Assembly (NCBI RefSeq): GCF_947496075.1
Contig: NZ_CANMBJ010000004.1
Coordinates: forward strand, 434,001 to 498,000
Origin: an uncultured Tateyamaria sp.
Lineage (GTDB): Bacteria > Pseudomonadota > Alphaproteobacteria > Rhodobacterales > Rhodobacteraceae
Direction of reading: 5' to 3'
DNA: 64,000 nucleotides
Made by a program: the position numbers and the translations under genes. This document shows positions 1 to 64,000 of this stretch, one piece after another (within the stretch, counting starts at the first letter, position 1; each line of letters opens with the position of its first letter). The notes beneath the pieces were generated by a model. The model did not search any database and had not been told where the DNA came from. It saw only the letters and a program-made list of their open reading frames with translations.

Positions 1-1704
1 CAGTTCCATTGCGTATTGGCCGAACCCACCGTCGCCCGAAATCGAGATGATCTTGCGGCCCTTGAGCCAGTCAAAGTCCTGCGTGGCCGCCCACGCGCCC
101 ATGGCTGCGGGAAAGCCGAAGCCGATGGAGCCAAGGTAGCCGGACATCAGCACGCGCTGCCCCTTGGTTTCGAAGTAGCGCCCAAAGGAGTAAGTGTTGT
201 TGCCCACATCCACGGCGATGATCGCATCAGCTGGCGCCACGCGCGACAATGCGTCGAATATGGCGAAGGCATGGATGCCCTTGGCTGTTTCCTCCTCCAT
301 ACGGTTACGTTTCTCCTTGCGCCAAATATCCCAGCGTTCAGCGAGTTCAGTCACCTGATCAGCCGCGTCAGCAGGACGTACCAGATGCGGAGCAACGGCC
401 GCACAGAATTCACCAATCTCGGACCAGATGGGCAGATCGACCGGGTGGAACTTGCCAAGCTGCATGCGTTCGAAATCAACCTGGATGATGGGTTTCGAAG
501 GTTCGATCCCCGTGTGGTTGGAGAAGGAGGTTCCGAGGGTCAGGATCAGGTCCGCTTCGTTCATAAACCACGACGCAATTGGCGTGCCGGACCGACCGAG
601 AACGCCCGCAGCATTAGGGTGACTGTCGGACAGCAGGCCCTTGCCTTTGAACGTCGTCAGCACCGGAGCACCAAGGGTTTCGGCCAGCTTGGTGATCGCC
701 TCCATATGGTCCCATGCCCCATGGCCGATCACAAAGATCGGGCGCTTGGCCGCGTTCAGCAGGTTCAGCGCATCGGCGACATCTGCATCCGATGGCTTGA
801 CGACGGCGCGACCCATGCGCCCGTCGGGCTTGGATGCGGGCGCGTCGGATGGGTTGGTCTGCATGTCATCGGGGAAGATCAGGTGGGCCACGTCGCGTTC
901 GACCAGCGCATTCTTCATCGCCAACGACACCAGTTCGGCGTGTTTTGAGGTGCTCAGCACTGTCTGGCTGAACCTGCTAACCGCATCAAAGGCCGATGCC
1001 AGGTCGATGTCCTGAAACGCGCCGGGGCCAAAGACCTGGGTCTGCACCTGACCCGTCAGTGCGAGCACGGGCGCGCGGTCGACCTTGGCGTCCCACAGAC
1101 CTGTCAGCAAGTTCGTGGCGCCGGGCCCAGCGATGGTCAGGCACCCCGCCGGATGACCCGTCAGCTTGCCATAGGCGGATGCGGCGAACGCGGCGGACCC
1201 TTCGTGGCGGATGCCCACATATTTCATCTCACCCGCTTCGACCCGCATTCGGATCGCATCCGCCAGCCCAAGGTTTGAATGACCCACCATGCCAAAGACG
1301 TGTTTCAGGCCCCAATTGACCATGCTTTCCGCCATCTGATCGCTGACCGTGCGCACATGCGGCGGTTCTGGTTCGAGACCCACAAATATCTCATCCCCCT
1401 CGATCTTGAGCGGGTACAGTTTCTGGCCCGTATCCTCGTGTCCGCCAGGAGGGGCACCGGTAAGCGGATCAAAGTCCCAACCGTGCCATGGGCAACGGAT
1501 CCAGCATTTACCGCCCTCTCCGCGCTCAATCGATCCTTCGCCCAGCGGTCCGCGCTGATGCGGACAGTGATTGTCCATCGCTGCCCACTGCCCATCGAAA
1601 TGGGAAAGGCAAATAGAGACGGTGCGTGCGGTGACCGTCTTCACCCGCCCTTCGGGCAAGTCGGTTGTCTGCCCAACCCGGATCCAATCAAGCGTTTCAG
1701 TCAT
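1..1704 (-). CDS. Rieske [2Fe-2S]-thiamine diphosphate enzyme fusion (3' end outside window)
   Basis: I translated this open frame by hand; it runs from ATG 1704 to the window edge, so only the first 568 residues are visible. Residues 1-110 form a Rieske ferredoxin-like domain with ligands C47, H49, C71 and H74 (CPH-x21-CPWH). From about residue 120 the same frame continues as an acetolactate synthase/pyruvate oxidase-type TPP enzyme: the N-terminal domain has the catalytic glutamate E168 (RHEGSAAFAA), and the C-terminal domain starts a GDG motif (557-559) just before the edge. The start has a good GGAGGG site about 5 bases upstream. Family knowledge: such TPP enzymes decarboxylate or carboligate 2-oxo acids. 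The substrate is unknown; the Rieske module suggests electron transfer from or to the active site (inference). It lies 103 bp downstream of a tetR gene on the same strand. Confidence 0.88.
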   Translation of the reverse strand, partial: MTETLDWIRVGQTTDLPEGRVKTVTARTVSICLSHFDGQWAAMDNHCPHQRGPLGEGSIERGEGGKCWIRCPWHGWDFDPLTGAPPGGHEDTGQKLYPLKIEGDEIFVGLEPEPPHVRTVSDQMAESMVNWGLKHVFGMVGHSNLGLADAIRMRVEAGEMKYVGIRHEGSAAFAASAYGKLTGHPAGCLTIAGPGATNLLTGLWDAKVDRAPVLALTGQVQTQVFGPGAFQDIDLASAFDAVSRFSQTVLSTSKHAELVSLAMKNALVERDVAHLIFPDDMQTNPSDAPASKPDGRMGRAVVKPSDADVADALNLLNAAKRPIFVIGHGAWDHMEAITKLAETLGAPVLTTFKGKGLLSDSHPNAAGVLGRSGTPIASWFMNEADLILTLGTSFSNHTGIEPSKPIIQVDFERMQLGKFHPVDLPIWSEIGEFCAAVAPHLVRPADAADQVTELAERWDIWRKEKRNRMEEETAKGIHAFAIFDALSRVAPADAIIAVDVGNNTYSFGRYFETKGQRVLMSGYLGSIGFGFPAAMGAWAATQDFDWLKGRKIISISGDGGFGQYAMEL

Positions 1705-1807
1705 GCTATCCCTCCAACCGGCGCGATCAGGTCGATCCATTGCCGTATGCTTGGTCAGGCTGACACAGAAACGTTTTGGGATCACATCACATTTTTCAGC
1801 GTCACCT

Positions 1808-2368
1808 TCAGAGGCTGCGGGCGACCAATGTGCCAATGGTCGCTTCGAACCGGCTGGCGTCCTGTGCGGCCCGCGCAACGATCTGCGCCCCTTCGACCTG
1901 CGCCATGGCAGCGTGAGCTTCGGCGCGCGGGTCAGACACATGTCGTAGGGTGCCATCGGCCTGCCCGAGGCGGAAAACCGTGTCTAGCCATGCTGTGACA
2001 TCGCGGTGGAACGCGGCAAGTTCGGCGAGGCTTGCCTTTGGAAGGGCCGTTTGTGTCACGGATAGCGCAACGCACAAGCACAGGCTGCGCCCGCCATCTG
2101 ATGCCTGCCGATACAGATTCAGGAACTGCAACAGGCGTGCGCTGGCCATGGGTTCTGCTGCCGAGATGGCGTGGAGCTTGTCCATGAACACGGCCCGGTA
2201 ACGTTCCATTAGTGCGAAGGACAGATCGGCTTTGGCCGGGAAGTGGTAGTGCACTGATGCCTTTCGGATTCCCGCGCTGTTGGCGAGGTCTGCGAAGCTG
2301 AAACCGTCAAACCCGCGCCGCCGCGCAAACTCTTCCGCTTGGTCCAATAACGCGTTGCGTGTATCCAT
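1808..2368 (-). CDS. TetR/AcrR family transcriptional regulator
   Basis: A 186-residue protein of normal TetR length. Residues 1-50 carry the helix-turn-helix with the typical FSFADLANSAGI and KASVHYHF turn; the remaining all-helical part is the ligand-binding/dimerisation domain and is not assignable to a ligand. It is divergent from the cupin/FAD-oxidase pair and upstream of, and co-oriented with, the Rieske-TPP gene, so either could be its target. The 128-bp divergent promoter contains a repeated sequence that is a candidate operator. Confidence 0.9.
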   Translation of the reverse strand: MDTRNALLDQAEEFARRRGFDGFSFADLANSAGIRKASVHYHFPAKADLSFALMERYRAVFMDKLHAISAAEPMASARLLQFLNLYRQASDGGRSLCLCVALSVTQTALPKASLAELAAFHRDVTAWLDTVFRLGQADGTLRHVSDPRAEAHAAMAQVEGAQIVARAAQDASRFEATIGTLVARSL

Positions 2369-2480
2369 TTGCCTACCTTTTGGTCAGCACGGTTATTAAT
2401 ATATTTCTTTGATCCAAGAAAGCAATGAGGCTATCAACCTTGCAGAACTGAAATGTTTGCCTACCTAATGGAAGGTAACC
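2368..2480. promoter_or_regulatory. Divergent tetR/cupin promoter with repeated candidate operator
   Basis: The 11-mer TTTGCCTACCT occurs twice, at 2368-2378 and 2456-2466, each followed after two differing bases by TGG. The second copy belongs to the dyad TACCT-6 nt-AGGTA (2462-2477); the first contains ACC-TTTT-GGT. The left copy touches the tetR start codon and the right copy lies about 30 bp before the cupin start. This is the position expected for autoregulatory TetR sites; binding is inferred. Confidence 0.45.
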
Positions 2481-2496
2481 GCAATGGAGACCGAGT

Positions 2497-3168
2497 ATGG
2501 AACTGAATGCTGACTTCACGCAGCCCGTGCGCGTCCTGGACGCAGACAATCCTTGGCGAGCTTCACCTTCAGCGGGGGTCGAGCGGAAAATGCTGGATCG
2601 CATTGGGGATGAGGTGGCGCGTGCAACAACCATTGTGCGCTTTGCCCCCGGTAGCGCCTTTGCCCCGCATACCCATGATGGAGGCGAGGAATACATCGTG
2701 CTTGAAGGTGTGTTTCAGGACGAAGCAGGCGATTTTCCGGTCGGGACCTATGTGCGTAACCCGCCGACATCGCGCCATACCCCCAGTTCAGCACCCGGCG
2801 CCACCATCTTTGTCAAGCTGTGGCAGTTCGATCCCGAGGACCGGCACCATGTGCGCATTGATATGAACACGGCGGAAACCACTGTGGATCCAGCGCGGGA
2901 TGGTGTGTCCACCGCGACCTTGTTCGAAGATACCAATGAGCGTGTGGCCTTCGAGGTTTGGGCAGCGGGTGCATCTCATGCGTTAGATGCCAAGGACGGG
3001 GCCGAGGTATTGGTGCTAGACGGAAGCTTGAGTGACGGTGACGCCACCATGGGTGCGCGTGACTGGCTGCGCTTCCCACCCGGCAGCAAGGTCACGTTGA
3101 AGGCTGGATCGGAAGGCGCGCGGCTTTGGGTCAAGGCGGGCCATTTGCGCCAGATGGTCGACGGGTGA
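2497..3168 (+). CDS. ChrR-like double cupin protein
   Basis: A 223-residue protein. The first cupin (about residues 40-115) has the metal-binding pattern H-T-H-x-GGEE and the NPP-x2-RH segment typical of ChrR-type cupins. The second half (about 145-220) looks like a degenerate cupin. The zinc anti-sigma domain of true ChrR is missing and no sigma-factor gene is adjacent, so an anti-sigma role is unlikely. A GGAG site precedes the ATG. Its stop overlaps the GTG start of the following FAD oxidase (GTGA), indicating translational coupling and a shared role, possibly handling an amine or aldehyde. Substrate unknown. Confidence 0.8.
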   Translation: MELNADFTQPVRVLDADNPWRASPSAGVERKMLDRIGDEVARATTIVRFAPGSAFAPHTHDGGEEYIVLEGVFQDEAGDFPVGTYVRNPPTSRHTPSSAPGATIFVKLWQFDPEDRHHVRIDMNTAETTVDPARDGVSTATLFEDTNERVAFEVWAAGASHALDAKDGAEVLVLDGSLSDGDATMGARDWLRFPPGSKVTLKAGSEGARLWVKAGHLRQMVDG

Positions 3169-4217
3169 CGAGCGCCCTAATCATTGGCGCGGGGCTGGCC
3201 GGTTTGACGGCCGCGCTGCGGCTGCATCAGGCGGGGCATGACGTGACCGTTCTGGAGGCGCGAGACCGCGTTGGCGGGCGGGCCTTGAGCCTTCCAGTTG
3301 CGGACGGTGGCATTGATCTTGGCCCGGCTTGGATATGGCCCGCCTATCAGCCACGGATCGTGGCTCTGCTGAAGGAATTAGGCTTATCGACGCTGGCCCA
3401 ATTCGAAGATGGCGATTTCATCTATGAAACAGCGGCGCAAACGCAGCGCGGGGCGTTTCCCCGGCGCTACAGCGATGCTGCGCGCATTCGTGGTGGAGTG
3501 CAACGGCTTGCTGAAAAGTTGGCGGCGTCGCTGCCTGACGGGACCATACGCTTCGGGCAGGTCGTGCGCGCCATTGATCTGACGCGTCGCCCGCAGGTCG
3601 AGACGGAGAGCGCGACATGGGACGCCGATATGGTGATCTGTGCAGTGCCCGGACCCATCGTCGCCTCGTGGGACGTGACCCCGGCGTGGGCTCCGGATGT
3701 TTCACAGGCGCTAACCCAATGGCCGACATGGATGGCGGCACATGCCAAGCTGGTTGCCCTTTACGACAAACCATTCTGGCGCGAGGCCGGATTGTCCGGG
3801 GGTGCTGTCAGCCATGTAGGCCCGTTGTTCGAAATCGCAGATCAGTCTGATCCCGAGGCCAACGTTTTTGGTCTCTTCGGGTTCTTGGGCGTGACATCTG
3901 ATGCGCGGCAAGATCGTGAGACCTTAATTCAGCAATCGCTGGCACAGGTGTCACGCCTGTTTGGGCCCCGGGCTGCGCAGCCGAGCAAGGTCGAGCTGAT
4001 GGATTGGGCCGCAGAGCCATTCACTGCGACCCCATTTGACCAAACGCCGCCGCACGGTCATCCGCCCTATGGCGCGCCCGGCTTGTCGCACCCGGTCGCA
4101 GGTCGCCTGATCTTTGCCGGGGCTGAGGTGTCGCAACAGAACGGCGGATTGATCGAAGGGGCAATTGAAACGGGGGAGCGGGCGGCTGCGATGGTCAGCA
4201 CCGCGTTGGTCAACTAG
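3165..4217 (+). CDS. FAD-dependent amine oxidase family protein
   Basis: Starting at GTG 3165, which overlaps the stop of the cupin gene, the protein has 350 residues. The N-terminus is a classic FAD Rossmann fold (GAGLAGLTAAL, then LEARDRVGGRA), and the C-terminus has FAGAE...GGLIEGAIETGERAA, the second FAD-contact segment of flavin monoamine oxidases. It is about 100 residues shorter than typical plant or animal monoamine oxidases but within the range of bacterial family members. A longer reading from an upstream ATG (3126) would add 13 residues encoded inside the cupin gene and is less likely. Substrate unknown. Confidence 0.85.
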   Translation: MTSALIIGAGLAGLTAALRLHQAGHDVTVLEARDRVGGRALSLPVADGGIDLGPAWIWPAYQPRIVALLKELGLSTLAQFEDGDFIYETAAQTQRGAFPRRYSDAARIRGGVQRLAEKLAASLPDGTIRFGQVVRAIDLTRRPQVETESATWDADMVICAVPGPIVASWDVTPAWAPDVSQALTQWPTWMAAHAKLVALYDKPFWREAGLSGGAVSHVGPLFEIADQSDPEANVFGLFGFLGVTSDARQDRETLIQQSLAQVSRLFGPRAAQPSKVELMDWAAEPFTATPFDQTPPHGHPPYGAPGLSHPVAGRLIFAGAEVSQQNGGLIEGAIETGERAAAMVSTALVN

Positions 4218-5503
4218 AGGCGCAGGTCACTGTCTGCTGTGTCGAATGCGGCCTTCATATCAAAGAGAACGCCATTGTCCGCCAAGAGCGCGCGCAAGGG
4301 TGCAGGCCCCGGCCCTATCAGATCATCATGCGGCACTGCGAGGATCACCGCGTCATAACCCGCCTGTTCTGGCAGCTGTGCCAATAGGTCGAGCCCGTGT
4401 TCCTGCCTCACCTCTTCCAGATCAGCCCAAGGGTCGTAAATATCGGCTTCAAGCCCATAGCTTTCCAATTCACCCAGCATGTCGACAACCTTGGTGTTGC
4501 GGATGTCTGCGCAGTTTTGCTTGAACGTGATCCCAAGGATCAGAACCCGTCCCCCATGAACGCGCGCTTCGCGCTTGATCATTGCCTTGACCAAAAGGGA
4601 AACCGCATGTTGCGCCATGCCATCGTTGATCTCGCGCGCCATGCGGATGATGTCGGGGATGTGGCCAGCCGAAATCGATTTGTCGATCAGGTAATAGGGA
4701 TCAACACCGATACAGTGCCCCCCAACCAGCCCGGGCGTGTAGCGGTTGAAATTCCACTTGGTGGCAGCAGCGTCCAGCACGGCGGATGTATCGATGCCAA
4801 GGTGCGAAAAGATGATCGAAAGCTCATTGATCAGGGCGATGTTTACGTCACGCTGGGTGTTTTCGATGACCTTGGCCGCTTCGGCCACGCGGATGGACGG
4901 GGCAAGGTGGGTACCTGCCGTGATGATGGAGCCATAGAGCGCGTCAATCGCCTGCCCTGCTTCGGGGGTTGAGCCGGAGGTAACTTTGGTGATTTTGGGC
5001 AGCGGACGATCCTTGTCGCCCGGGTTGATCCGCTCGGGGCTGTAGCCCGCGTAGAAGTCGGTGTTGAGGCGCAGGCCGGACACTTCTTCGACCAGCGGCA
5101 GGCAGTCTTCCTCGGTCGCGCCGGGATAGACCGTACTTTCGAAAATGACGATGTCGCCACGTTTGATTACCTCCCCAACCGTGCGGGAGGCCGCGAGCAG
5201 CGGGGCAAGGTTGGGTTGGCGGTGGCTGTCGATTGGGGTCGGGACGGCAACGATATAGACGTTGCACTCCGCGATGTCGGACAGGGTGTTGGTGTAGGTC
5301 AGGTGGGTCGCTGCGCCCAGATCGTCCACCTCGCCGGTGCTGTCCGTCCCTACTTGTAGGCCCGCGACGCGCTCGACGTTCAGATCGAACCCGATGGTGG
5401 GGCGTTGTTTGCCCAGTTCCACGGCGAGCGGCAGGCCGACATAGCCCAGTCCAATTACAGCCACGCGCATCTGGTCGAGGGTTGGCAGGGGAGCTTGGGT
5501 CAT
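4214..5503 (-). CDS. Nucleotide sugar dehydrogenase (TviB/WbpA-like UDP-hexosamine 6-dehydrogenase)
   Basis: A 429-residue, three-domain protein of the UDP-glucose/UDP-GlcNAc dehydrogenase family. The NAD-binding motif is GLGYVGLP (18-25); a central dimerisation segment follows; the catalytic cysteine is C264 in GGHCIGVDPYY. The two-step oxidation of a UDP-sugar C6 alcohol to a uronate is the family reaction. The sequence resembles the TviB/VipA/WbpA branch more than Ugd. An alternative start at M12 would match the usual N-terminus. No glycosyltransferase or capsule gene is nearby. The stop overlaps the convergent FAD oxidase by 4 bp. The next gene upstream (129 bp) is a Gfo/Idh protein, the family of WbpB, so a WbpA/WbpB-like pairing is possible but unproven. 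Confidence 0.88.
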   Translation of the reverse strand: MTQAPLPTLDQMRVAVIGLGYVGLPLAVELGKQRPTIGFDLNVERVAGLQVGTDSTGEVDDLGAATHLTYTNTLSDIAECNVYIVAVPTPIDSHRQPNLAPLLAASRTVGEVIKRGDIVIFESTVYPGATEEDCLPLVEEVSGLRLNTDFYAGYSPERINPGDKDRPLPKITKVTSGSTPEAGQAIDALYGSIITAGTHLAPSIRVAEAAKVIENTQRDVNIALINELSIIFSHLGIDTSAVLDAAATKWNFNRYTPGLVGGHCIGVDPYYLIDKSISAGHIPDIIRMAREINDGMAQHAVSLLVKAMIKREARVHGGRVLILGITFKQNCADIRNTKVVDMLGELESYGLEADIYDPWADLEEVRQEHGLDLLAQLPEQAGYDAVILAVPHDDLIGPGPAPLRALLADNGVLFDMKAAFDTADSDLRL

Positions 5504-5631
5504 GGTCTGCGCCTTTGTCTTGCGATCCCCTGCCTAGCGGGCCGGGCGGTACTGCGCAATATAGGCGCGCCGAATGCGGCCAAAGCGCCAGGTCGTGCAC
5601 AATGCGGTGAGTGGAGCGGCTTGGGGATGTC

Positions 5632-6639
5632 CTAACCGACAGCAACCAGTTGCCCGGATCCGGCGGCTGATTTGATCGCTTCGATCACCTGAACAGCGCG
5701 CAGGCCATCGGCCCCGCTGACAAGCGGCGGGGCATTGCCTTCGATAACTTGCGCAAAATGCTCAATCTGATCCTTCAGCGGGTTTGACAGGGGCAGTGGC
5801 ACCCGCGTCTGGTCCATGGGCGCCCACCAGTCCGGGCCGTCCTTTTGCGTCCAAAGGCTGAGGTTGGGCAAGGACAGCGCACCCTTTGTTCCCCCGATGA
5901 GATAACTGGACTGATCCGTTTTGGGATAGGCAGGGTTTTCACCTGCAGTCAGCTCCCAACTCCATGGACCAAGGGCAACGTCGGACAGGTTGACGGTGCC
6001 CAGCGCGCCGCTGGCAAAGCGAAGGGTGGCGACGGTCACTTCCTCCGCTTTTGCCCCGCGCACCGCATTGTTTTCCATCGCCTGCACATGAGTGATCGGC
6101 CCGCACAGGTACATCAGCAGATCAATGTCGTGGATCAGGTTGATAAACAGCGGCCCTGCCCCCGCCCCTTGCCGCCATGACTGGGCGTAGTAGCTGTCGG
6201 GTTTGGGCAGCCAGCAGGTGCCCTGTACCGTCGTCACTGTGCCCAGCGTTCCATCGGCGATGAGCTGGTGCGCTTTGGCGACCAGCGGATTGTGCCGTCT
6301 ATGATGCCCTACAAGGATGGGCACATCTGCCTTTTCTGCGGCAGCGACCACTTCGACCCCTTCGGCGGTCGTGGCCGCGAGCGGTTTTTCGATCAGGATC
6401 GGACAGTACACATCGATCAGCGACAGGGCCATCGAAGCGTGAAGGTGGTTGGGCACCGCAAGGATGACGCCGTCGGATTGCGCGGCCAGATCCGAAAGGC
6501 TGTCGGTACACGCCCATGGCACGTGTTCTTTCAACGCCGGATCGAAGACGGCAGAGACCGTGACACCTTGTGCACGTTCGATTGCGTCCAAATGCTGACG
6601 GCCGATCAGACCGACACCTGCAACACCAATGCGCATCAT
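5632..6639 (-). CDS. Gfo/Idh/MocA family oxidoreductase (fourth of the operon)
   Basis: A 335-residue NAD(P)-dependent sugar dehydrogenase-like protein. The Rossmann motif GVAGVGLIGRQH is at the N-terminus, the cofactor-binding EKP (IEKPLAA) near residue 95, and H-x-x-D (NLIHDIDLL) in the substrate domain. The start ATG overlaps the uxuA stop (ATGA), so it is the last gene of the five-gene operon. Family members oxidise or reduce sugars, inositols and sugar acids; the substrate cannot be read from the sequence. An alternative is a WbpB-like UDP-uronate 3-dehydrogenase, given the UDP-sugar dehydrogenase gene that follows. Confidence 0.87.
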   Translation of the reverse strand: MMRIGVAGVGLIGRQHLDAIERAQGVTVSAVFDPALKEHVPWACTDSLSDLAAQSDGVILAVPNHLHASMALSLIDVYCPILIEKPLAATTAEGVEVVAAAEKADVPILVGHHRRHNPLVAKAHQLIADGTLGTVTTVQGTCWLPKPDSYYAQSWRQGAGAGPLFINLIHDIDLLMYLCGPITHVQAMENNAVRGAKAEEVTVATLRFASGALGTVNLSDVALGPWSWELTAGENPAYPKTDQSSYLIGGTKGALSLPNLSLWTQKDGPDWWAPMDQTRVPLPLSNPLKDQIEHFAQVIEGNAPPLVSGADGLRAVQVIEAIKSAAGSGQLVAVG

Positions 6640-7829
6640 GCCTGACCTGCCGCGACTGCTGCCATGATCCCCCGCAGCTCGGCCAGCCCACGCATCCGTC
6701 CAATCAGAGGATAGCCGGGCAGGCTGTCACGCTTCCGGTCCATGAGCAATTCTTGGCCGTGATCCGGGCGCATGGGGATGGCATGGTCGCTGCGCCCTTC
6801 AGCACGACGGCGTGCTTCTTCCTCCATCAGCGCGGCGACGGTTCCAACCATGTCGGTGTCCCCCTCAAGATGTGCCGCTTCAAAGAAACCGGGGCGGTCC
6901 GGGTCTGGGGATGGCAGGCGCTTGGTATTGCGCAGATGTGCGAAGTGGATGCGCGGGCCGAGGCGGCGCACGAAGTCAAGCGCGTCGAAGGCTTCGGCGA
7001 CGCCCAGTGACCCGGTGCACAGCGTCACGCCGTTTGCCTCAAAATTCACTGCATTCAACACGGTCTCATAGTCATCGGTCGAAGACATGACCCGAGGCAG
7101 GCCTAGAAGTGAAAAGGGCGGGTCGTCCGGGTGACAGCACAGACGTAGGCCAAGGTGATCCGCCAGCGGGGCAACCTCGGACAGAAAGTCGATCAGGTGG
7201 CCGCGCATTTTCTCCGCGTCTATGGCGTCATATGTCGAAAGCCGTTGCTGTACGTCATCCAGAGTCCAACCGTCATTCGCACCGGGTAGCCCGGCAATCA
7301 CTGTACGGCTGAGCCGCGCCTTGTCTGCGTCATCCATTCGGGCAAAGGCTTCGGTCGCGCTGGCCCGAACAACATCCGAATAGTCATCCAAAGCACCCGG
7401 GCGCTTGAGAATGAAGAGGTCAAAGGCTGCGAAATCTGCCAGATCGAACAGCATGGCCGTGCCGCCATGAGGTTGCGCGGCACGGGTTTGAGTACGTGTC
7501 CAATCGAGGATTGGCATGAAGTTGTAGCAGATGGTGCGGATCCCTGCTTGCGCTAGAGCGGTCATGCTGGCCTTGTAGGCGTCCAGATGCGCAGCGATGT
7601 CGGCGCTTCGTGTCTTGATCGCTTCAGACACCGGCAGGCTTTCCACCACCTCCCATGTGAGGCCGGCAGCCTCAATCATCGCTTTGCGGTCTTGGATCGC
7701 TTGCGCGGGCCATTCCTGACCGGGCGCGAATTGGTGAAGTGCCGTAACCACACCAGTTGCTCCGACCTGCGGAAGGTCGGACAATTGCGTGGGATCATTG
7801 GGCCCAAACCAACGCCAGCATTCGATCAT
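6636..7829 (-). CDS. uxuA: D-mannonate dehydratase
   Basis: UxuA converts D-mannonate to 2-dehydro-3-deoxy-D-gluconate (KDG) in glucuronate catabolism. The protein has 397 residues from ATG 7829. This start is chosen because it overlaps the preceding stop (ATGA) and because the N-terminus MIECWRWFGPNDP then aligns with known UxuA proteins; an upstream in-frame ATG at 7838 would add three residues. The TIM-barrel metal site motif CCHPDDPP is present, together with LCTGSLG and the C-terminal HGQELL-type segment. The product KDG would be phosphorylated by the kinase at 13541-14419. Confidence 0.95.
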   Translation of the reverse strand: MIECWRWFGPNDPTQLSDLPQVGATGVVTALHQFAPGQEWPAQAIQDRKAMIEAAGLTWEVVESLPVSEAIKTRSADIAAHLDAYKASMTALAQAGIRTICYNFMPILDWTRTQTRAAQPHGGTAMLFDLADFAAFDLFILKRPGALDDYSDVVRASATEAFARMDDADKARLSRTVIAGLPGANDGWTLDDVQQRLSTYDAIDAEKMRGHLIDFLSEVAPLADHLGLRLCCHPDDPPFSLLGLPRVMSSTDDYETVLNAVNFEANGVTLCTGSLGVAEAFDALDFVRRLGPRIHFAHLRNTKRLPSPDPDRPGFFEAAHLEGDTDMVGTVAALMEEEARRRAEGRSDHAIPMRPDHGQELLMDRKRDSLPGYPLIGRMRGLAELRGIMAAVAAGQA

Positions 7830-8869
7830 GGCTGCCATCCCGCGTGTAGGGTGTGATCCGCCTCGAGCGGCAAGGCGACCCGCGTTCCGTCGCGGTGTGC
7901 GGCATAGATCGCGGTGACCAGCTCAATCGAGGCCGTTCCTTCGGCCAGAGTGACCGCCGTGTTTGGAGTGCCGTTCAAAGCCTTGCCCACCTCGGTCAAG
8001 AACCCGGCAAAACCGGGCAAGTTACGCGATGCTGTTTCGCATATAGCGCCCACTTCCCTTTGCCGTTCAGGATCTCGCGCCTTGAACTGCCATGTGCCTT
8101 CGGCAGGTGCGTACGGGTCCGTATGTGATGTTGCGGTCAGATGCTCGTAGACTAGCCGCAACCGGGTTTCATCGGATGCGGCACCAAGGGTAATGCTGCT
8201 TGTCGCCAACGCACCACCTTCAAGCTCAAAGATCAGGGCGGCAGTATCCTCAGTCTCGATCGAGTTGACGAGCGTGCCAAGGCGGGCAGTCACCCCAACG
8301 ATGGGCGCCATGACCGTACCCAGCAGATCGTGGACGTGGATCGCGTGACCCAGCACCGCGCCGCCCTGCTCACCAGCCCAGGTGCCGCGCCATTGGATCG
8401 CATAATACTCCGCATCCCGGTTCCAATGTGTTTCCAGCGAAGCTGCGCGTGGGGCGCCCACGAGACCCGCCACTTGCAGGGCGCGCAGTTGGTCGAACGC
8501 GGGACCAAAACGGTACTGAAACACAGGAAACACCGACTTGCCCGATGCGGTCGCCGCAGATGAAATGGCGTTGACCTGCTCTAACGACGTTGCCAGTGGC
8601 TTTTCGCAGATGACGTGCTTGCCCGCCTCAAGAGCGCCAATCGCAACAGGGGCGTGCAGGTGTGGTGGCAGACAGATGTCGATGACATCGACATCCGCAA
8701 ACAGCGCATCTTCGATAGAAGAGAGGGGGGTGATCCGATCGCCGCAGAGGGCTGCACTGCGTTCGGCATCCTGATCAACCAGATGCGTCACGACGAACTC
8801 TTCAAGCTGATCATAGGCCTCAAGATGCTGCGCGCCGATCCCACCACCCAGAATTGCCACGCGGATCAT
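7826..8869 (-). CDS. Gfo/Idh/MocA family oxidoreductase (third of the operon)
   Basis: A 347-residue protein with an N-terminal Rossmann motif GGGIGAQH, EKP cofactor motif (CEKPLATS), and HVHD in the C-terminal substrate domain (GGAVLGHAIHVHDL). Both ends overlap neighbours by ATGA, so it is translationally coupled between another Gfo/Idh gene and uxuA. It differs clearly in sequence from the other three family members of this operon, which argues against recent tandem duplication. Specific substrate unknown; the context suggests a sugar, glycoside or sugar-acid dehydrogenase feeding the hexuronate route. Confidence 0.88.
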   Translation of the reverse strand: MIRVAILGGGIGAQHLEAYDQLEEFVVTHLVDQDAERSAALCGDRITPLSSIEDALFADVDVIDICLPPHLHAPVAIGALEAGKHVICEKPLATSLEQVNAISSAATASGKSVFPVFQYRFGPAFDQLRALQVAGLVGAPRAASLETHWNRDAEYYAIQWRGTWAGEQGGAVLGHAIHVHDLLGTVMAPIVGVTARLGTLVNSIETEDTAALIFELEGGALATSSITLGAASDETRLRLVYEHLTATSHTDPYAPAEGTWQFKARDPERQREVGAICETASRNLPGFAGFLTEVGKALNGTPNTAVTLAEGTASIELVTAIYAAHRDGTRVALPLEADHTLHAGWQP

Positions 8870-9873
8870 GTGACCGACCTTTCCGCTATCGCCTGCGCCT
8901 GCAGTGCAAGTTCCATCACCCTAAAGCAGTGCGCCTGTGTCATCGCGGTTTCGGTCCGGTGTGCGATGTCATGGGCAAGGCGTTCGAAGTACGGCAATCC
9001 CGCGTCACGCGCATCTATCGTCTCGCACCGATCACCATTGACCAGAACAAGATAATCCGTGCCTTCGCGCCCGTTTACATCAACGTATTTGCGCAGCTCA
9101 ATGTACCCTTCAATACCCAGCAGGGTCAGGCGCCCATCGCCCCAGGTGGGCAGCGCATCCGGCGTGTACCAATCGACGCGGATATAGGCTGATGCGTGAT
9201 CCGACCGCAGCGCGACCTCTCCAAAATCCTGCAAACCGGGATCATCCGGATTGGCGTGATTGGCCACATGCGCCATGGTCACCTGCGCCTGATCCGAGCC
9301 TGTGAAATGCAGGAACTGGTCGATCTGGTGCGAGGCAATGTCGGTCAAAACGCCGCCGTATCTTTCGCGCTGAAAGAACCAGTCAGGGCGTGTGGGGCGG
9401 TTCAAGCGATGTGGCCCAAGGCCGGTCGTGTGCACCACACGGCCAATGGCACCGTCCTGCACCAATTGATCGGCCAGCGTAACGCATGGCACCTCAAACC
9501 GCTCAGAGAAGTTGATAGACCAGATGCGCCCGGTCTCAGCCACACAGTCCTTGATTGCGTTGAGTTGTTCCAGGGATGTACAGCCGGGTTTGTCCGACAT
9601 CACATCGTGACCGGCTTGCATCGCCCGAATGGCGACGTCGGCCCGATCGCCGGGGATGTTCGATACCAGCGCAAGGTCAGCCCCGGCAGCGAGAGCGACC
9701 TCCAATGTGTCGAACCGGTGCAAGTCGGGAAAACGATTTGCATACCCGGCCAAAGGCTGCGGATCGCCTTCGGTCCAAAAGCCAAGGCATCGGGCACCGA
9801 CAGCCTGCATGTTTTCCGTCATGCCGTAGATATGGCGGTGATCCAGCCCGAGGGCGACAAAGGTGAGGGTCAT
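8866..9873 (-). CDS. Gfo/Idh/MocA-like oxidoreductase with atypical cofactor motifs (second of the operon)
   Basis: A 335-residue protein whose overall pattern is that of the Gfo/Idh/MocA fold, with H-x-x-D (IASHQIDQFL) in the second domain. Two cofactor features are off-consensus: the N-terminal glycine loop reads ALGLDHRHIYGM instead of GxGxxG, and the usual EKP is DKP (SDKPGCTS). It may use a cofactor differently, or have lost dehydrogenase activity. Start and stop both overlap neighbours by 4 bp (ATGA). Function unknown beyond the family. Confidence 0.82.
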   Translation of the reverse strand: MTLTFVALGLDHRHIYGMTENMQAVGARCLGFWTEGDPQPLAGYANRFPDLHRFDTLEVALAAGADLALVSNIPGDRADVAIRAMQAGHDVMSDKPGCTSLEQLNAIKDCVAETGRIWSINFSERFEVPCVTLADQLVQDGAIGRVVHTTGLGPHRLNRPTRPDWFFQRERYGGVLTDIASHQIDQFLHFTGSDQAQVTMAHVANHANPDDPGLQDFGEVALRSDHASAYIRVDWYTPDALPTWGDGRLTLLGIEGYIELRKYVDVNGREGTDYLVLVNGDRCETIDARDAGLPYFERLAHDIAHRTETAMTQAHCFRVMELALQAQAIAERSVT

Positions 9874-10907
9874 TGTGTCACTTCAATCATGGTGGATGTG
9901 CGAGCCGCGCGTTCCATCGCGTCGATCACAGCGTGGACATGCAGGGCTTCGGCGGGTGGTACAAGGGGTGCGCGTTTCTCTGCAACAGAGGCGACGAAAT
10001 CCTCAAGCAATGCCTGATGCCATGCGTGGGTAAAGGCCATCGGATCAGCGCCCCCTCCGGTATCAGCGTCACCGTCGGGGGCAATCGTTTCCGTCTGACC
10101 TGAAAGCCAATCGATGTGCAGGCTGTCACCTTCCAGATGCGCGTGTGCTTTCTTGGTGGTGAGTGTGATGCTTTCCGCGCCACCGGGATAAGCCGTTGTG
10201 GTTGCGCCTAAGGCGCCAGACGCACCCGAACGGAATGTAAGCAAAGCGGCGGCGATATCCTCAGCCTCCATCCTGTGCAGGGGGCTGGTGCGCATCATGG
10301 CCTGCAGTTTTGCAACGGGCCCGGCCAACCATAGTGCCAGATCAAGTGTGTGTATCGCCTGATTGATCATTACACCGCCGCCATCCCGCGCATAGGTGCC
10401 GCGCCCGGGTGCATCATAATACGATTGGTCGCGCCACCACGGGACTCGCATATCCACGTGAACGATATCGCCGAGTTCGCCCTTCTCGATGCGCTGTTTG
10501 AGCGTTTGTGCTGCTGCCCGTGTGCGGTGCTGAAAGCACATGCCCAAGGGCACGCCCGCTTGCGCATACAGGTCGATCACTTCGCTGGCTGCCGCCAACG
10601 TGCGCTCAACCGGTTTTTCCATAAGCGTTGGCACACGCGCCTGCACCAATGCGTGGGCATACTCCAGCCGTGCATCAGGTGGCGTGATCACGATGGCCAT
10701 GTCAGGTTTTGCGGCCAAGGCAGCTTGCACATCGGTGTATGGCGCCACCTCATGCCCCAGAAGCTTCGACGCCTCGGTGCAGAATGCAGCGGTGCGCGCA
10801 TCATCCCGCCCCAGAACGCCTGTCAATCGCGCGCCTCCGTGGTTGTCGCGCAGGGCCAGAATGTGGGTCTGGGCGACCATTCCAGCCCCAATCATCAAGA
10901 CGTTCAT
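9870..10907 (-). CDS. Gfo/Idh/MocA family oxidoreductase (first of the operon)
   Basis: The ATG at 10907 is preceded by AGGAGG 6 bases away and gives 345 residues starting MNVLMIGAGMVAQTH; a longer reading upstream lacks such a site. The EKP motif is MEKPVERT and the substrate domain has INQAIHTLDLAL. It is the promoter-proximal gene of a minus-strand operon of five genes joined by four consecutive ATGA overlaps. The promoter lies in the 90-bp divergent gap to uxaC, so the two transcription units are probably co-regulated. Substrate unknown. Confidence 0.88.
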   Translation of the reverse strand: MNVLMIGAGMVAQTHILALRDNHGGARLTGVLGRDDARTAAFCTEASKLLGHEVAPYTDVQAALAAKPDMAIVITPPDARLEYAHALVQARVPTLMEKPVERTLAAASEVIDLYAQAGVPLGMCFQHRTRAAAQTLKQRIEKGELGDIVHVDMRVPWWRDQSYYDAPGRGTYARDGGGVMINQAIHTLDLALWLAGPVAKLQAMMRTSPLHRMEAEDIAAALLTFRSGASGALGATTTAYPGGAESITLTTKKAHAHLEGDSLHIDWLSGQTETIAPDGDADTGGGADPMAFTHAWHQALLEDFVASVAEKRAPLVPPAEALHVHAVIDAMERAARTSTMIEVTQ

Positions 10908-10997
10908 TACTGTCCTCCTAATCCACAGAGTGGCGGCATTTTGCACATGCGCCAAGGGGCATTCGTGCTAGTCTCCGGAAAAAGGAAAGGGGCAGGC

Positions 10998-12353
10998 ATG
11001 GCGCTCGAACTGACTGGCAAGGCGGCCGGGATTTATGACAGGATTCGGCACGCGCCCATTGTGTCGCCGCATGGCCATTGCGATCCCGCATGGTTCGCCG
11101 AAAACCAGCCCTTTGCCGATCCTGCCGAGCTGCTGGTCATTCCGGATCACTACGTGTTTCGGATGCTTTATTCGCAGGGCGTTCCGCTTGAACAGCTTGG
11201 GGTTGGCGTGCCAGCCGAGAAACGCGATCCGCGAGAGGTATTTCGTCTTTTTGCAAAGCACTGGCACTTGTTTCTAGGCACGCCCAGCCAGCTCTGGATT
11301 GAATATGTGCTGCGTGAAACGCTGGGCTGTGACCTGTCGTTGAATGCTGACGCGTCGGATGCGGTCTATGACCACATTGATGCATGGTTGGCTGACCCCG
11401 ACAATCGCCCGCGCGCTCTGTTCGACCGCTTCGGAATCGAGGTTCTGGCAACCACGGACGCTGCGCTCGACCCGCTGACGCACCATCAGACGATCAAAGA
11501 CAGCGATTGGGATGGACGCGTGGTGCCGACATTCCGGCCAGATACGCTGTTGAACCCAAGGGCGCCGGGCTGGGCTTCGGACCTGATGTCACTGGGTGCG
11601 ATGACCAAGCAGGATACCTCGTCTTACCACGGCTTCCTCGCGGCGCTGCGCGAACGTCGTGCCGCATTCAAGGCGATGGGTGCCACGGCGACCGATCACG
11701 CGATCGAAGCACCCCAGACCATTTGGCTGGAGAACCCCGCTGATACCTACGCTGCACTGGTGTCCGGGGACATGTCACAGGCTGATGCATTTCATGGGCA
11801 TATGCTGATTGAGATGGCGCAGATGTCGCTGGATGACGGGCTGGTCATGCAGCTGCATGCTGGCAGTCGGCGCAACACCAACCACGCGCTGTTTGAACAG
11901 TTCGGACCGGACAAGGGCGCGGACATCCCCATTGCCGTAGATTGGGTGCGTGGCCTTGAACCCCTGTTGAACCGTGTCGGCAATGATCCGAGGCTGATCC
12001 TGATCCTGTTCACATTGGATGAAACCACCTATGCTCGCGAACTGGCACCGATGGCCGGGCATTGGCCGTGCCTGCGCATTGGCCCGCCGTGGTGGTTCCA
12101 TGACAGCGCTGCTGGCATCGCGCGCTACCTTGATCAGGTGGTCGAGACGGCTGGTTACTATAACCTTGCCGGTTTCAATGATGATACCCGAGCTTTCCTA
12201 TCCATTCCTGCACGGCATGATCTTTGGCGACGGGCCATTTCGCTGCATTTGGCGGCGCAGATCGAGCGAGGGTATTTCGACGCCAATACCGCCGCAGATC
12301 TGGCGCGCCTCCTCGCCACCGATCTGGCCCGCAGCACGTATAGGCTGGACTGA
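10998..12353 (+). CDS. uxaC: Glucuronate (uronate) isomerase
   Basis: UxaC interconverts D-glucuronate with D-fructuronate and D-galacturonate with D-tagaturonate. I place the start at ATG 10998, preceded by GGAAAGGGG; this gives 451 residues, close to the usual 465-470, while the reading frame stays open far upstream without homology. The metal-binding SPHGHCDP segment is near residue 25, followed by the family-typical DHYVFRMLYSQG. It is the first step of the pathway continued by the next gene (reductase, 3 bp downstream) and by uxuA and kdgK on the other strand. Confidence 0.95.
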   Translation: MALELTGKAAGIYDRIRHAPIVSPHGHCDPAWFAENQPFADPAELLVIPDHYVFRMLYSQGVPLEQLGVGVPAEKRDPREVFRLFAKHWHLFLGTPSQLWIEYVLRETLGCDLSLNADASDAVYDHIDAWLADPDNRPRALFDRFGIEVLATTDAALDPLTHHQTIKDSDWDGRVVPTFRPDTLLNPRAPGWASDLMSLGAMTKQDTSSYHGFLAALRERRAAFKAMGATATDHAIEAPQTIWLENPADTYAALVSGDMSQADAFHGHMLIEMAQMSLDDGLVMQLHAGSRRNTNHALFEQFGPDKGADIPIAVDWVRGLEPLLNRVGNDPRLILILFTLDETTYARELAPMAGHWPCLRIGPPWWFHDSAAGIARYLDQVVETAGYYNLAGFNDDTRAFLSIPARHDLWRRAISLHLAAQIERGYFDANTAADLARLLATDLARSTYRLD

Positions 12354-12356
12354 CCG

Positions 12357-13544
12357 ATGCCGCATATTCTTCACCTTGGTGTCGGTAATTTCTTTCGCGC
12401 ACACGCTGCGGCGTACACACAAGACACGCCGGGTTGGCAGATCACAGGAGTCAGCTTTCGCTCACCCGCCATCCGCGACGGATTGGCGGCCCAGAATTAC
12501 GACTACAGCCTCATCGTAAAGGATGCAGGCGGTACGTTGATCAAGCCGATCACGTGCATGTCTGATATGCTGGTCGCATCAGAAGGTTCGGTTTCCGTGA
12601 TCGACGCCGTCGCCTCTGACCAGTTTTCGGTCATCACACTGACAGTAACGGAAAAAGCGTATCATCTGGGTCCGGACGGGCAGCTTGATATGGCTTCAGC
12701 CGACATTCAGGCCGATCTGCTAGACACGGGCACAACCGTGATCGGTACGCTGACCCGTGGCTTGGCACGGCGCCAGTCGCCTGTCACCGTTCTGTGTTGT
12801 GACAACCTGCCTGACAACGGATCGAAGGTGGAGCGCGCTGTTCGGGATTTTGCCGCTGCGGCCAAGCTGAATTTGCCCGACACGATCACATTCCCATCCA
12901 GCATGGTTGATCGCATCACTCCCGCCACGACGGACGCTATCCGTGCCGAGGCTGGCGACAAGATGGCTGTCCCGACTGAGAGCTTCACCGAATGGGTCAT
13001 CGAAGATCGCTTTGCCGCCGCGAAACCGGACTGGCCGGGCGTACAATGGGTCGACGACGTTGCCCCGCACGAAATGCGCAAGCTGCGTATGCTGAACGGG
13101 GCGCATTCATTCCTTGCCTATGCCGGTGCGCTGCGGGGTTACACCTATGTGCACGAGGCCATTGCAGACCCCGAGCTGCGCCACACAACACAAGCCCTAA
13201 TGCGCGAAGCGGCGGAGACACTGCCGGACAGTGTTCAAGCACAAGCCGAAGCGTATGCAGACGCCTTGATCAAACGGTTCGAGAACCCCAACCTGCATCA
13301 TCGGCTACGGCAGATCGCAATGGACGGGAGCCAGAAACTGCCCATCCGCATTCTGGCAACTTTGGAAGACCGGGGCAAATCGCCCAGCCCATTGCTGAAA
13401 GCGGCGCTAGACGCCTGGATCGCTTTTGTTCAAGCCGAGGTGGCGGCCGATAGCGCGCTGGACGATCCGAAAGCGGAGGAGCTTGTTACCGCTTGCAAAT
13501 CTCCAGAACCCGATGCCGCGCTACGCGCCGTGATTGGTGCCTAG
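12357..13544 (+). CDS. Fructuronate/tagaturonate reductase-like (mannitol dehydrogenase family)
   Basis: A 395-residue polyol-specific long-chain dehydrogenase. The N-terminus HLGVGNFFRAH is the NAD-binding start of the family, and the catalytic lysine-asparagine-histidine set is in KLRMLNGAHS (K-x4-N-x2-H). It is about 90 residues shorter than E. coli UxuB or mannitol dehydrogenase, with both a short N-terminus and a compact C-terminal domain. Three bases after uxaC, it most likely reduces fructuronate to mannonate (UxuB role) and perhaps tagaturonate to altronate (UxaB role). Its stop overlaps the convergent kdgK by 4 bp. Confidence 0.85.
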   Translation: MPHILHLGVGNFFRAHAAAYTQDTPGWQITGVSFRSPAIRDGLAAQNYDYSLIVKDAGGTLIKPITCMSDMLVASEGSVSVIDAVASDQFSVITLTVTEKAYHLGPDGQLDMASADIQADLLDTGTTVIGTLTRGLARRQSPVTVLCCDNLPDNGSKVERAVRDFAAAAKLNLPDTITFPSSMVDRITPATTDAIRAEAGDKMAVPTESFTEWVIEDRFAAAKPDWPGVQWVDDVAPHEMRKLRMLNGAHSFLAYAGALRGYTYVHEAIADPELRHTTQALMREAAETLPDSVQAQAEAYADALIKRFENPNLHHRLRQIAMDGSQKLPIRILATLEDRGKSPSPLLKAALDAWIAFVQAEVAADSALDDPKAEELVTACKSPEPDAALRAVIGA

Positions 13545-14419
13545 CGGGGCAGGATGGCGCCACGATGCGCAATGACGCGTGACGCCAGATCATGACCCGC
13601 ACGCAGAGCGGCATCTTGAGGCTCCCCAGTCAGCGCCGCCGCCAAATAAGCACCATTGAAGCTGTCGCCTGCCGCTGTTGTATCCACAACCTTGGACGCT
13701 GCGGGATAGGTGCCGGAGGCGCCGGTCTCAAGGCAAAGCGGGCCAATCTCACCACGCTTCAGAGCACCTGAACGGCCCAGCGCAAGAAATCGTGCCGTGA
13801 CCGCATCAGCGGTTTTGCCGGTCAGCTCCATCTCGTCATCAATGGAAGGCAACGCAATGTCACAAAGCGCCCACATCGCCGCGATCATTTCACGGGCCGT
13901 GTCCTGATCTTCCCACAGGCGCGGTCGGTAGTTGCTGTCAAAAACCAGGCGTCCGCCCCGCTGCCGAAAGCCTTGCAGCCAATTGATCAAGGCCGCGCGC
14001 GTGGTTGCTGGCATGATCGCGAGCGTGATGGCTGACGTGTAGATCACATCATAGGGTTCGAGGGCGGAAAAATCCGGATCCTCAGAAGTTAGAAAAACCG
14101 AACGTGCTGCGGAGGTATCGCGCCAATAGGTAAAGCTGCGTTCGCCGCTGTCATCGGTCGTGATGGCATAAAGGCCCGGTGTCCCTTCGGGATCACGCTC
14201 AACCGCACGGATGCCAATATCTTCCGCCTCTATCGCCGCGACGATCCGGTCCGAAAAGGCGTCTGTGCCAAGGCGGGTCACATAGTCGACCTTCAGTTCC
14301 GGTGCGTTGCGTTTGAGGTAGATGGCCGTGTTCAACGTGTCGCCGGCCACGCGCACTGCGGCCTCTGCATCATCCATCGACAGCTCAATCATCGCCTCGC
14401 CTATGGCCGCAATCTTCAT
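13541..14419 (-). CDS. kdgK: 2-keto-3-deoxygluconate kinase (PfkB family)
   Basis: A 292-residue PfkB/ribokinase-fold sugar kinase. The N-terminus GEAMIEL and the C-terminal signature DTTAAGDSFNGAYL (catalytic aspartate, anion hole) are intact. KdgK phosphorylates KDG to KDPG; assignment to KDG rests on the surrounding UxuA/UxaA/UxaC genes. It is the last gene of the long operon that begins with the TRAP transporter, coupled to the upstream permease by ATGA. The KDPG aldolase needed for the next step is not in the window. Confidence 0.9.
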   Translation of the reverse strand: MKIAAIGEAMIELSMDDAEAAVRVAGDTLNTAIYLKRNAPELKVDYVTRLGTDAFSDRIVAAIEAEDIGIRAVERDPEGTPGLYAITTDDSGERSFTYWRDTSAARSVFLTSEDPDFSALEPYDVIYTSAITLAIMPATTRAALINWLQGFRQRGGRLVFDSNYRPRLWEDQDTAREMIAAMWALCDIALPSIDDEMELTGKTADAVTARFLALGRSGALKRGEIGPLCLETGASGTYPAASKVVDTTAAGDSFNGAYLAAALTGEPQDAALRAGHDLASRVIAHRGAILPR

Positions 14420-15309
14420 GCCTTATCCTTTCGTGCCGTGCGCTGCCATATGATCAAGCCGGAGACGACAATGATCGCTGCGCCAACCAGCGTCCAACCG
14501 TCCGGCACATCGCCGAAGACAAGGTAACTTGCAAGCGCCAGATACAGCAGGAAGCTGTAGGTGTAGGGCATTAGCGTATTGGCCGGGGCGTATGCGTGTG
14601 CGCGCGAGAAAATCTCGTGCCCCGCCCATCCCCAAACGCCAAGCCCGATCATAAGTGCCCATTGCAGCGAAGTTTCTGGCGCGGTCCACACCATCCAAGC
14701 CAAGGGGGCCAGCGCCACGGCGCCAAAAGCTCCCATCCAGAACTGCATCGTTTCCGCCGCCACTACACCAGAAATCTTGCGCGTGATGATCGAATAGAGC
14801 GCCAGTGAAAACGCGTTGTAGACGTTCAGGAATGCAATCGCGTGAAAGCTTGCATCAAAGGGACGGATCACCACCAGCACGCCCGTGAACCCAAGGATGA
14901 TCGCAAACCACCGCCAAGGGCCTACCCGTTCACCCAGCAAGGGCCAACTGAGGAAACACACGATGATTGGGGCAGAAAACATGATCGACCCGACCACCGT
15001 CAGCGGCAGGTAGTTCAGGGTGATGAAGTTAAACAACGTGGCCGACGCCAACAGGAACCCCCGCAGCAGTACCAGGCCCATATGCGCGGATTGAAAATTC
15101 GACCACCGCATGCCCTTGCGCAACAAAAGCGCGGTTGAGATCAGAAAATGCGGGAAGTACCGCATGAAGGCGAGTTGGAATGCAGGCAGCCCCGCCAGCA
15201 ACAGCCACTTCACCGACGTGTCGATGAGCGTAAAGAACGCATAGGCCCCCAGCGTCATTGCGATGCCGAGGGCCGCGCGGTCTTCGGTCGGATGGGCGGC
15301 GATCGCCAC
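14416..15309 (-). CDS. EamA/DMT superfamily permease
   Basis: A 297-residue membrane protein with about ten hydrophobic helices in two EamA repeats, as in drug/metabolite transporters. Translation appears to start at GTG 15309, two bases after the stop of the preceding gene. A transporter in addition to the TRAP system may import a second substrate or export a by-product or overflow acid of the pathway. Direction and substrate cannot be read from the sequence. Confidence 0.87.
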   Translation of the reverse strand: MAIAAHPTEDRAALGIAMTLGAYAFFTLIDTSVKWLLLAGLPAFQLAFMRYFPHFLISTALLLRKGMRWSNFQSAHMGLVLLRGFLLASATLFNFITLNYLPLTVVGSIMFSAPIIVCFLSWPLLGERVGPWRWFAIILGFTGVLVVIRPFDASFHAIAFLNVYNAFSLALYSIITRKISGVVAAETMQFWMGAFGAVALAPLAWMVWTAPETSLQWALMIGLGVWGWAGHEIFSRAHAYAPANTLMPYTYSFLLYLALASYLVFGDVPDGWTLVGAAIIVVSGLIIWQRTARKDKA

Positions 15310-15311
15310 TC

Positions 15312-16199
15312 TTAGCCTTTGAACCGGTCAGCGAAGAAATCGACTTGCAGCGGCACCATCTCTTCCCCACGCCCGGCGTCGATGGACCCCCGCAGGCTGT
15401 CCAGCGTGCTGCCCGACATCATGGATTGCACGCCCGCATCGTCGCACATCTGGGCGTAGTACCCGACATCTTTGGCCGCATTCTTGATGGAAAAGGCAAG
15501 CTGCTGATCATCGCCCTGCAACGCGTAGGCGGTCACGAAATCCATCATCCCGGACTTGAGCGGCCCTGCCGACATCACATCATACAGCCCCTGCCGGTCC
15601 ACACCCATCACATCTGCAATGGCATAGCTTTCAGCCATCGCATTGGCACAGGCCTGCGCGTAGAAATTGTTGATCAGTTTGATGGTGTGCCCGGTGCCCA
15701 AGGCCCCGAGGTGAAAGACATTCTCGCCCAAATCGTCCAGCACCGGCTTGACCTTATCGAACGCCGCCTTGTCCCCGGAGCCCATCAGGTTCAACAAGCC
15801 GTCCTTGGCGTGCATCGGCGTGCGCCCAATGGGGCAGTCCAGCATCGTGCCACCAACTGCCGCAACCTCCGCTCCCAATGCCTTGGTCGACGCAGGCAGT
15901 GACGTGCCGAAATCAATCACCACCGCGCCCGATTTCAGCCCGGCAATCACGCCGTCATCCCCGCGCATCCGCGCCTCGACGTTTTCCGATGTGTCCATGC
16001 ACAGCATCACGATGTCCGACCCCTCGGCCACGGCCTTGGCTGTTGTCATCTCGACCGCCCCTCGCTCAACTGCGCGATCAACATACGTTCGGGTACGGTT
16101 TGCGATCACCACCAGATCATAGCCTTGATCCTGCAACCGGCCCACCATGGCTCCGCCCATCAGGCCGAGGCCGATAAATCCAATCGTTGGCTTGCTCAT
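15312..16199 (-). CDS. Beta-hydroxyacid dehydrogenase (3-hydroxyisobutyrate dehydrogenase family, YihU-like signature)
   Basis: A 295-residue protein with an N-terminal NAD-binding motif GFIGLGLMGGAM and the catalytic lysine K174 in GHTIKLINNF. At the position where most family members read DAPVSGG, this one has DCPIGRT (G125-R126-T127). The same GRT is found in sulfolactaldehyde reductase YihU, where the arginine contacts the sulfonate; the residue matching YihU S178 is alanine here. Hence it may act on an anionic three- or four-carbon hydroxyacid, but substrate is unresolved. It follows PhyH1 by one base with an AAGGAG site inside the preceding gene's end. Confidence 0.85.
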   Translation of the reverse strand: MSKPTIGFIGLGLMGGAMVGRLQDQGYDLVVIANRTRTYVDRAVERGAVEMTTAKAVAEGSDIVMLCMDTSENVEARMRGDDGVIAGLKSGAVVIDFGTSLPASTKALGAEVAAVGGTMLDCPIGRTPMHAKDGLLNLMGSGDKAAFDKVKPVLDDLGENVFHLGALGTGHTIKLINNFYAQACANAMAESYAIADVMGVDRQGLYDVMSAGPLKSGMMDFVTAYALQGDDQQLAFSIKNAAKDVGYYAQMCDDAGVQSMMSGSTLDSLRGSIDAGRGEEMVPLQVDFFADRFKG

Positions 16200-16200
16200 A

Positions 16201-17097
16201 TCAACTCTCCTTCGCGGGAATGGTATCGAAGGCGCGCGTCTTCAGCCCCTTCTGAATTTCATAGATGGAAATCGGCACATCCGGCTGTGGTTGCGGGATG
16301 CGGATCGGGATGTCTTTCAGGCGCGGGGTCAGCGTTGGCTCACCGCACAGCATCCGGGTGTTGTAATCTTCGATCCCATCCCACTTGGTCATACTGCCCA
16401 TGATCGGAAAGGCATCCGCCGCCATCATCTCGTAGAACAGAATGCGCCGCGCCCGGTTGCTCGTATTCAGAGCCGACCCATGCACAATCCGACCATGGTG
16501 AATACTGATCGACCCGGCAGGCCCGGTCAGCGGCACCGCATCCGCCATATCCAGCCCGTGCGCCTCGGGCAGCATTGCGCCGGCAAAGACCCCATCCACG
16601 TGATGATCATAAACCGGCCCCTTATGCGAGCCCGGGAATACCATCAGCGGCCCGTTCTCTTCAGCCATATCGTCGATGCATATACCAATGGCCAGAATGT
16701 CGTCGTTGGTATGCGGATAGAATGCATAGTCCTGATGCCATTCGACCGCCGCCCCATAACCGGCCGATTTCATGTTCAATTTGGTAGTGTGCAGCCGCAG
16801 GTTCGACCCAATCAGATCGCGGGCGGGGGCAAGCACGTGGTCGGAATACATCAACTCCAGCACCACGTCCGAAATCATATGCGGTAGCTTGATCCGCCGC
16901 AGGCGCGGATCATCGGCAGAGTGACTGTCCTCCAGATCAAGCCGGTCATTGCTCTCGGTCATGGTCGCGGCCTCAGCCTCGAACCGTGCAATCTCGTCCC
17001 GGATCTTGGTCAGCCAGTCGTCGGGGATCTGGTTTGCAACCAGCAGATAGCCCTGCTCATCATACTGTGCTTTCTGATCTGCAGTCAGACACTCCAT
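16201..17097 (-). CDS. Phytanoyl-CoA dioxygenase (PhyH) family Fe(II)/2-oxoglutarate oxygenase 1
   Basis: From ATG 17097, which overlaps the stop of the UxaA-like gene (TGATG), the protein has 298 residues; a longer reading from 17121 lies inside that gene. The facial triad is H121-x-D123 (EWHQDY) and H206 (RIVHGSA), with an arginine for 2-oxoglutarate ten residues further. Family members hydroxylate or oxidatively cleave small molecules. Position between a dehydratase and a dehydrogenase of a sugar-acid operon suggests it oxidises the imported substrate or an intermediate, for example removing a methyl or other substituent (inference). Confidence 0.88.
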   Translation of the reverse strand: MECLTADQKAQYDEQGYLLVANQIPDDWLTKIRDEIARFEAEAATMTESNDRLDLEDSHSADDPRLRRIKLPHMISDVVLELMYSDHVLAPARDLIGSNLRLHTTKLNMKSAGYGAAVEWHQDYAFYPHTNDDILAIGICIDDMAEENGPLMVFPGSHKGPVYDHHVDGVFAGAMLPEAHGLDMADAVPLTGPAGSISIHHGRIVHGSALNTSNRARRILFYEMMAADAFPIMGSMTKWDGIEDYNTRMLCGEPTLTPRLKDIPIRIPQPQPDVPISIYEIQKGLKTRAFDTIPAKES

Positions 17098-18596
17098 CAC
17101 ATCACAGCCCCGATCTGCCACGGCACGAATTCGTAGTCACCAAGGCCCTGTGCTTCAGATTTCGACATCTCTCCGCTAGCAACCCTCAAGAACAGTTCGT
17201 AAATCTCGCGGCCCTTCTCTTCGAGGCTCACACCCTCCGAAAGCATCGCACCGGCGTTCACATCCATATCCTCGATCATGCGACCATACATTTCCGTATT
17301 GGTCGCCACCTTGATCGTCGGTGCGGGCTTCGAGCCAAAGGCCGACCCCCGCCCGGTGGTAAAGCACACGAGGTTGCAGCCCCCGGCGATCTGCCCCGTC
17401 ACACTCGCCGGATCATAGCCGGGAGAATCCATGAAGGTGAAGCCACGCGCCCGCACGCTATCGGCGTATTTGTAGACACCCGTCAGCGGCGTGGTCCCGC
17501 CCTTGGCAGCAGCGCCCAACGACTTCTCCAAGATCGTGGTCAGGCCACCGGCCTTGTTGCCGGGACTTGGGTTGTTGTCCATCGATCCCTTGTTACGGGC
17601 GGTATAATCCTCCCACCAGCGGATCAGATCGATCAGACGCTCACCCGTCGCCTGATCGATGGCGCGGGCGGTCAGCAGATGCTCTGCGCCGTAGATCTCC
17701 GGCGTCTCGGCCAGCACACCCGTCCCACCCTGTGCCACCAGCAGATCGGTGGCATATCCAAGTGCAGGGTTCGCGGTAATCCCCGACCACGCATCCGACC
17801 CGCCGCATTGCAAGGCCACTTTCAACTCGGATGCCGGACACGGTTCCCGCACCGCCTGATTTGCCAGTGGCAACATGGCCGCCACCTTCTCGATCCCTTT
17901 GTCGACCGTCTTTCTAAGTCCGGCGACAGATTGGATATTCATCGCTTGGAACAACGGCCCCTGTTTTAAGCCATAGGCGTCGAGCAGCCAGTCAATCTGG
18001 TTCATCTCGCAGCCCAAGCCAACCATCAGCACCCCTGCATGGTTCGGGTGACGGGCATAGCCCCACATGACGCGCTGCAGCGCCTCGAACCCGTCGCCAT
18101 TGTCCGCCATGCCACAACCCGTCCCGTGAACAAAGGCGACCACCCCATCCACATTCGGATAGTCCGCCAGCAGCTCAGGCGTGAAATGCGCCGCGATCAT
18201 CCGTGCGGCCGTGGCAGAACAGTTCACGGACGTGACGATCGCAATGTAGTTCCGCGTACCAACCTGCCCATTCTCGCGCCGGTAGCCCATGAATGTATCG
18301 CCCGAGACTGGAGCGACAGGGCGCAGGTTTGAAGCAAAATCATAGGCCACATCCGTGCCCCGAAACTCGACATTGTGAGTGTGTACGTGATCCCCAGCGG
18401 CAATGTCCCCGGCGGCGTAGCCGATCACCTGTGCGTATTTACGGATAACGTCGCCCTTGGACATGGCCCGCACCGCGATCTTGTGGCCCGACGGAATCAA
18501 TGCCCGGGTTGGCACGCCGTCTACGTCGACACCGATCTCCAACGTGCGCGTGGCGGTAACGACCGTGTCGCTTATGTCTAGACGAACAAAATCCAT
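17097..18596 (-). CDS. UxaA/GarD family dehydratase (altronate dehydratase-like)
   Basis: A 499-residue protein with an N-terminal SAF-like domain (about residues 1-95) fused to the UxaA C-terminal domain, as in altronate and galactarate dehydratases. Visible family segments include GYRRENGQVGTRNY, HGTGCGM, GLGCEMNQ, LQCGGSDAWSG and the C-terminal TTGRGSAFGSKPAPTIKV. The expected reaction is altronate to KDG, which would give this organism the galacturonate branch next to uxuA. Close relatives include sulfolactate sulfo-lyase subunits, so the substrate is not certain. It lies 10 bp after PhyH2 and overlaps PhyH1 by one base. Confidence 0.88.
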   Translation of the reverse strand: MDFVRLDISDTVVTATRTLEIGVDVDGVPTRALIPSGHKIAVRAMSKGDVIRKYAQVIGYAAGDIAAGDHVHTHNVEFRGTDVAYDFASNLRPVAPVSGDTFMGYRRENGQVGTRNYIAIVTSVNCSATAARMIAAHFTPELLADYPNVDGVVAFVHGTGCGMADNGDGFEALQRVMWGYARHPNHAGVLMVGLGCEMNQIDWLLDAYGLKQGPLFQAMNIQSVAGLRKTVDKGIEKVAAMLPLANQAVREPCPASELKVALQCGGSDAWSGITANPALGYATDLLVAQGGTGVLAETPEIYGAEHLLTARAIDQATGERLIDLIRWWEDYTARNKGSMDNNPSPGNKAGGLTTILEKSLGAAAKGGTTPLTGVYKYADSVRARGFTFMDSPGYDPASVTGQIAGGCNLVCFTTGRGSAFGSKPAPTIKVATNTEMYGRMIEDMDVNAGAMLSEGVSLEEKGREIYELFLRVASGEMSKSEAQGLGDYEFVPWQIGAVM

Positions 18597-18605
18597 GGGC
18601 CTCTC

Positions 18606-19550
18606 TCAGGCACAGAATGGGGCGTCGGACGCCCAACGGTGGATCGGAATGTGAGGCTGATGGGCAAGCCTGCTGCGGGTATTAAACCACATATCACGCC
18701 AGCCGCGCCAATCCCGCAATGCTGTTTCGGGCGCCATGCGACTGCGGGCAACAAAGCTCGGAAAATGATCGCGCCCGGTGGGCTGCCCCGTCACGTTGTA
18801 ACGCAGATCAAAGGACCAGCGAAATCCCTGAGACCAGTTTGGCAGTGATGCATGAGGCACCAAAGGATGAAACAAGACGGCACCACCAGATTTGACTGGT
18901 AGCGGCACAGCATCCGAGGTGTCGAGATGTTTGGGCGCAATGGCAGTTTGAACCTGTGGGCAATGTGGCAGAAGACCGTCATCAATACCGGGCAGCACCT
19001 GCAGACACCCATTTTCGACGGTCGCATCCGTAATCGCCACCCAGGCCGTGACCATATCGGTCGCATCAGCCTCTTCGTGGCCAACGCCACGATCCTGATG
19101 CCAGTCAGTGCTAGTGATATGCGCGCGCGCCTCGCCCTCTGCCAATTGGGGGCTCGGCGGTTTGATCCGCACATGCTGGATTGGATTCGAGGTGATCTCG
19201 GGCCCGATCAGATCCTCAATCACGTCCAACAGCCGATCCTCGACAACAAGATCAAAGATCGCCGGGCCGAAATGCATGGGGCAATCGGCCTCGATTTCTC
19301 CGCCCGGCAGGCTGATATCCATTGGCTGAAACCAATCGCACCCGACGGCATAGGACACGCTTAGTTTCTCCCAGAAGCTCAAACCCTCGCCGCCGGGCAC
19401 ATGCCCCTCCCCTTCCCACCGGGCATAAAGCTGATCCATCAGTGTCGCGTATTCCACCCGCACTGCCGAGATCACCGGCGCAGGGATGACATCCTCTACC
19501 ACAAGGTAACCTTGGGTCTGGAACTGCGCGACTTGGCTCGCGGTCAGCAT
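18606..19550 (-). CDS. Phytanoyl-CoA dioxygenase (PhyH) family Fe(II)/2-oxoglutarate oxygenase 2
   Basis: A 314-residue PhyH-fold protein with metal ligands H151-x-D153 (DWHQDRG) and H233 (VPHASL), and the co-substrate arginine likely R244. It is only distantly similar to PhyH1 in the same operon, so the two probably catalyse different steps or act on different substituents. It sits between the TRAP permease (10 bp upstream) and the UxaA-like dehydratase, i.e. directly after uptake, which suggests action early on the imported molecule. Confidence 0.87.
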   Translation of the reverse strand: MLTASQVAQFQTQGYLVVEDVIPAPVISAVRVEYATLMDQLYARWEGEGHVPGGEGLSFWEKLSVSYAVGCDWFQPMDISLPGGEIEADCPMHFGPAIFDLVVEDRLLDVIEDLIGPEITSNPIQHVRIKPPSPQLAEGEARAHITSTDWHQDRGVGHEEADATDMVTAWVAITDATVENGCLQVLPGIDDGLLPHCPQVQTAIAPKHLDTSDAVPLPVKSGGAVLFHPLVPHASLPNWSQGFRWSFDLRYNVTGQPTGRDHFPSFVARSRMAPETALRDWRGWRDMWFNTRSRLAHQPHIPIHRWASDAPFCA

Positions 19551-19559
19551 GGTGCCCTC

Positions 19560-21182
19560 CTAAAGTAGGATCGAGATGATGGGCGGCCAGATCAACAGCA
19601 CCGATAGGGCAATCAACTGGATACCGATAAAGGGCAGGAAGCCTTTGAAGATATCGGTCAGTTTGATGTGCGGTGGCGCCACAGATTTCAGGTAGAAAGC
19701 CGCCGGACCAAAGGGTGGTGACAGGAACGACACCTGCATGTTCATACAGAATACCACGCCGAACCAGATCGCCACATGGCGTGGGTTCAGTTCACCGAAC
19801 AGGCCAATCTCGTCAATCGGCAGCTTCAGCACGATCGGCAGGAACACCGGGATGATCAGCAGCACGATGCCGACCCAGTCCATGAACGCGCCCATGAATA
19901 GCAAGATCACCATCATCATCAGAATGACCAACATGGTGGGCAGTTCGGACCCGACGATGAAGTCGGCCACGTAAGTCGGACCGCCAGCAATTGTGTAGGC
20001 ACCGGCAAGGGCAGTCGCCCCGATGGTGACCCAGATAATTGTACCGGTCGATTTGAGGGTCCGCATCAGGGACTCCCACACCAGGTCAAACGATGCTTCT
20101 CCGCGCAGCAGGGCGATCACGAACACGGCCATGGCACCCATGCCTGCAGCCTCGGTGATGCCTGTGATACCGCCATAGATCGACCCCATGACAACCCCGA
20201 TCACAACGATGGGCGGGACAAGACCCTTGCCCATCGACCAGCCCAGCGCGGTGCGGGTCCGGCCAAATACGAACATGGCCAAAACCACGCTCGCCGCCAG
20301 CATGCTGCCAAAGATACCGATGTATTCTGCCGTGCCCCAGAACGCTGCTGCGCCTGTATTGGCCGCATTCGACCCCGAGAATTCGAAGAAGCTGGCGCGC
20401 AGGAACAAGGCTGCCGAAAACCCGCCGACAACTACGTTCAGGAAGGCGAGGAACAGCGCAGTCTTCTCGCGCCCCTGCGGCTCGCCTTCGACTGGGTCGG
20501 GCAGTGGTGCATCCTGGGGCCGTAGTTGCGTGCGGATGATGATGTAAATAATGATGAACGACGCCAGCATAAACCCGGGGATGAAGGACGCCGTGAACAG
20601 TGCCTTGATCGAGGTTTCGGTAATTAAGCCGTAGATGATCAGCACGATCGATGGCGGGATCATGGTGCCAAGCGAGCCGGAGGCGCAGATCACGCCGATT
20701 GCCAGATTCTGGTTGTAGCCAAGCCGCAGCATCTGCGGCAACGCGATCAGACCCAGAAGGACCACCTCACCCCCGATGATACCGGACATAGCGGCCATGA
20801 TCACAGCCATGATGGATGTCACGATGGCAATGCCGCCCCGGGTCCGGTTCAGCCAGATGTTCAGGGACGAATACATCTCTTTCGCGATGCCGGAGCGTTC
20901 CAGCAATGCCGCCATAAAAATGAAGAGCGGAATGGATATGAGAACGTAGTCCGTTAAGAGCCCGTATATTCGCTGGGCCAGGATATTGAGTGGCCCTGCC
21001 CCCGGTCGCCCGGTCAGAATGCCATCACCAAAGGTCCATGGGGCCAGCAGCAACTCCGGCTCGAATTTCATGACCAGCACAGCAACGGCGAGGATGGCAG
21101 AGGCCAGGCCAAGGGGCATCCCGATAGCAAGGAGAAGGATCAGCCCCAGCATCAGGACAAGCGAAATAGTACCGATATCCAT
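19560..21182 (-). CDS. dctM: TRAP transporter large permease subunit (DctM)
   Basis: A 540-residue protein with a dozen or more hydrophobic helices and DctM-typical loops (GLIALPQMLRLGY, SLGTMIPPSIVLIIYG, GGITGITEAAGMGA). It is the Na+-driven transport subunit of a tripartite ATP-independent periplasmic transporter. It is longer than the common 430 residues because of inserted hydrophobic and hydrophilic stretches around residues 225-310, a feature of the large DctM subgroup that pairs with long DctQ proteins. It is 4 bp downstream of dctQ. Confidence 0.93.
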   Translation of the reverse strand: MDIGTISLVLMLGLILLLAIGMPLGLASAILAVAVLVMKFEPELLLAPWTFGDGILTGRPGAGPLNILAQRIYGLLTDYVLISIPLFIFMAALLERSGIAKEMYSSLNIWLNRTRGGIAIVTSIMAVIMAAMSGIIGGEVVLLGLIALPQMLRLGYNQNLAIGVICASGSLGTMIPPSIVLIIYGLITETSIKALFTASFIPGFMLASFIIIYIIIRTQLRPQDAPLPDPVEGEPQGREKTALFLAFLNVVVGGFSAALFLRASFFEFSGSNAANTGAAAFWGTAEYIGIFGSMLAASVVLAMFVFGRTRTALGWSMGKGLVPPIVVIGVVMGSIYGGITGITEAAGMGAMAVFVIALLRGEASFDLVWESLMRTLKSTGTIIWVTIGATALAGAYTIAGGPTYVADFIVGSELPTMLVILMMMVILLFMGAFMDWVGIVLLIIPVFLPIVLKLPIDEIGLFGELNPRHVAIWFGVVFCMNMQVSFLSPPFGPAAFYLKSVAPPHIKLTDIFKGFLPFIGIQLIALSVLLIWPPIISILL

Positions 21183-21186
21183 GGGC

Positions 21187-22077
21187 TTAGTCCTTTGTCG
21201 ACACGTGTTGGCCGGTCACGTCGAGGTCGCCGACCCCTTCGTTTGCCACTTGCGCCTTGATGCGCTCAATCTCTTCTTCATCGAGGTCTTCGCCCCCGTA
21301 ATGCACTTCCTCGGCATTCCAATCAGAGATCAGGTTGATGACGGCCTGAATGGCCACCATGCCGACGACAAACAGCACCATTGGCTTCATCGTGGCTGGA
21401 ATCGGTGGATCAAATGCCGTGCCGAAGGTCTCCCAACGGTAGAACTTGTCGAATGCCTCGCCATAGCCTCCGTAGATCAGGAAGAAGGCGAATACGACGA
21501 TGAGTACGGTCGAGATGGTGTCGAATATCCGCTGCACCGAACGCGGAACCGCGTCGTACAAAAGTACAATGCGAATGTGGCTGCGCTGTTGCATGGCGTA
21601 AAGGCCGGCGCACAGGAACACAAAGCCCGCAAGCCACAGGCTAAGTTCATTCGCCCAAAGCGTTGGCGCCTCAAACACATAGCGGAGGATCACCTCGTAC
21701 AGCATCACGCTGGTCAGAAGCACGATCAACATCATGGTGACACGACCAATGAAGACGGCCAAACGGTCCGCAGCACGCCAACTTTCAAATTCCATGCCTG
21801 CACGCTGCACAGTTCGGATACCGAGATACCCGAAGGCAACAACACCTATGGCAGCAAGCCAGTCCACGATGTCAGCAAAGCCGCCGAACAGCCCGCCCAT
21901 ATTGGGGGTGACATCATTGCGTTTGAACAGAGCCGATAACTTGTCGAACTGGGATTCGTCGGTTGGGGGATAGAAGTCGAGCGTGAAGGCTGGCATGTGC
22001 CAGACCACCCAGCCCGCGCAAAAGATGAATGCCAATGGCACAAGCCACTCTATCGGAGTGCCGGAGCGCACCTGCAT
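21187..22077 (-). CDS. dctQ: TRAP transporter small permease subunit (DctQ)
   Basis: A 296-residue membrane protein, longer than the usual 160-200 residues. After a first helix (about 10-27) and a soluble stretch there is a second helix (about 69-85), then the four-helix DctQ core (about 105-270) with ANELSLWLAGFVFLCAG. A GGGGGAC site precedes the ATG. It couples the periplasmic binding protein to DctM. The acidic C-terminal tail (EDLDEEEIERI) is cytoplasmic or linker-like. Confidence 0.88.
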   Translation of the reverse strand: MQVRSGTPIEWLVPLAFIFCAGWVVWHMPAFTLDFYPPTDESQFDKLSALFKRNDVTPNMGGLFGGFADIVDWLAAIGVVAFGYLGIRTVQRAGMEFESWRAADRLAVFIGRVTMMLIVLLTSVMLYEVILRYVFEAPTLWANELSLWLAGFVFLCAGLYAMQQRSHIRIVLLYDAVPRSVQRIFDTISTVLIVVFAFFLIYGGYGEAFDKFYRWETFGTAFDPPIPATMKPMVLFVVGMVAIQAVINLISDWNAEEVHYGGEDLDEEEIERIKAQVANEGVGDLDVTGQHVSTKD

Positions 22078-22098
22078 CGCAAAGTCCCCCTATGGTAT

Positions 22099-22168
22099 GA
22101 AAAAACCCGCGCGCATCTTGCCTTGATTTGCGGCGGGTGACTTGGGGCCCCGCGTAGCGGGACCCCAA
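22099..22168 (-). terminator. Intercistronic structure between dctP and dctQ (attenuator or mRNA stabiliser)
   Basis: Just after the dctP stop there is a strong stem, 22142-22153 pairing with 22157-22168 (TTGGGG-x-CCCGC type, one mismatch, 3-nt loop). Further down the transcript a second stem, GCGGGT 22133-22138 with ACCCGC 22105-22110, is followed by a run of six T on the minus strand. Partial termination here would make more binding protein than permease, as is common in TRAP operons. Folding was judged by eye. Confidence 0.5.
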
Positions 22169-22176
22169 AGGATCGC

Positions 22177-23202
22177 TTACTCGGAGACGAGGCCCAATTG
22201 ACCGAGATAGGTCAGGTGTGCGTCGACCAGCGCCTTAGCTTCAGGCGTGTCTGCGAACTCAGGCCATGTGGCCTGTGCTGCGGCACGGAACTTGGCCAAC
22301 TCTTCGGGCGCCCACTGGCTCAGCGTCACGCCTTGCTCCCTCAGCTGGGCTGCAGCTTCGGCGTTCTTCTTCTCGAAGGTCAGTGCGGTGCGCAGAGCGA
22401 GGGCTTCCATGGCCACCTTCATGATGCGCTGATGCGATTCAGGCATCGCGTCAAAAACCGCCTTGTTGCACGCAAGGTGGTCGGACGGCATCGAGTGGAA
22501 GCCGGGGAAGTTGGCATATTTAACGATGTCATACAGACCCAAGCCCACGTTGTTGGCCAGACCCGATGCGTCCGCACCGTCGATGATACCAGTTTCCAGA
22601 GCCGTAAAGATCTCGGTGAAGTCCATCACGATGGGCGACGCGCCCAGCTTTTCAAAGATCTTGGTTTCCATGCCGGGAGGCGAACGGAATTTCCAGTCCT
22701 TGAAGTCGGCGACCTTCTCGATCGGCTTCGAGGACGCAAAGGATTCCTGACCGTAAACCCACCAGCCGATCAACTCCATGCCGTACTTGTTGTACAGCGG
22801 CGCCGCAGCTTCCTTGCCACCGCCGAAATACAGCCAGCTCAGCTGCTGATAGGGGGTTTCATAGCCGCCCATGATGTCGCCCACGAACTGGAAGGCGGAG
22901 TTCTTGCCGGTCTGGTAGCCACCACCGGTCATGTCGCAGTCCAAGATGCCCGTGGAGGCCGCGTCGAAGGTTTCGACCGACTTCACGACGGACGAGCTGT
23001 AGAACATCTCGACTTCGATCTCGCCACCCGACATCGTCTGGATGTCTTCGATGTATTGCGCAGCGAGCTTGCCCGAGACAGTCTCGGGGGCATAGTGCGT
23101 TTGAATCCGTAGCTTCGTTGTTTCTGCCGACGCCGTAAGCGCCGTGGTGGCCGCAAGAGCAGCAACAGCAGCGACCGAAGCCGCCCTCTTCAGAAATGTC
23201 AT
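22177..23202 (-). CDS. dctP: TRAP transporter substrate-binding protein (DctP)
   Basis: A 341-residue periplasmic protein: residues 1-26 are a signal peptide (basic start, Ala-rich core, cleavage near TASAE). The mature part has DctP-family segments such as FRSPPGMETKIFEKLGASP and ALETGIIDGADAS. The SPPGM arginine-containing strand is where TRAP proteins bind the substrate carboxylate. It resembles the 2-oxo-acid/TakP side of the family, so a sugar acid or related carboxylate is plausible; exact ligand unknown. First gene of the nine-gene minus-strand operon ending with kdgK; GGGAGG precedes the ATG. Confidence 0.92.
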   Translation of the reverse strand: MTFLKRAASVAAVAALAATTALTASAETTKLRIQTHYAPETVSGKLAAQYIEDIQTMSGGEIEVEMFYSSSVVKSVETFDAASTGILDCDMTGGGYQTGKNSAFQFVGDIMGGYETPYQQLSWLYFGGGKEAAAPLYNKYGMELIGWWVYGQESFASSKPIEKVADFKDWKFRSPPGMETKIFEKLGASPIVMDFTEIFTALETGIIDGADASGLANNVGLGLYDIVKYANFPGFHSMPSDHLACNKAVFDAMPESHQRIMKVAMEALALRTALTFEKKNAEAAAQLREQGVTLSQWAPEELAKFRAAAQATWPEFADTPEAKALVDAHLTYLGQLGLVSE

Positions 23203-23349
23203 GTCATCCTCCCTGACATTTTATGTGTGCGCACTTGGCAGGTTCGAACGCCCACCTTTTTGTGTCGTAAGGGAAGGCTATGCGCAGTTGCCCCTATCGG
23301 ACAACAAAAAAATGAAATTAGCGATATTTTTGAGATTTTTATGGAATTT

Positions 23350-23385
23350 CGTGATTTCGTGATTTATCGAAGGAGTTATATCACG
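23350..23385. promoter_or_regulatory. Candidate regulator binding region between dctP and gntR
   Basis: The 197-bp divergent gap is strongly AT-rich from about 23300 to 23395. It holds a tandem CGTGATTT (23350-23357 and 23358-23365) and the inverted pair CGTGAT 23358-23363 / ATCACG 23380-23385. The site is 15-50 bp upstream of the FCD regulator and on the far side of the dctP promoter. It is a reasonable operator for that regulator; no binding evidence exists. Confidence 0.4.
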
Positions 23386-23399
23386 AGTTCATACGACCC

Positions 23400-24056
23400 A
23401 TGCCCTACGATACCGACATCTTCGAAACACTGCGCTATCGCCTTATGACAAACGCTTTTGAGCATGGTCAAAAGGTGCGGGCTGAACACTTGCGTCAAGA
23501 GTTTGGCTGTTCCGCAAGCACGATTCGAGAGGTGTTGTTCAGACTGTCGACTCTCGGTTTGGTTGAGTTCCAGGAACAGCGCGGCTTTCGCGTTCCGAAA
23601 AAGTCACGCGAGGTGATTCACGAATTGACGCATCTCCGTGTGCTGCTTGAGGCCGAAGGTACGGTGATGTCGATCCGGCGCGGCGGCGTCGCGTGGGAGG
23701 CCCGGTTGACTGCCGCCCATCACCAGCTCAGCCACCTTGAAATGCGGCTGAACACCGCGACCGACCGATCACCTTTTGTCGATCTCTGGTTCGGAGCCGA
23801 GGCACAGTTCCATGAAACCCTCATTTCGGCCTGCGGATCGCAGACCCTGATCGATACCCATCACCGTGTGTATTGCCGGTTCCGCCAGCAATTGATGGTG
23901 GAGGACCGCGACTTCAATTTCATCTCGAACAACATCATGCACCATCAGCATATTCTGGATGCTGCGATGGCCGGAGACGAAGATCTGACCCGGCAGAAGA
24001 TTCACGATCATCTGGCGAGACACCTGATGGATGCGGACCAGATCGAACCTGCCTGA
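23400..24056 (+). CDS. GntR family (FadR/FCD subfamily) transcriptional regulator
   Basis: A 218-residue regulator: winged helix in residues 1-70 (VRAEHLRQEFGCSASTIREVL) and an all-helical FCD ligand domain from about 75 to 212 with histidines of the usual metal site (QFHETL near 140; C-terminal HDHLARH). FCD regulators commonly sense sugar acids such as hexuronates. It is divergent from the TRAP/uronate operon, its probable target. The start is uncertain: the AAGGAG at 23369 is about 25 bases from this ATG and no closer good site is seen. Confidence 0.88.
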   Translation: MPYDTDIFETLRYRLMTNAFEHGQKVRAEHLRQEFGCSASTIREVLFRLSTLGLVEFQEQRGFRVPKKSREVIHELTHLRVLLEAEGTVMSIRRGGVAWEARLTAAHHQLSHLEMRLNTATDRSPFVDLWFGAEAQFHETLISACGSQTLIDTHHRVYCRFRQQLMVEDRDFNFISNNIMHHQHILDAAMAGDEDLTRQKIHDHLARHLMDADQIEPA

Positions 24057-24159
24057 CGCAACGGCGATCCACGGCCTGCACTCAGGTCGCGTTGACCTTC
24101 GCCCGTCCGCCGCCTAACACCCTACGCCACTCAAAACCCGATTCAGGCAGTAGCATACG

Positions 24160-25584
24160 ATGCGCGATCCACACTCCCAGACGCCCCGCGAGGCGACCCA
24201 TCTTGTCGTGGGAGATGGCATCACTGCCCTCGCTTTCGTTAAGCAATGCAGCCTTGCCGCCGGTGATCACCTCGTCGTGTTGGGGCGAAGCGCGTCTCAA
24301 TTGGGCCGAGGTGCCGCATATGCAAAGGGTAGAGAAGACACACCGTGGCGATACGCCTATTTGCTCAACTCGCCGGCGGATGACATCGATCCTGCCTTTG
24401 CACGCTGGCTGTCCGACCGCTGGGACATGGTGGCCGACACGATGACCGGACGCGCGCCGAACTGGATGCGGGCAGCGCAACCGCTGGTAAACGCAGGGGA
24501 CGTCTATGGCGTAAATGCACCCCGCGAATTCTATGGCGATTTCATGGAGGAACAGGCCGAAGAGGCTTTGGCGCATCACAGGGCTCAGGGAGTGCAGGTG
24601 AGCTTGATCGACGACTGCGCGCTTACTCTGCAAAGCGGATCAGATGGCACGACTATCCAGACCGAAGCCGGTCGCACGATCACCGCCCGAGCCGTGGACG
24701 TCGCACCCGGCGGTCCGTCCACCCTGCGCCTCGAAGGCGATGACGGCGCATTTGCCGTCCCAAGCGTCTTTGGAAACGAGGAAGAGATCGCGGAACACAT
24801 CAAACGTAGAGCCGAGGTTTTCTGCATCGGTGGCAACGCGGCAATGCTTGATGTCCTGCGCCTGTGTCAAAGCCTAATCCCAGAGGAACAGTTGCGCTTT
24901 GTTGCCTGTGCCCCAGATGGTGAAATCCCCGCTGCACTTGTTCCGCGCCTACCCCGCAAACTGACCCGCCCCAATCTGTCATCCGGGCATGACACGGCTA
25001 AAACTTTCCTGGCCGAAGTCCAGCGCGAGATTGATTTGGCCCAAAAGGCCGGAGACGAAATGCGCGAGATCCGGGCGGGCTTTCGCGCGCATTTTCTGGC
25101 GAACCCGCTCACCAACTACATCGATGATGCAGATCAGGCCCGACGCGTCCCAGCGCAGCTGCGCTTCTGGTTGCGAGGCGGCACGCGAGACACGATCATG
25201 GACATGCACAGGCTGGTTGAAGAGGGCGGTGCACGGATGATTAAAGGCGCAGTCAAAGCCATTGAGCATGGGCCAGATGGGGCCAAAGTACGGATCGTTG
25301 ACGCTGACGGAGGCGAGACGGTTCACAACACCGGATTTGTCATAAACTGTGCGGGTGCCGGACCAACCTCTCACTACGACCCATTGACCGAGAACATGCT
25401 CACTCAGGGCCTGATCGGCATCTGTCCAGTCTCAAAAGGCCTGACTGTAGGTCCGCAATGCAAAACCGGAGCACCCGGCGTACGTTACCTCTCCCCCGCC
25501 ACAACGGTCATTGGAGACGAGGTCATGGCGATGCCGCTTTACGACGCCCACATGCTGCGCACCTATGCGGCACGGGCGGGTTAA
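24160..25584 (+). CDS. FAD/NAD(P)-binding protein (YdhS-like)
   Basis: A 474-residue protein with an N-terminal FAD-binding segment (LVVGDGITALAFVKQ), an internal second dinucleotide-type segment (EVFCIGGNAAMLDVL, about residue 225) and a C-terminal NCAGAGP. This layout matches the FAD-NAD(P)-binding family that includes YdhS. Catalysed reaction unknown. It follows gntR by 103 bp on the same strand and its stop overlaps the convergent denD-like gene by 4 bp. The ribosome binding site before the ATG is weak. Confidence 0.75.
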   Translation: MRDPHSQTPREATHLVVGDGITALAFVKQCSLAAGDHLVVLGRSASQLGRGAAYAKGREDTPWRYAYLLNSPADDIDPAFARWLSDRWDMVADTMTGRAPNWMRAAQPLVNAGDVYGVNAPREFYGDFMEEQAEEALAHHRAQGVQVSLIDDCALTLQSGSDGTTIQTEAGRTITARAVDVAPGGPSTLRLEGDDGAFAVPSVFGNEEEIAEHIKRRAEVFCIGGNAAMLDVLRLCQSLIPEEQLRFVACAPDGEIPAALVPRLPRKLTRPNLSSGHDTAKTFLAEVQREIDLAQKAGDEMREIRAGFRAHFLANPLTNYIDDADQARRVPAQLRFWLRGGTRDTIMDMHRLVEEGGARMIKGAVKAIEHGPDGAKVRIVDADGGETVHNTGFVINCAGAGPTSHYDPLTENMLTQGLIGICPVSKGLTVGPQCKTGAPGVRYLSPATTVIGDEVMAMPLYDAHMLRTYAARAG

Positions 25585-26555
25585 CGGCCACCCAACTCGT
25601 CCTCAATGTAAACATCGATGATCTCGCGGAACGTTTTCTCTGCCTCGAAGCCCAATGCCGTCGCGCGTTCCGGCGCGAAGTTGCGCGGCCAGCCTTCGAC
25701 GATGTTTGCCACAGCCTCGTCACGCTGCGGTTTGATCAGCGCCACAACGTTGTTGCCAGCGACCTCACGCAGCGCCTCGATCTGTTCCGCCACGGTGCAA
25801 CTCAACCCCGGCAAGTTCAGCGCCCGCCGCCCTTCAAGCCGATCCGTGTCCAGAACGGCAGCATGTGCCAAGAACCCTGCCGCCGACCGTGGTGACGCGT
25901 GCCAATGCCGCACAGTGTCGTCGACGGGCAGGATAGCCTCCAACCCGTTCAATGGCTCGCGGATGATACCCGAAAAGAACGACGATGCGGCCAGGTTCGC
26001 CTTGCCGGGTCGTACACAGATCGTGGGCAGCCGCAGCGACATGCCGTCAATGAAACCCTTGCGAGAAAAGTCTTGGACCAACAGCTCGCACGCCGCCTTC
26101 TGAGCGCCATAGCTGGTCTGGGGCGAAGTCAGGAACTCGTCTCCGATCTTGTCCGGGTACGGTCCGCCAAAGACAGCAATCGATGAGGTAAAGACTACCC
26201 GGGGCACATAAGCCCCGTCCGTGGCTCGGTGTTGTGCCCGAAGCGCCTCAAGGAAATGCCACATCGGCCACAGGTTGGTCTGCCACCCCAGATCAAAGTT
26301 CGTCTCTGCCTCGCCTGACACGATGGAGGCGAGGAAGAAGATCAGGTCAAACCGTTCGGCTGCAAGTGCCGCCCCCTCGGCTAAAACAGACAAGTTACCG
26401 ACGCGCTTGTCGTCACCCACAGCGTCTTCGATAAAGCCCAGATCATGCAGCGTCACGATAAAATCGCCAAAACCCGGCAGCCCTTGCATCTCAAGTCGCT
26501 TGGCCAACTTCTGACCAACCATGCCACCACCACCAAGAATCAGTATGCGTTTCAT
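25581..26555 (-). CDS. denD: D-erythronate dehydrogenase-like NAD-dependent epimerase/dehydratase family protein
   Basis: A 324-residue extended SDR with the glycine motif LILGGGGMVGQKLAK at the N-terminus, FTSSIAVFG, the catalytic Y-x3-K (SYGAQKAACE) and the RLPTICVRPG segment that is typical of DenD-type proteins. DenD oxidises D-erythronate at C2 in four-carbon sugar acid catabolism. It overlaps the ltnD-like gene upstream by 4 bp, so the two form an operon. The kinase and aldolase of the tetronate pathway (OtnK, OtnC) are not in the window, so the exact substrate is an inference. Confidence 0.82.
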   Translation of the reverse strand: MKRILILGGGGMVGQKLAKRLEMQGLPGFGDFIVTLHDLGFIEDAVGDDKRVGNLSVLAEGAALAAERFDLIFFLASIVSGEAETNFDLGWQTNLWPMWHFLEALRAQHRATDGAYVPRVVFTSSIAVFGGPYPDKIGDEFLTSPQTSYGAQKAACELLVQDFSRKGFIDGMSLRLPTICVRPGKANLAASSFFSGIIREPLNGLEAILPVDDTVRHWHASPRSAAGFLAHAAVLDTDRLEGRRALNLPGLSCTVAEQIEALREVAGNNVVALIKPQRDEAVANIVEGWPRNFAPERATALGFEAEKTFREIIDVYIEDELGGR

Positions 26556-27430
26556 GCGCGATCCCCCTGCCGTGCCTTCAGTTCAAGATACAGCCCAGAA
26601 TGATCCCGGTCCGCGCCATCCATATGATCGACGAAATGGGCAAATCGATCGCGGACGTCCTGCACCATGGGCAGCGTCACACCAGCAGCCGATGCCTCGA
26701 CCAATACGTTGTCCAGATCTTTCAGTTGAAACTTCGACAGTCCTCCGGGCTCGAAGTTGCCAGTGGTCATGCGTTCCCCATGCTGCTGCAGAATGGTGCT
26801 GTCAGCAAAGCCACCCTTCAAAGCAGCGCGTAACGCGGCGGGGTCTGCGCCCCCCTCCTCGGCCAGCAGCATCGCTTCAGCCACAGCACCGATGGTCACT
26901 GCGACAATCGCCTGATTGCAGAGCTTCGATAATTGCCCAGATCCGGTGGGGCCGACATGCACAGGCCGACCCATCTCTTCAAAGATCGGGCGCGCACTAT
27001 TGAAGTCAGCAGCTTCACCACCAACCATGATGGCAAGGGACGCCGCCTCGGCCCCCTTCGTTCCGCCGGAAACCGGCGCATCCAGAAATCCCACTCCCAC
27101 CTTTGACAGCAACGCACGGGCATCGCGCGCCTCCGCTGGTTTGGTCGATGACATGTCGATCCACAACGCGCCCCTGGACAGGCTGGGCGACACCTCGGCA
27201 ATGACAGACAGCACCGTGGGACCATCGCTCATCATCGAAATAACGACATCCGCCCCAGTCACTGCGGCATTCGTGCTGGCTGCCACCGCTGCGCCTTCGT
27301 CCGCAAGGGGTTCTGCCTTCGACCGCGTCCGATTCCACACGGTGACCGGCACCCCAGCCCGCGCCAGGTTCCGCGCCATGGGAAAACCCATCAACCCGGT
27401 GCCCAACAGGGCCACATTCTCGAACGCCAT
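26552..27430 (-). CDS. Beta-hydroxyacid dehydrogenase (L-threonate dehydrogenase/GlxR-like)
   Basis: The start at ATG 27430 has a GGAGGA site and gives 292 residues; the open frame extends further upstream without homology. N-terminal LLGTGLMGFPMARNLA, the standard DAPVSGG substrate loop, and the catalytic lysine in GSGQLSKLCNQ are all present. Family members include 3-hydroxyisobutyrate, tartronate semialdehyde and L-threonate dehydrogenases. Pairing with the denD-like gene favours a threonate or tetronate role. Its promoter faces that of the SDR operon across a 114-bp gap. Confidence 0.84.
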   Translation of the reverse strand: MAFENVALLGTGLMGFPMARNLARAGVPVTVWNRTRSKAEPLADEGAAVAASTNAAVTGADVVISMMSDGPTVLSVIAEVSPSLSRGALWIDMSSTKPAEARDARALLSKVGVGFLDAPVSGGTKGAEAASLAIMVGGEAADFNSARPIFEEMGRPVHVGPTGSGQLSKLCNQAIVAVTIGAVAEAMLLAEEGGADPAALRAALKGGFADSTILQQHGERMTTGNFEPGGLSKFQLKDLDNVLVEASAAGVTLPMVQDVRDRFAHFVDHMDGADRDHSGLYLELKARQGDRA

Positions 27431-27544
27431 GACAATCCTCCGATTTTGCCGTGACGTCTGGTCAACACCCACAGCTTGTCCTACGCTAACACCAAAACGC
27501 AGACCTTCGGGCTGCGCAACACCTGATCGAATAGGGAGGAGTGC

Positions 27545-28291
27545 ATGGGCCGTCTTGACGGAAAGAGCGCACTTGTGACCGCAGCGGGCCAAGGGATCGG
27601 CCGTGCAAGCGCGTTGGCGATGGCAAACGAAGGGGCACATGTCTTTGCCACCGATATCAACGCCGACGCTTTAAGCACACTTGACCACGCAAACATCGAT
27701 GCTTTCCCTCTCAATGCGCGTGATGCAGCAAGCATTCGGGACGGGGTGGCCAAGGCCCAACCCGACATCCTGTTCAACTGCGCGGGCTTCGTGCATCACG
27801 GCACGATCATGGACAGCACGGATGATGAATGGGATTTTGCCTTCGACCTCAACGTACGGTCGATGTATCACACCATCCGCGCCACCTTGCCGGGGATGCT
27901 GGAGCGCGGCAACGGCTCGATCATCAACATGTCATCGGCCCTCGGGTCCATCATCGGCGCGCCCAATCGCTTCATCTACGGCACGACCAAGGCCGCCGTC
28001 GTCGGTCTCACCAAATCCGTCGCCGTCGACTACATCACCCAAGGCATCCGCTGTAACTGCATCTGCCCCGGCACCGTCGAAAGCCCCAGCTGGCACGACA
28101 GGGTCAAGGCACTGGGCGAACAGCTTGGCAGCTACGACAAGGCCATGGAACAATTCGTCGCCCGCCAGCCCATGGGGCGGGTCGCCAAAGCCGAAGAAAT
28201 CGCAGCGCTCGTCGTCTACCTTGCCAGTGACGAAAGCGCATTCACCACAGGACACACCCACATCATTGATGGAGGCTGGTCAGGACAATGA
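27545..28291 (+). CDS. SDR family dehydrogenase (2-keto-3-deoxy-L-sugar-acid 4-dehydrogenase-like)
   Basis: A 248-residue classical short-chain dehydrogenase: [10 protein letters not shown] cofactor loop, NCAG, catalytic serine (NMSSALGS) and YGTTK. The [12 protein letters not shown] segment resembles 2-keto-3-deoxy-L-fuconate dehydrogenase. It opens a five-gene operon and is followed, with an ATGA overlap, by an IlvD/EDD dehydratase, then an FAH hydrolase. In that setting the likely step is oxidation of a 2-keto-3-deoxy acid at C4 to the 2,4-diketo acid. GGGAGGAG lies before the ATG. Confidence 0.85.
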
Positions 28292-30093
28292 CCAAAAAAA
28301 AGAAAATCGGTATCGAAGACCTGCGTTCCCGCAAATGGTTCATGAACCCGGACAACCCGGAGATGACCGCGCTCTACCTTGAACGCTACCTCAACTACGG
28401 CCTGACGCGGGAAGAGCTACAATCCGGCAAGCCGATCATCGGCATCGCCCAAACGGGCAGCGACCTGTCGCCCTGCAACCGGCACCACATCGAACTCGCC
28501 AAACGTGTGCGCGACGGCATCGTAGCCGCAGGCGGTACCTGCATCGAAATCCCAGTCCACCCGATCCAGGAAACCGGCAAGCGGCCCACGGCCATGCTCG
28601 ACCGCAACCTCGCCTACCTGTCGCTTGTCGAAACCCTCTACGGCTACCCGCTCGACGGCGTTGTCCTGACCATCGGCTGTGACAAGACCACCCCGGCCCT
28701 CCTGATGGCCGCCGCCACCGTCAACATCCCCGCCGTGGCGCTTTCGGTCGGCCCCATGCTCAACGGCTGGTTCCGCGGTGAACGCACCGGCTCCGGCTCC
28801 ATCGTCTGGCAAGCGCGCGAGATGATGGCCAAGGGAGAGATCGACGGCGAAGGGTTCATGGACCTCGTCGCCTCTTCCGCCCCGTCCGTCGGCTATTGCA
28901 ACACAATGGGCACGGCCACCACGATGAACTCGCTGGCGGAAGCGCTCGGCATGCAACTGCCTGGCTCCGCCGCCATCCCGGCACCATACCGCGAGCGCAG
29001 CCAGATCAGTTATGAGACCGGCAAGCGCATCGTCGACATGGTGTGGGAAGACCTGCGCCCCTCCGACATCATGACGCGCGAAGCGTTCGAGAACACGATC
29101 GTCATCAACTCCGCGATCGGCGGGTCAACCAACGCACCCATCCACCTGAACGGCGTGGCCAAGCACCTAGACGTGCCGCTAAACAACGACGACTGGCAGC
29201 AACACGGCCACCACGTGCCGCTTCTGGTGAACCTCCAGCCCGCAGGCGAATACCTTGGCGAAGACTACCAGCACGCCGGCGGCGTCCCGGCAGTTATCGG
29301 CGAACTCATCGCTGCCGACCTCCTGCCCCACCCCGACGTCATCACTGCCAACGGCAAGACGATGCGGGAAAACTGCGCCGATCTGCGCAGCGAGAATACC
29401 GAGGTGATCAAGCCAGTGTCGGACCCGCTCAAGGCAGAGGCCGGTTTCATCAACCTCAAGGGCAACCTTTTTGATAGCGCGATCATGAAAACCTCGGTGA
29501 TTTCCGAAGAGTTCCGCAACCGCTACCTGTCCAACCCCGACGACCCCGAAGCGTTCGAAGGGCGTGCCGTGGTCTTCGACGGGCCTGAAGACTTCCACCA
29601 CCGCATCGACGATCCGGCGGAAAACATCGACGAACATTGCGTCCTCTTCATGCGCGGCGCCGGTCCCAAAGGATATCCCGGCGGGGCTGAGGTCGTGAAC
29701 ATGCGCGCGCCCTCCTACCTGCTCAAAAGAGGTATCCAGGCGCTGCCCTGCGTCGGTGATGGCCGCCAATCCGGCACGTCCGGCTCGCCCTCAATCCTCA
29801 ACGCCTCGCCCGAAGCAGCAGATGGCGGCGGCCTTGCCCTCCTCGAAAACGGCGACCGCGTGCGGATCGATCTAAAGAAATGCACCGCCGATATGCTGGT
29901 GGACGACATCACGCTTCAGGCACGCGCCGAAGCGATCATGGCAGCAGGCGGCTACCCCGTCCCTGAAAGCCAAAGCCCGTGGCAAGAGATCTTCCGCGAC
30001 TACGTGGGCCGCTTTGACGAGGGCATGACCCTGCGCGGCGCCACCCAATACCAAGACATCTCACGCAAATACATGCCGCGCGACAATCACTAG
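28288..30093 (+). CDS. IlvD/EDD family sugar-acid dehydratase
   Basis: A 601-residue dehydratase with a [2Fe-2S] cluster predicted at C63 (LSPCNRH), C130 (IGCDKTTPA) and C203 (GYCNTMGTA). The spacing fits the arabinonate/xylonate-type pentonate dehydratases rather than the anabolic IlvD. The C-terminal half includes the Mg2+/substrate residues in [17 protein letters not shown]. Expected reaction: dehydration of a pentonate or 6-deoxyhexonate to the 2-keto-3-deoxy acid. Coupled by ATGA to the SDR gene before it. Confidence 0.9.
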
Positions 30094-30104
30094 AAAGGCC
30101 GTTC

Positions 30105-30947
30105 ATGAAACTCGTAAGATACGGTGACACTGGTCACGAAAAGCCCGGCCTCATGGACGGCGAAACGCTGCGCGATCTAAGCGGCCACATCGATGACATC
30201 CACGGCGCCACGCTGGACGACGCCACGATCGACAAACTGCGTGCCATAGACCCGGCCACCCTGCCCGCAGTCGATGGCAATCCCCGCATCGGCCCCTGCG
30301 TCGGCAATATCGGCAAGTTCCTCTGCATCGGCCTCAATTACTCCGACCACGCCGCCGAACAAGGCCTGCCCATCCCCGAGCACCCCATCCTCTTCTTCAA
30401 GGCGAACTCCGCCATTGTTGGCCCCAATGACGACGTCGTCATGCCGCGCGGGTCGAAACGCTCGGATTGGGAAGTCGAGCTGGGCGCCGTCATTGGCAAG
30501 ACCTGCAAGTACGTCTCAAAGGCCGACGCGCTCGACTACGTGGCAGGCTACTGCATCATAAATGATGTGTCAGAGCGCGAGTTCCAGCAGAACCTCACGG
30601 GACAATGGACCAAGGGGAAATCCTGCGACACATTCGGCCCCACAGGTCCGTATCTTGTCACTCGCGACGAAATCGAAGACCCGCAAGCGCTCGATATGAG
30701 CCTGTCGGTCAACGGCCAGCGGATGCAGACAGGCAACACCGCCACCATGATCTTTTCCGTGGCCGAGATCATTGAACACCTCAGCCAGCTCTTCACCCTG
30801 CACCCCGGCGACGTGATCAGCACAGGCACACCCCCCGGCGTCGGCGACGGGATGAACCCGAAAACCTACCTTAAGGTGGGCGACGTCATGGAACTGGACA
30901 TCGCTGGCCTCGGCACCCAACGGCAAGAGGTGAAACAGGATGCCTGA
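30105..30947 (+). CDS. Fumarylacetoacetate hydrolase family protein (2,4-diketo-3-deoxy acid hydrolase-like)
   Basis: A 280-residue FAH-fold protein. Metal and substrate elements are visible: GLNYSDHAAE, the EVELGAVIG strand, DVSERE-x5-LTGQW-x-KGKSCDTFGP and STGTPPGVG. This motif set is shared by ureidoglycolate lyase-like and 2,4-didehydro-3-deoxy-L-rhamnonate hydrolase proteins. With the SDR and dehydratase genes before it, C-C bond hydrolysis of a 2,4-diketo acid to pyruvate plus lactate or glycolate is the best guess. The stop overlaps the next gene by 8 bp. Confidence 0.87.
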   Translation: MKLVRYGDTGHEKPGLMDGETLRDLSGHIDDIHGATLDDATIDKLRAIDPATLPAVDGNPRIGPCVGNIGKFLCIGLNYSDHAAEQGLPIPEHPILFFKANSAIVGPNDDVVMPRGSKRSDWEVELGAVIGKTCKYVSKADALDYVAGYCIINDVSEREFQQNLTGQWTKGKSCDTFGPTGPYLVTRDEIEDPQALDMSLSVNGQRMQTGNTATMIFSVAEIIEHLSQLFTLHPGDVISTGTPPGVGDGMNPKTYLKVGDVMELDIAGLGTQRQEVKQDA

Positions 30948-31872
30948 TCTTCTGCAAATCGGCGGCATCACCGATACCATGCGTGACCGTCTGTCCGAAC
31001 GGTTCACCATCCATCAGGCCAGCGGCGATTATCCCGCAGACGCGATCACCCACATCGTCACCAACGGCCATGACGGCGTGCCTGCGGATATCCTTGCCAA
31101 GTGCACAAACGCCAAGGTCGCTGCCAGCTATGGCGTGGGCTACGACGCGATCGACACCGACGCTTGCATCGAACGGGGCATCATTGTCACCCACACGCCC
31201 GACGTGCTGAACGCCGAGGTGGCAACGACGGCGATCATGCTCATGCTCACCAGCTTCCGCAATTTCCTGTCGGACGAGGCGCACGCCCGCTCTGGCAACT
31301 GGGAGACAAACGGCAACGCCCCACTATCGCGCAGCGCGGACAACCGGCGCGTCGGCATCCTCGGCCTCGGCCGCATCGGCCAGGCCATCGCGGACAAGCT
31401 CAAAGCGTTCGACGCCGACATCCACTATCACACCCGCAGCGAAAGGGACGTGCCCTACACCTACCACGCCAACCTCGTGGACATGGCAAAGGCGGTCGAG
31501 GTGATCATCTGCATCACCCCTGGCGGTCCCTCGACGCATCACATCGTCAACGCTGATGTGATGGAAGCACTCGGCCCCGAAGGGACGCTCATCAACGTCT
31601 CGCGCGGCTCGGTGATTGACGAGGCCGCGATGGTCGCCGCCCTCCAATCCGGTAAGCTCGGATACGCCGCCCTCGACGTATTCGAGGAAGAACCCAAAAT
31701 CCCCGACGCGCTCAAGACCATGTCCAACGTCATCCTTCTGCCCCACGTGGGCAGCGCCACGCATGAAACGCGCGCCGCGATGGGCACGTTGGTCGTCGAC
31801 AACCTCATCAGCCATCTCGACAACGGGCTGGTGATCACACCCGTGCCGGAAACCAAGCACCTCAATGGCTAA
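30940..31872 (+). CDS. D-isomer-specific 2-hydroxyacid dehydrogenase
   Basis: A 310-residue protein with substrate loop [13 protein letters not shown]-binding [11 protein letters not shown], the catalytic arginine ([10 protein letters not shown]), glutamate (DVFEEEP) and histidine (LLPHVGSAT). Glyoxylate/hydroxypyruvate reductases are the nearest type. Overlaps its upstream and downstream neighbours by 8 bp each, so it belongs to the sugar-acid operon. It could recycle glycolate or lactate produced by the FAH-family hydrolase. Confidence 0.9.
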
Positions 31873-32953
31873 GATCACAGACGTCACCGCCCGCCTCTTC
31901 GCCGTGCCACTCGACGAAATCCTCGTCGACGCCAAGCACGGCGATCACAGTCACTTCCACCTGATCACAGCGACGGTCACGCTGGACGACGGGCGCATCG
32001 GCATGGGCTACACCTACAATGGCGGGCGCGGCGGGCATGCGACGGCGGCGATGATCACACACGACCTCGCGCCCTTCCTGATCGGGCAGGATGCGGACAA
32101 TGTCGAGCAGCTCACACACGCCATGGACGAACATCTGCACTATGTGGGGCGGGGCGGCATCCTGTCCTTCGCCATCTCCGCCGTGGACATCGCGCTGTGG
32201 GACGCGCGGCTGAAAGGCACCGGGCAATCGCTGGTGCAAGCCGCTGGCGGCGCATCGGACCAGTGCCGCGCCTATGCCGGCGGTATCGACCTCGGCTTTG
32301 ACCTGCCAAAACTGTTGGACAGCATCCGGGGCTATCTTGCGCGCGGCCACAACGCGGTCAAAATCAAGATCGGCCAACCCACCGAAGCCGAAGATGTGGA
32401 ACGGATCAAGGCTGTTCGCGACCTGATCGGCCCCGATATCACCTTCATGATCGACGCCAACTATTCGATGACCACCGATCAGGCAATCAGCCTTGCCAAC
32501 GCGGTCAAAGATCAAAACATCACGTGGTTCGAGGAACCGATTGAGCCGGACTTCTTCGAAGACTTCGCTGCGATCCGCGCGGCCACGGGCATGGCCACAG
32601 CCCAAGGTGAAAACCTGCATAGCATGCACGAATTCCGCCGCGCCATGCCCCATGTCGATTTCATCCAGCCCGACGCATCAAACTGCCTTGGCATCACCGG
32701 CTGGCTTCAGGTGGCCAAGATGGCACAGGACGCTGGCGTCCCTGTGTGCAGCCACGGCATGCAGGAACTGCACGTTTCGCTGGTCTCCAGCCAACCCCAT
32801 GGCGGCTGGCTGGAAGTGCATAGCTTCCCCATCGACCGCTACACGACCCGCCCGCTGGTGATCAAAGATCACCTCGCCGTTGCACCAAACGTGCCGGGAA
32901 TCGGTGTCACGTTTGATTGGGATAAACTGACGCCACACGAGGTGGCGCTATAA
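31865..32953 (+). CDS. Enolase superfamily dehydratase (mandelate racemase/muconate lactonizing enzyme type)
   Basis: A 362-residue protein with the complete mandelate racemase-like active site: K166/K168 (VKIKIG), metal ligands D197 (IDAN), E223 or E224 (FEEP) and E249 (GEN), D270 (QPD), and H297 (CSHG). Members of this subgroup dehydrate acid sugars. Its presence beside an IlvD/EDD dehydratase means the operon encodes two unrelated dehydratases, either for two epimers or for two different sugar acids. Last gene of the operon. Confidence 0.88.
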
Positions 32954-32999
32954 CGGCTTGGTGCCACAGTTTCAGGATGGCTTACACTCACGGGTCACA

Positions 33000-33932
33000 A
33001 TGCATAAAACAGGCGGCTCTCCGAAAAAGCAGCGAACGCTCACCGATTATCACCGGCGCATAGAGCAGGTCGTGGACCTGATCCGCGCCCGTCCTGAACA
33101 TCCGCATACAGTCAAAGAACTTTGCAAACAGGCGGCCTTCTCAGAATTTCATTTTCACCGCGTATTCCGCGCCGTGACCGGAGAATCCGTCGCACAGTGT
33201 ATCATCCGTCTGCGATTAGAGATGGCCGCCAGTGCGCTGATCTATCGGCGGCAAAGGTCGGTCACGGACATCGCACTGACATGCGGATTTTCCAGCAGCG
33301 CAAATTTCTCCAAAGCCTTTCGGAAAGCTTATGACTGCTCACCGACACGGTATCGGCGTGATCGTCCACCTGATTTCAGAATGCGCAGGATGGGAAAAGT
33401 CGCACGACCTGCACCAATGTATCTAGACGGCATGAGCGTCGACGTGGAAATCAAGACTGTGCCAGAACGCAGACTGGCAAGCCTCCGACTGGTCGGTCCT
33501 TACAGCCATGCAAGCATCAGCAAGCTTTATTCCGATTTGGGCAAATGGCACCTGTCGGCTCTTGAACAGCCTGCGCCCGACGAGGCTATCAGTATTACAT
33601 GGTCGGACTCTGCATTGGCAGATCAGAGCACATGGAGGCTGGATGCCTGTTACGAAGTAGCCAAGGACACGAAGACAACAGGCCAAGTCAGGCTTCGCAG
33701 CCTCGCCGGGGGACGTGTCGCATGTATGAAAACAGACGTCCCGGAAAACGAGATGCATCGTATCTCGGACTATTGGGATTGGTTGTTTTCCGACTGGTTG
33801 CCACAATCCGGGTACGAACCTGCGGATCGCCCCGCCTATGAGGTGTATCGCGGTGCCAGCAAGCAGCCCGGCTTCAACGTCACGCTTTGTCTTCCCTTAG
33901 TGAACAAACATGCGGAGCATGACGATGAATGA
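33000..33932 (+). CDS. AraC family regulator with GyrI-like effector domain
   Basis: From ATG 33000 the protein has 310 residues; a TTG start at 32958 would add 14. Residues about 12-115 are a two-helix-turn-helix AraC DNA-binding domain at the N-terminus (VKELCKQAAFSEFHFHRVF, then SVTDIALTCGFSSSANFSKAF). The rest is a GyrI/SoxS-N type small-molecule domain (TVPERRLASLRLVGPY, then YEVYRG near the end). This order (HTH first) is the Rob/TipAL-like arrangement. It begins 46 bp after the sugar-acid operon and overlaps trmO by 8 bp, which suggests it is not dedicated to the sugar operon. Confidence 0.87.
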   Translation: MHKTGGSPKKQRTLTDYHRRIEQVVDLIRARPEHPHTVKELCKQAAFSEFHFHRVFRAVTGESVAQCIIRLRLEMAASALIYRRQRSVTDIALTCGFSSSANFSKAFRKAYDCSPTRYRRDRPPDFRMRRMGKVARPAPMYLDGMSVDVEIKTVPERRLASLRLVGPYSHASISKLYSDLGKWHLSALEQPAPDEAISITWSDSALADQSTWRLDACYEVAKDTKTTGQVRLRSLAGGRVACMKTDVPENEMHRISDYWDWLFSDWLPQSGYEPADRPAYEVYRGASKQPGFNVTLCLPLVNKHAEHDDE

Positions 33933-34404
33933 CACTTACACCCTAAGCCCCATTGGGCAGTGCGAGATGATCGACGGACAGTTTGCCGTGCGGTTGATAC
34001 CTGACGTCAGACGCGGTCTGGAAGGGGTGCTGCCTTTCAGCCACGCCATAGCCCTTTGGTGGGCACACGAAGCGGACAGCGATGCGCAGCGCGCGCGCTA
34101 CAGCATCGTGTCACCCTATACCGCGACCTCGGCGGAGTTAGGTGTATTTGCAACGCGGTCGGAAGCGCGACCCAACCCGATAGGTCTGTCAGTGTTTTCA
34201 GTTGCATCCGTCGATCTGGATGCTGGGATCGTGTTTTCCCACTACTTCGACATGTTGCCAGGAACGCCGGTCCTGGACCTCAAGCCATACTTCCCAGCCT
34301 CGGATCGTGTGGAAAATGCCCATATCCCAGACCATTTCAGCCATTGGCCCAACTCGCTTGAGGCATCCGCGGCGTTTGATTGGGAAAAGGAATTCAGAGC
34401 CTAA
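33925..34404 (+). CDS. trmO: tRNA (N6-threonylcarbamoyladenosine-37)-N6-methyltransferase family protein (TrmO/YaeB)
   Basis: A 159-residue TrmO-fold protein. FATRSEARPNPIGLS is the SAM/tRNA-binding signature of the family and LDLKPYFPASD is the second one. TrmO methylates t6A37 in certain tRNAs. I choose ATG 33925 because GGAG lies seven bases upstream and the start overlaps the AraC stop; ATGs at 33910 and 33919 are alternatives. It lacks the C-terminal extension of E. coli TrmO, as is usual for short bacterial forms. Confidence 0.85.
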   Translation: MNDTYTLSPIGQCEMIDGQFAVRLIPDVRRGLEGVLPFSHAIALWWAHEADSDAQRARYSIVSPYTATSAELGVFATRSEARPNPIGLSVFSVASVDLDAGIVFSHYFDMLPGTPVLDLKPYFPASDRVENAHIPDHFSHWPNSLEASAAFDWEKEFRA

Positions 34405-34465
34405 GGATCAGCACTCCGATCCGTTTACGGCGGCTCGTTTCTCGGCGCAAAAGCCCGCAAGAGTG

Positions 34466-34496
34466 ACGCACGGTGGCTTGATCCACCGTGCGTTTT
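34466..34496 (+). terminator. Rho-independent terminator between trmO and ctpA
   Basis: An 11-bp perfect stem (ACGCACGGTGG 34466-34476 with its complement 34483-34493, loop CTTGAT) runs into TTTT. It lies in the 94-bp convergent gap and serves the plus-strand trmO transcript; being symmetric it may also act on the ctpA transcript. Confidence 0.8.
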
Positions 34497-34498
34497 GC

Positions 34499-35863
34499 TC
34501 ATTTGGAGCTTGCTTGGCGGTCATCTTCGACTGGACCCAGCGCGTTCAGACCTTTCAGGATGTCGATGGCATAAGCCAACTGATAGTCCTCTTCCCGTAG
34601 GTCAGCAGCTGCTTGGGCCTTTGCACGATCTTCCTCGATCTGGCGCACCTGATCGTCAGTCAACGAGTCGTTGTCGAGGCTGCCGCGCAGATCGCCCTCG
34701 GTCCGGGGGCCGACTGCACTGGCCGGTTCATCCTCTTCCTCGGTCGTGGGGCTGCGGCGGGGCTGCTCTACAATGATATCAGGGCTTACGCCCAGCGCTT
34801 GAATCGACCGGCCTGACGGCGTGTAATACCGCGCCGTGGTCAAGCGCATGGCACCATCGCCACGCAGTGGCATCACCGTCTGAACCGAACCTTTGCCAAA
34901 GCTTTTGGTGCCAACCACAATAGCCCGGCGGTGATCCTGCAATGCGCCCGCTACAATCTCGGACGCCGAGGCCGATCCGCCATTGATCAGCACAACAATT
35001 GGTTTGCCCTTTGCCAGATCGCCCGGCGTTGCATTGTATCGGTCGCCATCTACCGGATCACGGCCGCGCGTCGATACGATCTCGCCCTTTTCCAGAAACG
35101 CGTCCGACACACGAATGGCCTGAGTTAACAGCCCGCCGGGATTGTTCCGCAAATCCAGGACAAATCCGTTGACGTTGTTCATCCCGCCAAGGGTTTCGAC
35201 CTCTTCTTCCAGCTTGGACATGAGGTTCGGCGTGGTCTTGTCGTTGAAGGTGGTCACACGCAGCACAACAGTATCGCCTTGGGTCCGGCTGCGCACCGCC
35301 TGCAACTCGATCGTGTCCCGAATGATAGACACATCAAAGGGTTCGTTCTCACCTTCACGAACAACTGTGATGATGATCTCGGACCCGACCGGGCCGCGCA
35401 TGCGATCCACGGCTGCGTCCAGGGTCAGGCCCAGCATCGACTCTCCATCGACATGGGTGATGAAATCGCCCGCTTCGATCCCGGCTTCGGCGGCGGGCGT
35501 GCTGTCGATAGGCGACACAACCTTGATGAAGCCCTCTTCCTGGGTCACTTCGATTCCCAGACCGCCGAACTCACCTCGGGTTTGCACCTGCATCTGCGCC
35601 GCGTCATCTGGCGACAGATAGCTGGAGTGCGGATCAAGCGACGTCAACATGCCGTCAATAGCCGCTTCGATCAGCTCACCGGGCTCAACATCCTCGACAT
35701 ATTGGTTCCGGATGCGTTCGAAAATGTCGCCGAACAGATCCAGTTGTTCATATACGGTCGCACTCGAAGCACTTTCCTGTGCCAAGAGTGGCCCTGCAAC
35801 CTGCGTCGTTGCGATTGCACCTGCCATCGTTCCGCCCAAGGCGGCCATCACGAATTTCTTCAT
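34499..35863 (-). CDS. ctpA: C-terminal processing peptidase (S41 family)
   Basis: A 454-residue periplasmic serine protease. Signal peptide at 1-28 (cleavage near LLAQE), N-terminal helical part, PDZ domain (about 90-172, with GGLGIEV), and protease core. The Ser-Lys dyad is predicted at S299 (GGSASASE) and K324 (GTKSFGKG) from the 25-residue spacing seen in Prc/CtpB. The acidic tail after 375 is low-complexity. Third gene of gpmI-envC-ctpA, an arrangement common in Rhodobacterales; likely trims periplasmic or peptidoglycan-associated proteins. Confidence 0.95.
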   Translation of the reverse strand: MKKFVMAALGGTMAGAIATTQVAGPLLAQESASSATVYEQLDLFGDIFERIRNQYVEDVEPGELIEAAIDGMLTSLDPHSSYLSPDDAAQMQVQTRGEFGGLGIEVTQEEGFIKVVSPIDSTPAAEAGIEAGDFITHVDGESMLGLTLDAAVDRMRGPVGSEIIITVVREGENEPFDVSIIRDTIELQAVRSRTQGDTVVLRVTTFNDKTTPNLMSKLEEEVETLGGMNNVNGFVLDLRNNPGGLLTQAIRVSDAFLEKGEIVSTRGRDPVDGDRYNATPGDLAKGKPIVVLINGGSASASEIVAGALQDHRRAIVVGTKSFGKGSVQTVMPLRGDGAMRLTTARYYTPSGRSIQALGVSPDIIVEQPRRSPTTEEEDEPASAVGPRTEGDLRGSLDNDSLTDDQVRQIEEDRAKAQAAADLREEDYQLAYAIDILKGLNALGPVEDDRQASSK

Positions 35864-35869
35864 TCCAGC

Positions 35870-36994
35870 TTATCCATCCTGTTCGGTGCTGAACCACGTG
35901 AGTGGGTCCATTGGCACATTATTCTCTCTTACCTCTATATAGAGCGTTTCCGAGCGGTCAGTACCACCCCCTTCACCACCTGTTGATGGGCCATTTTGTG
36001 CCGGAAGCCCGCCCATCAGGCCCAAAGGTGTGCTTGCCGCGATGATCTGTCCCGTCTCACCGTAGCTGATCGCCATCCCCGCGAGGATGATCAGGGTTTC
36101 GGGGCGTGGCTCAAGAATCGTGACAGTGCCAAAGTCCAGAAGCGGCCCGACGTAGCGCAATGTGGCAGCGGTTGGCGACGTTACCAGCGTGCCGGGGCGG
36201 GTCGCCAGCAAGATTCCGGGCCGGGTGATACCAGCAGCATCAGGTTCTCCGGCACGCCGCAATATCACACCGCGCGCGGGCATTGGAAATTCGCCGATCA
36301 GGTCATCGATCTGCGGAGGTGTCCAACCTGCATCCCCTTCGGCAATGCTGGCCAACCCGCTCGAAAACGCATCCAGAGTTTCGGCCGACGCAATCAGGAT
36401 CGCGGTTCGCACCGGGTCTTCGGTAAACCGTTGGGGTAGATCTTTCCGTTCTGCCATCGCCTGGTTCAGTGCGGATCGCGCGGTCTGCACCTCTGACAAC
36501 CCGGTTTGCAGTTGCTTTGCCGCCTGCTCTTGCAACACACGCAGGCCTTCGACGTCGTTCAAGTCCTGCCGCAACTGGCTTGCGCGCTGGTTCAAGGCCG
36601 GGGTGAGTTCGGCCAACAACATCCCCGCCCGCGCTGTTCCGTTAGGACCGTCGGGATGCAGAAAGGCGGTCGGTGACTGGCCCGGGCTCAGCGTCTGCAA
36701 CACAGCAACAAGCTGAGCGATCTCGGCATCACGGGCCTGAAGCTGGCCGCGCAACTGCGCCTCTCGTATGGAGGCCCGGCGCAACCCTGCCCGCATCGCG
36801 GCAAGCCCGGCTTCGTATGCGTGCACGGTGTCCGTCAAGGCACGCACCCGGTCGCGGGCGCTGTCGGCCTCTGACAAACGGACCGAGGCTGCCTCAAGCT
36901 GCACACCCGCGCCACGGGCAAGCGCGCCAGCGTCTTCCTGCGCGGACAGAGGCAGCGCAAAACACATCAAAAGGGCTGCAGCCAGAAGTCTCAT
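35870..36994 (-). CDS. EnvC-like murein hydrolase activator (degenerate M23/LytM)
   Basis: From ATG 36994, overlapping the gpmI stop by ATGA, the protein has 374 residues. A signal peptide (1-19, ending LPLSAQE) is followed by a long coiled coil (about 22-220) and a C-terminal LytM/M23 fold. Zinc ligands are missing: the segments that should carry the HxxxD and HxH motifs have no histidine. EnvC-type proteins with a dead LytM domain activate amidases during septum splitting; that role is inferred by family. Confidence 0.85.
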   Translation of the reverse strand: MRLLAAALLMCFALPLSAQEDAGALARGAGVQLEAASVRLSEADSARDRVRALTDTVHAYEAGLAAMRAGLRRASIREAQLRGQLQARDAEIAQLVAVLQTLSPGQSPTAFLHPDGPNGTARAGMLLAELTPALNQRASQLRQDLNDVEGLRVLQEQAAKQLQTGLSEVQTARSALNQAMAERKDLPQRFTEDPVRTAILIASAETLDAFSSGLASIAEGDAGWTPPQIDDLIGEFPMPARGVILRRAGEPDAAGITRPGILLATRPGTLVTSPTAATLRYVGPLLDFGTVTILEPRPETLIILAGMAISYGETGQIIAASTPLGLMGGLPAQNGPSTGGEGGGTDRSETLYIEVRENNVPMDPLTWFSTEQDG

Positions 36995-38502
36995 GTAATC
37001 AGACTGACGCCCGTCATTTCTTCCGGTTGCTCCAGACCCATGAGCTGCAGGATCGTCGGCGCCAGATCGGCCAGCTTGCCATCCCCGACCGTCCCTTCTG
37101 CACCAATCAACGCCACCGGGACCAGATTGGTGGTATGGGCCGTGTGCGGTGCACCGGTCTCCGGGTCGATCATGGTCTCGCAATTGCCGTGATCCGCCGT
37201 CAAGACCATCGCGCCACCAGCCTTTTCAAGCACGGGCAGAACCCGGCCCAAACCGGTGTCCACGGCTTCGCAAGCCGCAATCGCGGCATCCAGATCGCCT
37301 GTGTGCCCCACCATGTCCGGGTTGGCATAGTTCACGACGATCAGATCGTAGCCCTCTTCAATGGCCGCGATGAACTTGTCCGTGACTTCGACGGACGACA
37401 TTTCCGGCTGGAGATCATAGGTGGCAACAGCAGGAGATTTTGGCATCGCACGATCCTCTCCGGTCTCCGGTTGCTCTTCACCGCCATTCAGGAAAAAGGT
37501 GACATGCGGGTACTTCTCGGTCTCGGCCAGCCGGAACTGACGCAGCCCGGCCTTGGCGACCCACGCCCCTAGCGTATTCACGATCTCGGGCTTTGGATAG
37601 ACAGTGGTCATGTAGGCATTATGCTCTTCCGAATAGTCCGCCATGCCGATCAGCCCGGACCACTCCGGACGGCCTTCCGGCACGAAAGCATCAAAGCCGG
37701 GATCGCCCAGCGCCGCCATGATCTCGCGCGCGCGGTCGGCCCGGAAATTCAGACAGAACAGCCCGTCGCCATCCTTGGCGCCCTTGTAGCCGTCCATGAC
37801 CGTGGCAGGAATGAATTCATCGGTCTTGTGATCGTCATAAGCCGCTTCAATCGCCGCCTGTGCGTTTTCAACGATATGTGCATCGGCCCGCACCATGGCG
37901 GCAAAGGCCGTTTCAACCCGGTCCCAACGGTTGTCGCGATCCATCGCAAAGTAGCGGCCCGTCAGCGTCACGATCCGTGCGCCAGCGGGCAGGGCATCAT
38001 GCAATTGCTCAAGATAAGTCAACGCAGATTTCGGGGGCACATCACGCCCATCCGTGATGGCATGGATCAGCACGGGAAGACCCGCATCGGTGCAAGCCTT
38101 GGCCGCTGCAACCATGTGATTGATATGACCATGCACACCTCCGTCAGACAAAACACCCATCAGGTGCGCGCGTCCTTCAGCCTCCTTGATCCGCGCAATC
38201 CAGTCAGTCAGGCGCGGGTTGCGGAAAAAGCTGCCATCCTCAATCGCCAGATCAATCTGGCCCAGATCCATCGCCACGACGCGACCGGCACCGATATTGG
38301 TATGACCCACTTCCGAGTTGCCCATCTGGCCACGTGGCAGACCCACGTCCGGACCATGGGTGATCAGGGTCGCATGCGAACAGGTGTCCATGATGTGATC
38401 AAATGTCGGCGTCCGGGCAAGCTTCGGTGCATTGCCTGTTTCGTCCTCGCGCAGACCCCAGCCATCCAGAATGCACAAAACGACAGGTTTGGGTGGTGCC
38501 AT
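36991..38502 (-). CDS. gpmI: 2,3-bisphosphoglycerate-independent phosphoglycerate mutase
   Basis: A 503-residue glycolytic enzyme of the alkaline phosphatase superfamily interconverting 3- and 2-phosphoglycerate with two Mn2+ ions. N-terminal VVLCILDGWG, the phospho-serine S63 (GNSEVGHTNIG), DGRDVPP, and the C-terminal metal residues in NYANPDMVGHTG and TADHGNCE are all present. Length fits the family (about 505-515). First gene of the gpmI-envC-ctpA operon. Confidence 0.97.
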   Translation of the reverse strand: MAPPKPVVLCILDGWGLREDETGNAPKLARTPTFDHIMDTCSHATLITHGPDVGLPRGQMGNSEVGHTNIGAGRVVAMDLGQIDLAIEDGSFFRNPRLTDWIARIKEAEGRAHLMGVLSDGGVHGHINHMVAAAKACTDAGLPVLIHAITDGRDVPPKSALTYLEQLHDALPAGARIVTLTGRYFAMDRDNRWDRVETAFAAMVRADAHIVENAQAAIEAAYDDHKTDEFIPATVMDGYKGAKDGDGLFCLNFRADRAREIMAALGDPGFDAFVPEGRPEWSGLIGMADYSEEHNAYMTTVYPKPEIVNTLGAWVAKAGLRQFRLAETEKYPHVTFFLNGGEEQPETGEDRAMPKSPAVATYDLQPEMSSVEVTDKFIAAIEEGYDLIVVNYANPDMVGHTGDLDAAIAACEAVDTGLGRVLPVLEKAGGAMVLTADHGNCETMIDPETGAPHTAHTTNLVPVALIGAEGTVGDGKLADLAPTILQLMGLEQPEEMTGVSLIT

Positions 38503-38615
38503 TGCAGGATCCTTCCGATGTATCGTCTGCGTTCTACCGCGCGGCCATGCCGTTGGAAAGAAGGCTTGCGCAGCTCATGCGACGCACTAGGCTTCCGACG
38601 CACGGGGGTAAAGGA

Positions 38616-39107
38616 ATGAGCGAACACATGCTGGTGCACTTGAATGTCGTGCGCCCGGTTGGCCCGTTCAGCGCCAGCCATCCCCATGCGCAGTACTTCT
38701 TCGGTCAACTGCCCTTGGTCTTTGCCCGGGCCAAGGCCGATGACGGGATGTTTTGGCACAATCACGGCGCGCGCATGCCGGACGGAACCTATGGCGACAT
38801 GGGGGATTTGCTCGCCCTGCAAACAGATCAGACCGAGGATAACTTTCACATCCTGACCATGGCCGGATGGCGTGACGTGCATGCAATGCACCGCTTTGCC
38901 TACCGCGATACGCTTCACCGTGAGGGGATGAAATCCCTGCGCGATTGGGTGGATCGGTCAGAAGGGCCGACAATGGTGATGTGGTGGGCGCCAAAGGGCA
39001 CGCGGGTCAGCCTTGATGAGGGTTGGGAACGTCTGCACCTGTTGCGGCAGAACGGGCCGACCGAACAGGCATTTACCTTGCAAACCCGGTTTGCTCAGCC
39101 CGATTGA
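38616..39107 (+). CDS. DUF3291 family protein
   Basis: A 163-residue soluble protein. It has the tryptophan/histidine-rich pattern of DUF3291 (MFWHNHGAR, MAGWRDVHAMHRFAYRDTLHR, MVMWWAPKG), a family with a dimeric alpha/beta-barrel-like (ABM-type) fold and no established function. AAGGA lies immediately before ATG 38616; ATG 38628 is an alternative start. Its promoter is in the 113-bp gap divergent from gpmI. Confidence 0.75.
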   Translation: MSEHMLVHLNVVRPVGPFSASHPHAQYFFGQLPLVFARAKADDGMFWHNHGARMPDGTYGDMGDLLALQTDQTEDNFHILTMAGWRDVHAMHRFAYRDTLHREGMKSLRDWVDRSEGPTMVMWWAPKGTRVSLDEGWERLHLLRQNGPTEQAFTLQTRFAQPD

Positions 39108-39566
39108 TTACGTGATGCGATCTGGCAGGCCACGCCCATTGTTCCACCAACGATGGGGATTGTCGTTGTTCGGATCATAGGCGGCACGGCTCGCCCAATC
39201 CTCGCGCAGGAAAATCACGGGTTCTTCGTAGTGATGGACCTCCAAAACGGCATCCATCACTTTTGCCAGCACCGCCACATCGCGCTCGATGGAAATTTTC
39301 AACTCGACCATGGGATAGGTCTCGGTCCCACCAGCCTCGAACCCCTCCACATGGGATGTCGTCGTCGATCCGGGTTCAGGTTGCGCCGTCTCTGCTCCGA
39401 CGGCCGAGATGCTGGCGTTGCGCTGATATCGACCATATCCCAACGGATGCACGGCCATCACCGCATCCAGAATGCGATCCGTGTCTTCAGGCAGGGTCTG
39501 GATTTCAAGTGTCCACACGGGAACAAACGTACCGGATGCGGCCTTGTAGTCGGTGAGTGCTGTCAT
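39108..39566 (-). CDS. Small YqfO/NIF3-type PII-like fold protein
   Basis: A 152-residue protein. The pattern of a first alpha/beta unit (VWTLEIQTLPEDTDRILDAV), GYGRYQR, and the near C-terminal VHHYEEPVI echoes the HPYEEP motif of the CutA/PII-like domain inserted in NIF3/YqfO proteins. No enzymatic residues recognised. It begins 12 bp after the dnaE2 stop on the same strand with an AAGGAA site, so it is probably co-transcribed with the error-prone polymerase. Role unknown. Confidence 0.65.
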   Translation of the reverse strand: MTALTDYKAASGTFVPVWTLEIQTLPEDTDRILDAVMAVHPLGYGRYQRNASISAVGAETAQPEPGSTTTSHVEGFEAGGTETYPMVELKISIERDVAVLAKVMDAVLEVHHYEEPVIFLREDWASRAAYDPNNDNPHRWWNNGRGLPDRIT

Positions 39567-39578
39567 TGTGAGGTTCCT

Positions 39579-42542
39579 TCAATCCGGGTTGCCGCGGGTA
39601 AAACTGATCTTGGACAGATCGGGGGCGGCCTGCGTCGTCGGCAATACCTCAACGGGGGCTGCGCCGGGCGTCAGGATATGGCGTAGCAGGCCCACGGGAT
39701 GCGCCCTGAGGGTCAAGCGCGTCGATACATAATCCTCCACCACCTCTTCGCCCAGCGTCATCTCGGGCAGCAGGGCCGCAGGCTCATCCACGACCTCACC
39801 ATCCAGGTCTGTGGAGAACAGGGGCAAGGCGGATCCGGGGACAATGGCCTTCGCCTCCCAAAGCGCCTCACGGCGGTTGATGCCTGCAGTGGCAAAGGCA
39901 TCCGCCTCGGCCAACCGCACGATCACGGCAGGCCCCAACCCCGCACGCCGCCACACGTCCCGCACAGAGCGGTAGCCATTCCCGCGCGCCGCAGTCAGCC
40001 AGCTGGCGTCCTCCTCGCTCATCCCCTTGAGTTGCCGAAATCCCAACCGCAGGGCCAAGCCCCCCCTGCCATCAGGCTCCATCGTATTGTCCCAGAAACT
40101 CGCGTTCACACAGATGGGGCGCACCTCGACCCCGTGTTCGCGCGCATCCCGCACGATCTGGGCGGGCGCATAGAAGCCCATGGGCTGCGCGTTCAGCAGT
40201 GCACAGGCAAAGATGCCGGGATGGTGGCACTTGATCCAGCTCGACGCATAGACCAGCAGCGCGAAACTGGCTGCATGGCTTTCGGGAAAGCCATAGCTGC
40301 CGAACCCTTCGATCTGGGAAAAACACCGCTCGGCAAAGTCATCCTCATAACCGTTCTTGCGCATGCCATGCAGGAACAGCGCACGGAATTCACTAACACT
40401 TCCGTGCTTCTTGAAGGTGGCAAGTGAGCGCCGCAGCCGGTCCGCCTGATCGGGGGTAAAGCCCGCCCCAACAATGGCGATCTGCATGGCCTGCTCTTGG
40501 AACAACGGCACACCCAACGTCTTGCCCAGCACCTGACCGAGTTCATCCGATGGAAAGGACACCTCCTCCTCCCCGTTCCTACGCCGGATGTAAGGATGCA
40601 CCATGTCGCCCTGAATGGGGCCGGGCCGGATGATCGCCACCTCGATCACCAGATCATAGAAATTCCGGGGCCGCATCCGGGGCAGAAAGTTCATCTGCGC
40701 ACGGCTTTCCACTTGGAATACGCCGATGCTGTCTGCCTTGCACAGCATGTCGTACACGCGCGGGTCCTCTTTTGGCAGGGTCGCAAGGGTGTAGCTTTGC
40801 TGGTGATGCATCTTCAGCAGGTCAAAGGCCTTGCGAATACAGGTCAGCATCCCAAGGCTCAGCACATCGACCTTCAGGATGCCAAGACTGTCGATGTCAT
40901 CCTTGTCCCAGCAAATGACCGTGCGATCCTCCATCGTGGCGTTTTCGATTGGCACCAACTCGTCCAACCGCCCCTCGGTCACGATGAACCCGCCCACATG
41001 CTGGGACAGGTGCCGGGGAAAGCCGTTGATTTCATAAACCAGTTCAATGGTCTGCCGCAGGCGCCGGTCGCGGAAATCAAGGCCGATCTCGGCCATCCGT
41101 TCCGCCTCTAGCCCCTTGGTGGAAAAGAACCCCCAAAGCTGCGAGCTGAGGGCGCTGATCGTATCCTCGGTCAGACCCATGGCGCGGCCCACCTCGCGGA
41201 TGGCACGCTTGCCGCGGTAATGCACGACCGTGGCGCACAGGCCCGCGCGGTGGCGGCCATAGCGCTCGTAAATGTGCTGGATCACCTCTTCACGCCGTTC
41301 GTGTTCAAAGTCGACATCGATGTCAGGCGGCTCATCGCGGGCTTCGGACACGAAACGTTCAAACACCATCGTGCCCATCTCGGGACTGACCGAAGTGATG
41401 CCCATGCAATAACACACCACCGAATTGGCGGCCGAACCCCGGCCCTGACACAGGATGCCACGGCTGCGCGCAAAGTGGACGATGTCGCGGACGGTCAGGA
41501 AATAGGGTTCGTATTTCAACTTGGCGATCAGGGCGAGTTCATGACGTAGAAGCGTCTTGGCTTTCTCTGGCGCCCCGCCGGGATAGCGCCATTTCAACCC
41601 TTCATAGGCCAGCCGGTTCAGCCGCTGGCTGGGCGTTTCATTCCTGGTGATTTCCGACGGGTATTCATAGCGCAACTGGTCGAGCGAAAAGGTCAGGCTG
41701 TCCGCCAGTTGCCCCGCACGATGCACCGCCTCTTCATGTCCGGCAAACAGGCGCAGCATCTCGGCCTCGCTCCGCAGCCGCCCCTCCCCGTTGCTAAGGG
41801 CCGCACGGCCCAGCGCATCGACGCGACACTTGAGACGGATGGCACTGACCACATCCGCCAGCTTGCGCCGCGCGCCGTGATGCATGCGGGGGGCAGCCGA
41901 GGCGAGGGTGGGCAATCCCAACATCCGCGCCTGATCCGCCAGCCGATCAAAGCGGACCGTGTCGCGCCCATCATAGCGCGGGGACATCAGCACCTGGATG
42001 TTTCCAGCAAAGCGGCGCGTCAACCGTCGCGCTGTTTGCATCCAATCAACCGCGCCGCCCTGCGCCTCTGGCCACAGAAGCAGGTGCAGACCTTCGGCAA
42101 ACTCTTCGAGGTCGCTTAACTGAAGGTCACACTCTCCTTTTTCAGCACGCAGCCGTCCCTTGGAGATGATCCGGCAAAGACTGCGCCAACCTTGCCGGTC
42201 AACGGGCAGGGCTGTGATCGGAGGGGCATCGCTGAACAGCAACCGGGCTGCCGGGATCAGGCGCGGCACCACCGTGATCGGTACGCTGGGCGGTGCAGGG
42301 ACATGATCAGGCTTTGGAGGACCGATCAGACCATGGAGGGTGTCAAAATCCCGCCGCTCCTTCACGCTGCGCGCAATGGCTTTGGCCTGCGTATGGGCCC
42401 GCACGATCCCCGCAACCGAGTTGTCATCTGCAATCGCAATCGCCTCCATCCCCAACAGGGCGGCACGATTCACATACTCCTCGGGGTGGGACGCCCCGGT
42501 GAGGAAGGTGAAATTCGATGTGATCGACAGTTCGCAGAACAT
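39579..42542 (-). CDS. dnaE2: Error-prone DNA polymerase DnaE2 (ImuC)
   Basis: A 987-residue C-family polymerase, somewhat shorter than typical DnaE2 (about 1,030-1,100). N-terminal PHP domain (CELSITSNFTFLTGASHPEE); polymerase core with GRGSAANS and the catalytic aspartates in PDIDVDFEHE; helix-hairpin-helix and OB-type tail near the C-terminus. DnaE2 does lesion-bypass synthesis in the SOS mutasome with ImuA and ImuB, neither of which is encoded here. A LexA-like site lies 38 bp upstream. A small YqfO-like gene follows on the same strand. Confidence 0.93.
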   Translation of the reverse strand: MFCELSITSNFTFLTGASHPEEYVNRAALLGMEAIAIADDNSVAGIVRAHTQAKAIARSVKERRDFDTLHGLIGPPKPDHVPAPPSVPITVVPRLIPAARLLFSDAPPITALPVDRQGWRSLCRIISKGRLRAEKGECDLQLSDLEEFAEGLHLLLWPEAQGGAVDWMQTARRLTRRFAGNIQVLMSPRYDGRDTVRFDRLADQARMLGLPTLASAAPRMHHGARRKLADVVSAIRLKCRVDALGRAALSNGEGRLRSEAEMLRLFAGHEEAVHRAGQLADSLTFSLDQLRYEYPSEITRNETPSQRLNRLAYEGLKWRYPGGAPEKAKTLLRHELALIAKLKYEPYFLTVRDIVHFARSRGILCQGRGSAANSVVCYCMGITSVSPEMGTMVFERFVSEARDEPPDIDVDFEHERREEVIQHIYERYGRHRAGLCATVVHYRGKRAIREVGRAMGLTEDTISALSSQLWGFFSTKGLEAERMAEIGLDFRDRRLRQTIELVYEINGFPRHLSQHVGGFIVTEGRLDELVPIENATMEDRTVICWDKDDIDSLGILKVDVLSLGMLTCIRKAFDLLKMHHQQSYTLATLPKEDPRVYDMLCKADSIGVFQVESRAQMNFLPRMRPRNFYDLVIEVAIIRPGPIQGDMVHPYIRRRNGEEEVSFPSDELGQVLGKTLGVPLFQEQAMQIAIVGAGFTPDQADRLRRSLATFKKHGSVSEFRALFLHGMRKNGYEDDFAERCFSQIEGFGSYGFPESHAASFALLVYASSWIKCHHPGIFACALLNAQPMGFYAPAQIVRDAREHGVEVRPICVNASFWDNTMEPDGRGGLALRLGFRQLKGMSEEDASWLTAARGNGYRSVRDVWRRAGLGPAVIVRLAEADAFATAGINRREALWEAKAIVPGSALPLFSTDLDGEVVDEPAALLPEMTLGEEVVEDYVSTRLTLRAHPVGLLRHILTPGAAPVEVLPTTQAAPDLSKISFTRGNPD

Positions 42543-42579
42543 GAGAATGGCAGATTCGGTGACAGCAGGGGGACAGTAT

Positions 42580-42594
42580 ATTCACTTTTTGTTC
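42580..42594 (-). promoter_or_regulatory. Candidate LexA (SOS) box of dnaE2
   Basis: Read on the minus strand the site is GAAC-AAAAAGT-GAAT, one mismatch from the alphaproteobacterial LexA direct repeat GAAC-N7-GAAC. It is centred about 45 bp upstream of the dnaE2 start, a normal operator position. An overlapping palindrome GTTC-N6-GAAC spans 42591-42604. Binding is predicted only from the pattern. Confidence 0.55.
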
Positions 42595-42737
42595 TCATTT
42601 GAACGATTGGATTTTAGGGGCTGCTTCGTCATGCGGACTCTCCGGGGTTTTTGAACCAGAGAAGCCCCTCTATTGCACAGCATTCGGGTCGCTTCGTGCC
42701 AATCACCCGGTGCAGGATCGGCGCAAGGAGACATCAT

Positions 42738-43205
42738 ATGCCTAAATTCACAGCCCTGCCCACCGACCTCGTCCAAACCTACCGCGCTGGCGGACCGGAT
42801 GCTTTTGGCAATCCGCCCGAACGCAAAATCTCGGACGGCGGTGCCAACCCCTGTCGCCACTGCCTGCGCAACATCCCTGCGGGGTCAGAAATGCTGGTCC
42901 TCGCTCACAAACCCTTTGATGGCGCCCATCCCTATGCGGAGGTTGGACCCATCTTTCTGTGTGCAGATGAATGTGCCCGTGGTGGGGGTACTGATCTACC
43001 GGACATCCTCACCACTTCACCCGACTACCTTGTCAAAGGATATTCAGCGGACGACCGCATCGTCTATGGAACCGGAACGATCACGCCAACGCCCGACATT
43101 CAGACCCGCGTGGCCGCGATCTTTGCGGACCCGGACGTCGCCTATATCCACGTGCGTTCTGCCCGCAACAATTGTTACCAGACACGCATCGATCGCGACG
43201 CGTAA
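42738..43205 (+). CDS. DUF1203 family protein
   Basis: From ATG 42738 (AAGGAG seven bases upstream) the protein has 155 residues. It matches the DUF1203 pattern: PCRHCLRNIPAGSEMLVLAHKPF, GPIFLCADEC, and the C-terminal YIHVRSARNNCYQTRI. The cysteine pairs suggest a metal or structural site, but no function is established for the family. Divergent from dnaE2; the 195-bp gap holds the LexA-like site nearer the dnaE2 side. Confidence 0.85.
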   Translation: MPKFTALPTDLVQTYRAGGPDAFGNPPERKISDGGANPCRHCLRNIPAGSEMLVLAHKPFDGAHPYAEVGPIFLCADECARGGGTDLPDILTTSPDYLVKGYSADDRIVYGTGTITPTPDIQTRVAAIFADPDVAYIHVRSARNNCYQTRIDRDA

Positions 43206-43224
43206 CCCCTTGTGCGGTCTGCTG

Positions 43225-43265
43225 CCTTGGCCCATAAACGCGGGCGCACGCGCCCCAGCCAAGGA
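43225..43265 (+). promoter_or_regulatory. Inverted repeat overlapping the ribosome binding site of the zinc-finger gene
   Basis: CCTTGGC (43225-43231) is complementary to GCCAAGG (43258-43264), and inside lies a second stem GGGCG/CGCCC (43242-43246 with 43251-43255). The right arm contains the AAGG of the AAGGA Shine-Dalgarno (43261-43265) of the gene starting at 43274. If the RNA folds this way the ribosome site is occluded, pointing to translational control; the fold is predicted by eye. Confidence 0.45.
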
Positions 43266-43273
43266 TAGCCAAC

Positions 43274-43450
43274 ATGCCGATCGACGCGCCCGAAACCAAG
43301 ACGGTCCACACCCACCGCGTGGCCTGTGACGGGAGCGAAGGGCCCCTGGGACACCCCCGGGTCTGGCTGCAGATTCCGGAAGACACCGGATGGGTCGAAT
43401 GCCCCTATTGCGACTGCAAATATGTCTATGCGGACGAGGCAGAAAGCTAA
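43274..43450 (+). CDS. CHCC-type zinc-finger domain protein (NDUFS6-like)
   Basis: A 58-residue protein that I translated directly. It carries the zf-CHCC layout: ACDG (C17), LGHPRVWL (H24), and ECPYCDCKY near the C-terminus. Related small proteins in alphaproteobacteria correspond to the zinc-binding part of complex I subunit NDUFS6. The AAGGA site is eight bases upstream and lies in an inverted repeat. It follows the DUF1203 gene by 68 bp. Confidence 0.88.
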
Positions 43451-43454
43451 GCGC

Positions 43455-44204
43455 TCAGTCGTCGATCACCTGATGGATCAACGCATCAACCTGGGCTTGC
43501 ACACGCGTGTTGGCCTGCTCGATCTTTTCTGAAAGCTCGCGGATTTCCGTTGCGATAACGGCAAAGCCACGCCCCTGTTCACCAACATGCGCTGCCTCAA
43601 TTGATGCGTTGATGGCAATGAGGCCGACGTTCCGCGAAATCTCACTGATCTCGCGCAGAGCAGTGCGGGCATCTGCGCCTGTCTGGTTTGCAGTTGCACG
43701 TCGGACGATCCGATCACTGTGCAAGTGTTCGCTCAACCGATTGACCAATTTCGCAAAGTGCTCGTTGAACGCACCTGCTGCAAAGCGCGTGACCTCGCGC
43801 ACATCATCAGGCTTGCACGTTTCATTGGCAAAAGCTTTTGCCAGGTCTGATACGGCGGCCACGAAATGACCCATCTGTGCAATACTGTCCGGCATGTCAG
43901 CCACGGTGTCGCGCAGCCACGCAAGCGCAACGGGATCAATGCCGGGCTCAACCTCATCACCAGACAAAAGGCGCACGCCTGCATGCGCCCCCGGCATGGC
44001 ACGGCCTATACCGGCAATACAGGCCTCACGATCCCGCGGATCATCGAACAGTAGCCCAGCGGCGCAGTACAAAGTCGCCCGGGCACAATGGGACCGGATC
44101 ATATCCACGGCGCGCAAAAGTTCGACACGGGCGGCAATACCAGTCGCCCCCAACTGCTGCCCCAGAACATCGGTGATATCAGCCAAACGGTTCATCGCTG
44201 TCAT
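43455..44204 (-). CDS. Soluble methyl-accepting chemotaxis-like signalling protein
   Basis: About 249 residues from ATG 44204; the frame is open to 44276, so the start is uncertain. There is no membrane helix. The N-terminal two thirds is helical without a recognised sensor; the C-terminus (from about residue 185) holds the MCP hairpin tip ([34 protein letters not shown] split over two helices). Only a short signalling hairpin remains compared with canonical MCPs, so it may be a cytoplasmic sensor or an adaptor. Divergent from polA. Confidence 0.72.
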
Positions 44205-44308
44205 ATCCGACTTGTGGCAAATCCGGGTTAACAAAACGCTTGTGCTTTCCCCTATTCCGGAATCGTGGCACATCACCTGAACAGCAAGACACCAAGGGGG
44301 CGATAAAC

Positions 44309-47095
44309 ATGGCGTTTGGTAAGGGATGTCACCTGCATCTGATCGATGGCTCGGCCTTCATCTTTCGCGCCTACCACGCGCTCCCGCCGCTGACCCGCAA
44401 GTCCGATGGCCTGCCCATCGGGGCCGTCAGCGGGTTCTGCAACATGCTCTACAAGTATGTCGAAGGGAACCACGGCCCCGACGCACCCACCCATGTCGCC
44501 GTTATCTTTGACAAGGGCAGCCACACCTTCCGCAACGATATGTACGACCAGTACAAGGCCAACCGAGAGGCGATGCCAGAGGATCTGCGCCCCCAAATCC
44601 CGCTGACCCGCACGGCGACCGAAGCCTTCAACATCGCCTGCAAAGAGAAAGAGGGGTATGAGGCCGACGACATCATCGCCACGCTGTCCGTGCAGGCGCG
44701 CGAGGCCGGAGGCCGCGTCACCATCATCAGCTCGGACAAGGACCTGATGCAGCTTGTGGGCGGTGGCGTCGAAATGCTGGACGCCATGAAGAACAGCCGC
44801 ATCGACCGCGACGGTGTGTTCGAGAAATTCGGCGTCTACCCCGAGCGTGTGGTGGATGTGCAGGCTCTTGCGGGCGACAGCGTCGACAACGTACCCGGCG
44901 CGCCTGGTATTGGGGTCAAGACGGCAGCCCTGCTCATCAATGAATACGGCGACCTCGACGCACTGCTCGAACGTGCCGAAGAAATCAAGCAGCCCAAACG
45001 CCGCCAGACCCTGATCGACCACGCCGACCAGATCCGCCTGTCGCGAGACCTTGTGAGACTCGACGAAAAGACGCCCCTCGACTTCACGCTCGATGACCTC
45101 GAAGTGCAGGACCCGAAACCGGATCAACTGATGCCGTTCCTCGCGGAAATGGAGTTCCGCACCCTCACCAAGCGCATCGCCGATCAGCTTGGCGTCGAAG
45201 CGCCCGAGATCAAGGAGCCGGCACCTGCGGCGCAGGACGCACCCGACGCGCCCAGCTTTGACGATGCAACCTACGAGCACGTGCAGAACGCCGACCAACT
45301 GCAAACCTGGATCGACCTGATCTATGAACGCGGATACGTCGCCATCGACACCGAAACGACCGGCCTTAATGAAATGATTGCTGACCTCGTGGGCATCTCT
45401 CTCTCTGTGAACCCGGGTCACGCATGTTACATCCCGCTGACACATAAACAGGGCGGCGATGACCTCTTTGGCTCCGACGATCTGGCGGAAGGGCAGATGC
45501 CCTTCGAACAGGCGCTTGAGATGCTGAAACCCGTGCTTGAGGACGATAGCATCCTCAAGATCGGCCAGAACATGAAATACGACGCCAAGATCTTTGCGCG
45601 TCTGAACATCCACGTGGCGCCCATCGACGACACAATGCTGCTGTCCTACGCAATGCATGGCGGGCTGCATAATCATGGCATGGATACGCTGTCCGAACGC
45701 TATCTTGGCCACACGCCGATCCCGATCAAACCGCTGCTAGGGTCCGGCAAGTCGGCCAAAACCTTCGACCAAGTCCCGCTCGAAGACGCCGTGAAATACG
45801 CCGCTGAGGACGCCGACATCACTCTGCGTCTATGGCAGCTTTTCAAACCGCAACTGCACCGGGCGCAAGTCACCAAGGTCTACGAAACGCTCGAACGCCC
45901 CATGGTCCACACGCTAGCGGGCATGGAACGCTCCGGCATCAAGGTCGACCGTGACACGCTTTCGCGCATGTCCAACGCCTTCGCGCAAAAAATGGCAGGG
46001 CTCGAGGATGAAATCTACGAACTCGCAGGCCGAAAATTCAACGTGGGCTCCCCCAAGCAACTCGGCGAAATCCTGTTCGATGAAATGAGCATCGAAGGTG
46101 GCAAGAAGGGCAAGACCGGGGCCTATGCCACAGGCGCCGACGTACTCGAAGACCTCGCGACCGAACACGAGCTGCCCGCCCGCGTGCTGGACTGGCGGCA
46201 ACTGTCGAAACTGAAATCCACCTACACCGACGCGCTGCAGGATCACATCAACAAGGACACGGGCCGCGTGCACACATCCTACTCCATCGCCGGTGCCTCC
46301 ACCGGGCGGCTGGCGTCAACTGACCCGAACCTGCAAAACATCCCGATCCGGACCGAGGAAGGGCGCCGCATCCGCGAGGCGTTCGTCTCCGAACCCGGCA
46401 AAACCCTCGTAGCCCTCGACTACTCCCAAATCGAGCTGCGCATCCTCGCCCACATCGCGGATATCCCGGAACTGAAACAGGCCTTCGCCGACAACATCGA
46501 CATCCACGCGCTCACCGCCTCGGAAATGTTCGACGTGCCGCTGGACGAAATGACGCCCGAGATCCGGCGCCAGGCCAAAGCGATCAACTTCGGCGTCATC
46601 TACGGCATCTCGGGCTTCGGCCTTGCGCGCAACCTGCGCATCCCGCGGTCCGAAGCACAGGGCTTCATCGACCGCTATTTCGAACGCTTCCCCGGCATCC
46701 GCACCTACATGGACGACACCAAGGCATTCGCCAAGGAACACGGCTACGTCCAGACGCTGTTCGGGCGCAAGATCCACACGCCCGAGATCGCGTCCAAAGG
46801 TCCACGCGCAGGCTTCGCCGCACGCGCCGCGATCAACGCACCCATCCAAGGCACCGCCGCAGATGTCATCCGCCGTGCCATGATCCGCATGCCCGAGGCG
46901 ATCAAGGACATACCTGCCGCTATGCTGCTGCAAGTGCACGACGAACTCCTCTTTGAAGTGGAAGACGCCGCAGTCGACGACCTGATCGGCGTGGCAAAGG
47001 AGGTCATGGAAAGCGCCAATGACCCCGTTGTGCATCTCGACGTGAAGTTGACGGTGGATGCGGGTCAGGGGCAAAACTGGGCCGAAGCGCATTGA
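44309..47095 (+). CDS. polA: DNA polymerase I
   Basis: From ATG 44309 (AAGGGGG upstream) the protein has 928 residues, normal for PolA. Order: 5'-3' exonuclease (1 to about 290, with [15 protein letters not shown] and [14 protein letters not shown]); 3'-5' exonuclease with intact D347/E349 (IDTETTG), GQNMKYD and YAAEDAD, so proofreading should be active; polymerase motifs A (D704, DYSQIELR), B ([14 protein letters not shown]) and C (QVHDE, H877-D878). Role: Okazaki primer removal and repair synthesis. Followed by four small genes on the same strand. Confidence 0.98.
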
Positions 47096-47111
47096 CGGAA
47101 AGGAGCCCAAC

Positions 47112-47534
47112 ATGACCATGATGCCTGCACCGGAGGACCTGACCTTCCGCGACCAGTTCGAAGCAGGGTGCGTCGCGCCGGATGACTTCAACCACCGCGC
47201 CCACCTGCGACTGGCCTATGTCTACCTCTGCGAAGGGCCGGTCGATGCCGCCATGCCCCGGATGCGCGTAGCGCTCCACGCGTTCCTGAAAAGCAACGGC
47301 GTACCTGCAGACAAATACCACGAGACACTCACCCGCTCGTGGCTGATGGCCGTCGCCTATTTCATGGACAAGGCGACGCCAGCCGCCTCCTTCGACAGCT
47401 TCCTGAAACAGGATGACCGCCTGCTCGACACGCAGATCATGCTGACGCACTACCACAAAGATACCCTGTTCTCCGACGCAGCGCGCGCCGCCTTCGTGGC
47501 ACCCGATCTGCAAGCAATCCCGCCCGCCCCGTAA
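47112..47534 (+). CDS. Conserved hypothetical protein
   Basis: A 140-residue helical protein starting at ATG 47112 with AAGGAG six bases before it, 16 bp after polA. Conserved-looking segments are FNHRAHLRLAYVYL and YHETLTRSWLMAV; the histidine-rich pattern could be a ligand pocket. I do not recognise a named family or function. Confidence 0.7.
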   Translation: MTMMPAPEDLTFRDQFEAGCVAPDDFNHRAHLRLAYVYLCEGPVDAAMPRMRVALHAFLKSNGVPADKYHETLTRSWLMAVAYFMDKATPAASFDSFLKQDDRLLDTQIMLTHYHKDTLFSDAARAAFVAPDLQAIPPAP

Positions 47535-47573
47535 GTTCACGATAGGCGTGGCACCCACTACTTCGGAAATACC

Positions 47574-48281
47574 ATGTTCGGCCTGCGCATAGACGAAGAC
47601 ACCCAAGACTGGGTCATCGACTCGTTCTTCTGGGCCATCGACAACCAACTGCTCACACCCAACACGCGCGCCATCCATGTGACCAAGTCCAACTTCCCGG
47701 CACCGAATGGCCCTCATCAAGAGGTCGCGCAGGCGCTGATCCACGCCATCCAGAAGCACCTTGGCATCGAAAATCAGGATATCGTCGCCGCACCGTTGAA
47801 CGGTCTGCCTGCAGAGTACCGGCATCAATACGGGCAATTGTCCTCTGTTGGCGGCACCTGGCAAAGCGACGGCACGCAGGCTCTCATTACCTATGATCCT
47901 GAAACCATCACCCAAAGGCGCGCCTTCCTGTCCACACTCGTGCACGAAGTGATGCACCACCGCCTGCACATGACCGCGCTCGACATGCCCGGCGGACCAG
48001 AGGCCGAGGAGCTTTCAACCGATTTGTACTGCATCACGACAGGCTTCGGCGCGCTACAAATGCAAGGCGCGGAAGAAGCCGGGTGGCAAGGTTACCTCAG
48101 ACAAGAAACGCGTGCCTTTGCCTATGCCGTGTTTCTTTTGCTGACAGATCCTGACAGCAACACCCGTGACGGTGGGTTACCATTCCGGTCAGCAAGGCTG
48201 GTCAAAAAAGCATTCAAACTGCTGCGAAACCGGCAAGACGACATGCATAATTTGCGGGATGCCTTGCACGGTAAAGGTTAA
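47574..48281 (+). CDS. Hypothetical protein with HExxH metallopeptidase-like motif
   Basis: A 235-residue protein, no signal peptide or membrane helix. H124-E125-V-M-H128 (LVHEVMHHRLH) is a zincin-type HExxH, and E145/E146 or D150 (EAEELSTD) about 20 residues later could be the third ligand. I cannot tie it to a known peptidase family. The ribosome site is weak. It lies 39 bp after the previous hypothetical gene and 3 bp before a YjbR-like gene. Confidence 0.7.
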   Translation: MFGLRIDEDTQDWVIDSFFWAIDNQLLTPNTRAIHVTKSNFPAPNGPHQEVAQALIHAIQKHLGIENQDIVAAPLNGLPAEYRHQYGQLSSVGGTWQSDGTQALITYDPETITQRRAFLSTLVHEVMHHRLHMTALDMPGGPEAEELSTDLYCITTGFGALQMQGAEEAGWQGYLRQETRAFAYAVFLLLTDPDSNTRDGGLPFRSARLVKKAFKLLRNRQDDMHNLRDALHGKG

Positions 48282-48284
48282 ACC

Positions 48285-48638
48285 ATGATCCACACTTGGG
48301 AAGACCTCAAAACTCTTGGCCTTTCATTGGGCTTGCCTAAAGTCGAAGTCGCAACAAGCTGGGGCAACGAAGCCCTAAAGGCCCATGGCAAGTTGTGGAC
48401 ATGGTGGTCGCCCTACGTGGACGCCGCCATCTTCAAGGGCAGCATCGACGAACGCGAGATGCTGATGCAAGCCGACCCCGACACGTTCGTCCTGCACCCC
48501 CATTACGCCAAGCACGGCTGCATCCTTGTCGCAGCGGGTAGGATCGATCCGGATTGGGCCGAAGCACGCTTGCGCAGAACGTGGCGGGACATGGCACCAA
48601 AACGGTTCCTGACGCAGTGGGATGCCGACAATGGTTGA
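48285..48638 (+). CDS. MmcQ/YjbR family protein
   Basis: A 117-residue protein of the MmcQ/YjbR (DUF419-type) family, recognisable from LPKVEVATSWGNEALKAHGKLW, the FVLHPHY segment and the C-terminal LRRTWRDMAPKR. The family has a DNA-binding-like double-wing fold, but function is not established. Its end overlaps the start of the downstream PhyH gene by 17 bp. Confidence 0.82.
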   Translation: MIHTWEDLKTLGLSLGLPKVEVATSWGNEALKAHGKLWTWWSPYVDAAIFKGSIDEREMLMQADPDTFVLHPHYAKHGCILVAAGRIDPDWAEARLRRTWRDMAPKRFLTQWDADNG

Positions 48639-49296
48639 CCCAAAGGCCAACGCCCTCCGGCACGGCTTTGAAACAACCGGCTTTCTTTGGCTCCGCGGTG
48701 TCCTTTCTGGCGCTGACCTCGACCTCCTGAACGATGTCATGTGCGAAGACGAGAGGCCCGGTGGACGGATCACGCGAGCACAAACAGACCTTCGCGCAGT
48801 CCTTGGTCCGCATGGCACTCTCCTTTCGGCACTGGCCCAATTGTTCGGGCCGGTCGAGGCAACGCGCGCCGTCGCCTTTTCCAAAACGCCAGATGCGAAC
48901 TGGGGTGTCGGCTGGCACCGGGATCAAATCATCGCGGTACAGGATCGCGCAGACGTGCCCGGTTTCGACAACTGGTCAAGGAAATCGGGCATCTGGCACT
49001 GCAAACCGCCAGCACAAATCCTTTCCAAGGTCTTGTTCTCCCGTATCTTCCTGAGCAAAGCGACACCCGCGTCAGGCGGTATGGAGTTCTGCCCCGGCAG
49101 TCACCTGACCGAGTCAAAGCAACCCACGGCACATGTCGAGTGTGAACATGCTGCACCGGGCGACGTGTTGGTTTTGAACATAAATATTCTGCACAGGTCT
49201 CGGCCCGCCAAAATCCCGGCGCCGCGGCGCGTGCTCAGGGTGGATTTCGCAATGGAACGCCTGCCACCCCCATTGGCTTGGGCGCGGGTTGCTTGA
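48622..49296 (+). CDS. Phytanoyl-CoA dioxygenase (PhyH) family protein 3
   Basis: A 224-residue, compact PhyH-type Fe(II)/2-oxoglutarate oxygenase. W98-H99-R100-D101 gives the HxD; the distal histidine is in NINILHRSRPAK and an arginine follows. It is shorter than the two oxygenases in the uronate operon and not close to them. The start could also be ATG 48631, next to the stop of the YjbR-like gene. Substrate unknown; no metabolic genes are adjacent. Confidence 0.82.
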   Translation: MPTMVDPKANALRHGFETTGFLWLRGVLSGADLDLLNDVMCEDERPGGRITRAQTDLRAVLGPHGTLLSALAQLFGPVEATRAVAFSKTPDANWGVGWHRDQIIAVQDRADVPGFDNWSRKSGIWHCKPPAQILSKVLFSRIFLSKATPASGGMEFCPGSHLTESKQPTAHVECEHAAPGDVLVLNINILHRSRPAKIPAPRRVLRVDFAMERLPPPLAWARVA

Positions 49297-49552
49297 AAAT
49301 CCGCATGGATGGGGCGAGTTGAAATTCCATATCGACGGGTTCATCCAACAAGCCCGTTCATTGTTTGGGTGGCCCACATCTTTGGCAAAGAAACGTTCCG
49401 TTGCCTTGCAATTTGAAAGCCGCGCCCCCTTCGCGCACCATTGTGCGTTTTCAGTGGTTAACATGCGGTATCAAGCCGCGCGCAAACCCAATCATCTGAA
49501 AATGCGCGGAAATCGCAAAAGCCTTGAAATCACGCAAACGGACCGAACAGCC

Positions 49553-49568
49553 TGTCCCCGCGGGGACA
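49553..49568. other. Perfect 16-bp GC-rich palindrome
   Basis: TGTCCCCGCGGGGACA lies five bases after the DUF2798 stop in the 276-bp gap between two convergent genes. It may end transcription from the minus strand, but no T-run follows, so a protein-binding site is equally possible. The rest of the gap (49297-49552) shows no supportable gene. Confidence 0.4.
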
Positions 49569-49572
49569 AACC

Positions 49573-49800
49573 CTAGTCCGGTCGCGTTATTGACGCCACA
49601 AACCGCCGCGCGACGGGCGCCACCACCAGCACAATGGGAAAGGCGACGGCCCAACTGGGCAACCACGCGCCAATCCATTGGCCAACGAATCCCGCAACAG
49701 CACCAACGGCCAGGAACGTCGAAATTCCGGATACGAGGAACGACATCATGCCACTCAGGACAAAGCCAAAAGCAATATGCGCGTAGCGGGCTGGGATCAT
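49573..49800 (-). CDS. DUF2798 family small membrane protein
   Basis: A 75-residue protein with two hydrophobic helices (about 8-35 and 48-66) and the DUF2798 pattern RYA-x-IAFGFVLSGMMSFLVSG and WAVAFPIVLVVAPVARR. Integral inner membrane; function unknown. Confidence 0.83.
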   Translation of the reverse strand: MIPARYAHIAFGFVLSGMMSFLVSGISTFLAVGAVAGFVGQWIGAWLPSWAVAFPIVLVVAPVARRFVASITRPD

Positions 49801-49879
49801 GATACGGCTCCTTCTTCATCACCGGGCAGCAAACTGTGACGCAAATCGCCAAAGCGCAATTCTGCACCGGCGCACAGGG

Positions 49880-50632
49880 TCAGCGCATCCAGCCCAGTGT
49901 TTTATCTGTGCGCCCATACGTGCGGTATTCGGCGCTGACCCAACCGTCGTACCCGCTGGCGTCGATGGCTTCGAACAAGGCTGGAAAATCGATGCTCCCG
50001 GTTCCGGGCGCAACCCGTCCCGGCGCATCCCCGATCTGGATGTGCCGGATAAGGGGCTGCATCGCCTCGAAGGCACCCAGCGCGTCGCCGGTAATCTGCT
50101 GGGCGTGATAGCTGTCAAACTGCAGACCGATATTTGACCCACCCACAGCGTCGATCACTTCGGCAGCCAGCGCAAAACTGTTCAAGAAATAGCCGGGATG
50201 ACTTTCGCCACAGAGCGGCTCAAGCGTCATCGTGAGACCTTCCGGCAACGTGGCTGCAGCCCGTTTCAGATTGCCGATTAGTGTTGTTTTGGCCGCATCA
50301 CCAGCGCCATCGCCGGTGATCACGTGAATGACAGACGCCCCAAGCGTCTGCGCGTAACGCACTGCCCGACGCATGTCATAATCGAACCGTCTCTCGCCCC
50401 CGGGCACAGCCGCAAATCCACGCGCGCCGCCCGTGTAGTTTGGCCCAGGTGCATTCAGCAACACCATCTGCAACCCGTTGCGGTTCAAGGCTGCCAGGGT
50501 GTCAGGCGCAGGCACATCATAGGGTTGCTGCACCTCAATAGCGGCGAACCCGGCCTCGGCCGCCGCATCGAACCGATCAAGGTAGGGCAATTCCGCCCAC
50601 AGATATGTCAGGTTGGCAGCAAACCGAGGCAT
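49880..50632 (-). CDS. Hydroxypyruvate isomerase / 2-oxo-tetronate isomerase family protein
   Basis: A 250-residue TIM-barrel protein of the xylose isomerase-like family. N-terminal FAANLTYLWAELPYLDRFDAAAEAGF and the metal-binding set E (LEPLCGE), D (LQFDSYHAQ), H (HIQIGD) and E (SAEYRTYG) fit Hyi and OtnI. Hyi isomerises hydroxypyruvate and tartronate semialdehyde; OtnI acts on 2-oxo-tetronates, which would suit the denD/ltnD-like genes 23 kb away. Sequence alone does not separate them. Confidence 0.87.
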   Translation of the reverse strand: MPRFAANLTYLWAELPYLDRFDAAAEAGFAAIEVQQPYDVPAPDTLAALNRNGLQMVLLNAPGPNYTGGARGFAAVPGGERRFDYDMRRAVRYAQTLGASVIHVITGDGAGDAAKTTLIGNLKRAAATLPEGLTMTLEPLCGESHPGYFLNSFALAAEVIDAVGGSNIGLQFDSYHAQQITGDALGAFEAMQPLIRHIQIGDAPGRVAPGTGSIDFPALFEAIDASGYDGWVSAEYRTYGRTDKTLGWMR

Positions 50633-50674
50633 GTCGCGGAACCTAGCGCGCAGTTGTTGAGCATTCCAGCGCGA

Positions 50675-51376
50675 TCAAAAGCGTTCGACCCAAGGGCGCA
50701 AACTCAACTCGTTTGACCATGTCGACCGGTGCTGGTCGATCAGCTGCATATAGGCTGTCGCGATTGCGTCAGGGTCCAGCATCTTGTCCGTTCCATCATC
50801 TGTACGCTCGGTGCGCGCCGTATTGGAAATGCCGCCGTCGATGTTGACCCAAGCCACATGAACCCCCTTGGGATGCAGCTCGCGCGCCATGGATTCGGCA
50901 AGACCCCGTTGTGCGAACTTACCCATGGCAAAGGGCGCGGACTGGGCAAAGCCTTTGACACCGGCCGAAGCGCCAGTGAACAGAATGGTGCCGCGTTTGC
51001 CGTCCTGTTCCTCCTGATCCTGCATGATCCGCGCAGCAGCTTGCCCCATCAGGAAAGACCCAAAGGCGGTAACCTCGACAGCGCGACGCACCTCCTCGGG
51101 ATCAAGCTCCGTGATGGGCCCGCGCTGACGTGCCGATGGATTGTAGACGGCAACACGGAGCGGGGTCTCGATCGCGTCAAAAAGGGCGTTCATTTGATCA
51201 GGGTCACTGCCGTCGATAGCCACGGTGCGGGCATTGGTTTCCGATGCAAGAGCGGCCAGCTTGTCGGTGTTGCGCGCGCCCAGAACCAGATCGTGCCCTC
51301 GCGCGTGAAGTTGGCGTGCAACAGATGCGGACAAGCCACTGCCCGCACCAATGATAACTGCTGTGCCTTGGGTCAT
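50675..51376 (-). CDS. SDR family oxidoreductase
   Basis: From ATG 51376 (CAGGAG upstream) the protein has 233 residues; the open frame upstream to 51490 runs through repeat DNA and is unlikely coding. N-terminal VIIGAGSGLSASVARQL is the NADP-binding loop. The active site is unusual: after the serine region (LFTGASAG) the expected Y-x3-K reads F-x3-K (FAMGKFAQRG), a substitution that often goes with altered or lost activity. It precedes the hydroxypyruvate isomerase-like gene by 42 bp on the same strand. Confidence 0.8.
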   Translation of the reverse strand: MTQGTAVIIGAGSGLSASVARQLHARGHDLVLGARNTDKLAALASETNARTVAIDGSDPDQMNALFDAIETPLRVAVYNPSARQRGPITELDPEEVRRAVEVTAFGSFLMGQAAARIMQDQEEQDGKRGTILFTGASAGVKGFAQSAPFAMGKFAQRGLAESMARELHPKGVHVAWVNIDGGISNTARTERTDDGTDKMLDPDAIATAYMQLIDQHRSTWSNELSLRPWVERF

Positions 51377-51403
51377 CTTCTTGCTCCTGCTGACAAAGGG
51401 TGC

Positions 51404-51576
51404 GGCGGACGGCACGTCCGCCTTACGTGCAAAAGATGGCGCGGATTGGTGCGGTCGGCCAGTAGGCCCTTCTGCACACTGAATGTGCATGCGGTAAGGC
51501 GGAGGTCACCTCCGCCTTACAGGTGGATGGTTGGAGTGCGCACTGGAAAAAATGTAAGGCGCAGGTGTCCTGCGCC
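51404..51576. repeat. Three palindromic intergenic repeat units
   Basis: Unit 1: 8-bp stem GGCGGACG 51404-51411 with 51415-51422, followed by TTAC. Unit 2: perfect 13-bp stem GTAAGGCGGAGGT 51494-51506 with 51508-51520. Unit 3: 8-bp stem GGCGCAGG 51558-51565 with 51569-51576, preceded by GTAA. All share a GTAAGGCG(G/C)A core or its complement, so they look like copies of one small REP-type element between two genes. Confidence 0.75.
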
Positions 51577-51583
51577 CCGCCCG

Positions 51584-52171
51584 TCAGGGCAACTCGTTCG
51601 ATGGTATGATTCCGAAGAACTGGCCCTGTGACCACACCCCGAACCACCCATCGTGATGGCTGCCAAGGTCAACTAGCCGATAAAAACTCTTGCGGTCGAT
51701 CAACGCCTCAAGGTCCGCCCGGATCAGGATATAGGGTGACGGTTCGCCAGTCTCCGGGTCGCGTTCAACGCGGATCGGATGATCCGGACCGGCCACAGCC
51801 ACATCATCCACATGGGTCACAAAGGTCAGCACCTGCGCCTCACCGGTCCCTTCAGCCTCGAAATCGATGGCGACAAACGGGGCGTCATCGACGGTGATTC
51901 CCACCTTCTCAACCGGAGTAACAAGAAAATACTTCCCCTCCTCCCGCTTCAGAATGGACGAAAACAACTTGACCAGACCCGGTCGCCCTATGGGCGTCCC
52001 TTGATAGAACCACGTGCCGTCCCGTGCGATCCGCATGTCCAGATCACCGCAAAAGGGTGGATTCCAAAGGTGTACCGGCGGCAATCCGCGTGTTTTTGCA
52101 GCAGTGATCGACGCCACAAGGCCATCTGCATCCGGTGTCACGGTTTTTTGTCCGCTCATATGTTTTGCCAT
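51584..52171 (-). CDS. DUF1285 family protein
   Basis: About 195 residues from ATG 52171 (M5 at 52159 is an alternative); the reading frame stays open upstream without homology. The pattern VHLWNPPFCGDLDMRIARDGTWFYQGTPIGR and LVTPVEKVGITVDDAPFVA is that of DUF1285, a small soluble alpha/beta family without known function. It is divergent from the MoxR operon with a 57-bp gap, where it is frequently found in Rhodobacterales (family knowledge). Confidence 0.88.
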   Translation of the reverse strand: MAKHMSGQKTVTPDADGLVASITAAKTRGLPPVHLWNPPFCGDLDMRIARDGTWFYQGTPIGRPGLVKLFSSILKREEGKYFLVTPVEKVGITVDDAPFVAIDFEAEGTGEAQVLTFVTHVDDVAVAGPDHPIRVERDPETGEPSPYILIRADLEALIDRKSFYRLVDLGSHHDGWFGVWSQGQFFGIIPSNELP

Positions 52172-52228
52172 TCTCAATTGAGGGAATAGGTTGGTACAGA
52201 AATATATATCCCGAATGGAAGAGATGTC

Positions 52229-53236
52229 ATGACCGAAGCAGAGGACCTTGTTGCCGAAATCGAGACGCTGGGCAACAAGCTGGCAGAGGCCAAGGCCTCG
52301 ATCACCAAGCGCTTCATCGGGCAGGAACGGGTCGTGGACCTGACCTTGACCGCGCTGCTGTGCGGCGGCCACGGCCTGCTGATCGGTCTGCCCGGTCTGG
52401 GCAAGACACGTCTGGTCGAGACACTCAGCACGGTCATGGGGCTGGACGGCAACCGCATCCAGTTCACCCCGGACCTGATGCCAGCGGACATTCTTGGATC
52501 GGAAGTTTTGGACACAGCCGAGGATGGGACACGTGCTTTCCGCTTTGTACCGGGTCCGGTGTTCTGCCAGCTTTTGATGGCGGATGAGATCAACCGCGCC
52601 TCGCCCCGGACCCAGTCCGCCCTGTTGCAGGCGATGCAGGAAAAGACAGTGACTGTAGCCGGACAGGACCGCCCCTTGGGGACACCGTTCCACGTGTTGG
52701 CAACGCAAAACCCGATCGAGCAGGAAGGCACGTACCCGCTGCCCGAAGCGCAGCTGGACCGCTTCCTTGTCCAGATCGATGTACTCTATCCCGACCGCGA
52801 GACAGAAAAAGATATCCTGATTGCCACCACCGGGACAGAGGACGCGCAATCAACCGCCGTATTCACCGGCGAAGAATTGCTGGCGGCCCAAACCCTGCTG
52901 CGCAGGATGCCCATCGGGGACAGCGTGGTCGAGATGATCCTGGACCTGGTGCGGGCCTTCCGGCCGGGTGAGGCCGATGCGTCCGACAAGGTACGCGAGA
53001 CGGTCGCCTGGGGGCCCGGCCCCCGTGCGGCCCAAGCCTTGATGCTGGCCGTCCGCGCCCGCGCGCTTTTGCAGGGTCGTCTGGCCCCCTCGGCGGAAGA
53101 TGTCATCGACATGGCCCGCCCTGTTCTGATCCACCGGATGGCATTGAACTTCGCGGCCCGTGCGCGCGGCGACAGCCTGTCTGACCTGATCGAAGAGACC
53201 GCCGCCGGTCTCAGCCGCAAGGAAGCCGCCGCGTGA
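52229..53236 (+). CDS. MoxR family AAA+ ATPase
   Basis: A 335-residue AAA+ protein with Walker A GLPGLGKT (53-60), Walker B MADEINRASP (about 127), and the MoxR-type TQNPIEQEGTYPLPEAQLDRF sensor region. MoxR ATPases act as chaperones that mature metal-containing or VWA-domain partners. It leads a four-gene operon in which each gene overlaps the next by 4 bp. Confidence 0.94.
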   Translation: MTEAEDLVAEIETLGNKLAEAKASITKRFIGQERVVDLTLTALLCGGHGLLIGLPGLGKTRLVETLSTVMGLDGNRIQFTPDLMPADILGSEVLDTAEDGTRAFRFVPGPVFCQLLMADEINRASPRTQSALLQAMQEKTVTVAGQDRPLGTPFHVLATQNPIEQEGTYPLPEAQLDRFLVQIDVLYPDRETEKDILIATTGTEDAQSTAVFTGEELLAAQTLLRRMPIGDSVVEMILDLVRAFRPGEADASDKVRETVAWGPGPRAAQALMLAVRARALLQGRLAPSAEDVIDMARPVLIHRMALNFAARARGDSLSDLIEETAAGLSRKEAAA

Positions 53237-54114
53237 TCACCCCCCTCGCCCTGCGCGAAAAGGCCGAAACGCAAGCGGCCCGCCTGCCTGCGCTGCTGGC
53301 CCGGGCCGAACAGTTGGCGGGCGCCGTTCTGTTGGGAGACCACGGTCGGCGTCGTGCGGGGATGGGTGACGATTTCTGGCAATACAGACCGGCCCAGATC
53401 GGCGACAGCCGCCGGTTGATCGACCACCGCCGCAGCGCCATGGGTGATGTGCAGTTCGTGCGAGAGCGCGAGTGGCAGATTGCGCAATCTGTGATGCTGT
53501 GGGTCGATCAGGGGGCAGCGATGCGCTTTGCCTCAAACAACGATTTGCCAACCAAAGCCGAGCGCGCCCGTGTCCTGGGCTTAGCCACCGCGATCCTTCT
53601 GATCCGCGGTGGAGAGCGCGTGGGCCTGACCGGAACCCGTCTGCCGCCCCGCCGGGGCAATACGCAGGTGTTGCGGCTGGCCGAGATGTTCACCGAGGAT
53701 GCCGAGGAAGACTACGCCCCGCCGGAACACCGGGCGATGATCCCGCATGCCCGCGCCGTGTTCATCTCGGATTTCATGGGCAATATCGACGATGTCAAAA
53801 CCGCGCTGACCAAAGCCGCCGACCGGGGTGTGCGTGGCGTGCTGCTGCATGTCCTTGATCCAACGGAAGAGGCGTTCCCCTTTCGGGGGCGCACCATCTT
53901 TGAAAGCGTGGGCGGGACGCTGGAACATGAAACACTCAAGGCGTCTGACCTGAAGGATAGGTATCTGGAACGCCTTGCCGAACGGAAGGCCGAATTGCAG
54001 CACCTGTGTTCCGTTGCCGGCTGGCAATATGGTCTGCACCACACCGACACGCCTGCACAATCGGGCCTGTTGTGGCTGTGGCGCGCACTGGATGCAGGAC
54101 GGGCGCGGCCATGA
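53233..54114 (+). CDS. DUF58 domain-containing protein
   Basis: A 293-residue protein of the DUF58 family, the usual MoxR partner. GMGDDFWQYRPAQIGDSRRLIDHRRSA and the RERE segment are the conserved N-terminal core; a degenerate VWA-like fold follows (HARAVFISDFMGNIDDVK). No clear membrane helix is present, unlike many DUF58 proteins. Both ends overlap neighbours (ATGA-type). Confidence 0.9.
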   Translation: MITPLALREKAETQAARLPALLARAEQLAGAVLLGDHGRRRAGMGDDFWQYRPAQIGDSRRLIDHRRSAMGDVQFVREREWQIAQSVMLWVDQGAAMRFASNNDLPTKAERARVLGLATAILLIRGGERVGLTGTRLPPRRGNTQVLRLAEMFTEDAEEDYAPPEHRAMIPHARAVFISDFMGNIDDVKTALTKAADRGVRGVLLHVLDPTEEAFPFRGRTIFESVGGTLEHETLKASDLKDRYLERLAERKAELQHLCSVAGWQYGLHHTDTPAQSGLLWLWRALDAGRARP

Positions 54115-56876
54115 CCGTGTTTGGCCCTGTCGGCTTTGCTGCCCCGTGGTTGCTGGTGGCGTTGATCGCGCTACCGATCCTGTGGCTGATCCTGCGCGCG
54201 ATCCCACCTGCTCCGATCCGCCAGCGCTTTCCCGGCGTGGCCTTGCTGCTCGGCTTGCAAGACGACGAAACCGTGTCGGACCGCACCCCGTGGTGGCTTT
54301 TGCTGATCCGGATGCTGGCCGTGGCCGCGATGATCATCGGCCTTGCTGGACCAGTGCTGAACCCTGAGGATGACGGCACAGCGGTTGAAGGGCCGTTGCT
54401 CGTGGCCGTAGATGGCAGCTGGGCCGGTGCCGCGCGGTGGCCGCGGCTTGTCCAAGCACTGGATGCCCAGCTGCGTCGCGCAGGCGCCAACGGGCGGCAG
54501 GTGGCGCTACTGGACTTTGCCGATCCTGAACAGCCCGTCTTCCGGGCTGCGAATGCGCTTTCGGCAACGCTGCCCGGTCTGGCTCCGTCGCCGTGGCAGC
54601 CCGCAGATGCGGCCGACATTGTGGCCGTCCTGCCCGAAGGCAGCTTTGAAACCGTTTGGTTCAGTGATGCGCTCAACTACCCGGCGCGTCCTGACCTGCT
54701 GTCGGCCTTGCAGGCAAGAGGACCAGTGCGGGTGGTGCAAAGCGCAACTGCCATCACCGCATTAACGCCCGCCACATATGCGGACGGTCTTGTGGAAGTA
54801 ACTGCCGTGCGGGCTGACGATGGCCCTGAGCGCACGGTTGGTATTCTGGCGCAGGGCCGCGACCCCGCGGGGAACGCGACCATTCTGGCTCGCGCCAATG
54901 CGGTCTTTGATACAGGTGCAACCACGGCAACGGCGTCTTTATCTCTTCCAGCTGAACTGCGTGCACGCGTCACCCGTTTCGAGATTGCAAATGCTCGCTC
55001 TGCCGGTGCCGTCACATTGGTTGATGACAGCCTGCGCCGCCGCGAGATTGCCCTGATAGCAGGCCGCGAGGGACGCGAAGGGTTGGAGCTGTTGTCGCCC
55101 CTACACTACCTTGAGCGCGCCCTTGCGCCCAATGCAGATCTGTTGCGTGGGGCATTGAGCGATGTGTTGCCTGCAAATCCGGATGTGATCGTGCTGGCGG
55201 ATGTCGCCACGCTGTCGGATGGCGAAACACAGACAATCCTTGAATGGGTGGATCAAGGCGGATTGCTGTTGCGCTTTGCCGGTCCGCGTGTGGCGGCCAG
55301 CGACATCAGCCGCGGTGAACAGGACCCTCTGATGCCGGTGCGCCTGCGTGCTGGAGGCAGGAGCGTCGGTGGGGCCATGAGTTGGGGATCGCCCAAAACG
55401 CTGGCACCCTTCCGCGAGAACTCACCCTTCTTTGGCCTGTCAGTGTCCGATGACGTCGCCATCACAGCGCAGGTCATGGCCCAGCCTGACCCGACGCTGG
55501 CCGAAAGCGTGATTGCCGAATTGAGCGATGGGACGCCCCTTGTCACGCGCAAGCGTGAAGGTCAGGGGCAGATTGTACTGTTCCATGTGACCGCAAACGC
55601 GGAATGGTCGTCCCTGCCCTTGTCGGGTCTGTTTGTTGAAATGCTTGAACGTCTGGCGGTCTCTGCCACCACTTCGTCGCCCGAGGCGGGTGATTTGGAG
55701 GGCACGATCTGGACGCCGGAGGTGGTTATGGATGGATTTGGCGCGCTACGCGATGCGGGTGCTATGCCAGGGGTGCCGGGGCCTGCACTGGTCAGCGACC
55801 CGACGGGGCCAAACCTGCTGCCCGGCGTCTATGTCTCGGGTGATCGGGCCTTGGCCCGCAACGTGCTGACAACCGACGCGACACTAGAGCCGGCCACATG
55901 GCCCGCCGATGTGCCGGTGTCGGGCCTGACTGCCGCACCTGAACGCCCGCTGGGTGGGATGCTGTTGGCTGCGGCCATCGGACTTTTGCTGCTGGATGTG
56001 TTGACGTCCCTCGCCTTGTCCGGGCGATTGACGGGCCGCGTCCGCGCAACGACGGCGGCCCTGATTGGGGCCGCGATGTTGGTTGGTTTCACCGCGCCCG
56101 GCGCACAGGCACAAAACGAACCCGCGGATGAAGTGGCTGCCGCAGCCGAGGTTGTGCTGGCACATGTGGTCACCGGCAACCGCGATGTGGACGAGGTGGC
56201 GCAGGCCGGTCTGCGCGGTCTATCCGATACGCTGTTCTTCCGCACATCGGTTGAGCCCGCCACGCCATTTGCCGTTGATCTGGAAACGGACGAGTTGGCC
56301 TTTTTCCCGATCCTCTACTGGCCCATCACACCGGATCAGCCACGCCCCTCGCAAGAGGCTTATACAAAGCTGAACGACTATTTGCGGTCCGGCGGTTTGA
56401 TCCTGTTTGACACCCGTGATGGCGACGTCGCGGGCTTTGGCGGCTCGACCCCGAACGGACGCAAGTTGCAGGATTTGGCGGCCCCCCTGGACATTCCGGC
56501 GCTTGAGCCTGTGCCCCGTGACCATGTGCTGACCCGCACGTTCTATCTGCTGCAGGATTTCCCCGGTCGCCATCAGAATGGCGAGGTCTGGGTCGAAGCC
56601 GCGCCACCCGGTGCTGAACAAGTCGAAGGCATGCCTTTCCGCAATCTCAACGACGGCGTGACCCCGGTGGTCATCGGCGGCAATGATTGGGCCTCGGCCT
56701 GGGCGGTAACATCAAGCGGGCAAGCTATGCTACCCGTGGGCCGTGGCTTTGGCGGCGAACGGCAGCGCGAGCTGGCCTACCGCTTTGGTGTGAACCTGGT
56801 CATGCATGTGCTGACCGGCAATTACAAAAGCGATCAGGTCCATGTGCCTGCCTTGCTGGATCGGTTGGGCCAATGA
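54111..56876 (+). CDS. BatA/DUF4159 domain membrane protein
   Basis: From ATG 54111 the protein has 921 residues. It begins with the BatA N-terminal double helix (about 8-28 and 60-84), continues with a degenerate VWA-like domain and a large periplasmic part, has further hydrophobic segments around 605-650, and ends in DUF4159 (from about 690: FFPILYWPITPDQPRPS, GGLILFDTRDG). The order is typical of alphaproteobacterial MoxR loci. Proposed role: envelope stress or complex assembly with MoxR; unproven. Confidence 0.88.
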   Translation: MTVFGPVGFAAPWLLVALIALPILWLILRAIPPAPIRQRFPGVALLLGLQDDETVSDRTPWWLLLIRMLAVAAMIIGLAGPVLNPEDDGTAVEGPLLVAVDGSWAGAARWPRLVQALDAQLRRAGANGRQVALLDFADPEQPVFRAANALSATLPGLAPSPWQPADAADIVAVLPEGSFETVWFSDALNYPARPDLLSALQARGPVRVVQSATAITALTPATYADGLVEVTAVRADDGPERTVGILAQGRDPAGNATILARANAVFDTGATTATASLSLPAELRARVTRFEIANARSAGAVTLVDDSLRRREIALIAGREGREGLELLSPLHYLERALAPNADLLRGALSDVLPANPDVIVLADVATLSDGETQTILEWVDQGGLLLRFAGPRVAASDISRGEQDPLMPVRLRAGGRSVGGAMSWGSPKTLAPFRENSPFFGLSVSDDVAITAQVMAQPDPTLAESVIAELSDGTPLVTRKREGQGQIVLFHVTANAEWSSLPLSGLFVEMLERLAVSATTSSPEAGDLEGTIWTPEVVMDGFGALRDAGAMPGVPGPALVSDPTGPNLLPGVYVSGDRALARNVLTTDATLEPATWPADVPVSGLTAAPERPLGGMLLAAAIGLLLLDVLTSLALSGRLTGRVRATTAALIGAAMLVGFTAPGAQAQNEPADEVAAAAEVVLAHVVTGNRDVDEVAQAGLRGLSDTLFFRTSVEPATPFAVDLETDELAFFPILYWPITPDQPRPSQEAYTKLNDYLRSGGLILFDTRDGDVAGFGGSTPNGRKLQDLAAPLDIPALEPVPRDHVLTRTFYLLQDFPGRHQNGEVWVEAAPPGAEQVEGMPFRNLNDGVTPVVIGGNDWASAWAVTSSGQAMLPVGRGFGGERQRELAYRFGVNLVMHVLTGNYKSDQVHVPALLDRLGQ

Positions 56877-58915
56877 CCGGAACGGTATTGTTTGATCCGC
56901 TGCTGCCTTGGCCCGTGCTAGCTATTGTTGCTGTCTTGGCGATTGCCGGGGTTGTCCTGGCCCTGATGCGCGGCCTGAACGGCTGGGCTTTGCGCGGTAT
57001 GGCAGCCCTTGTTGTGCTCGCAGCATTGGCGGGGCCATCGTTGCAACAAGAGGACCGCGCGCCTCTGTCCGACATTGTCATCGTCGCCGAAGATGAAAGT
57101 GCCAGCCAAAGGCTGCGGGATCGCCCTGATCAAACGACGTCCGCCGCTGATGCAATCGAAGCCGCCCTGTCCGCCCGCGAAGGCACCGAGGTGCGCCGTG
57201 TCACCGTCCCGGATGGAGAGGAAGACGCAGGCACCCGCCTGATGACCGCCCTGTCTGACGCGCTGGCCGAAGAACCGCGCGCCCGTGTTGCGGGCCTGAT
57301 CGCCCTGAGCGACGGGCAAGTGCATGACGCCGATTTGCCCCTTGATCTGCCCGCGCCATTGCACCTGCTGCTGACGGGGCGCGAGACGGATTGGGACCGC
57401 CGCTTGCTGGTCAAGAACGCCCCGGCCTTTGCCATCATTGGCGAGCCTGTCACGCTGACCCTGCGGATCGAGGATATGGGTGCTGTGCCCCCTGATGTCG
57501 GGCTTGCCCCGCTTGATATCTCGGTCGACGGGGCGCCGCCGCAGCGCTTCAACGTGCGCACCGGCGAAGACTTCGAACTCCCCATCAGTCTGCCCCACGG
57601 TGGTCGCAACGTGATCCAGTTCACCGTCCCCGAAGCGGACGAAGAGCTGACGGATCGCAACAACACCGCCCTGATTCAGATCAACGGCGTGCGCGACCGG
57701 CTGCGCGTGTTGCTGGTGTCGGGTGAACCCCATGCCGGTGGGCGGACGTGGCGCAACCTGCTCAAGTCTGACAGCTCGGTCGATCTGGTCCACTTCACCA
57801 TTCTGCGGCCACCTGAAAAACAGGATGGTGTGCCTGTGGGAGAGCTGTCCCTGATCGCCTTCCCAACCCGCGAGTTGTTTCTTGAGAAGATCGACGACTT
57901 CGATCTGATCATCTTTGACCGGTACAAGCGGCGCGGCATCCTGCCCGCCCTCTACCTCGACAACGTGGCGCGGTACATCCGCGACGGCGGCGCGGTGCTG
58001 GTCGCGGCAGGGCCGGATTTTGCCAGTGCCGACAGCCTGTATCGCTCGCCCCTTGGATCGGTGATGCCTGCTCAACCCTCGGCACGTGTGCTCGAGGAGG
58101 CCTTTCGCCCGCAAGTGTCCGAGCTGGGGCAAAAGCACCCTGTGACCACGGGCCTGCCTGCCGCTGGTGATTGGGGTCGCTGGCTGCGTCAGATCGATGT
58201 TGCCGCCGAGTCCGGCAGCGTGGTGATGGAAGGTGTGGATGAGCGCCCACTTCTGATCTTGGATCGGGTGGAAGAAGGCCGCGTGGCGCTTCTGGCATCG
58301 GATCACGCGTGGTTGTGGAACCGTGGGTACGAAGGCGGCGGGCCGCAACTGGAATTGCTACGCCGTCTGGCCCACTGGATGATGAAGGAACCCGAGCTTG
58401 AGGAAGAGGCACTGACCGCCACCGCTACGGGTCAGTCGATGCGGATCGAGCGGCGCACGCTGTCCGACACCGTGCCACCGGTGACCATCACCGACCCATC
58501 CGGCAATATGGTGGAACTGGAGATGACCGAGGTCAGCCCGGGCAGGTTCGAGACGCGGTATGAGGGGCCGGATATTGGCCTTTACCGTCTTGAGAATGGC
58601 GACGCCGAAACCGTCATTGGCTTAGGTCCCGCGGCCCCCAAGGAGTTTGAGGCGACAATTGCGACCGCTGATCTGCTCAGACCGCGGGTGGAAGGCACAC
58701 GCGGTGGCGTGCTACGTCTGGAGGACGGCACGCCGCGCATTCGAACAGTGCGCGAAGGGCGGCCCGCTGCCGGGCGCGGCTGGATCGGGATCACACCACG
58801 TGGCGCTTATGAAACGCAGGATGTACGCCAGATGGGCTTGCTGCCCCCTTGGCTGGTTCTGCTGCTGGCGTCCGGCTTCATCATAGGCGCATGGCTACGC
58901 GAGGGGCGGCGCTAG
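56873..58915 (+). CDS. Membrane protein of the MoxR locus (glutamine amidotransferase/VWA-like domain)
   Basis: From ATG 56873, overlapping the previous stop, 680 residues. Two N-terminal membrane helices (about 11-33 and 40-56), a periplasmic region with a VWA-like beginning (VIVAEDESAS), then a class I amidotransferase-like alpha/beta domain (VLLVSGEPHAGGRTWRN, DLIIFDRYKRRG, DGGAVLVAAGPDF) without an obvious catalytic cysteine, and one C-terminal helix (about 655-675). Likely structural partner of the BatA/DUF4159 protein. Stop overlaps convergent pbpC by 4 bp. Confidence 0.82.
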   Translation: MTGTVLFDPLLPWPVLAIVAVLAIAGVVLALMRGLNGWALRGMAALVVLAALAGPSLQQEDRAPLSDIVIVAEDESASQRLRDRPDQTTSAADAIEAALSAREGTEVRRVTVPDGEEDAGTRLMTALSDALAEEPRARVAGLIALSDGQVHDADLPLDLPAPLHLLLTGRETDWDRRLLVKNAPAFAIIGEPVTLTLRIEDMGAVPPDVGLAPLDISVDGAPPQRFNVRTGEDFELPISLPHGGRNVIQFTVPEADEELTDRNNTALIQINGVRDRLRVLLVSGEPHAGGRTWRNLLKSDSSVDLVHFTILRPPEKQDGVPVGELSLIAFPTRELFLEKIDDFDLIIFDRYKRRGILPALYLDNVARYIRDGGAVLVAAGPDFASADSLYRSPLGSVMPAQPSARVLEEAFRPQVSELGQKHPVTTGLPAAGDWGRWLRQIDVAAESGSVVMEGVDERPLLILDRVEEGRVALLASDHAWLWNRGYEGGGPQLELLRRLAHWMMKEPELEEEALTATATGQSMRIERRTLSDTVPPVTITDPSGNMVELEMTEVSPGRFETRYEGPDIGLYRLENGDAETVIGLGPAAPKEFEATIATADLLRPRVEGTRGGVLRLEDGTPRIRTVREGRPAAGRGWIGITPRGAYETQDVRQMGLLPPWLVLLLASGFIIGAWLREGRR

Positions 58916-60867
58916 GGTCGGACCTCGACCGCGGCGCGGGTTGAACGGCCCGAGGCGTCGATTACTGCTATTTCGGAAAATCCGGTGTCCAGTGCGCCGA
59001 TGGTGATTTGCCGGTCTCGTGCCCCTGTGGCGACCACGGCTCCGTTGACCAGAACGGTCAGGGGCAAGGCTCCGCCTGCCACTTTTACGACCGCCTCGTG
59101 TTGCGCCAGCCGCGCGCCGTCCGGCGGAAATACCATTTCTGGTCCGTCGCCCGTGTTCATCCGTGCGCCAAAGCGTTGAAGGGGCAGCGGCAAATCCGCG
59201 GTTGCAAGCAGCAATGTGTCCGGCGGTGGTGGCGGGGCTGGTGCAAGCTGTGGCTTCAGGCGACCAAACGCCTCGAACAGGATCGGGGCCGCATGTGCGC
59301 CGCCGAAAGCGCCGGGCACAGGCGTGCCATCCGGCCGGCCCATCCAGACGCCGATGACATGCCGTCCGTCGAACCCGATAGCCCATGCGTCGCGGTGCCC
59401 GTAGGAGGTGCCCGTTTTATAGGCCAGCCCTGATGGCGCACCGGGCGGCGGCGCAATCCCCCGCAAGATATCACCAACTTGCCATGCAGCGCGCGGCGCG
59501 ATCAGTGTGTTTGCGCGACCCGAGGCAAGGTGGCTGTAGACAATTACAAGGTCTTCCAGACTGAGGCCCACGCCACCCAGCGCCACGGCAAGCCCCGCCT
59601 GCCCGCCCGGCAGTTTGGGCTTGGCACCAAGTGCGCGCAGCGCTGCCATAAGCCGTTCCGGGCCAAGGGCTTCGGTCAGGGCAACCGGTGGGATGTTGAG
59701 CGACAAGGTTAACGCCTGCCGCGCTGTAACATCGCCCCGAAACACGCCGTCGAAATTCTGCGGTGCGTAGCGGCCAAAGCGCGTGGGTCGGTCAGCAAAG
59801 ACTGTTTCGGGATGCGCAAGCCCGCGGTCAAAGGCCAGCGCGTAGATCAACGGCTTCAGGGTCGAGCCAGGGCTGCGCTTGGCCCGTGTCATGTCGATGA
59901 ACCCCGGTGTGCCGCCGGTATCGGCGTAGTGCGGAGCACCTACGCGTGCCAACACCTCGCCGCTTTCGTGATCCATGACCAGCAGCGCCAGCGAAACGCC
60001 CCGCACCTGCCCCACTGCGTGTATCTGGACAAGATCGGACATGGTCTTTTGCACGCGCATCGACAGGGTCGTGTTGAACCGCTGTGTATCGGGATCCGCG
60101 GCACGCAAGGCGTCGGCGTGGTGTGGGGCCAATCGGGGCAAGGCGTGAGCCTGTGTGGGAACACGGGTATGCGACGGGTCGGCTCCGACGCGGGCTAGAA
60201 CCCGGTCGCGTGCAGCTTGGGCAGTGTCTGGGTGGCGGTCCGGTCGTCGCGCCTCCGGTGCTTGTGGCAGAGCCACGAGGAGGGCCGCTTCCGCTTCGGT
60301 CAGACGTGTGGGTTCCTTGCCGAACCATGTGAACGTGGCGCTGCGCACCCCTTCGATCCGCCCGCCGTAAGGGGCGTGTTGCAGGTAGAGATGCAGGATA
60401 TCGTCCTTGCTCAAACGCCGCTCCAACGCCCAGGCCACCCGCATCTGCCGCAGCTTGCCCTTGATGGATCCCGTGCCCGAGTTTTCGAGCAGTCGCGCCA
60501 CTTGCATCGTCAGGGTAGAGCCGCCTGAGACGACACGCCCCGACGACAAAGCCTGCCCGACAGCCCGCGCCATCGCGCGTCCATCGACACCATTATGTGT
60601 GTGGAACCTCTTGTCCTCGTAAGCGATCAACATGTCGGTCAGCCGCGGATCGACCCCGCCGCGTGCAACGGCCAGCCGTATCCGCCCGTCTTCAACCGCG
60701 AAGGCGCGCATCAAGTGTCCGTGCCGGTCCCGCACTTCCACCGATGTTTCGGCCAATGTCGTGGGCAGCACGGTCCGGTCCACCCACGCATCCCACGCGT
60801 CATGCATGCTGGCCACGACCAGCATGGCGGCCGCAAGTGCGATCAGGGGGCGGTGCGGTCGTCTCAC
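58912..60867 (-). CDS. pbpC: Penicillin-binding protein 1C
   Basis: A 651-residue bifunctional class A PBP. An N-terminal membrane anchor (about 8-22) precedes the glycosyltransferase domain with its catalytic glutamate (AYEDKRFHTHNGVD) and GGSTLTMQ; the transpeptidase has the S-x2-K serine (SPGSTLKP), S-x-N (SLN) and KTGTS. A C-terminal BiPBP_C domain (about 575-651) marks it as PBP1C. It is coupled by ATGA to the upstream alpha-2-macroglobulin gene, the same pairing as E. coli yfhM-pbpC, where the two are thought to defend and repair the wall. Confidence 0.95.
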   Translation of the reverse strand: MRRPHRPLIALAAAMLVVASMHDAWDAWVDRTVLPTTLAETSVEVRDRHGHLMRAFAVEDGRIRLAVARGGVDPRLTDMLIAYEDKRFHTHNGVDGRAMARAVGQALSSGRVVSGGSTLTMQVARLLENSGTGSIKGKLRQMRVAWALERRLSKDDILHLYLQHAPYGGRIEGVRSATFTWFGKEPTRLTEAEAALLVALPQAPEARRPDRHPDTAQAARDRVLARVGADPSHTRVPTQAHALPRLAPHHADALRAADPDTQRFNTTLSMRVQKTMSDLVQIHAVGQVRGVSLALLVMDHESGEVLARVGAPHYADTGGTPGFIDMTRAKRSPGSTLKPLIYALAFDRGLAHPETVFADRPTRFGRYAPQNFDGVFRGDVTARQALTLSLNIPPVALTEALGPERLMAALRALGAKPKLPGGQAGLAVALGGVGLSLEDLVIVYSHLASGRANTLIAPRAAWQVGDILRGIAPPPGAPSGLAYKTGTSYGHRDAWAIGFDGRHVIGVWMGRPDGTPVPGAFGGAHAAPILFEAFGRLKPQLAPAPPPPPDTLLLATADLPLPLQRFGARMNTGDGPEMVFPPDGARLAQHEAVVKVAGGALPLTVLVNGAVVATGARDRQITIGALDTGFSEIAVIDASGRSTRAAVEVRP

Positions 60868-63800
60868 TCGGTCACAACCGTACGGCCCGTGCCGGTGACC
60901 GCGCGGTATTCGGCGCGGTACATATCCTCGACCAAAGCGGCGGGGTGGTGGAAGTCCCCCGGGCTGACGGCGCGAGCGATATAGGCGAGGCGGAAAGTAT
61001 CTGATCCTGTGTGGTTCACCGCGGCAAGGAAGCGATCAGAGCGGAATTCGGCATGTTCGGTATTCGCAGTTTCCAACCAATCCAGGCCCGCCACGTCACC
61101 CGACCGGATCAAGTTGGGGTTGTCGATCTCGATCCCTGCTGGCAGAGGATCATCCACCATCAGGCGCGCACCGACTTTTTCGAAAGGCGTGACCGTCAGT
61201 ACGATGACGCGGCGCTCACCTATGGTCCACGGTCCGTCGGCGGGTGCACCTTCCAGCGTGAAGGCGTCACGGGCAATGCTATAGCCGTAGCCCCCCGCTT
61301 CGGGTGGGGTGAGCGGCACGCCGTAGGTGGTGAGTGTCACATCCTGGGGCTGCCCCGAAACGTTGCGGATGATCGACGATGAATCACCCAACACTCGGCT
61401 TTGGACCACTGGGCCGGACACCGGCGTGTCATCCACCGAAAGCACTGGTGTCCCAGCACCGTCGCGCAATGCCTGCGCGGCCATGAGAAGCTGAGCCGCC
61501 TCTTGGGTGGAGTACCCACCGCGGCCGGCCGTCACCGTTGCGGCAAGGCGGGACTGGTCGATACGGGTACTCCCCGCCTCAGCCGCCAGATGCAGCAGAC
61601 CCGCCGCATCGCGCAGGGAAGTCCCGTAATCGGCGCGCCACAGGCCGGTGTCCGTGTTGTTCCGGAGCGCCAGATCCTGCGCCAGACCAAAGAGCCGGTC
61701 AGCACGGGTTTGTTCACCGTAGCTGGCAAGCGCCGCGCCCAGTTGTGCGCGAGCGAGCGGGGTCGAGAACGCCTCCGCTTTGGTATCGGCGTAGTAACGC
61801 AGATCGCCAATGGATGCCGATCCGGCCCGGGCCAGCACCATGAGGGCGTAGGCAATGTCTTCGCCCCCGGCATCGAAATCGGGCGCGTAGTTGATCCGGT
61901 TGCGCAGGTTGTCGAGGGCAAGGCGCAGGGCGCGCTCCGGCACCTCATGCCCCTGATCACTTGCCCGCAAGAGGAAGTCGGTGACATAGGCATCCAACCA
62001 GAAATCCCCAGATTGCGCTCGCCAGAGGCCAAATGCCCCGTTGCTGGCCTGTCGGGTCAGAACGCGATTGATCGCCGTCGTGATCCGCTGGTCGACATCC
62101 GCCAGACCCGCCGCTTGTGCCGTGCGCGGCAGGTAGAGTAGCGGCAGCGCTGCTGACGTGACCTGTTCCGTGCAGCCATAGGGGTAACGGTCAAGCTGCC
62201 CGATGAGCCCAGGCATGTCGAAGCGGGCCAATGGCCCGGCTGCGAGCGTTGCCCGCGCGCTGTCCGGTCGGAGGTTGGCAAAGACATTGTCATCGAAGGT
62301 CAGCGCCTCACCCGCTGCCAGTTCCAGACGCTGGGTGACGGCGATGGTTGGGTCGTTGGCCCGAACGCCAAGCGTGAGCGACTTTGTCAGGACTGTGCCA
62401 TCGGGTGTGGTCAGCGCCACGTCGATGCTGTGATCTCCGACCTCTTGCGCGATGAGGGGCAGAGACACGCGGACGGTGCCGTTCTCGGTCAGGTCAATTG
62501 TCGGTGGCGCAGCGCCAACCGAAACGCCACTGCCCGACACTTCCAAAGGCATCACACCGGATGTGCCTGCCGCATGCACAAATTCAAACTGCACGCGGCT
62601 TTGGTCGCCGGGTGCAAGGAAGCGGGGCAAGGCCGCAGAGATCACCACCGGGTCACGGGCGATGACGTCTTTGGCGGCTTGCCCAACCCCGTCATTCGAC
62701 CAGGCCACGGCCATCAGCCGGATCGTGCCATTGAAGTTGGGGCGCGGGATCGTCACCCGGGCTAAGCCGTTGCTATCGACAGGGACTGGACCGGAGAAGG
62801 CGGCCATGACCGCCTCGGTCGGGGGTGGGCTTTGCCGCTGCATGCTGCTGCCTGCATCCCCACCAGACCGAACCATGCCCAGCGCGCCGCTTTGACCATC
62901 GATCAGGCGACCGTAGACATCGCGCAAGTCAACGCCAAGACGGCGCTGGCCGAAATAGTGTCCCTGGGGGTCCGGTGCTTCGAAGCCCGTCAGGTTCAGG
63001 ATACCGACATCGACAGCAGCGAGGGTGACAAAGCCTTGAGCGCCTTCAAGACCATCAATGCGCACTGCCACCTCGGTCTGTCCTTCTTGGCCACTCACCT
63101 CTTCCGGGGCGTCGATGGACACAGTCAGTGCTTTGTCCTCTGGATCAATGGCGGCATGGGCCAGTCCGAGCACGCGGGCTGGGCCGGGATTACTGGACAG
63201 GCCAGTGCGCAAGACTGACGCGGTGACATAGGCGCCTGTGCCCCAACCTTCCGTCACCTCAAGCGGGATCACCGTTTCGCCCGCGTGCACAGGGATGGCC
63301 TGCCGCGAGATCACGCTGCCAGACAGGACGGATACAAGCGCCACGCCGTCGTGGGGCGGCACAATCCGCAGTTGCGCGGTATCGCCAACCCGATAGTTCT
63401 CGGCATCGAGTGACAGCGTTAGGCGATCCGGGGTCGCGCTGCTGTCTGCGGCACCATACCAGCCGGACGCGAATGCAACCGAGCTGGCTGTATAGGCCCC
63501 TTGCGTGCTTTCGACGACCAGCTCGTAATCGCCCCATTCGGTTGGTGTGCTGATCTGAACCGGTATATCGCCAAGAACCGCAGCCCCTTGAGAGACGCGG
63601 ATGCGTCGTGTGATCGGTTCCCAGTCCCAGTTGCCGTTCAGTTGGTACCATTGGTACCGTGTTTCGATCTTGTTGACTGTCCACTGCACCGGTAGGTCGG
63701 CGGGTGCATCCACTGCGATCACTTCGAAATCGGCGCTGCCGCCTTCGGGCAGGACATCGTCGAAAGCGGGCTTGATCCCGATCACCGTACCTTCAGGCGC

Positions 63801-64000
63801 GATGGGGCGGGTCAGGCTGCGCTCAACCGGGCGGCCGCCGCTGTCGGACACGCGGACAGTCGCCACGGCTTCGAGCAGCACGTCATCAGCTTCTACCTCC
63901 GGCCAAGGCAGGGACAGGTAGGACCGACCCTCCGCATCCGTGCGCCCGCCCTGCACGTAGCGACGTTGTGGAGAGAAAGCCGCGTCATGCCGACCAAACA
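60864..64000 (-). CDS. yfhM: Bacterial alpha-2-macroglobulin (YfhM-like), 5' end outside window
   Basis: The frame is open to the right edge, so this is the C-terminal 1,045 or so residues of a larger protein (E. coli YfhM is about 1,650). Visible parts: MG/fibronectin-like beta domains, the A2M domain with FNGTIRLMAVAWSND, the thioester motif C-T-E-Q (codons at 62163-62174, in PYGCTEQV), the alpha-helical toroid after it, and a receptor-type end domain. An intact CxEQ predicts covalent trapping of attacking proteases in the periplasm. Coupled to pbpC by ATGA. Confidence 0.93.
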   Translation of the reverse strand, partial: FGRHDAAFSPQRRYVQGGRTDAEGRSYLSLPWPEVEADDVLLEAVATVRVSDSGGRPVERSLTRPIAPEGTVIGIKPAFDDVLPEGGSADFEVIAVDAPADLPVQWTVNKIETRYQWYQLNGNWDWEPITRRIRVSQGAAVLGDIPVQISTPTEWGDYELVVESTQGAYTASSVAFASGWYGAADSSATPDRLTLSLDAENYRVGDTAQLRIVPPHDGVALVSVLSGSVISRQAIPVHAGETVIPLEVTEGWGTGAYVTASVLRTGLSSNPGPARVLGLAHAAIDPEDKALTVSIDAPEEVSGQEGQTEVAVRIDGLEGAQGFVTLAAVDVGILNLTGFEAPDPQGHYFGQRRLGVDLRDVYGRLIDGQSGALGMVRSGGDAGSSMQRQSPPPTEAVMAAFSGPVPVDSNGLARVTIPRPNFNGTIRLMAVAWSNDGVGQAAKDVIARDPVVISAALPRFLAPGDQSRVQFEFVHAAGTSGVMPLEVSGSGVSVGAAPPTIDLTENGTVRVSLPLIAQEVGDHSIDVALTTPDGTVLTKSLTLGVRANDPTIAVTQRLELAAGEALTFDDNVFANLRPDSARATLAAGPLARFDMPGLIGQLDRYPYGCTEQVTSAALPLLYLPRTAQAAGLADVDQRITTAINRVLTRQASNGAFGLWRAQSGDFWLDAYVTDFLLRASDQGHEVPERALRLALDNLRNRINYAPDFDAGGEDIAYALMVLARAGSASIGDLRYYADTKAEAFSTPLARAQLGAALASYGEQTRADRLFGLAQDLALRNNTDTGLWRADYGTSLRDAAGLLHLAAEAGSTRIDQSRLAATVTAGRGGYSTQEAAQLLMAAQALRDGAGTPVLSVDDTPVSGPVVQSRVLGDSSSIIRNVSGQPQDVTLTTYGVPLTPPEAGGYGYSIARDAFTLEGAPADGPWTIGERRVIVLTVTPFEKVGARLMVDDPLPAGIEIDNPNLIRSGDVAGLDWLETANTEHAEFRSDRFLAAVNHTGSDTFRLAYIARAVSPGDFHHPAALVEDMYRAEYRAVTGTGRTVVTE

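What the first reader, a model, noticed from the sequence alone, without database searches (positions are those of the whole stretch)
13541..23202. Uronate TRAP operon containing two different PhyH oxygenases
One nine-gene transcript encodes uptake (TRAP), two Fe(II)/2-oxoglutarate oxygenases, a UxaA-like dehydratase, a hydroxyacid dehydrogenase, a second permease and KDG kinase. Known hexuronate pathways need no oxygenase. I propose that the imported compound is a modified uronate or related acid (for example O-methylated, N- or S-substituted) that is stripped oxidatively, then handled by the Gfo/Idh set, and finally enters the UxaC/UxuB/UxuA/KdgK route. This is the strongest candidate in the window for an undescribed system. 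No product has been shown.
Basis: inference. Interest (0 to 1): 0.72.

Follow-up and report, generated by a model that had tools for sequence, protein, structure and literature searches.

The report
Sugar-acid operon with two oxygenases
A marine bacterium carries a gene set that imports an unknown sugar-acid-like compound and seems to oxidise it with two iron enzymes before ordinary sugar-acid breakdown; the set recurs widely in its relatives, but what it eats is still unknown.

Summary
The nine genes are there. On the minus strand, 23202 to 13541: dctP, dctQ, dctM, PhyH-B, a UxaA/GarD-type dehydratase, PhyH-A, a 3-hydroxyacid dehydrogenase, an EamA permease, a KdgK-like kinase; a GntR/FCD regulator is divergent. 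Both PhyH proteins keep the recalled iron and 2-oxoglutarate residues. The arrangement recurs in many genera of its family and some Rhizobiales.

Of 198 same-family genomes, 57 have the UxaA ortholog; 31 of 36 PhyH-B genomes and 22 of 22 PhyH-A genomes are among them. Neither oxygenase is obligatory: of 38 TRAP-linked uxaA loci, 24 have PhyH-B, 10 have PhyH-A and 12 have neither. KdgK is near 12 of 38. 'Uronate TRAP' is therefore not supported: the uronate genes are neighbours in a subset, and DctP resembles lactate/2-ketoacid binders.

Best reading: a modular acid-sugar locus in which the oxygenases unlock a modified substrate for the dehydratase. The substrate is unknown. An amino-acid-like substrate is a serious rival: amine-oxidase genes, and once an aminotransferase, sit between PhyH-A and the hydroxyacid dehydrogenase in sister operons.

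The parts
22177..23202 (-). dctP, TRAP solute-binding protein
   Evidence: PF03480, 162 bits; nearest PDB sequences 4pe3, lactate-binding 2zzv, ketoacid-binding 7ug8
21187..22077 (-). dctQ, TRAP small permease
   Evidence: PF04290
19560..21182 (-). dctM, TRAP large permease (540 aa)
   Evidence: PF06808
18606..19550 (-). PhyH-B, putative Fe(II)/2-oxoglutarate oxygenase, first enzyme after dctM
17097..18596 (-). UxaA/GarD-family dehydratase with N-terminal SAF domain
   Evidence: PF20629, PF04295, PF08666; nearest PDB galactarate dehydratase 6u7l; below the galactarate-dehydratase cut-off, 370 of 731 bits
16201..17097 (-). PhyH-A, putative Fe(II)/2-oxoglutarate oxygenase (ORF as listed begins at 17121)
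   Evidence: PF05721 123 bits; H129, D131, H214, R225 invariant in 34 of 34 (numbering from the 17121 start; roles recalled); AF2 pLDDT 88.7; nearest folds leucine hydroxylase GriE and proline hydroxylase H11
15312..16199 (-). 3-hydroxyacid dehydrogenase (HIBADH family) with GRT and KLINN motifs
   Evidence: PF03446/PF14833; motifs aligned with sulfolactaldehyde reductase 6sm7; GRT in 100 of 101 orthologs
14416..15309 (-). EamA/DMT permease
   Evidence: PF00892
13541..14419 (-). PfkB kinase, KdgK-like
   Evidence: PF00294; best NCBIfam hit 2-dehydro-3-deoxygluconokinase 287 bits, cut-off 400
23400..24056 (+). divergent GntR/FCD regulator, probable local regulator
   Evidence: PF07729, PF00392
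25581..26555 (-). D-erythronate-dehydrogenase-type oxidoreductase, recurrent neighbour
   Evidence: NCBIfam NF043036 344 bits, above its cut-off of 325; first gene of the operon in L182 and L185
27545..28291 (+). SDR dehydrogenase, recurrent neighbour
   Evidence: PF13561
28288..30093 (+). IlvD/EDD dehydratase, recurrent neighbour
   Evidence: PF00920/PF24877; above the cut-off of NF009560
30105..30947 (+). FAH-family hydrolase, recurrent neighbour
   Evidence: PF01557; 420 of 500 bits for 2,4-didehydro-3-deoxy-L-rhamnonate hydrolase
30940..31872 (+). 2-hydroxyacid dehydrogenase, recurrent neighbour
   Evidence: PF02826/PF00389
12357..13544 (+). UxuB-like mannitol-dehydrogenase-family protein, convergent neighbour in a subset
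   Evidence: PF01232/PF08125
10350..12353 (+). UxaC glucuronate isomerase (the listed start is too far upstream; Pfam match at residues 225-648)
   Evidence: PF02614 236 bits
6636..7838 (-). UxuA mannonate dehydratase
   Evidence: PF03786 342 bits

Best explanation
A modular acid-sugar catabolic operon. The TRAP transporter imports a small carboxylate that the dehydratase cannot use as it stands. PhyH-B, the first cytoplasmic enzyme encoded, oxidises it with O2 and 2-oxoglutarate; PhyH-A does a second oxidation nearer the dehydratase step. The most likely chemistry is hydroxylation at a carbon bearing a hetero-atom (O- or N-substituent, or a ring ether), which collapses to free the ordinary sugar-acid skeleton. 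The hydroxyacid dehydrogenase sets the oxidation state, and the UxaA-type enzyme removes water to a 2-keto-3-deoxy acid. That product leaves by KdgK and KDPG aldolase, or by the neighbouring SDR/FAH route to pyruvate plus a small hydroxyacid. Shown here: gene content, conservation, intact motifs and positional linkage. Inferred: every substrate, the order of steps, and that the oxygenases act on the imported compound.
For: PhyH-B follows dctM directly in 95 of 116 pooled copies and ENO2 (itself after dctM) in 8; it precedes uxaA in 92 of 116 (80 of the loci were picked by PhyH-B, and some species are in the pool twice). PhyH-A (57 copies) follows Gfo/Idh 22, UxaA 17, AroE-like 7, PhyH-B 3, IlvD 3, ENO2 2, DAO 1, none or edge 2, and precedes the HIBADH in 38. 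In an unbiased set of 198 same-family genomes (one per genus), 31 of 36 with PhyH-B and 22 of 22 with PhyH-A are among the 57 with the UxaA ortholog, against 5 and 0 of the 141 without (recount 98; Fisher 1e-15 and 4e-14, genera not independent). PhyH-B and PhyH-A are adjacent without uxaA in L193 (TRAP-PhyH-B-PhyH-A-EamA), L194 and L078. Enolase-superfamily proteins whose PDB relatives include 3,6-anhydro-L-galactonate cycloisomerase (5xd7) and galactonate dehydratase (5olc) occupy the slot of PhyH-B or lie within dctPQ in sister operons. A UxaA/GarD-family D-arabinonate dehydratase of a non-phosphorylative pentose pathway is published (PMC6336799, passages). The genome has two KDPG-aldolase-family genes.
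Against: No substrate is known. 12 of 38 TRAP-linked uxaA loci have neither PhyH and Thalassococcus S3 plasmid pS3C has the operon without either, so the rest works without them. 5 of 36 PhyH-B genomes lack the UxaA ortholog and 13 of 80 PhyH-B loci have no uxaA within reach. No gene that would deal with a released fragment (formaldehyde, sulfite, amine) was recognised in the window operon. The DctP group resembles binders of small keto and hydroxy acids rather than C6 acids.
Confidence: 0.42

Rival explanations
1. The imported compound is an amino-acid-like or betaine-like osmolyte. The PhyH enzymes hydroxylate it as free amino-acid hydroxylases do; nitrogen is then removed, leaving a hydroxylated acid that the dehydrogenase and dehydratase treat as a sugar acid.
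For: PhyH-A is nearest in sequence and fold to leucine hydroxylase GriE, trans-proline hydroxylase H11 and ectoine hydroxylase. In sister operons a SoxA/N-methyltryptophan-oxidase-like FAD oxidase (99 bits, cut-off 257) precedes the HIBADH in 13 of 14 copies and follows PhyH-A in 8 of 14. A class I/II aminotransferase (Pfam for L182 and L186; homologs in L185 and L175) sits between PhyH-A and HIBADH in L185 by coordinates, after EamA in L182 and before uxaA in L186.
Against: No amine-handling gene is in the window operon. Aminotransferase is in only 4 loci and the oxidase near only 3 of 56 uxaA-selected loci. UxaA, IlvD, FAH, enolase-type and erythronate-dehydrogenase neighbours are sugar-acid enzymes.
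Confidence: 0.25
2. A sulfonated acid is the substrate: PhyH breaks or prepares the carbon-sulfur compound, the HIBADH is a sulfolactaldehyde-type reductase and the UxaA relative resembles sulfolactate sulfo-lyase.
For: The HIBADH shares GRT and KLINN with sulfolactaldehyde reductase 6sm7, conserved in 100 of 101 (GRT) and at least 97 of 101 (KL-x-NN, from the top eight patterns listed) orthologs. Sulfolactate sulfo-lyase belongs to the UxaA/GarD superfamily (PMC6336799 passage). The isethionate binder 8t9t is among the DctP relatives.
Against: The serine next in the 6sm7 motif, recalled as a sulfonate ligand, is alanine or glycine in the patterns listed. 8t9t is only ninth in the DctP list. 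No sulfite exporter or sulfite dehydrogenase was recognised among the recurrent clusters that were annotated, although not every cluster was.
Confidence: 0.08
3. The oxygenases act on something other than the imported compound and share the promoter for regulatory or historical reasons.
For: Only co-location is shown. PhyH-B relatives also occur elsewhere: a 40% homolog on a Pantoea plasmid lies beside another PhyH, a radical SAM protein and an O-methyltransferase, which looks biosynthetic. PhyH-A is alone, with no labelled neighbour, in L195.
Against: Recurrent slots across many genera and the co-occurrence with the UxaA ortholog.
Confidence: 0.15
4. An ordinary hexuronate operon with dispensable PhyH passengers, as the TRAP-KdgK-UxaC/UxuAB neighbourhood suggests.
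For: KdgK-like gene in the operon and UxaC, UxuB, UxuA close by.
Against: KdgK near only 12 of 38 TRAP-linked loci; UxuB or UxaC within the fetched stretch in 5 of 56 (flanks limited); catalytic residues strictly kept in both PhyH.
Confidence: 0.1

Closest known systems
Non-phosphorylative 'Route III'-type acid-sugar pathway of Herbaspirillum huttiense (PMC6336799)
   Same: A UxaA/GarD-family acid-sugar dehydratase (there D-arabinonate) and dehydrogenase-plus-hydrolase steps after the 2-keto-3-deoxy acid; here SDR and FAH genes are recurrent neighbours
   Different: No oxygenase and no TRAP named in that paper's main text (0 occurrences of 'dioxygenase' and of 'trap'); the window adds PhyH-B, PhyH-A, HIBADH, EamA and KdgK
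Hexuronate pathway UxaC/UxuB/UxuA/KdgK
   Same: All four gene types are within the window
   Different: Linked to the oxygenase operon in a subset only; no oxygenase in the known pathway (recalled)
Galactarate pathway GarD / tartronate-semialdehyde reductase
   Same: GarD-like dehydratase and a HIBADH-family reductase in one operon
   Different: Both below the curated cut-offs (370 of 731 and 147 of 341 bits); no aldolase gene in the operon
PhyH-family hydroxylases of small free acids (GriE, proline hydroxylase H11, EctD)
   Same: Fold and residues of PhyH-A
   Different: 19-26% sequence identity over the fold matches listed (top rows); not tied to an import and dehydratase operon in what was seen here

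Membership tests
Fe(II)/2-oxoglutarate oxygenases, PhyH family | PhyH Pfam domain above cut-off | tested here: met
   123 and 88 bits, cut-off 22; for PhyH-B only the C-terminal half of the profile, 108-211 of 213, aligns
Fe(II)/2-oxoglutarate oxygenases, PhyH family | HxD...H iron triad and 2-oxoglutarate arginine kept (motif roles recalled) | tested here: met
   Invariant in 34 of 34 aligned rows for each
Fe(II)/2-oxoglutarate oxygenases, PhyH family | 2-oxoglutarate-dependent turnover | not testable with these tools
   Needs purified protein
UxaA/GarD dehydratase superfamily | GD_AH second and C-terminal domains with SAF domain | tested here: met
Galactarate dehydratase (GarD) | Curated equivalog score TIGR03248 | tested here: not met
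   370 bits against a cut-off of 731
KdgK (2-dehydro-3-deoxygluconokinase) | Curated equivalog score NF052444 | tested here: not met
   287 bits against 400, though it is the best hit
Uronate TRAP transporter | Binding protein related to, or shown to bind, uronates | tested here: inconclusive
   Best sequence matches are 4pe3 and lactate and ketoacid binders; ligands of the other listed relatives are not stated in the output
Non-phosphorylative route with SDR and FAH | UxaA/GarD dehydratase, SDR and FAH hydrolase together | tested here: inconclusive
   All present in the window; near the 38 TRAP-linked loci SDR 27, FAH 18, but the FAH is below its equivalog cut-off (420 of 500) and the genes are divergent from the operon
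Sulfolactaldehyde reductase | Curated equivalog score NF012005 | tested here: not met
   131 bits against 348
D-erythronate dehydrogenase (25581-26555) | Curated equivalog score NF043036 | tested here: met
   344 bits against 325

The most novel reading that the evidence does not exclude
An undescribed aerobic pathway of marine Alphaproteobacteria in which a TRAP importer delivers a substituted or ring-ether sugar acid and two successive 2-oxoglutarate oxygenases open or strip it, replacing in function the enolase-superfamily cycloisomerase or dehydratase that holds the same slot in sister operons.
Probability: 0.35. Interest if true: 0.68.

Novelty: new variant of a known kind. Interest (0 to 1): 0.5.

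Why it matters
Marine algae release many modified acids, and oxygenases used to open sugar acids for catabolism would be a new entry point into carbon cycling by the Roseobacter group. The locus is common enough (PhyH-B in 36 of 198 same-family genomes at 56% identity or more) that its substrate should be findable, and the natural variants with and without the oxygenases make the question directly testable.

Tried and rejected
Uronate-only reading: weakened by the KdgK, UxaC and UxuB tallies and the DctP relatives. Obligatory oxygenases: rejected by loci without them. PhyH-B as a member of a known substrate class: no close PDB relative by sequence (best 35 bits); by fold the top rows are tied and mixed: ThoJ, MysH, PHYH, GriE, H11. 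Conserved GntR operator: my first pattern matched 0 of 44 intergenic stretches, not even the window; a looser one matched 3 of 44 (shuffle mean 0.2), GTTG-N11-CAAC 2 of 44 (0.2) and a TTGT/ACAA one 0 of 44 (1.1); an exact GAAATT-N6-AATTTC inverted repeat is in 9 of 44, without a shuffle control. The HIBADH motif regex failed and was replaced by an alignment. Promoter-like sites: 2 found, shuffles 4.8; terminator-like: 12, shuffles 8.3, so uninformative. Terms found no paper. Searches gave listings only, none opened. led to PMC6336799, of which I saw passages only. Rows dropped before counts: G194, 43% PhyH-B, and PhyH-A copies at 45-49%, a second group; identity cut-offs for 'ortholog' are mine. 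The 57 UxaA orthologs include the window's genome; the 56 loci do not.
Full report
WHAT IS THERE. Spacing runs from a 4-base overlap to 9 bases except for 99 bases after dctP, so co-transcription is likely but unmeasured. PhyH-A probably begins at 17097, in TGATG overlap with uxaA. A GntR/FCD regulator is divergent at 23400-24056. Further genes on both sides are acid-sugar enzymes: UxaC, UxuB, UxuA and Gfo/Idh proteins on one side; a protein above the D-erythronate-dehydrogenase cut-off, a HIBADH-like protein, an SDR, an IlvD/EDD dehydratase, a FAH hydrolase, a 2-hydroxyacid dehydrogenase and an enolase-superfamily protein on the other.

ARE THE OXYGENASES INTACT? In alignments of 34 sequences each, the histidine-aspartate-histidine iron triad and the arginine expected to bind 2-oxoglutarate (roles recalled) are invariant: H151, D153, H233, R244 in PhyH-B and H129, D131, H214, R225 in PhyH-A, numbered from the listed start. 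AlphaFold models reach pLDDT 79.2 for PhyH-B and 88.7 for PhyH-A. PhyH-A is nearest to leucine hydroxylase GriE, human PHYHD1, proline hydroxylase H11 and ectoine hydroxylase. PhyH-B has no close solved relative; its top fold rows are tied and mixed. The two differ clearly, so they are not a recent duplication.

HOW CONSERVED IS THE ARRANGEMENT? A scan of public genomes with PhyH-B returned 80 loci (124 confirmed, best 80 kept), mainly Rhodobacterales with some Rhizobiales bins. Of the 80, 74 have dctM, 67 uxaA, 66 EamA, 59 the HIBADH, 37 PhyH-A and 29 KdgK. These were chosen by PhyH-B, so I also drew loci by UxaA. Of 198 same-family genomes (one per genus), 129 have some UxaA-family match and 57 have one at 66% identity or more, which I take as the ortholog. 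PhyH-B at 56% or more is in 36 genomes, 31 of them among the 57; PhyH-A at 65% or more is in 22, all among the 57; 17 of these 22 also have PhyH-B. Fisher tests give 1e-15 and 4e-14, with the caution that genera are related. A wider draw found PhyH-B in 45 of 292 genomes of the order draw at E of 1e-60 or better; those listed are of the same family.

POSITION SAYS SOMETHING. Pooled over all fetched loci (116 PhyH-B copies, some species counted twice), PhyH-B directly follows dctM in 95 and ENO2 in 8, and directly precedes uxaA in 92. PhyH-A (57 copies) follows a Gfo/Idh gene in 22, uxaA in 17, an AroE-like gene in 7, PhyH-B in 3, IlvD in 3, ENO2 in 2, DAO in 1 and nothing labelled in 2; it precedes the HIBADH in 38 and an FAD oxidase in 8. 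In L193 the unit is TRAP-PhyH-B-PhyH-A-EamA without uxaA, and in L197 and L200 it is a TRAP gene, ENO2, PhyH-A, HIBADH. So PhyH-B goes with import, and PhyH-A goes with a dehydratase or dehydrogenase.

THE OXYGENASES ARE OPTIONAL. Around 56 UxaA-selected loci, 38 have dctM within 9.5 kb. Of these, PhyH-B is in 24, PhyH-A in 10, both in 8, neither in 12; Gfo/Idh in 27, AroE-like in 13, KdgK in 12, HIBADH in 30, EamA in 31 (several contigs end early, which lowers counts). Of the 18 loci without dctM, 3 have PhyH-B and 2 PhyH-A. The plasmid pS3C of Thalassococcus sp. S3 carries the operon with an AroE-like gene and no PhyH, plus the whole glucuronate neighbourhood.

WHAT MIGHT THE SUBSTRATE BE? 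The UxaA-type protein is nearest to galactarate dehydratase among solved structures but far below its curated cut-off. Relatives at 57% identity on other plasmids lie beside FucU-like, SDR and FAH genes in Marivivens and beside L-rhamnose mutarotase and L-fuconate dehydratase genes in Shinella. A family member is a D-arabinonate dehydratase (PMC6336799, passages). In sister operons enolase-superfamily genes sit between dctM and uxaA or between dctP and dctQ; their nearest PDB sequences are an unnamed racemase, 3,6-anhydro-L-galactonate cycloisomerase, galactonate dehydratase and an uncharacterised protein that I recall as galactarolactone cycloisomerase. These point to a sugar acid, perhaps a lactone, anhydro or substituted one. 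Against that stand an amine-oxidase-like gene in the slot before the HIBADH (13 of 14 copies) and an aminotransferase in four loci, with PhyH-A closest to amino-acid hydroxylases. DctP belongs near lactate and ketoacid binders, but the tryptophan-glutamate pair seen in the ketoacid binders is Phe-His-Ser here, conserved in 115 of 116 orthologs as GFHSM, so its ligand should differ. The HIBADH has the GRT and KLINN motifs of sulfolactaldehyde reductase but is far below that family's cut-off.

PROPOSED WORKING. Import by TRAP; oxidation by PhyH-B; a second oxidation by PhyH-A where present; adjustment by the HIBADH; dehydration by the UxaA-type enzyme; exit by KdgK and KDPG aldolase (two PF01081 genes in the genome) or by SDR and FAH. 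Only gene content, motifs and linkage are shown; each reaction is inferred. The EamA permease may export a released product or be a second importer; nothing decides.

VERDICT. It is not shown to be a uronate system. I rate it a new variant of a known kind with an open, testable substrate question.

Noticed in passing
48622-49296 (+): A third PhyH-family reading frame in the window, weak (37 bits, PF05721); the genome has five PhyH matches over cut-off in all.
   Followed up: no
L087 (Thalassococcus sp. S3 plasmid pS3C): Almost the whole acid-sugar neighbourhood, without PhyH, lies on a 46-kb plasmid, so it may move as a block.
   Followed up: partly
L086 11062-15389: On a Pantoea dispersa plasmid a 40% PhyH-B relative lies beside another PhyH, a B12-binding radical SAM protein and an O-methyltransferase, which looks like a small biosynthetic cluster.
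   Followed up: no
25581-26555 (-): D-erythronate-dehydrogenase-type gene above its curated cut-off; it opens the operon in place of the TRAP genes in L182 and L185.
   Followed up: partly
L176 2492-5920: Between dctM and uxaA lie frames of which one begins like a DUF1537-type four-carbon-acid kinase by eye (unverified).
   Followed up: no
about 22140-22176 (-): G+C-rich inverted repeat just after dctP, seen by eye, possibly uncoupling the binding-protein level from the rest; the terminator scan did not list it.
   Followed up: no
L193 ENO at the start, L201, L202: TRAP-ENO3-PhyH-B units without a nearby uxaA show that the import and oxygenase genes can stand alone.
   Followed up: partly
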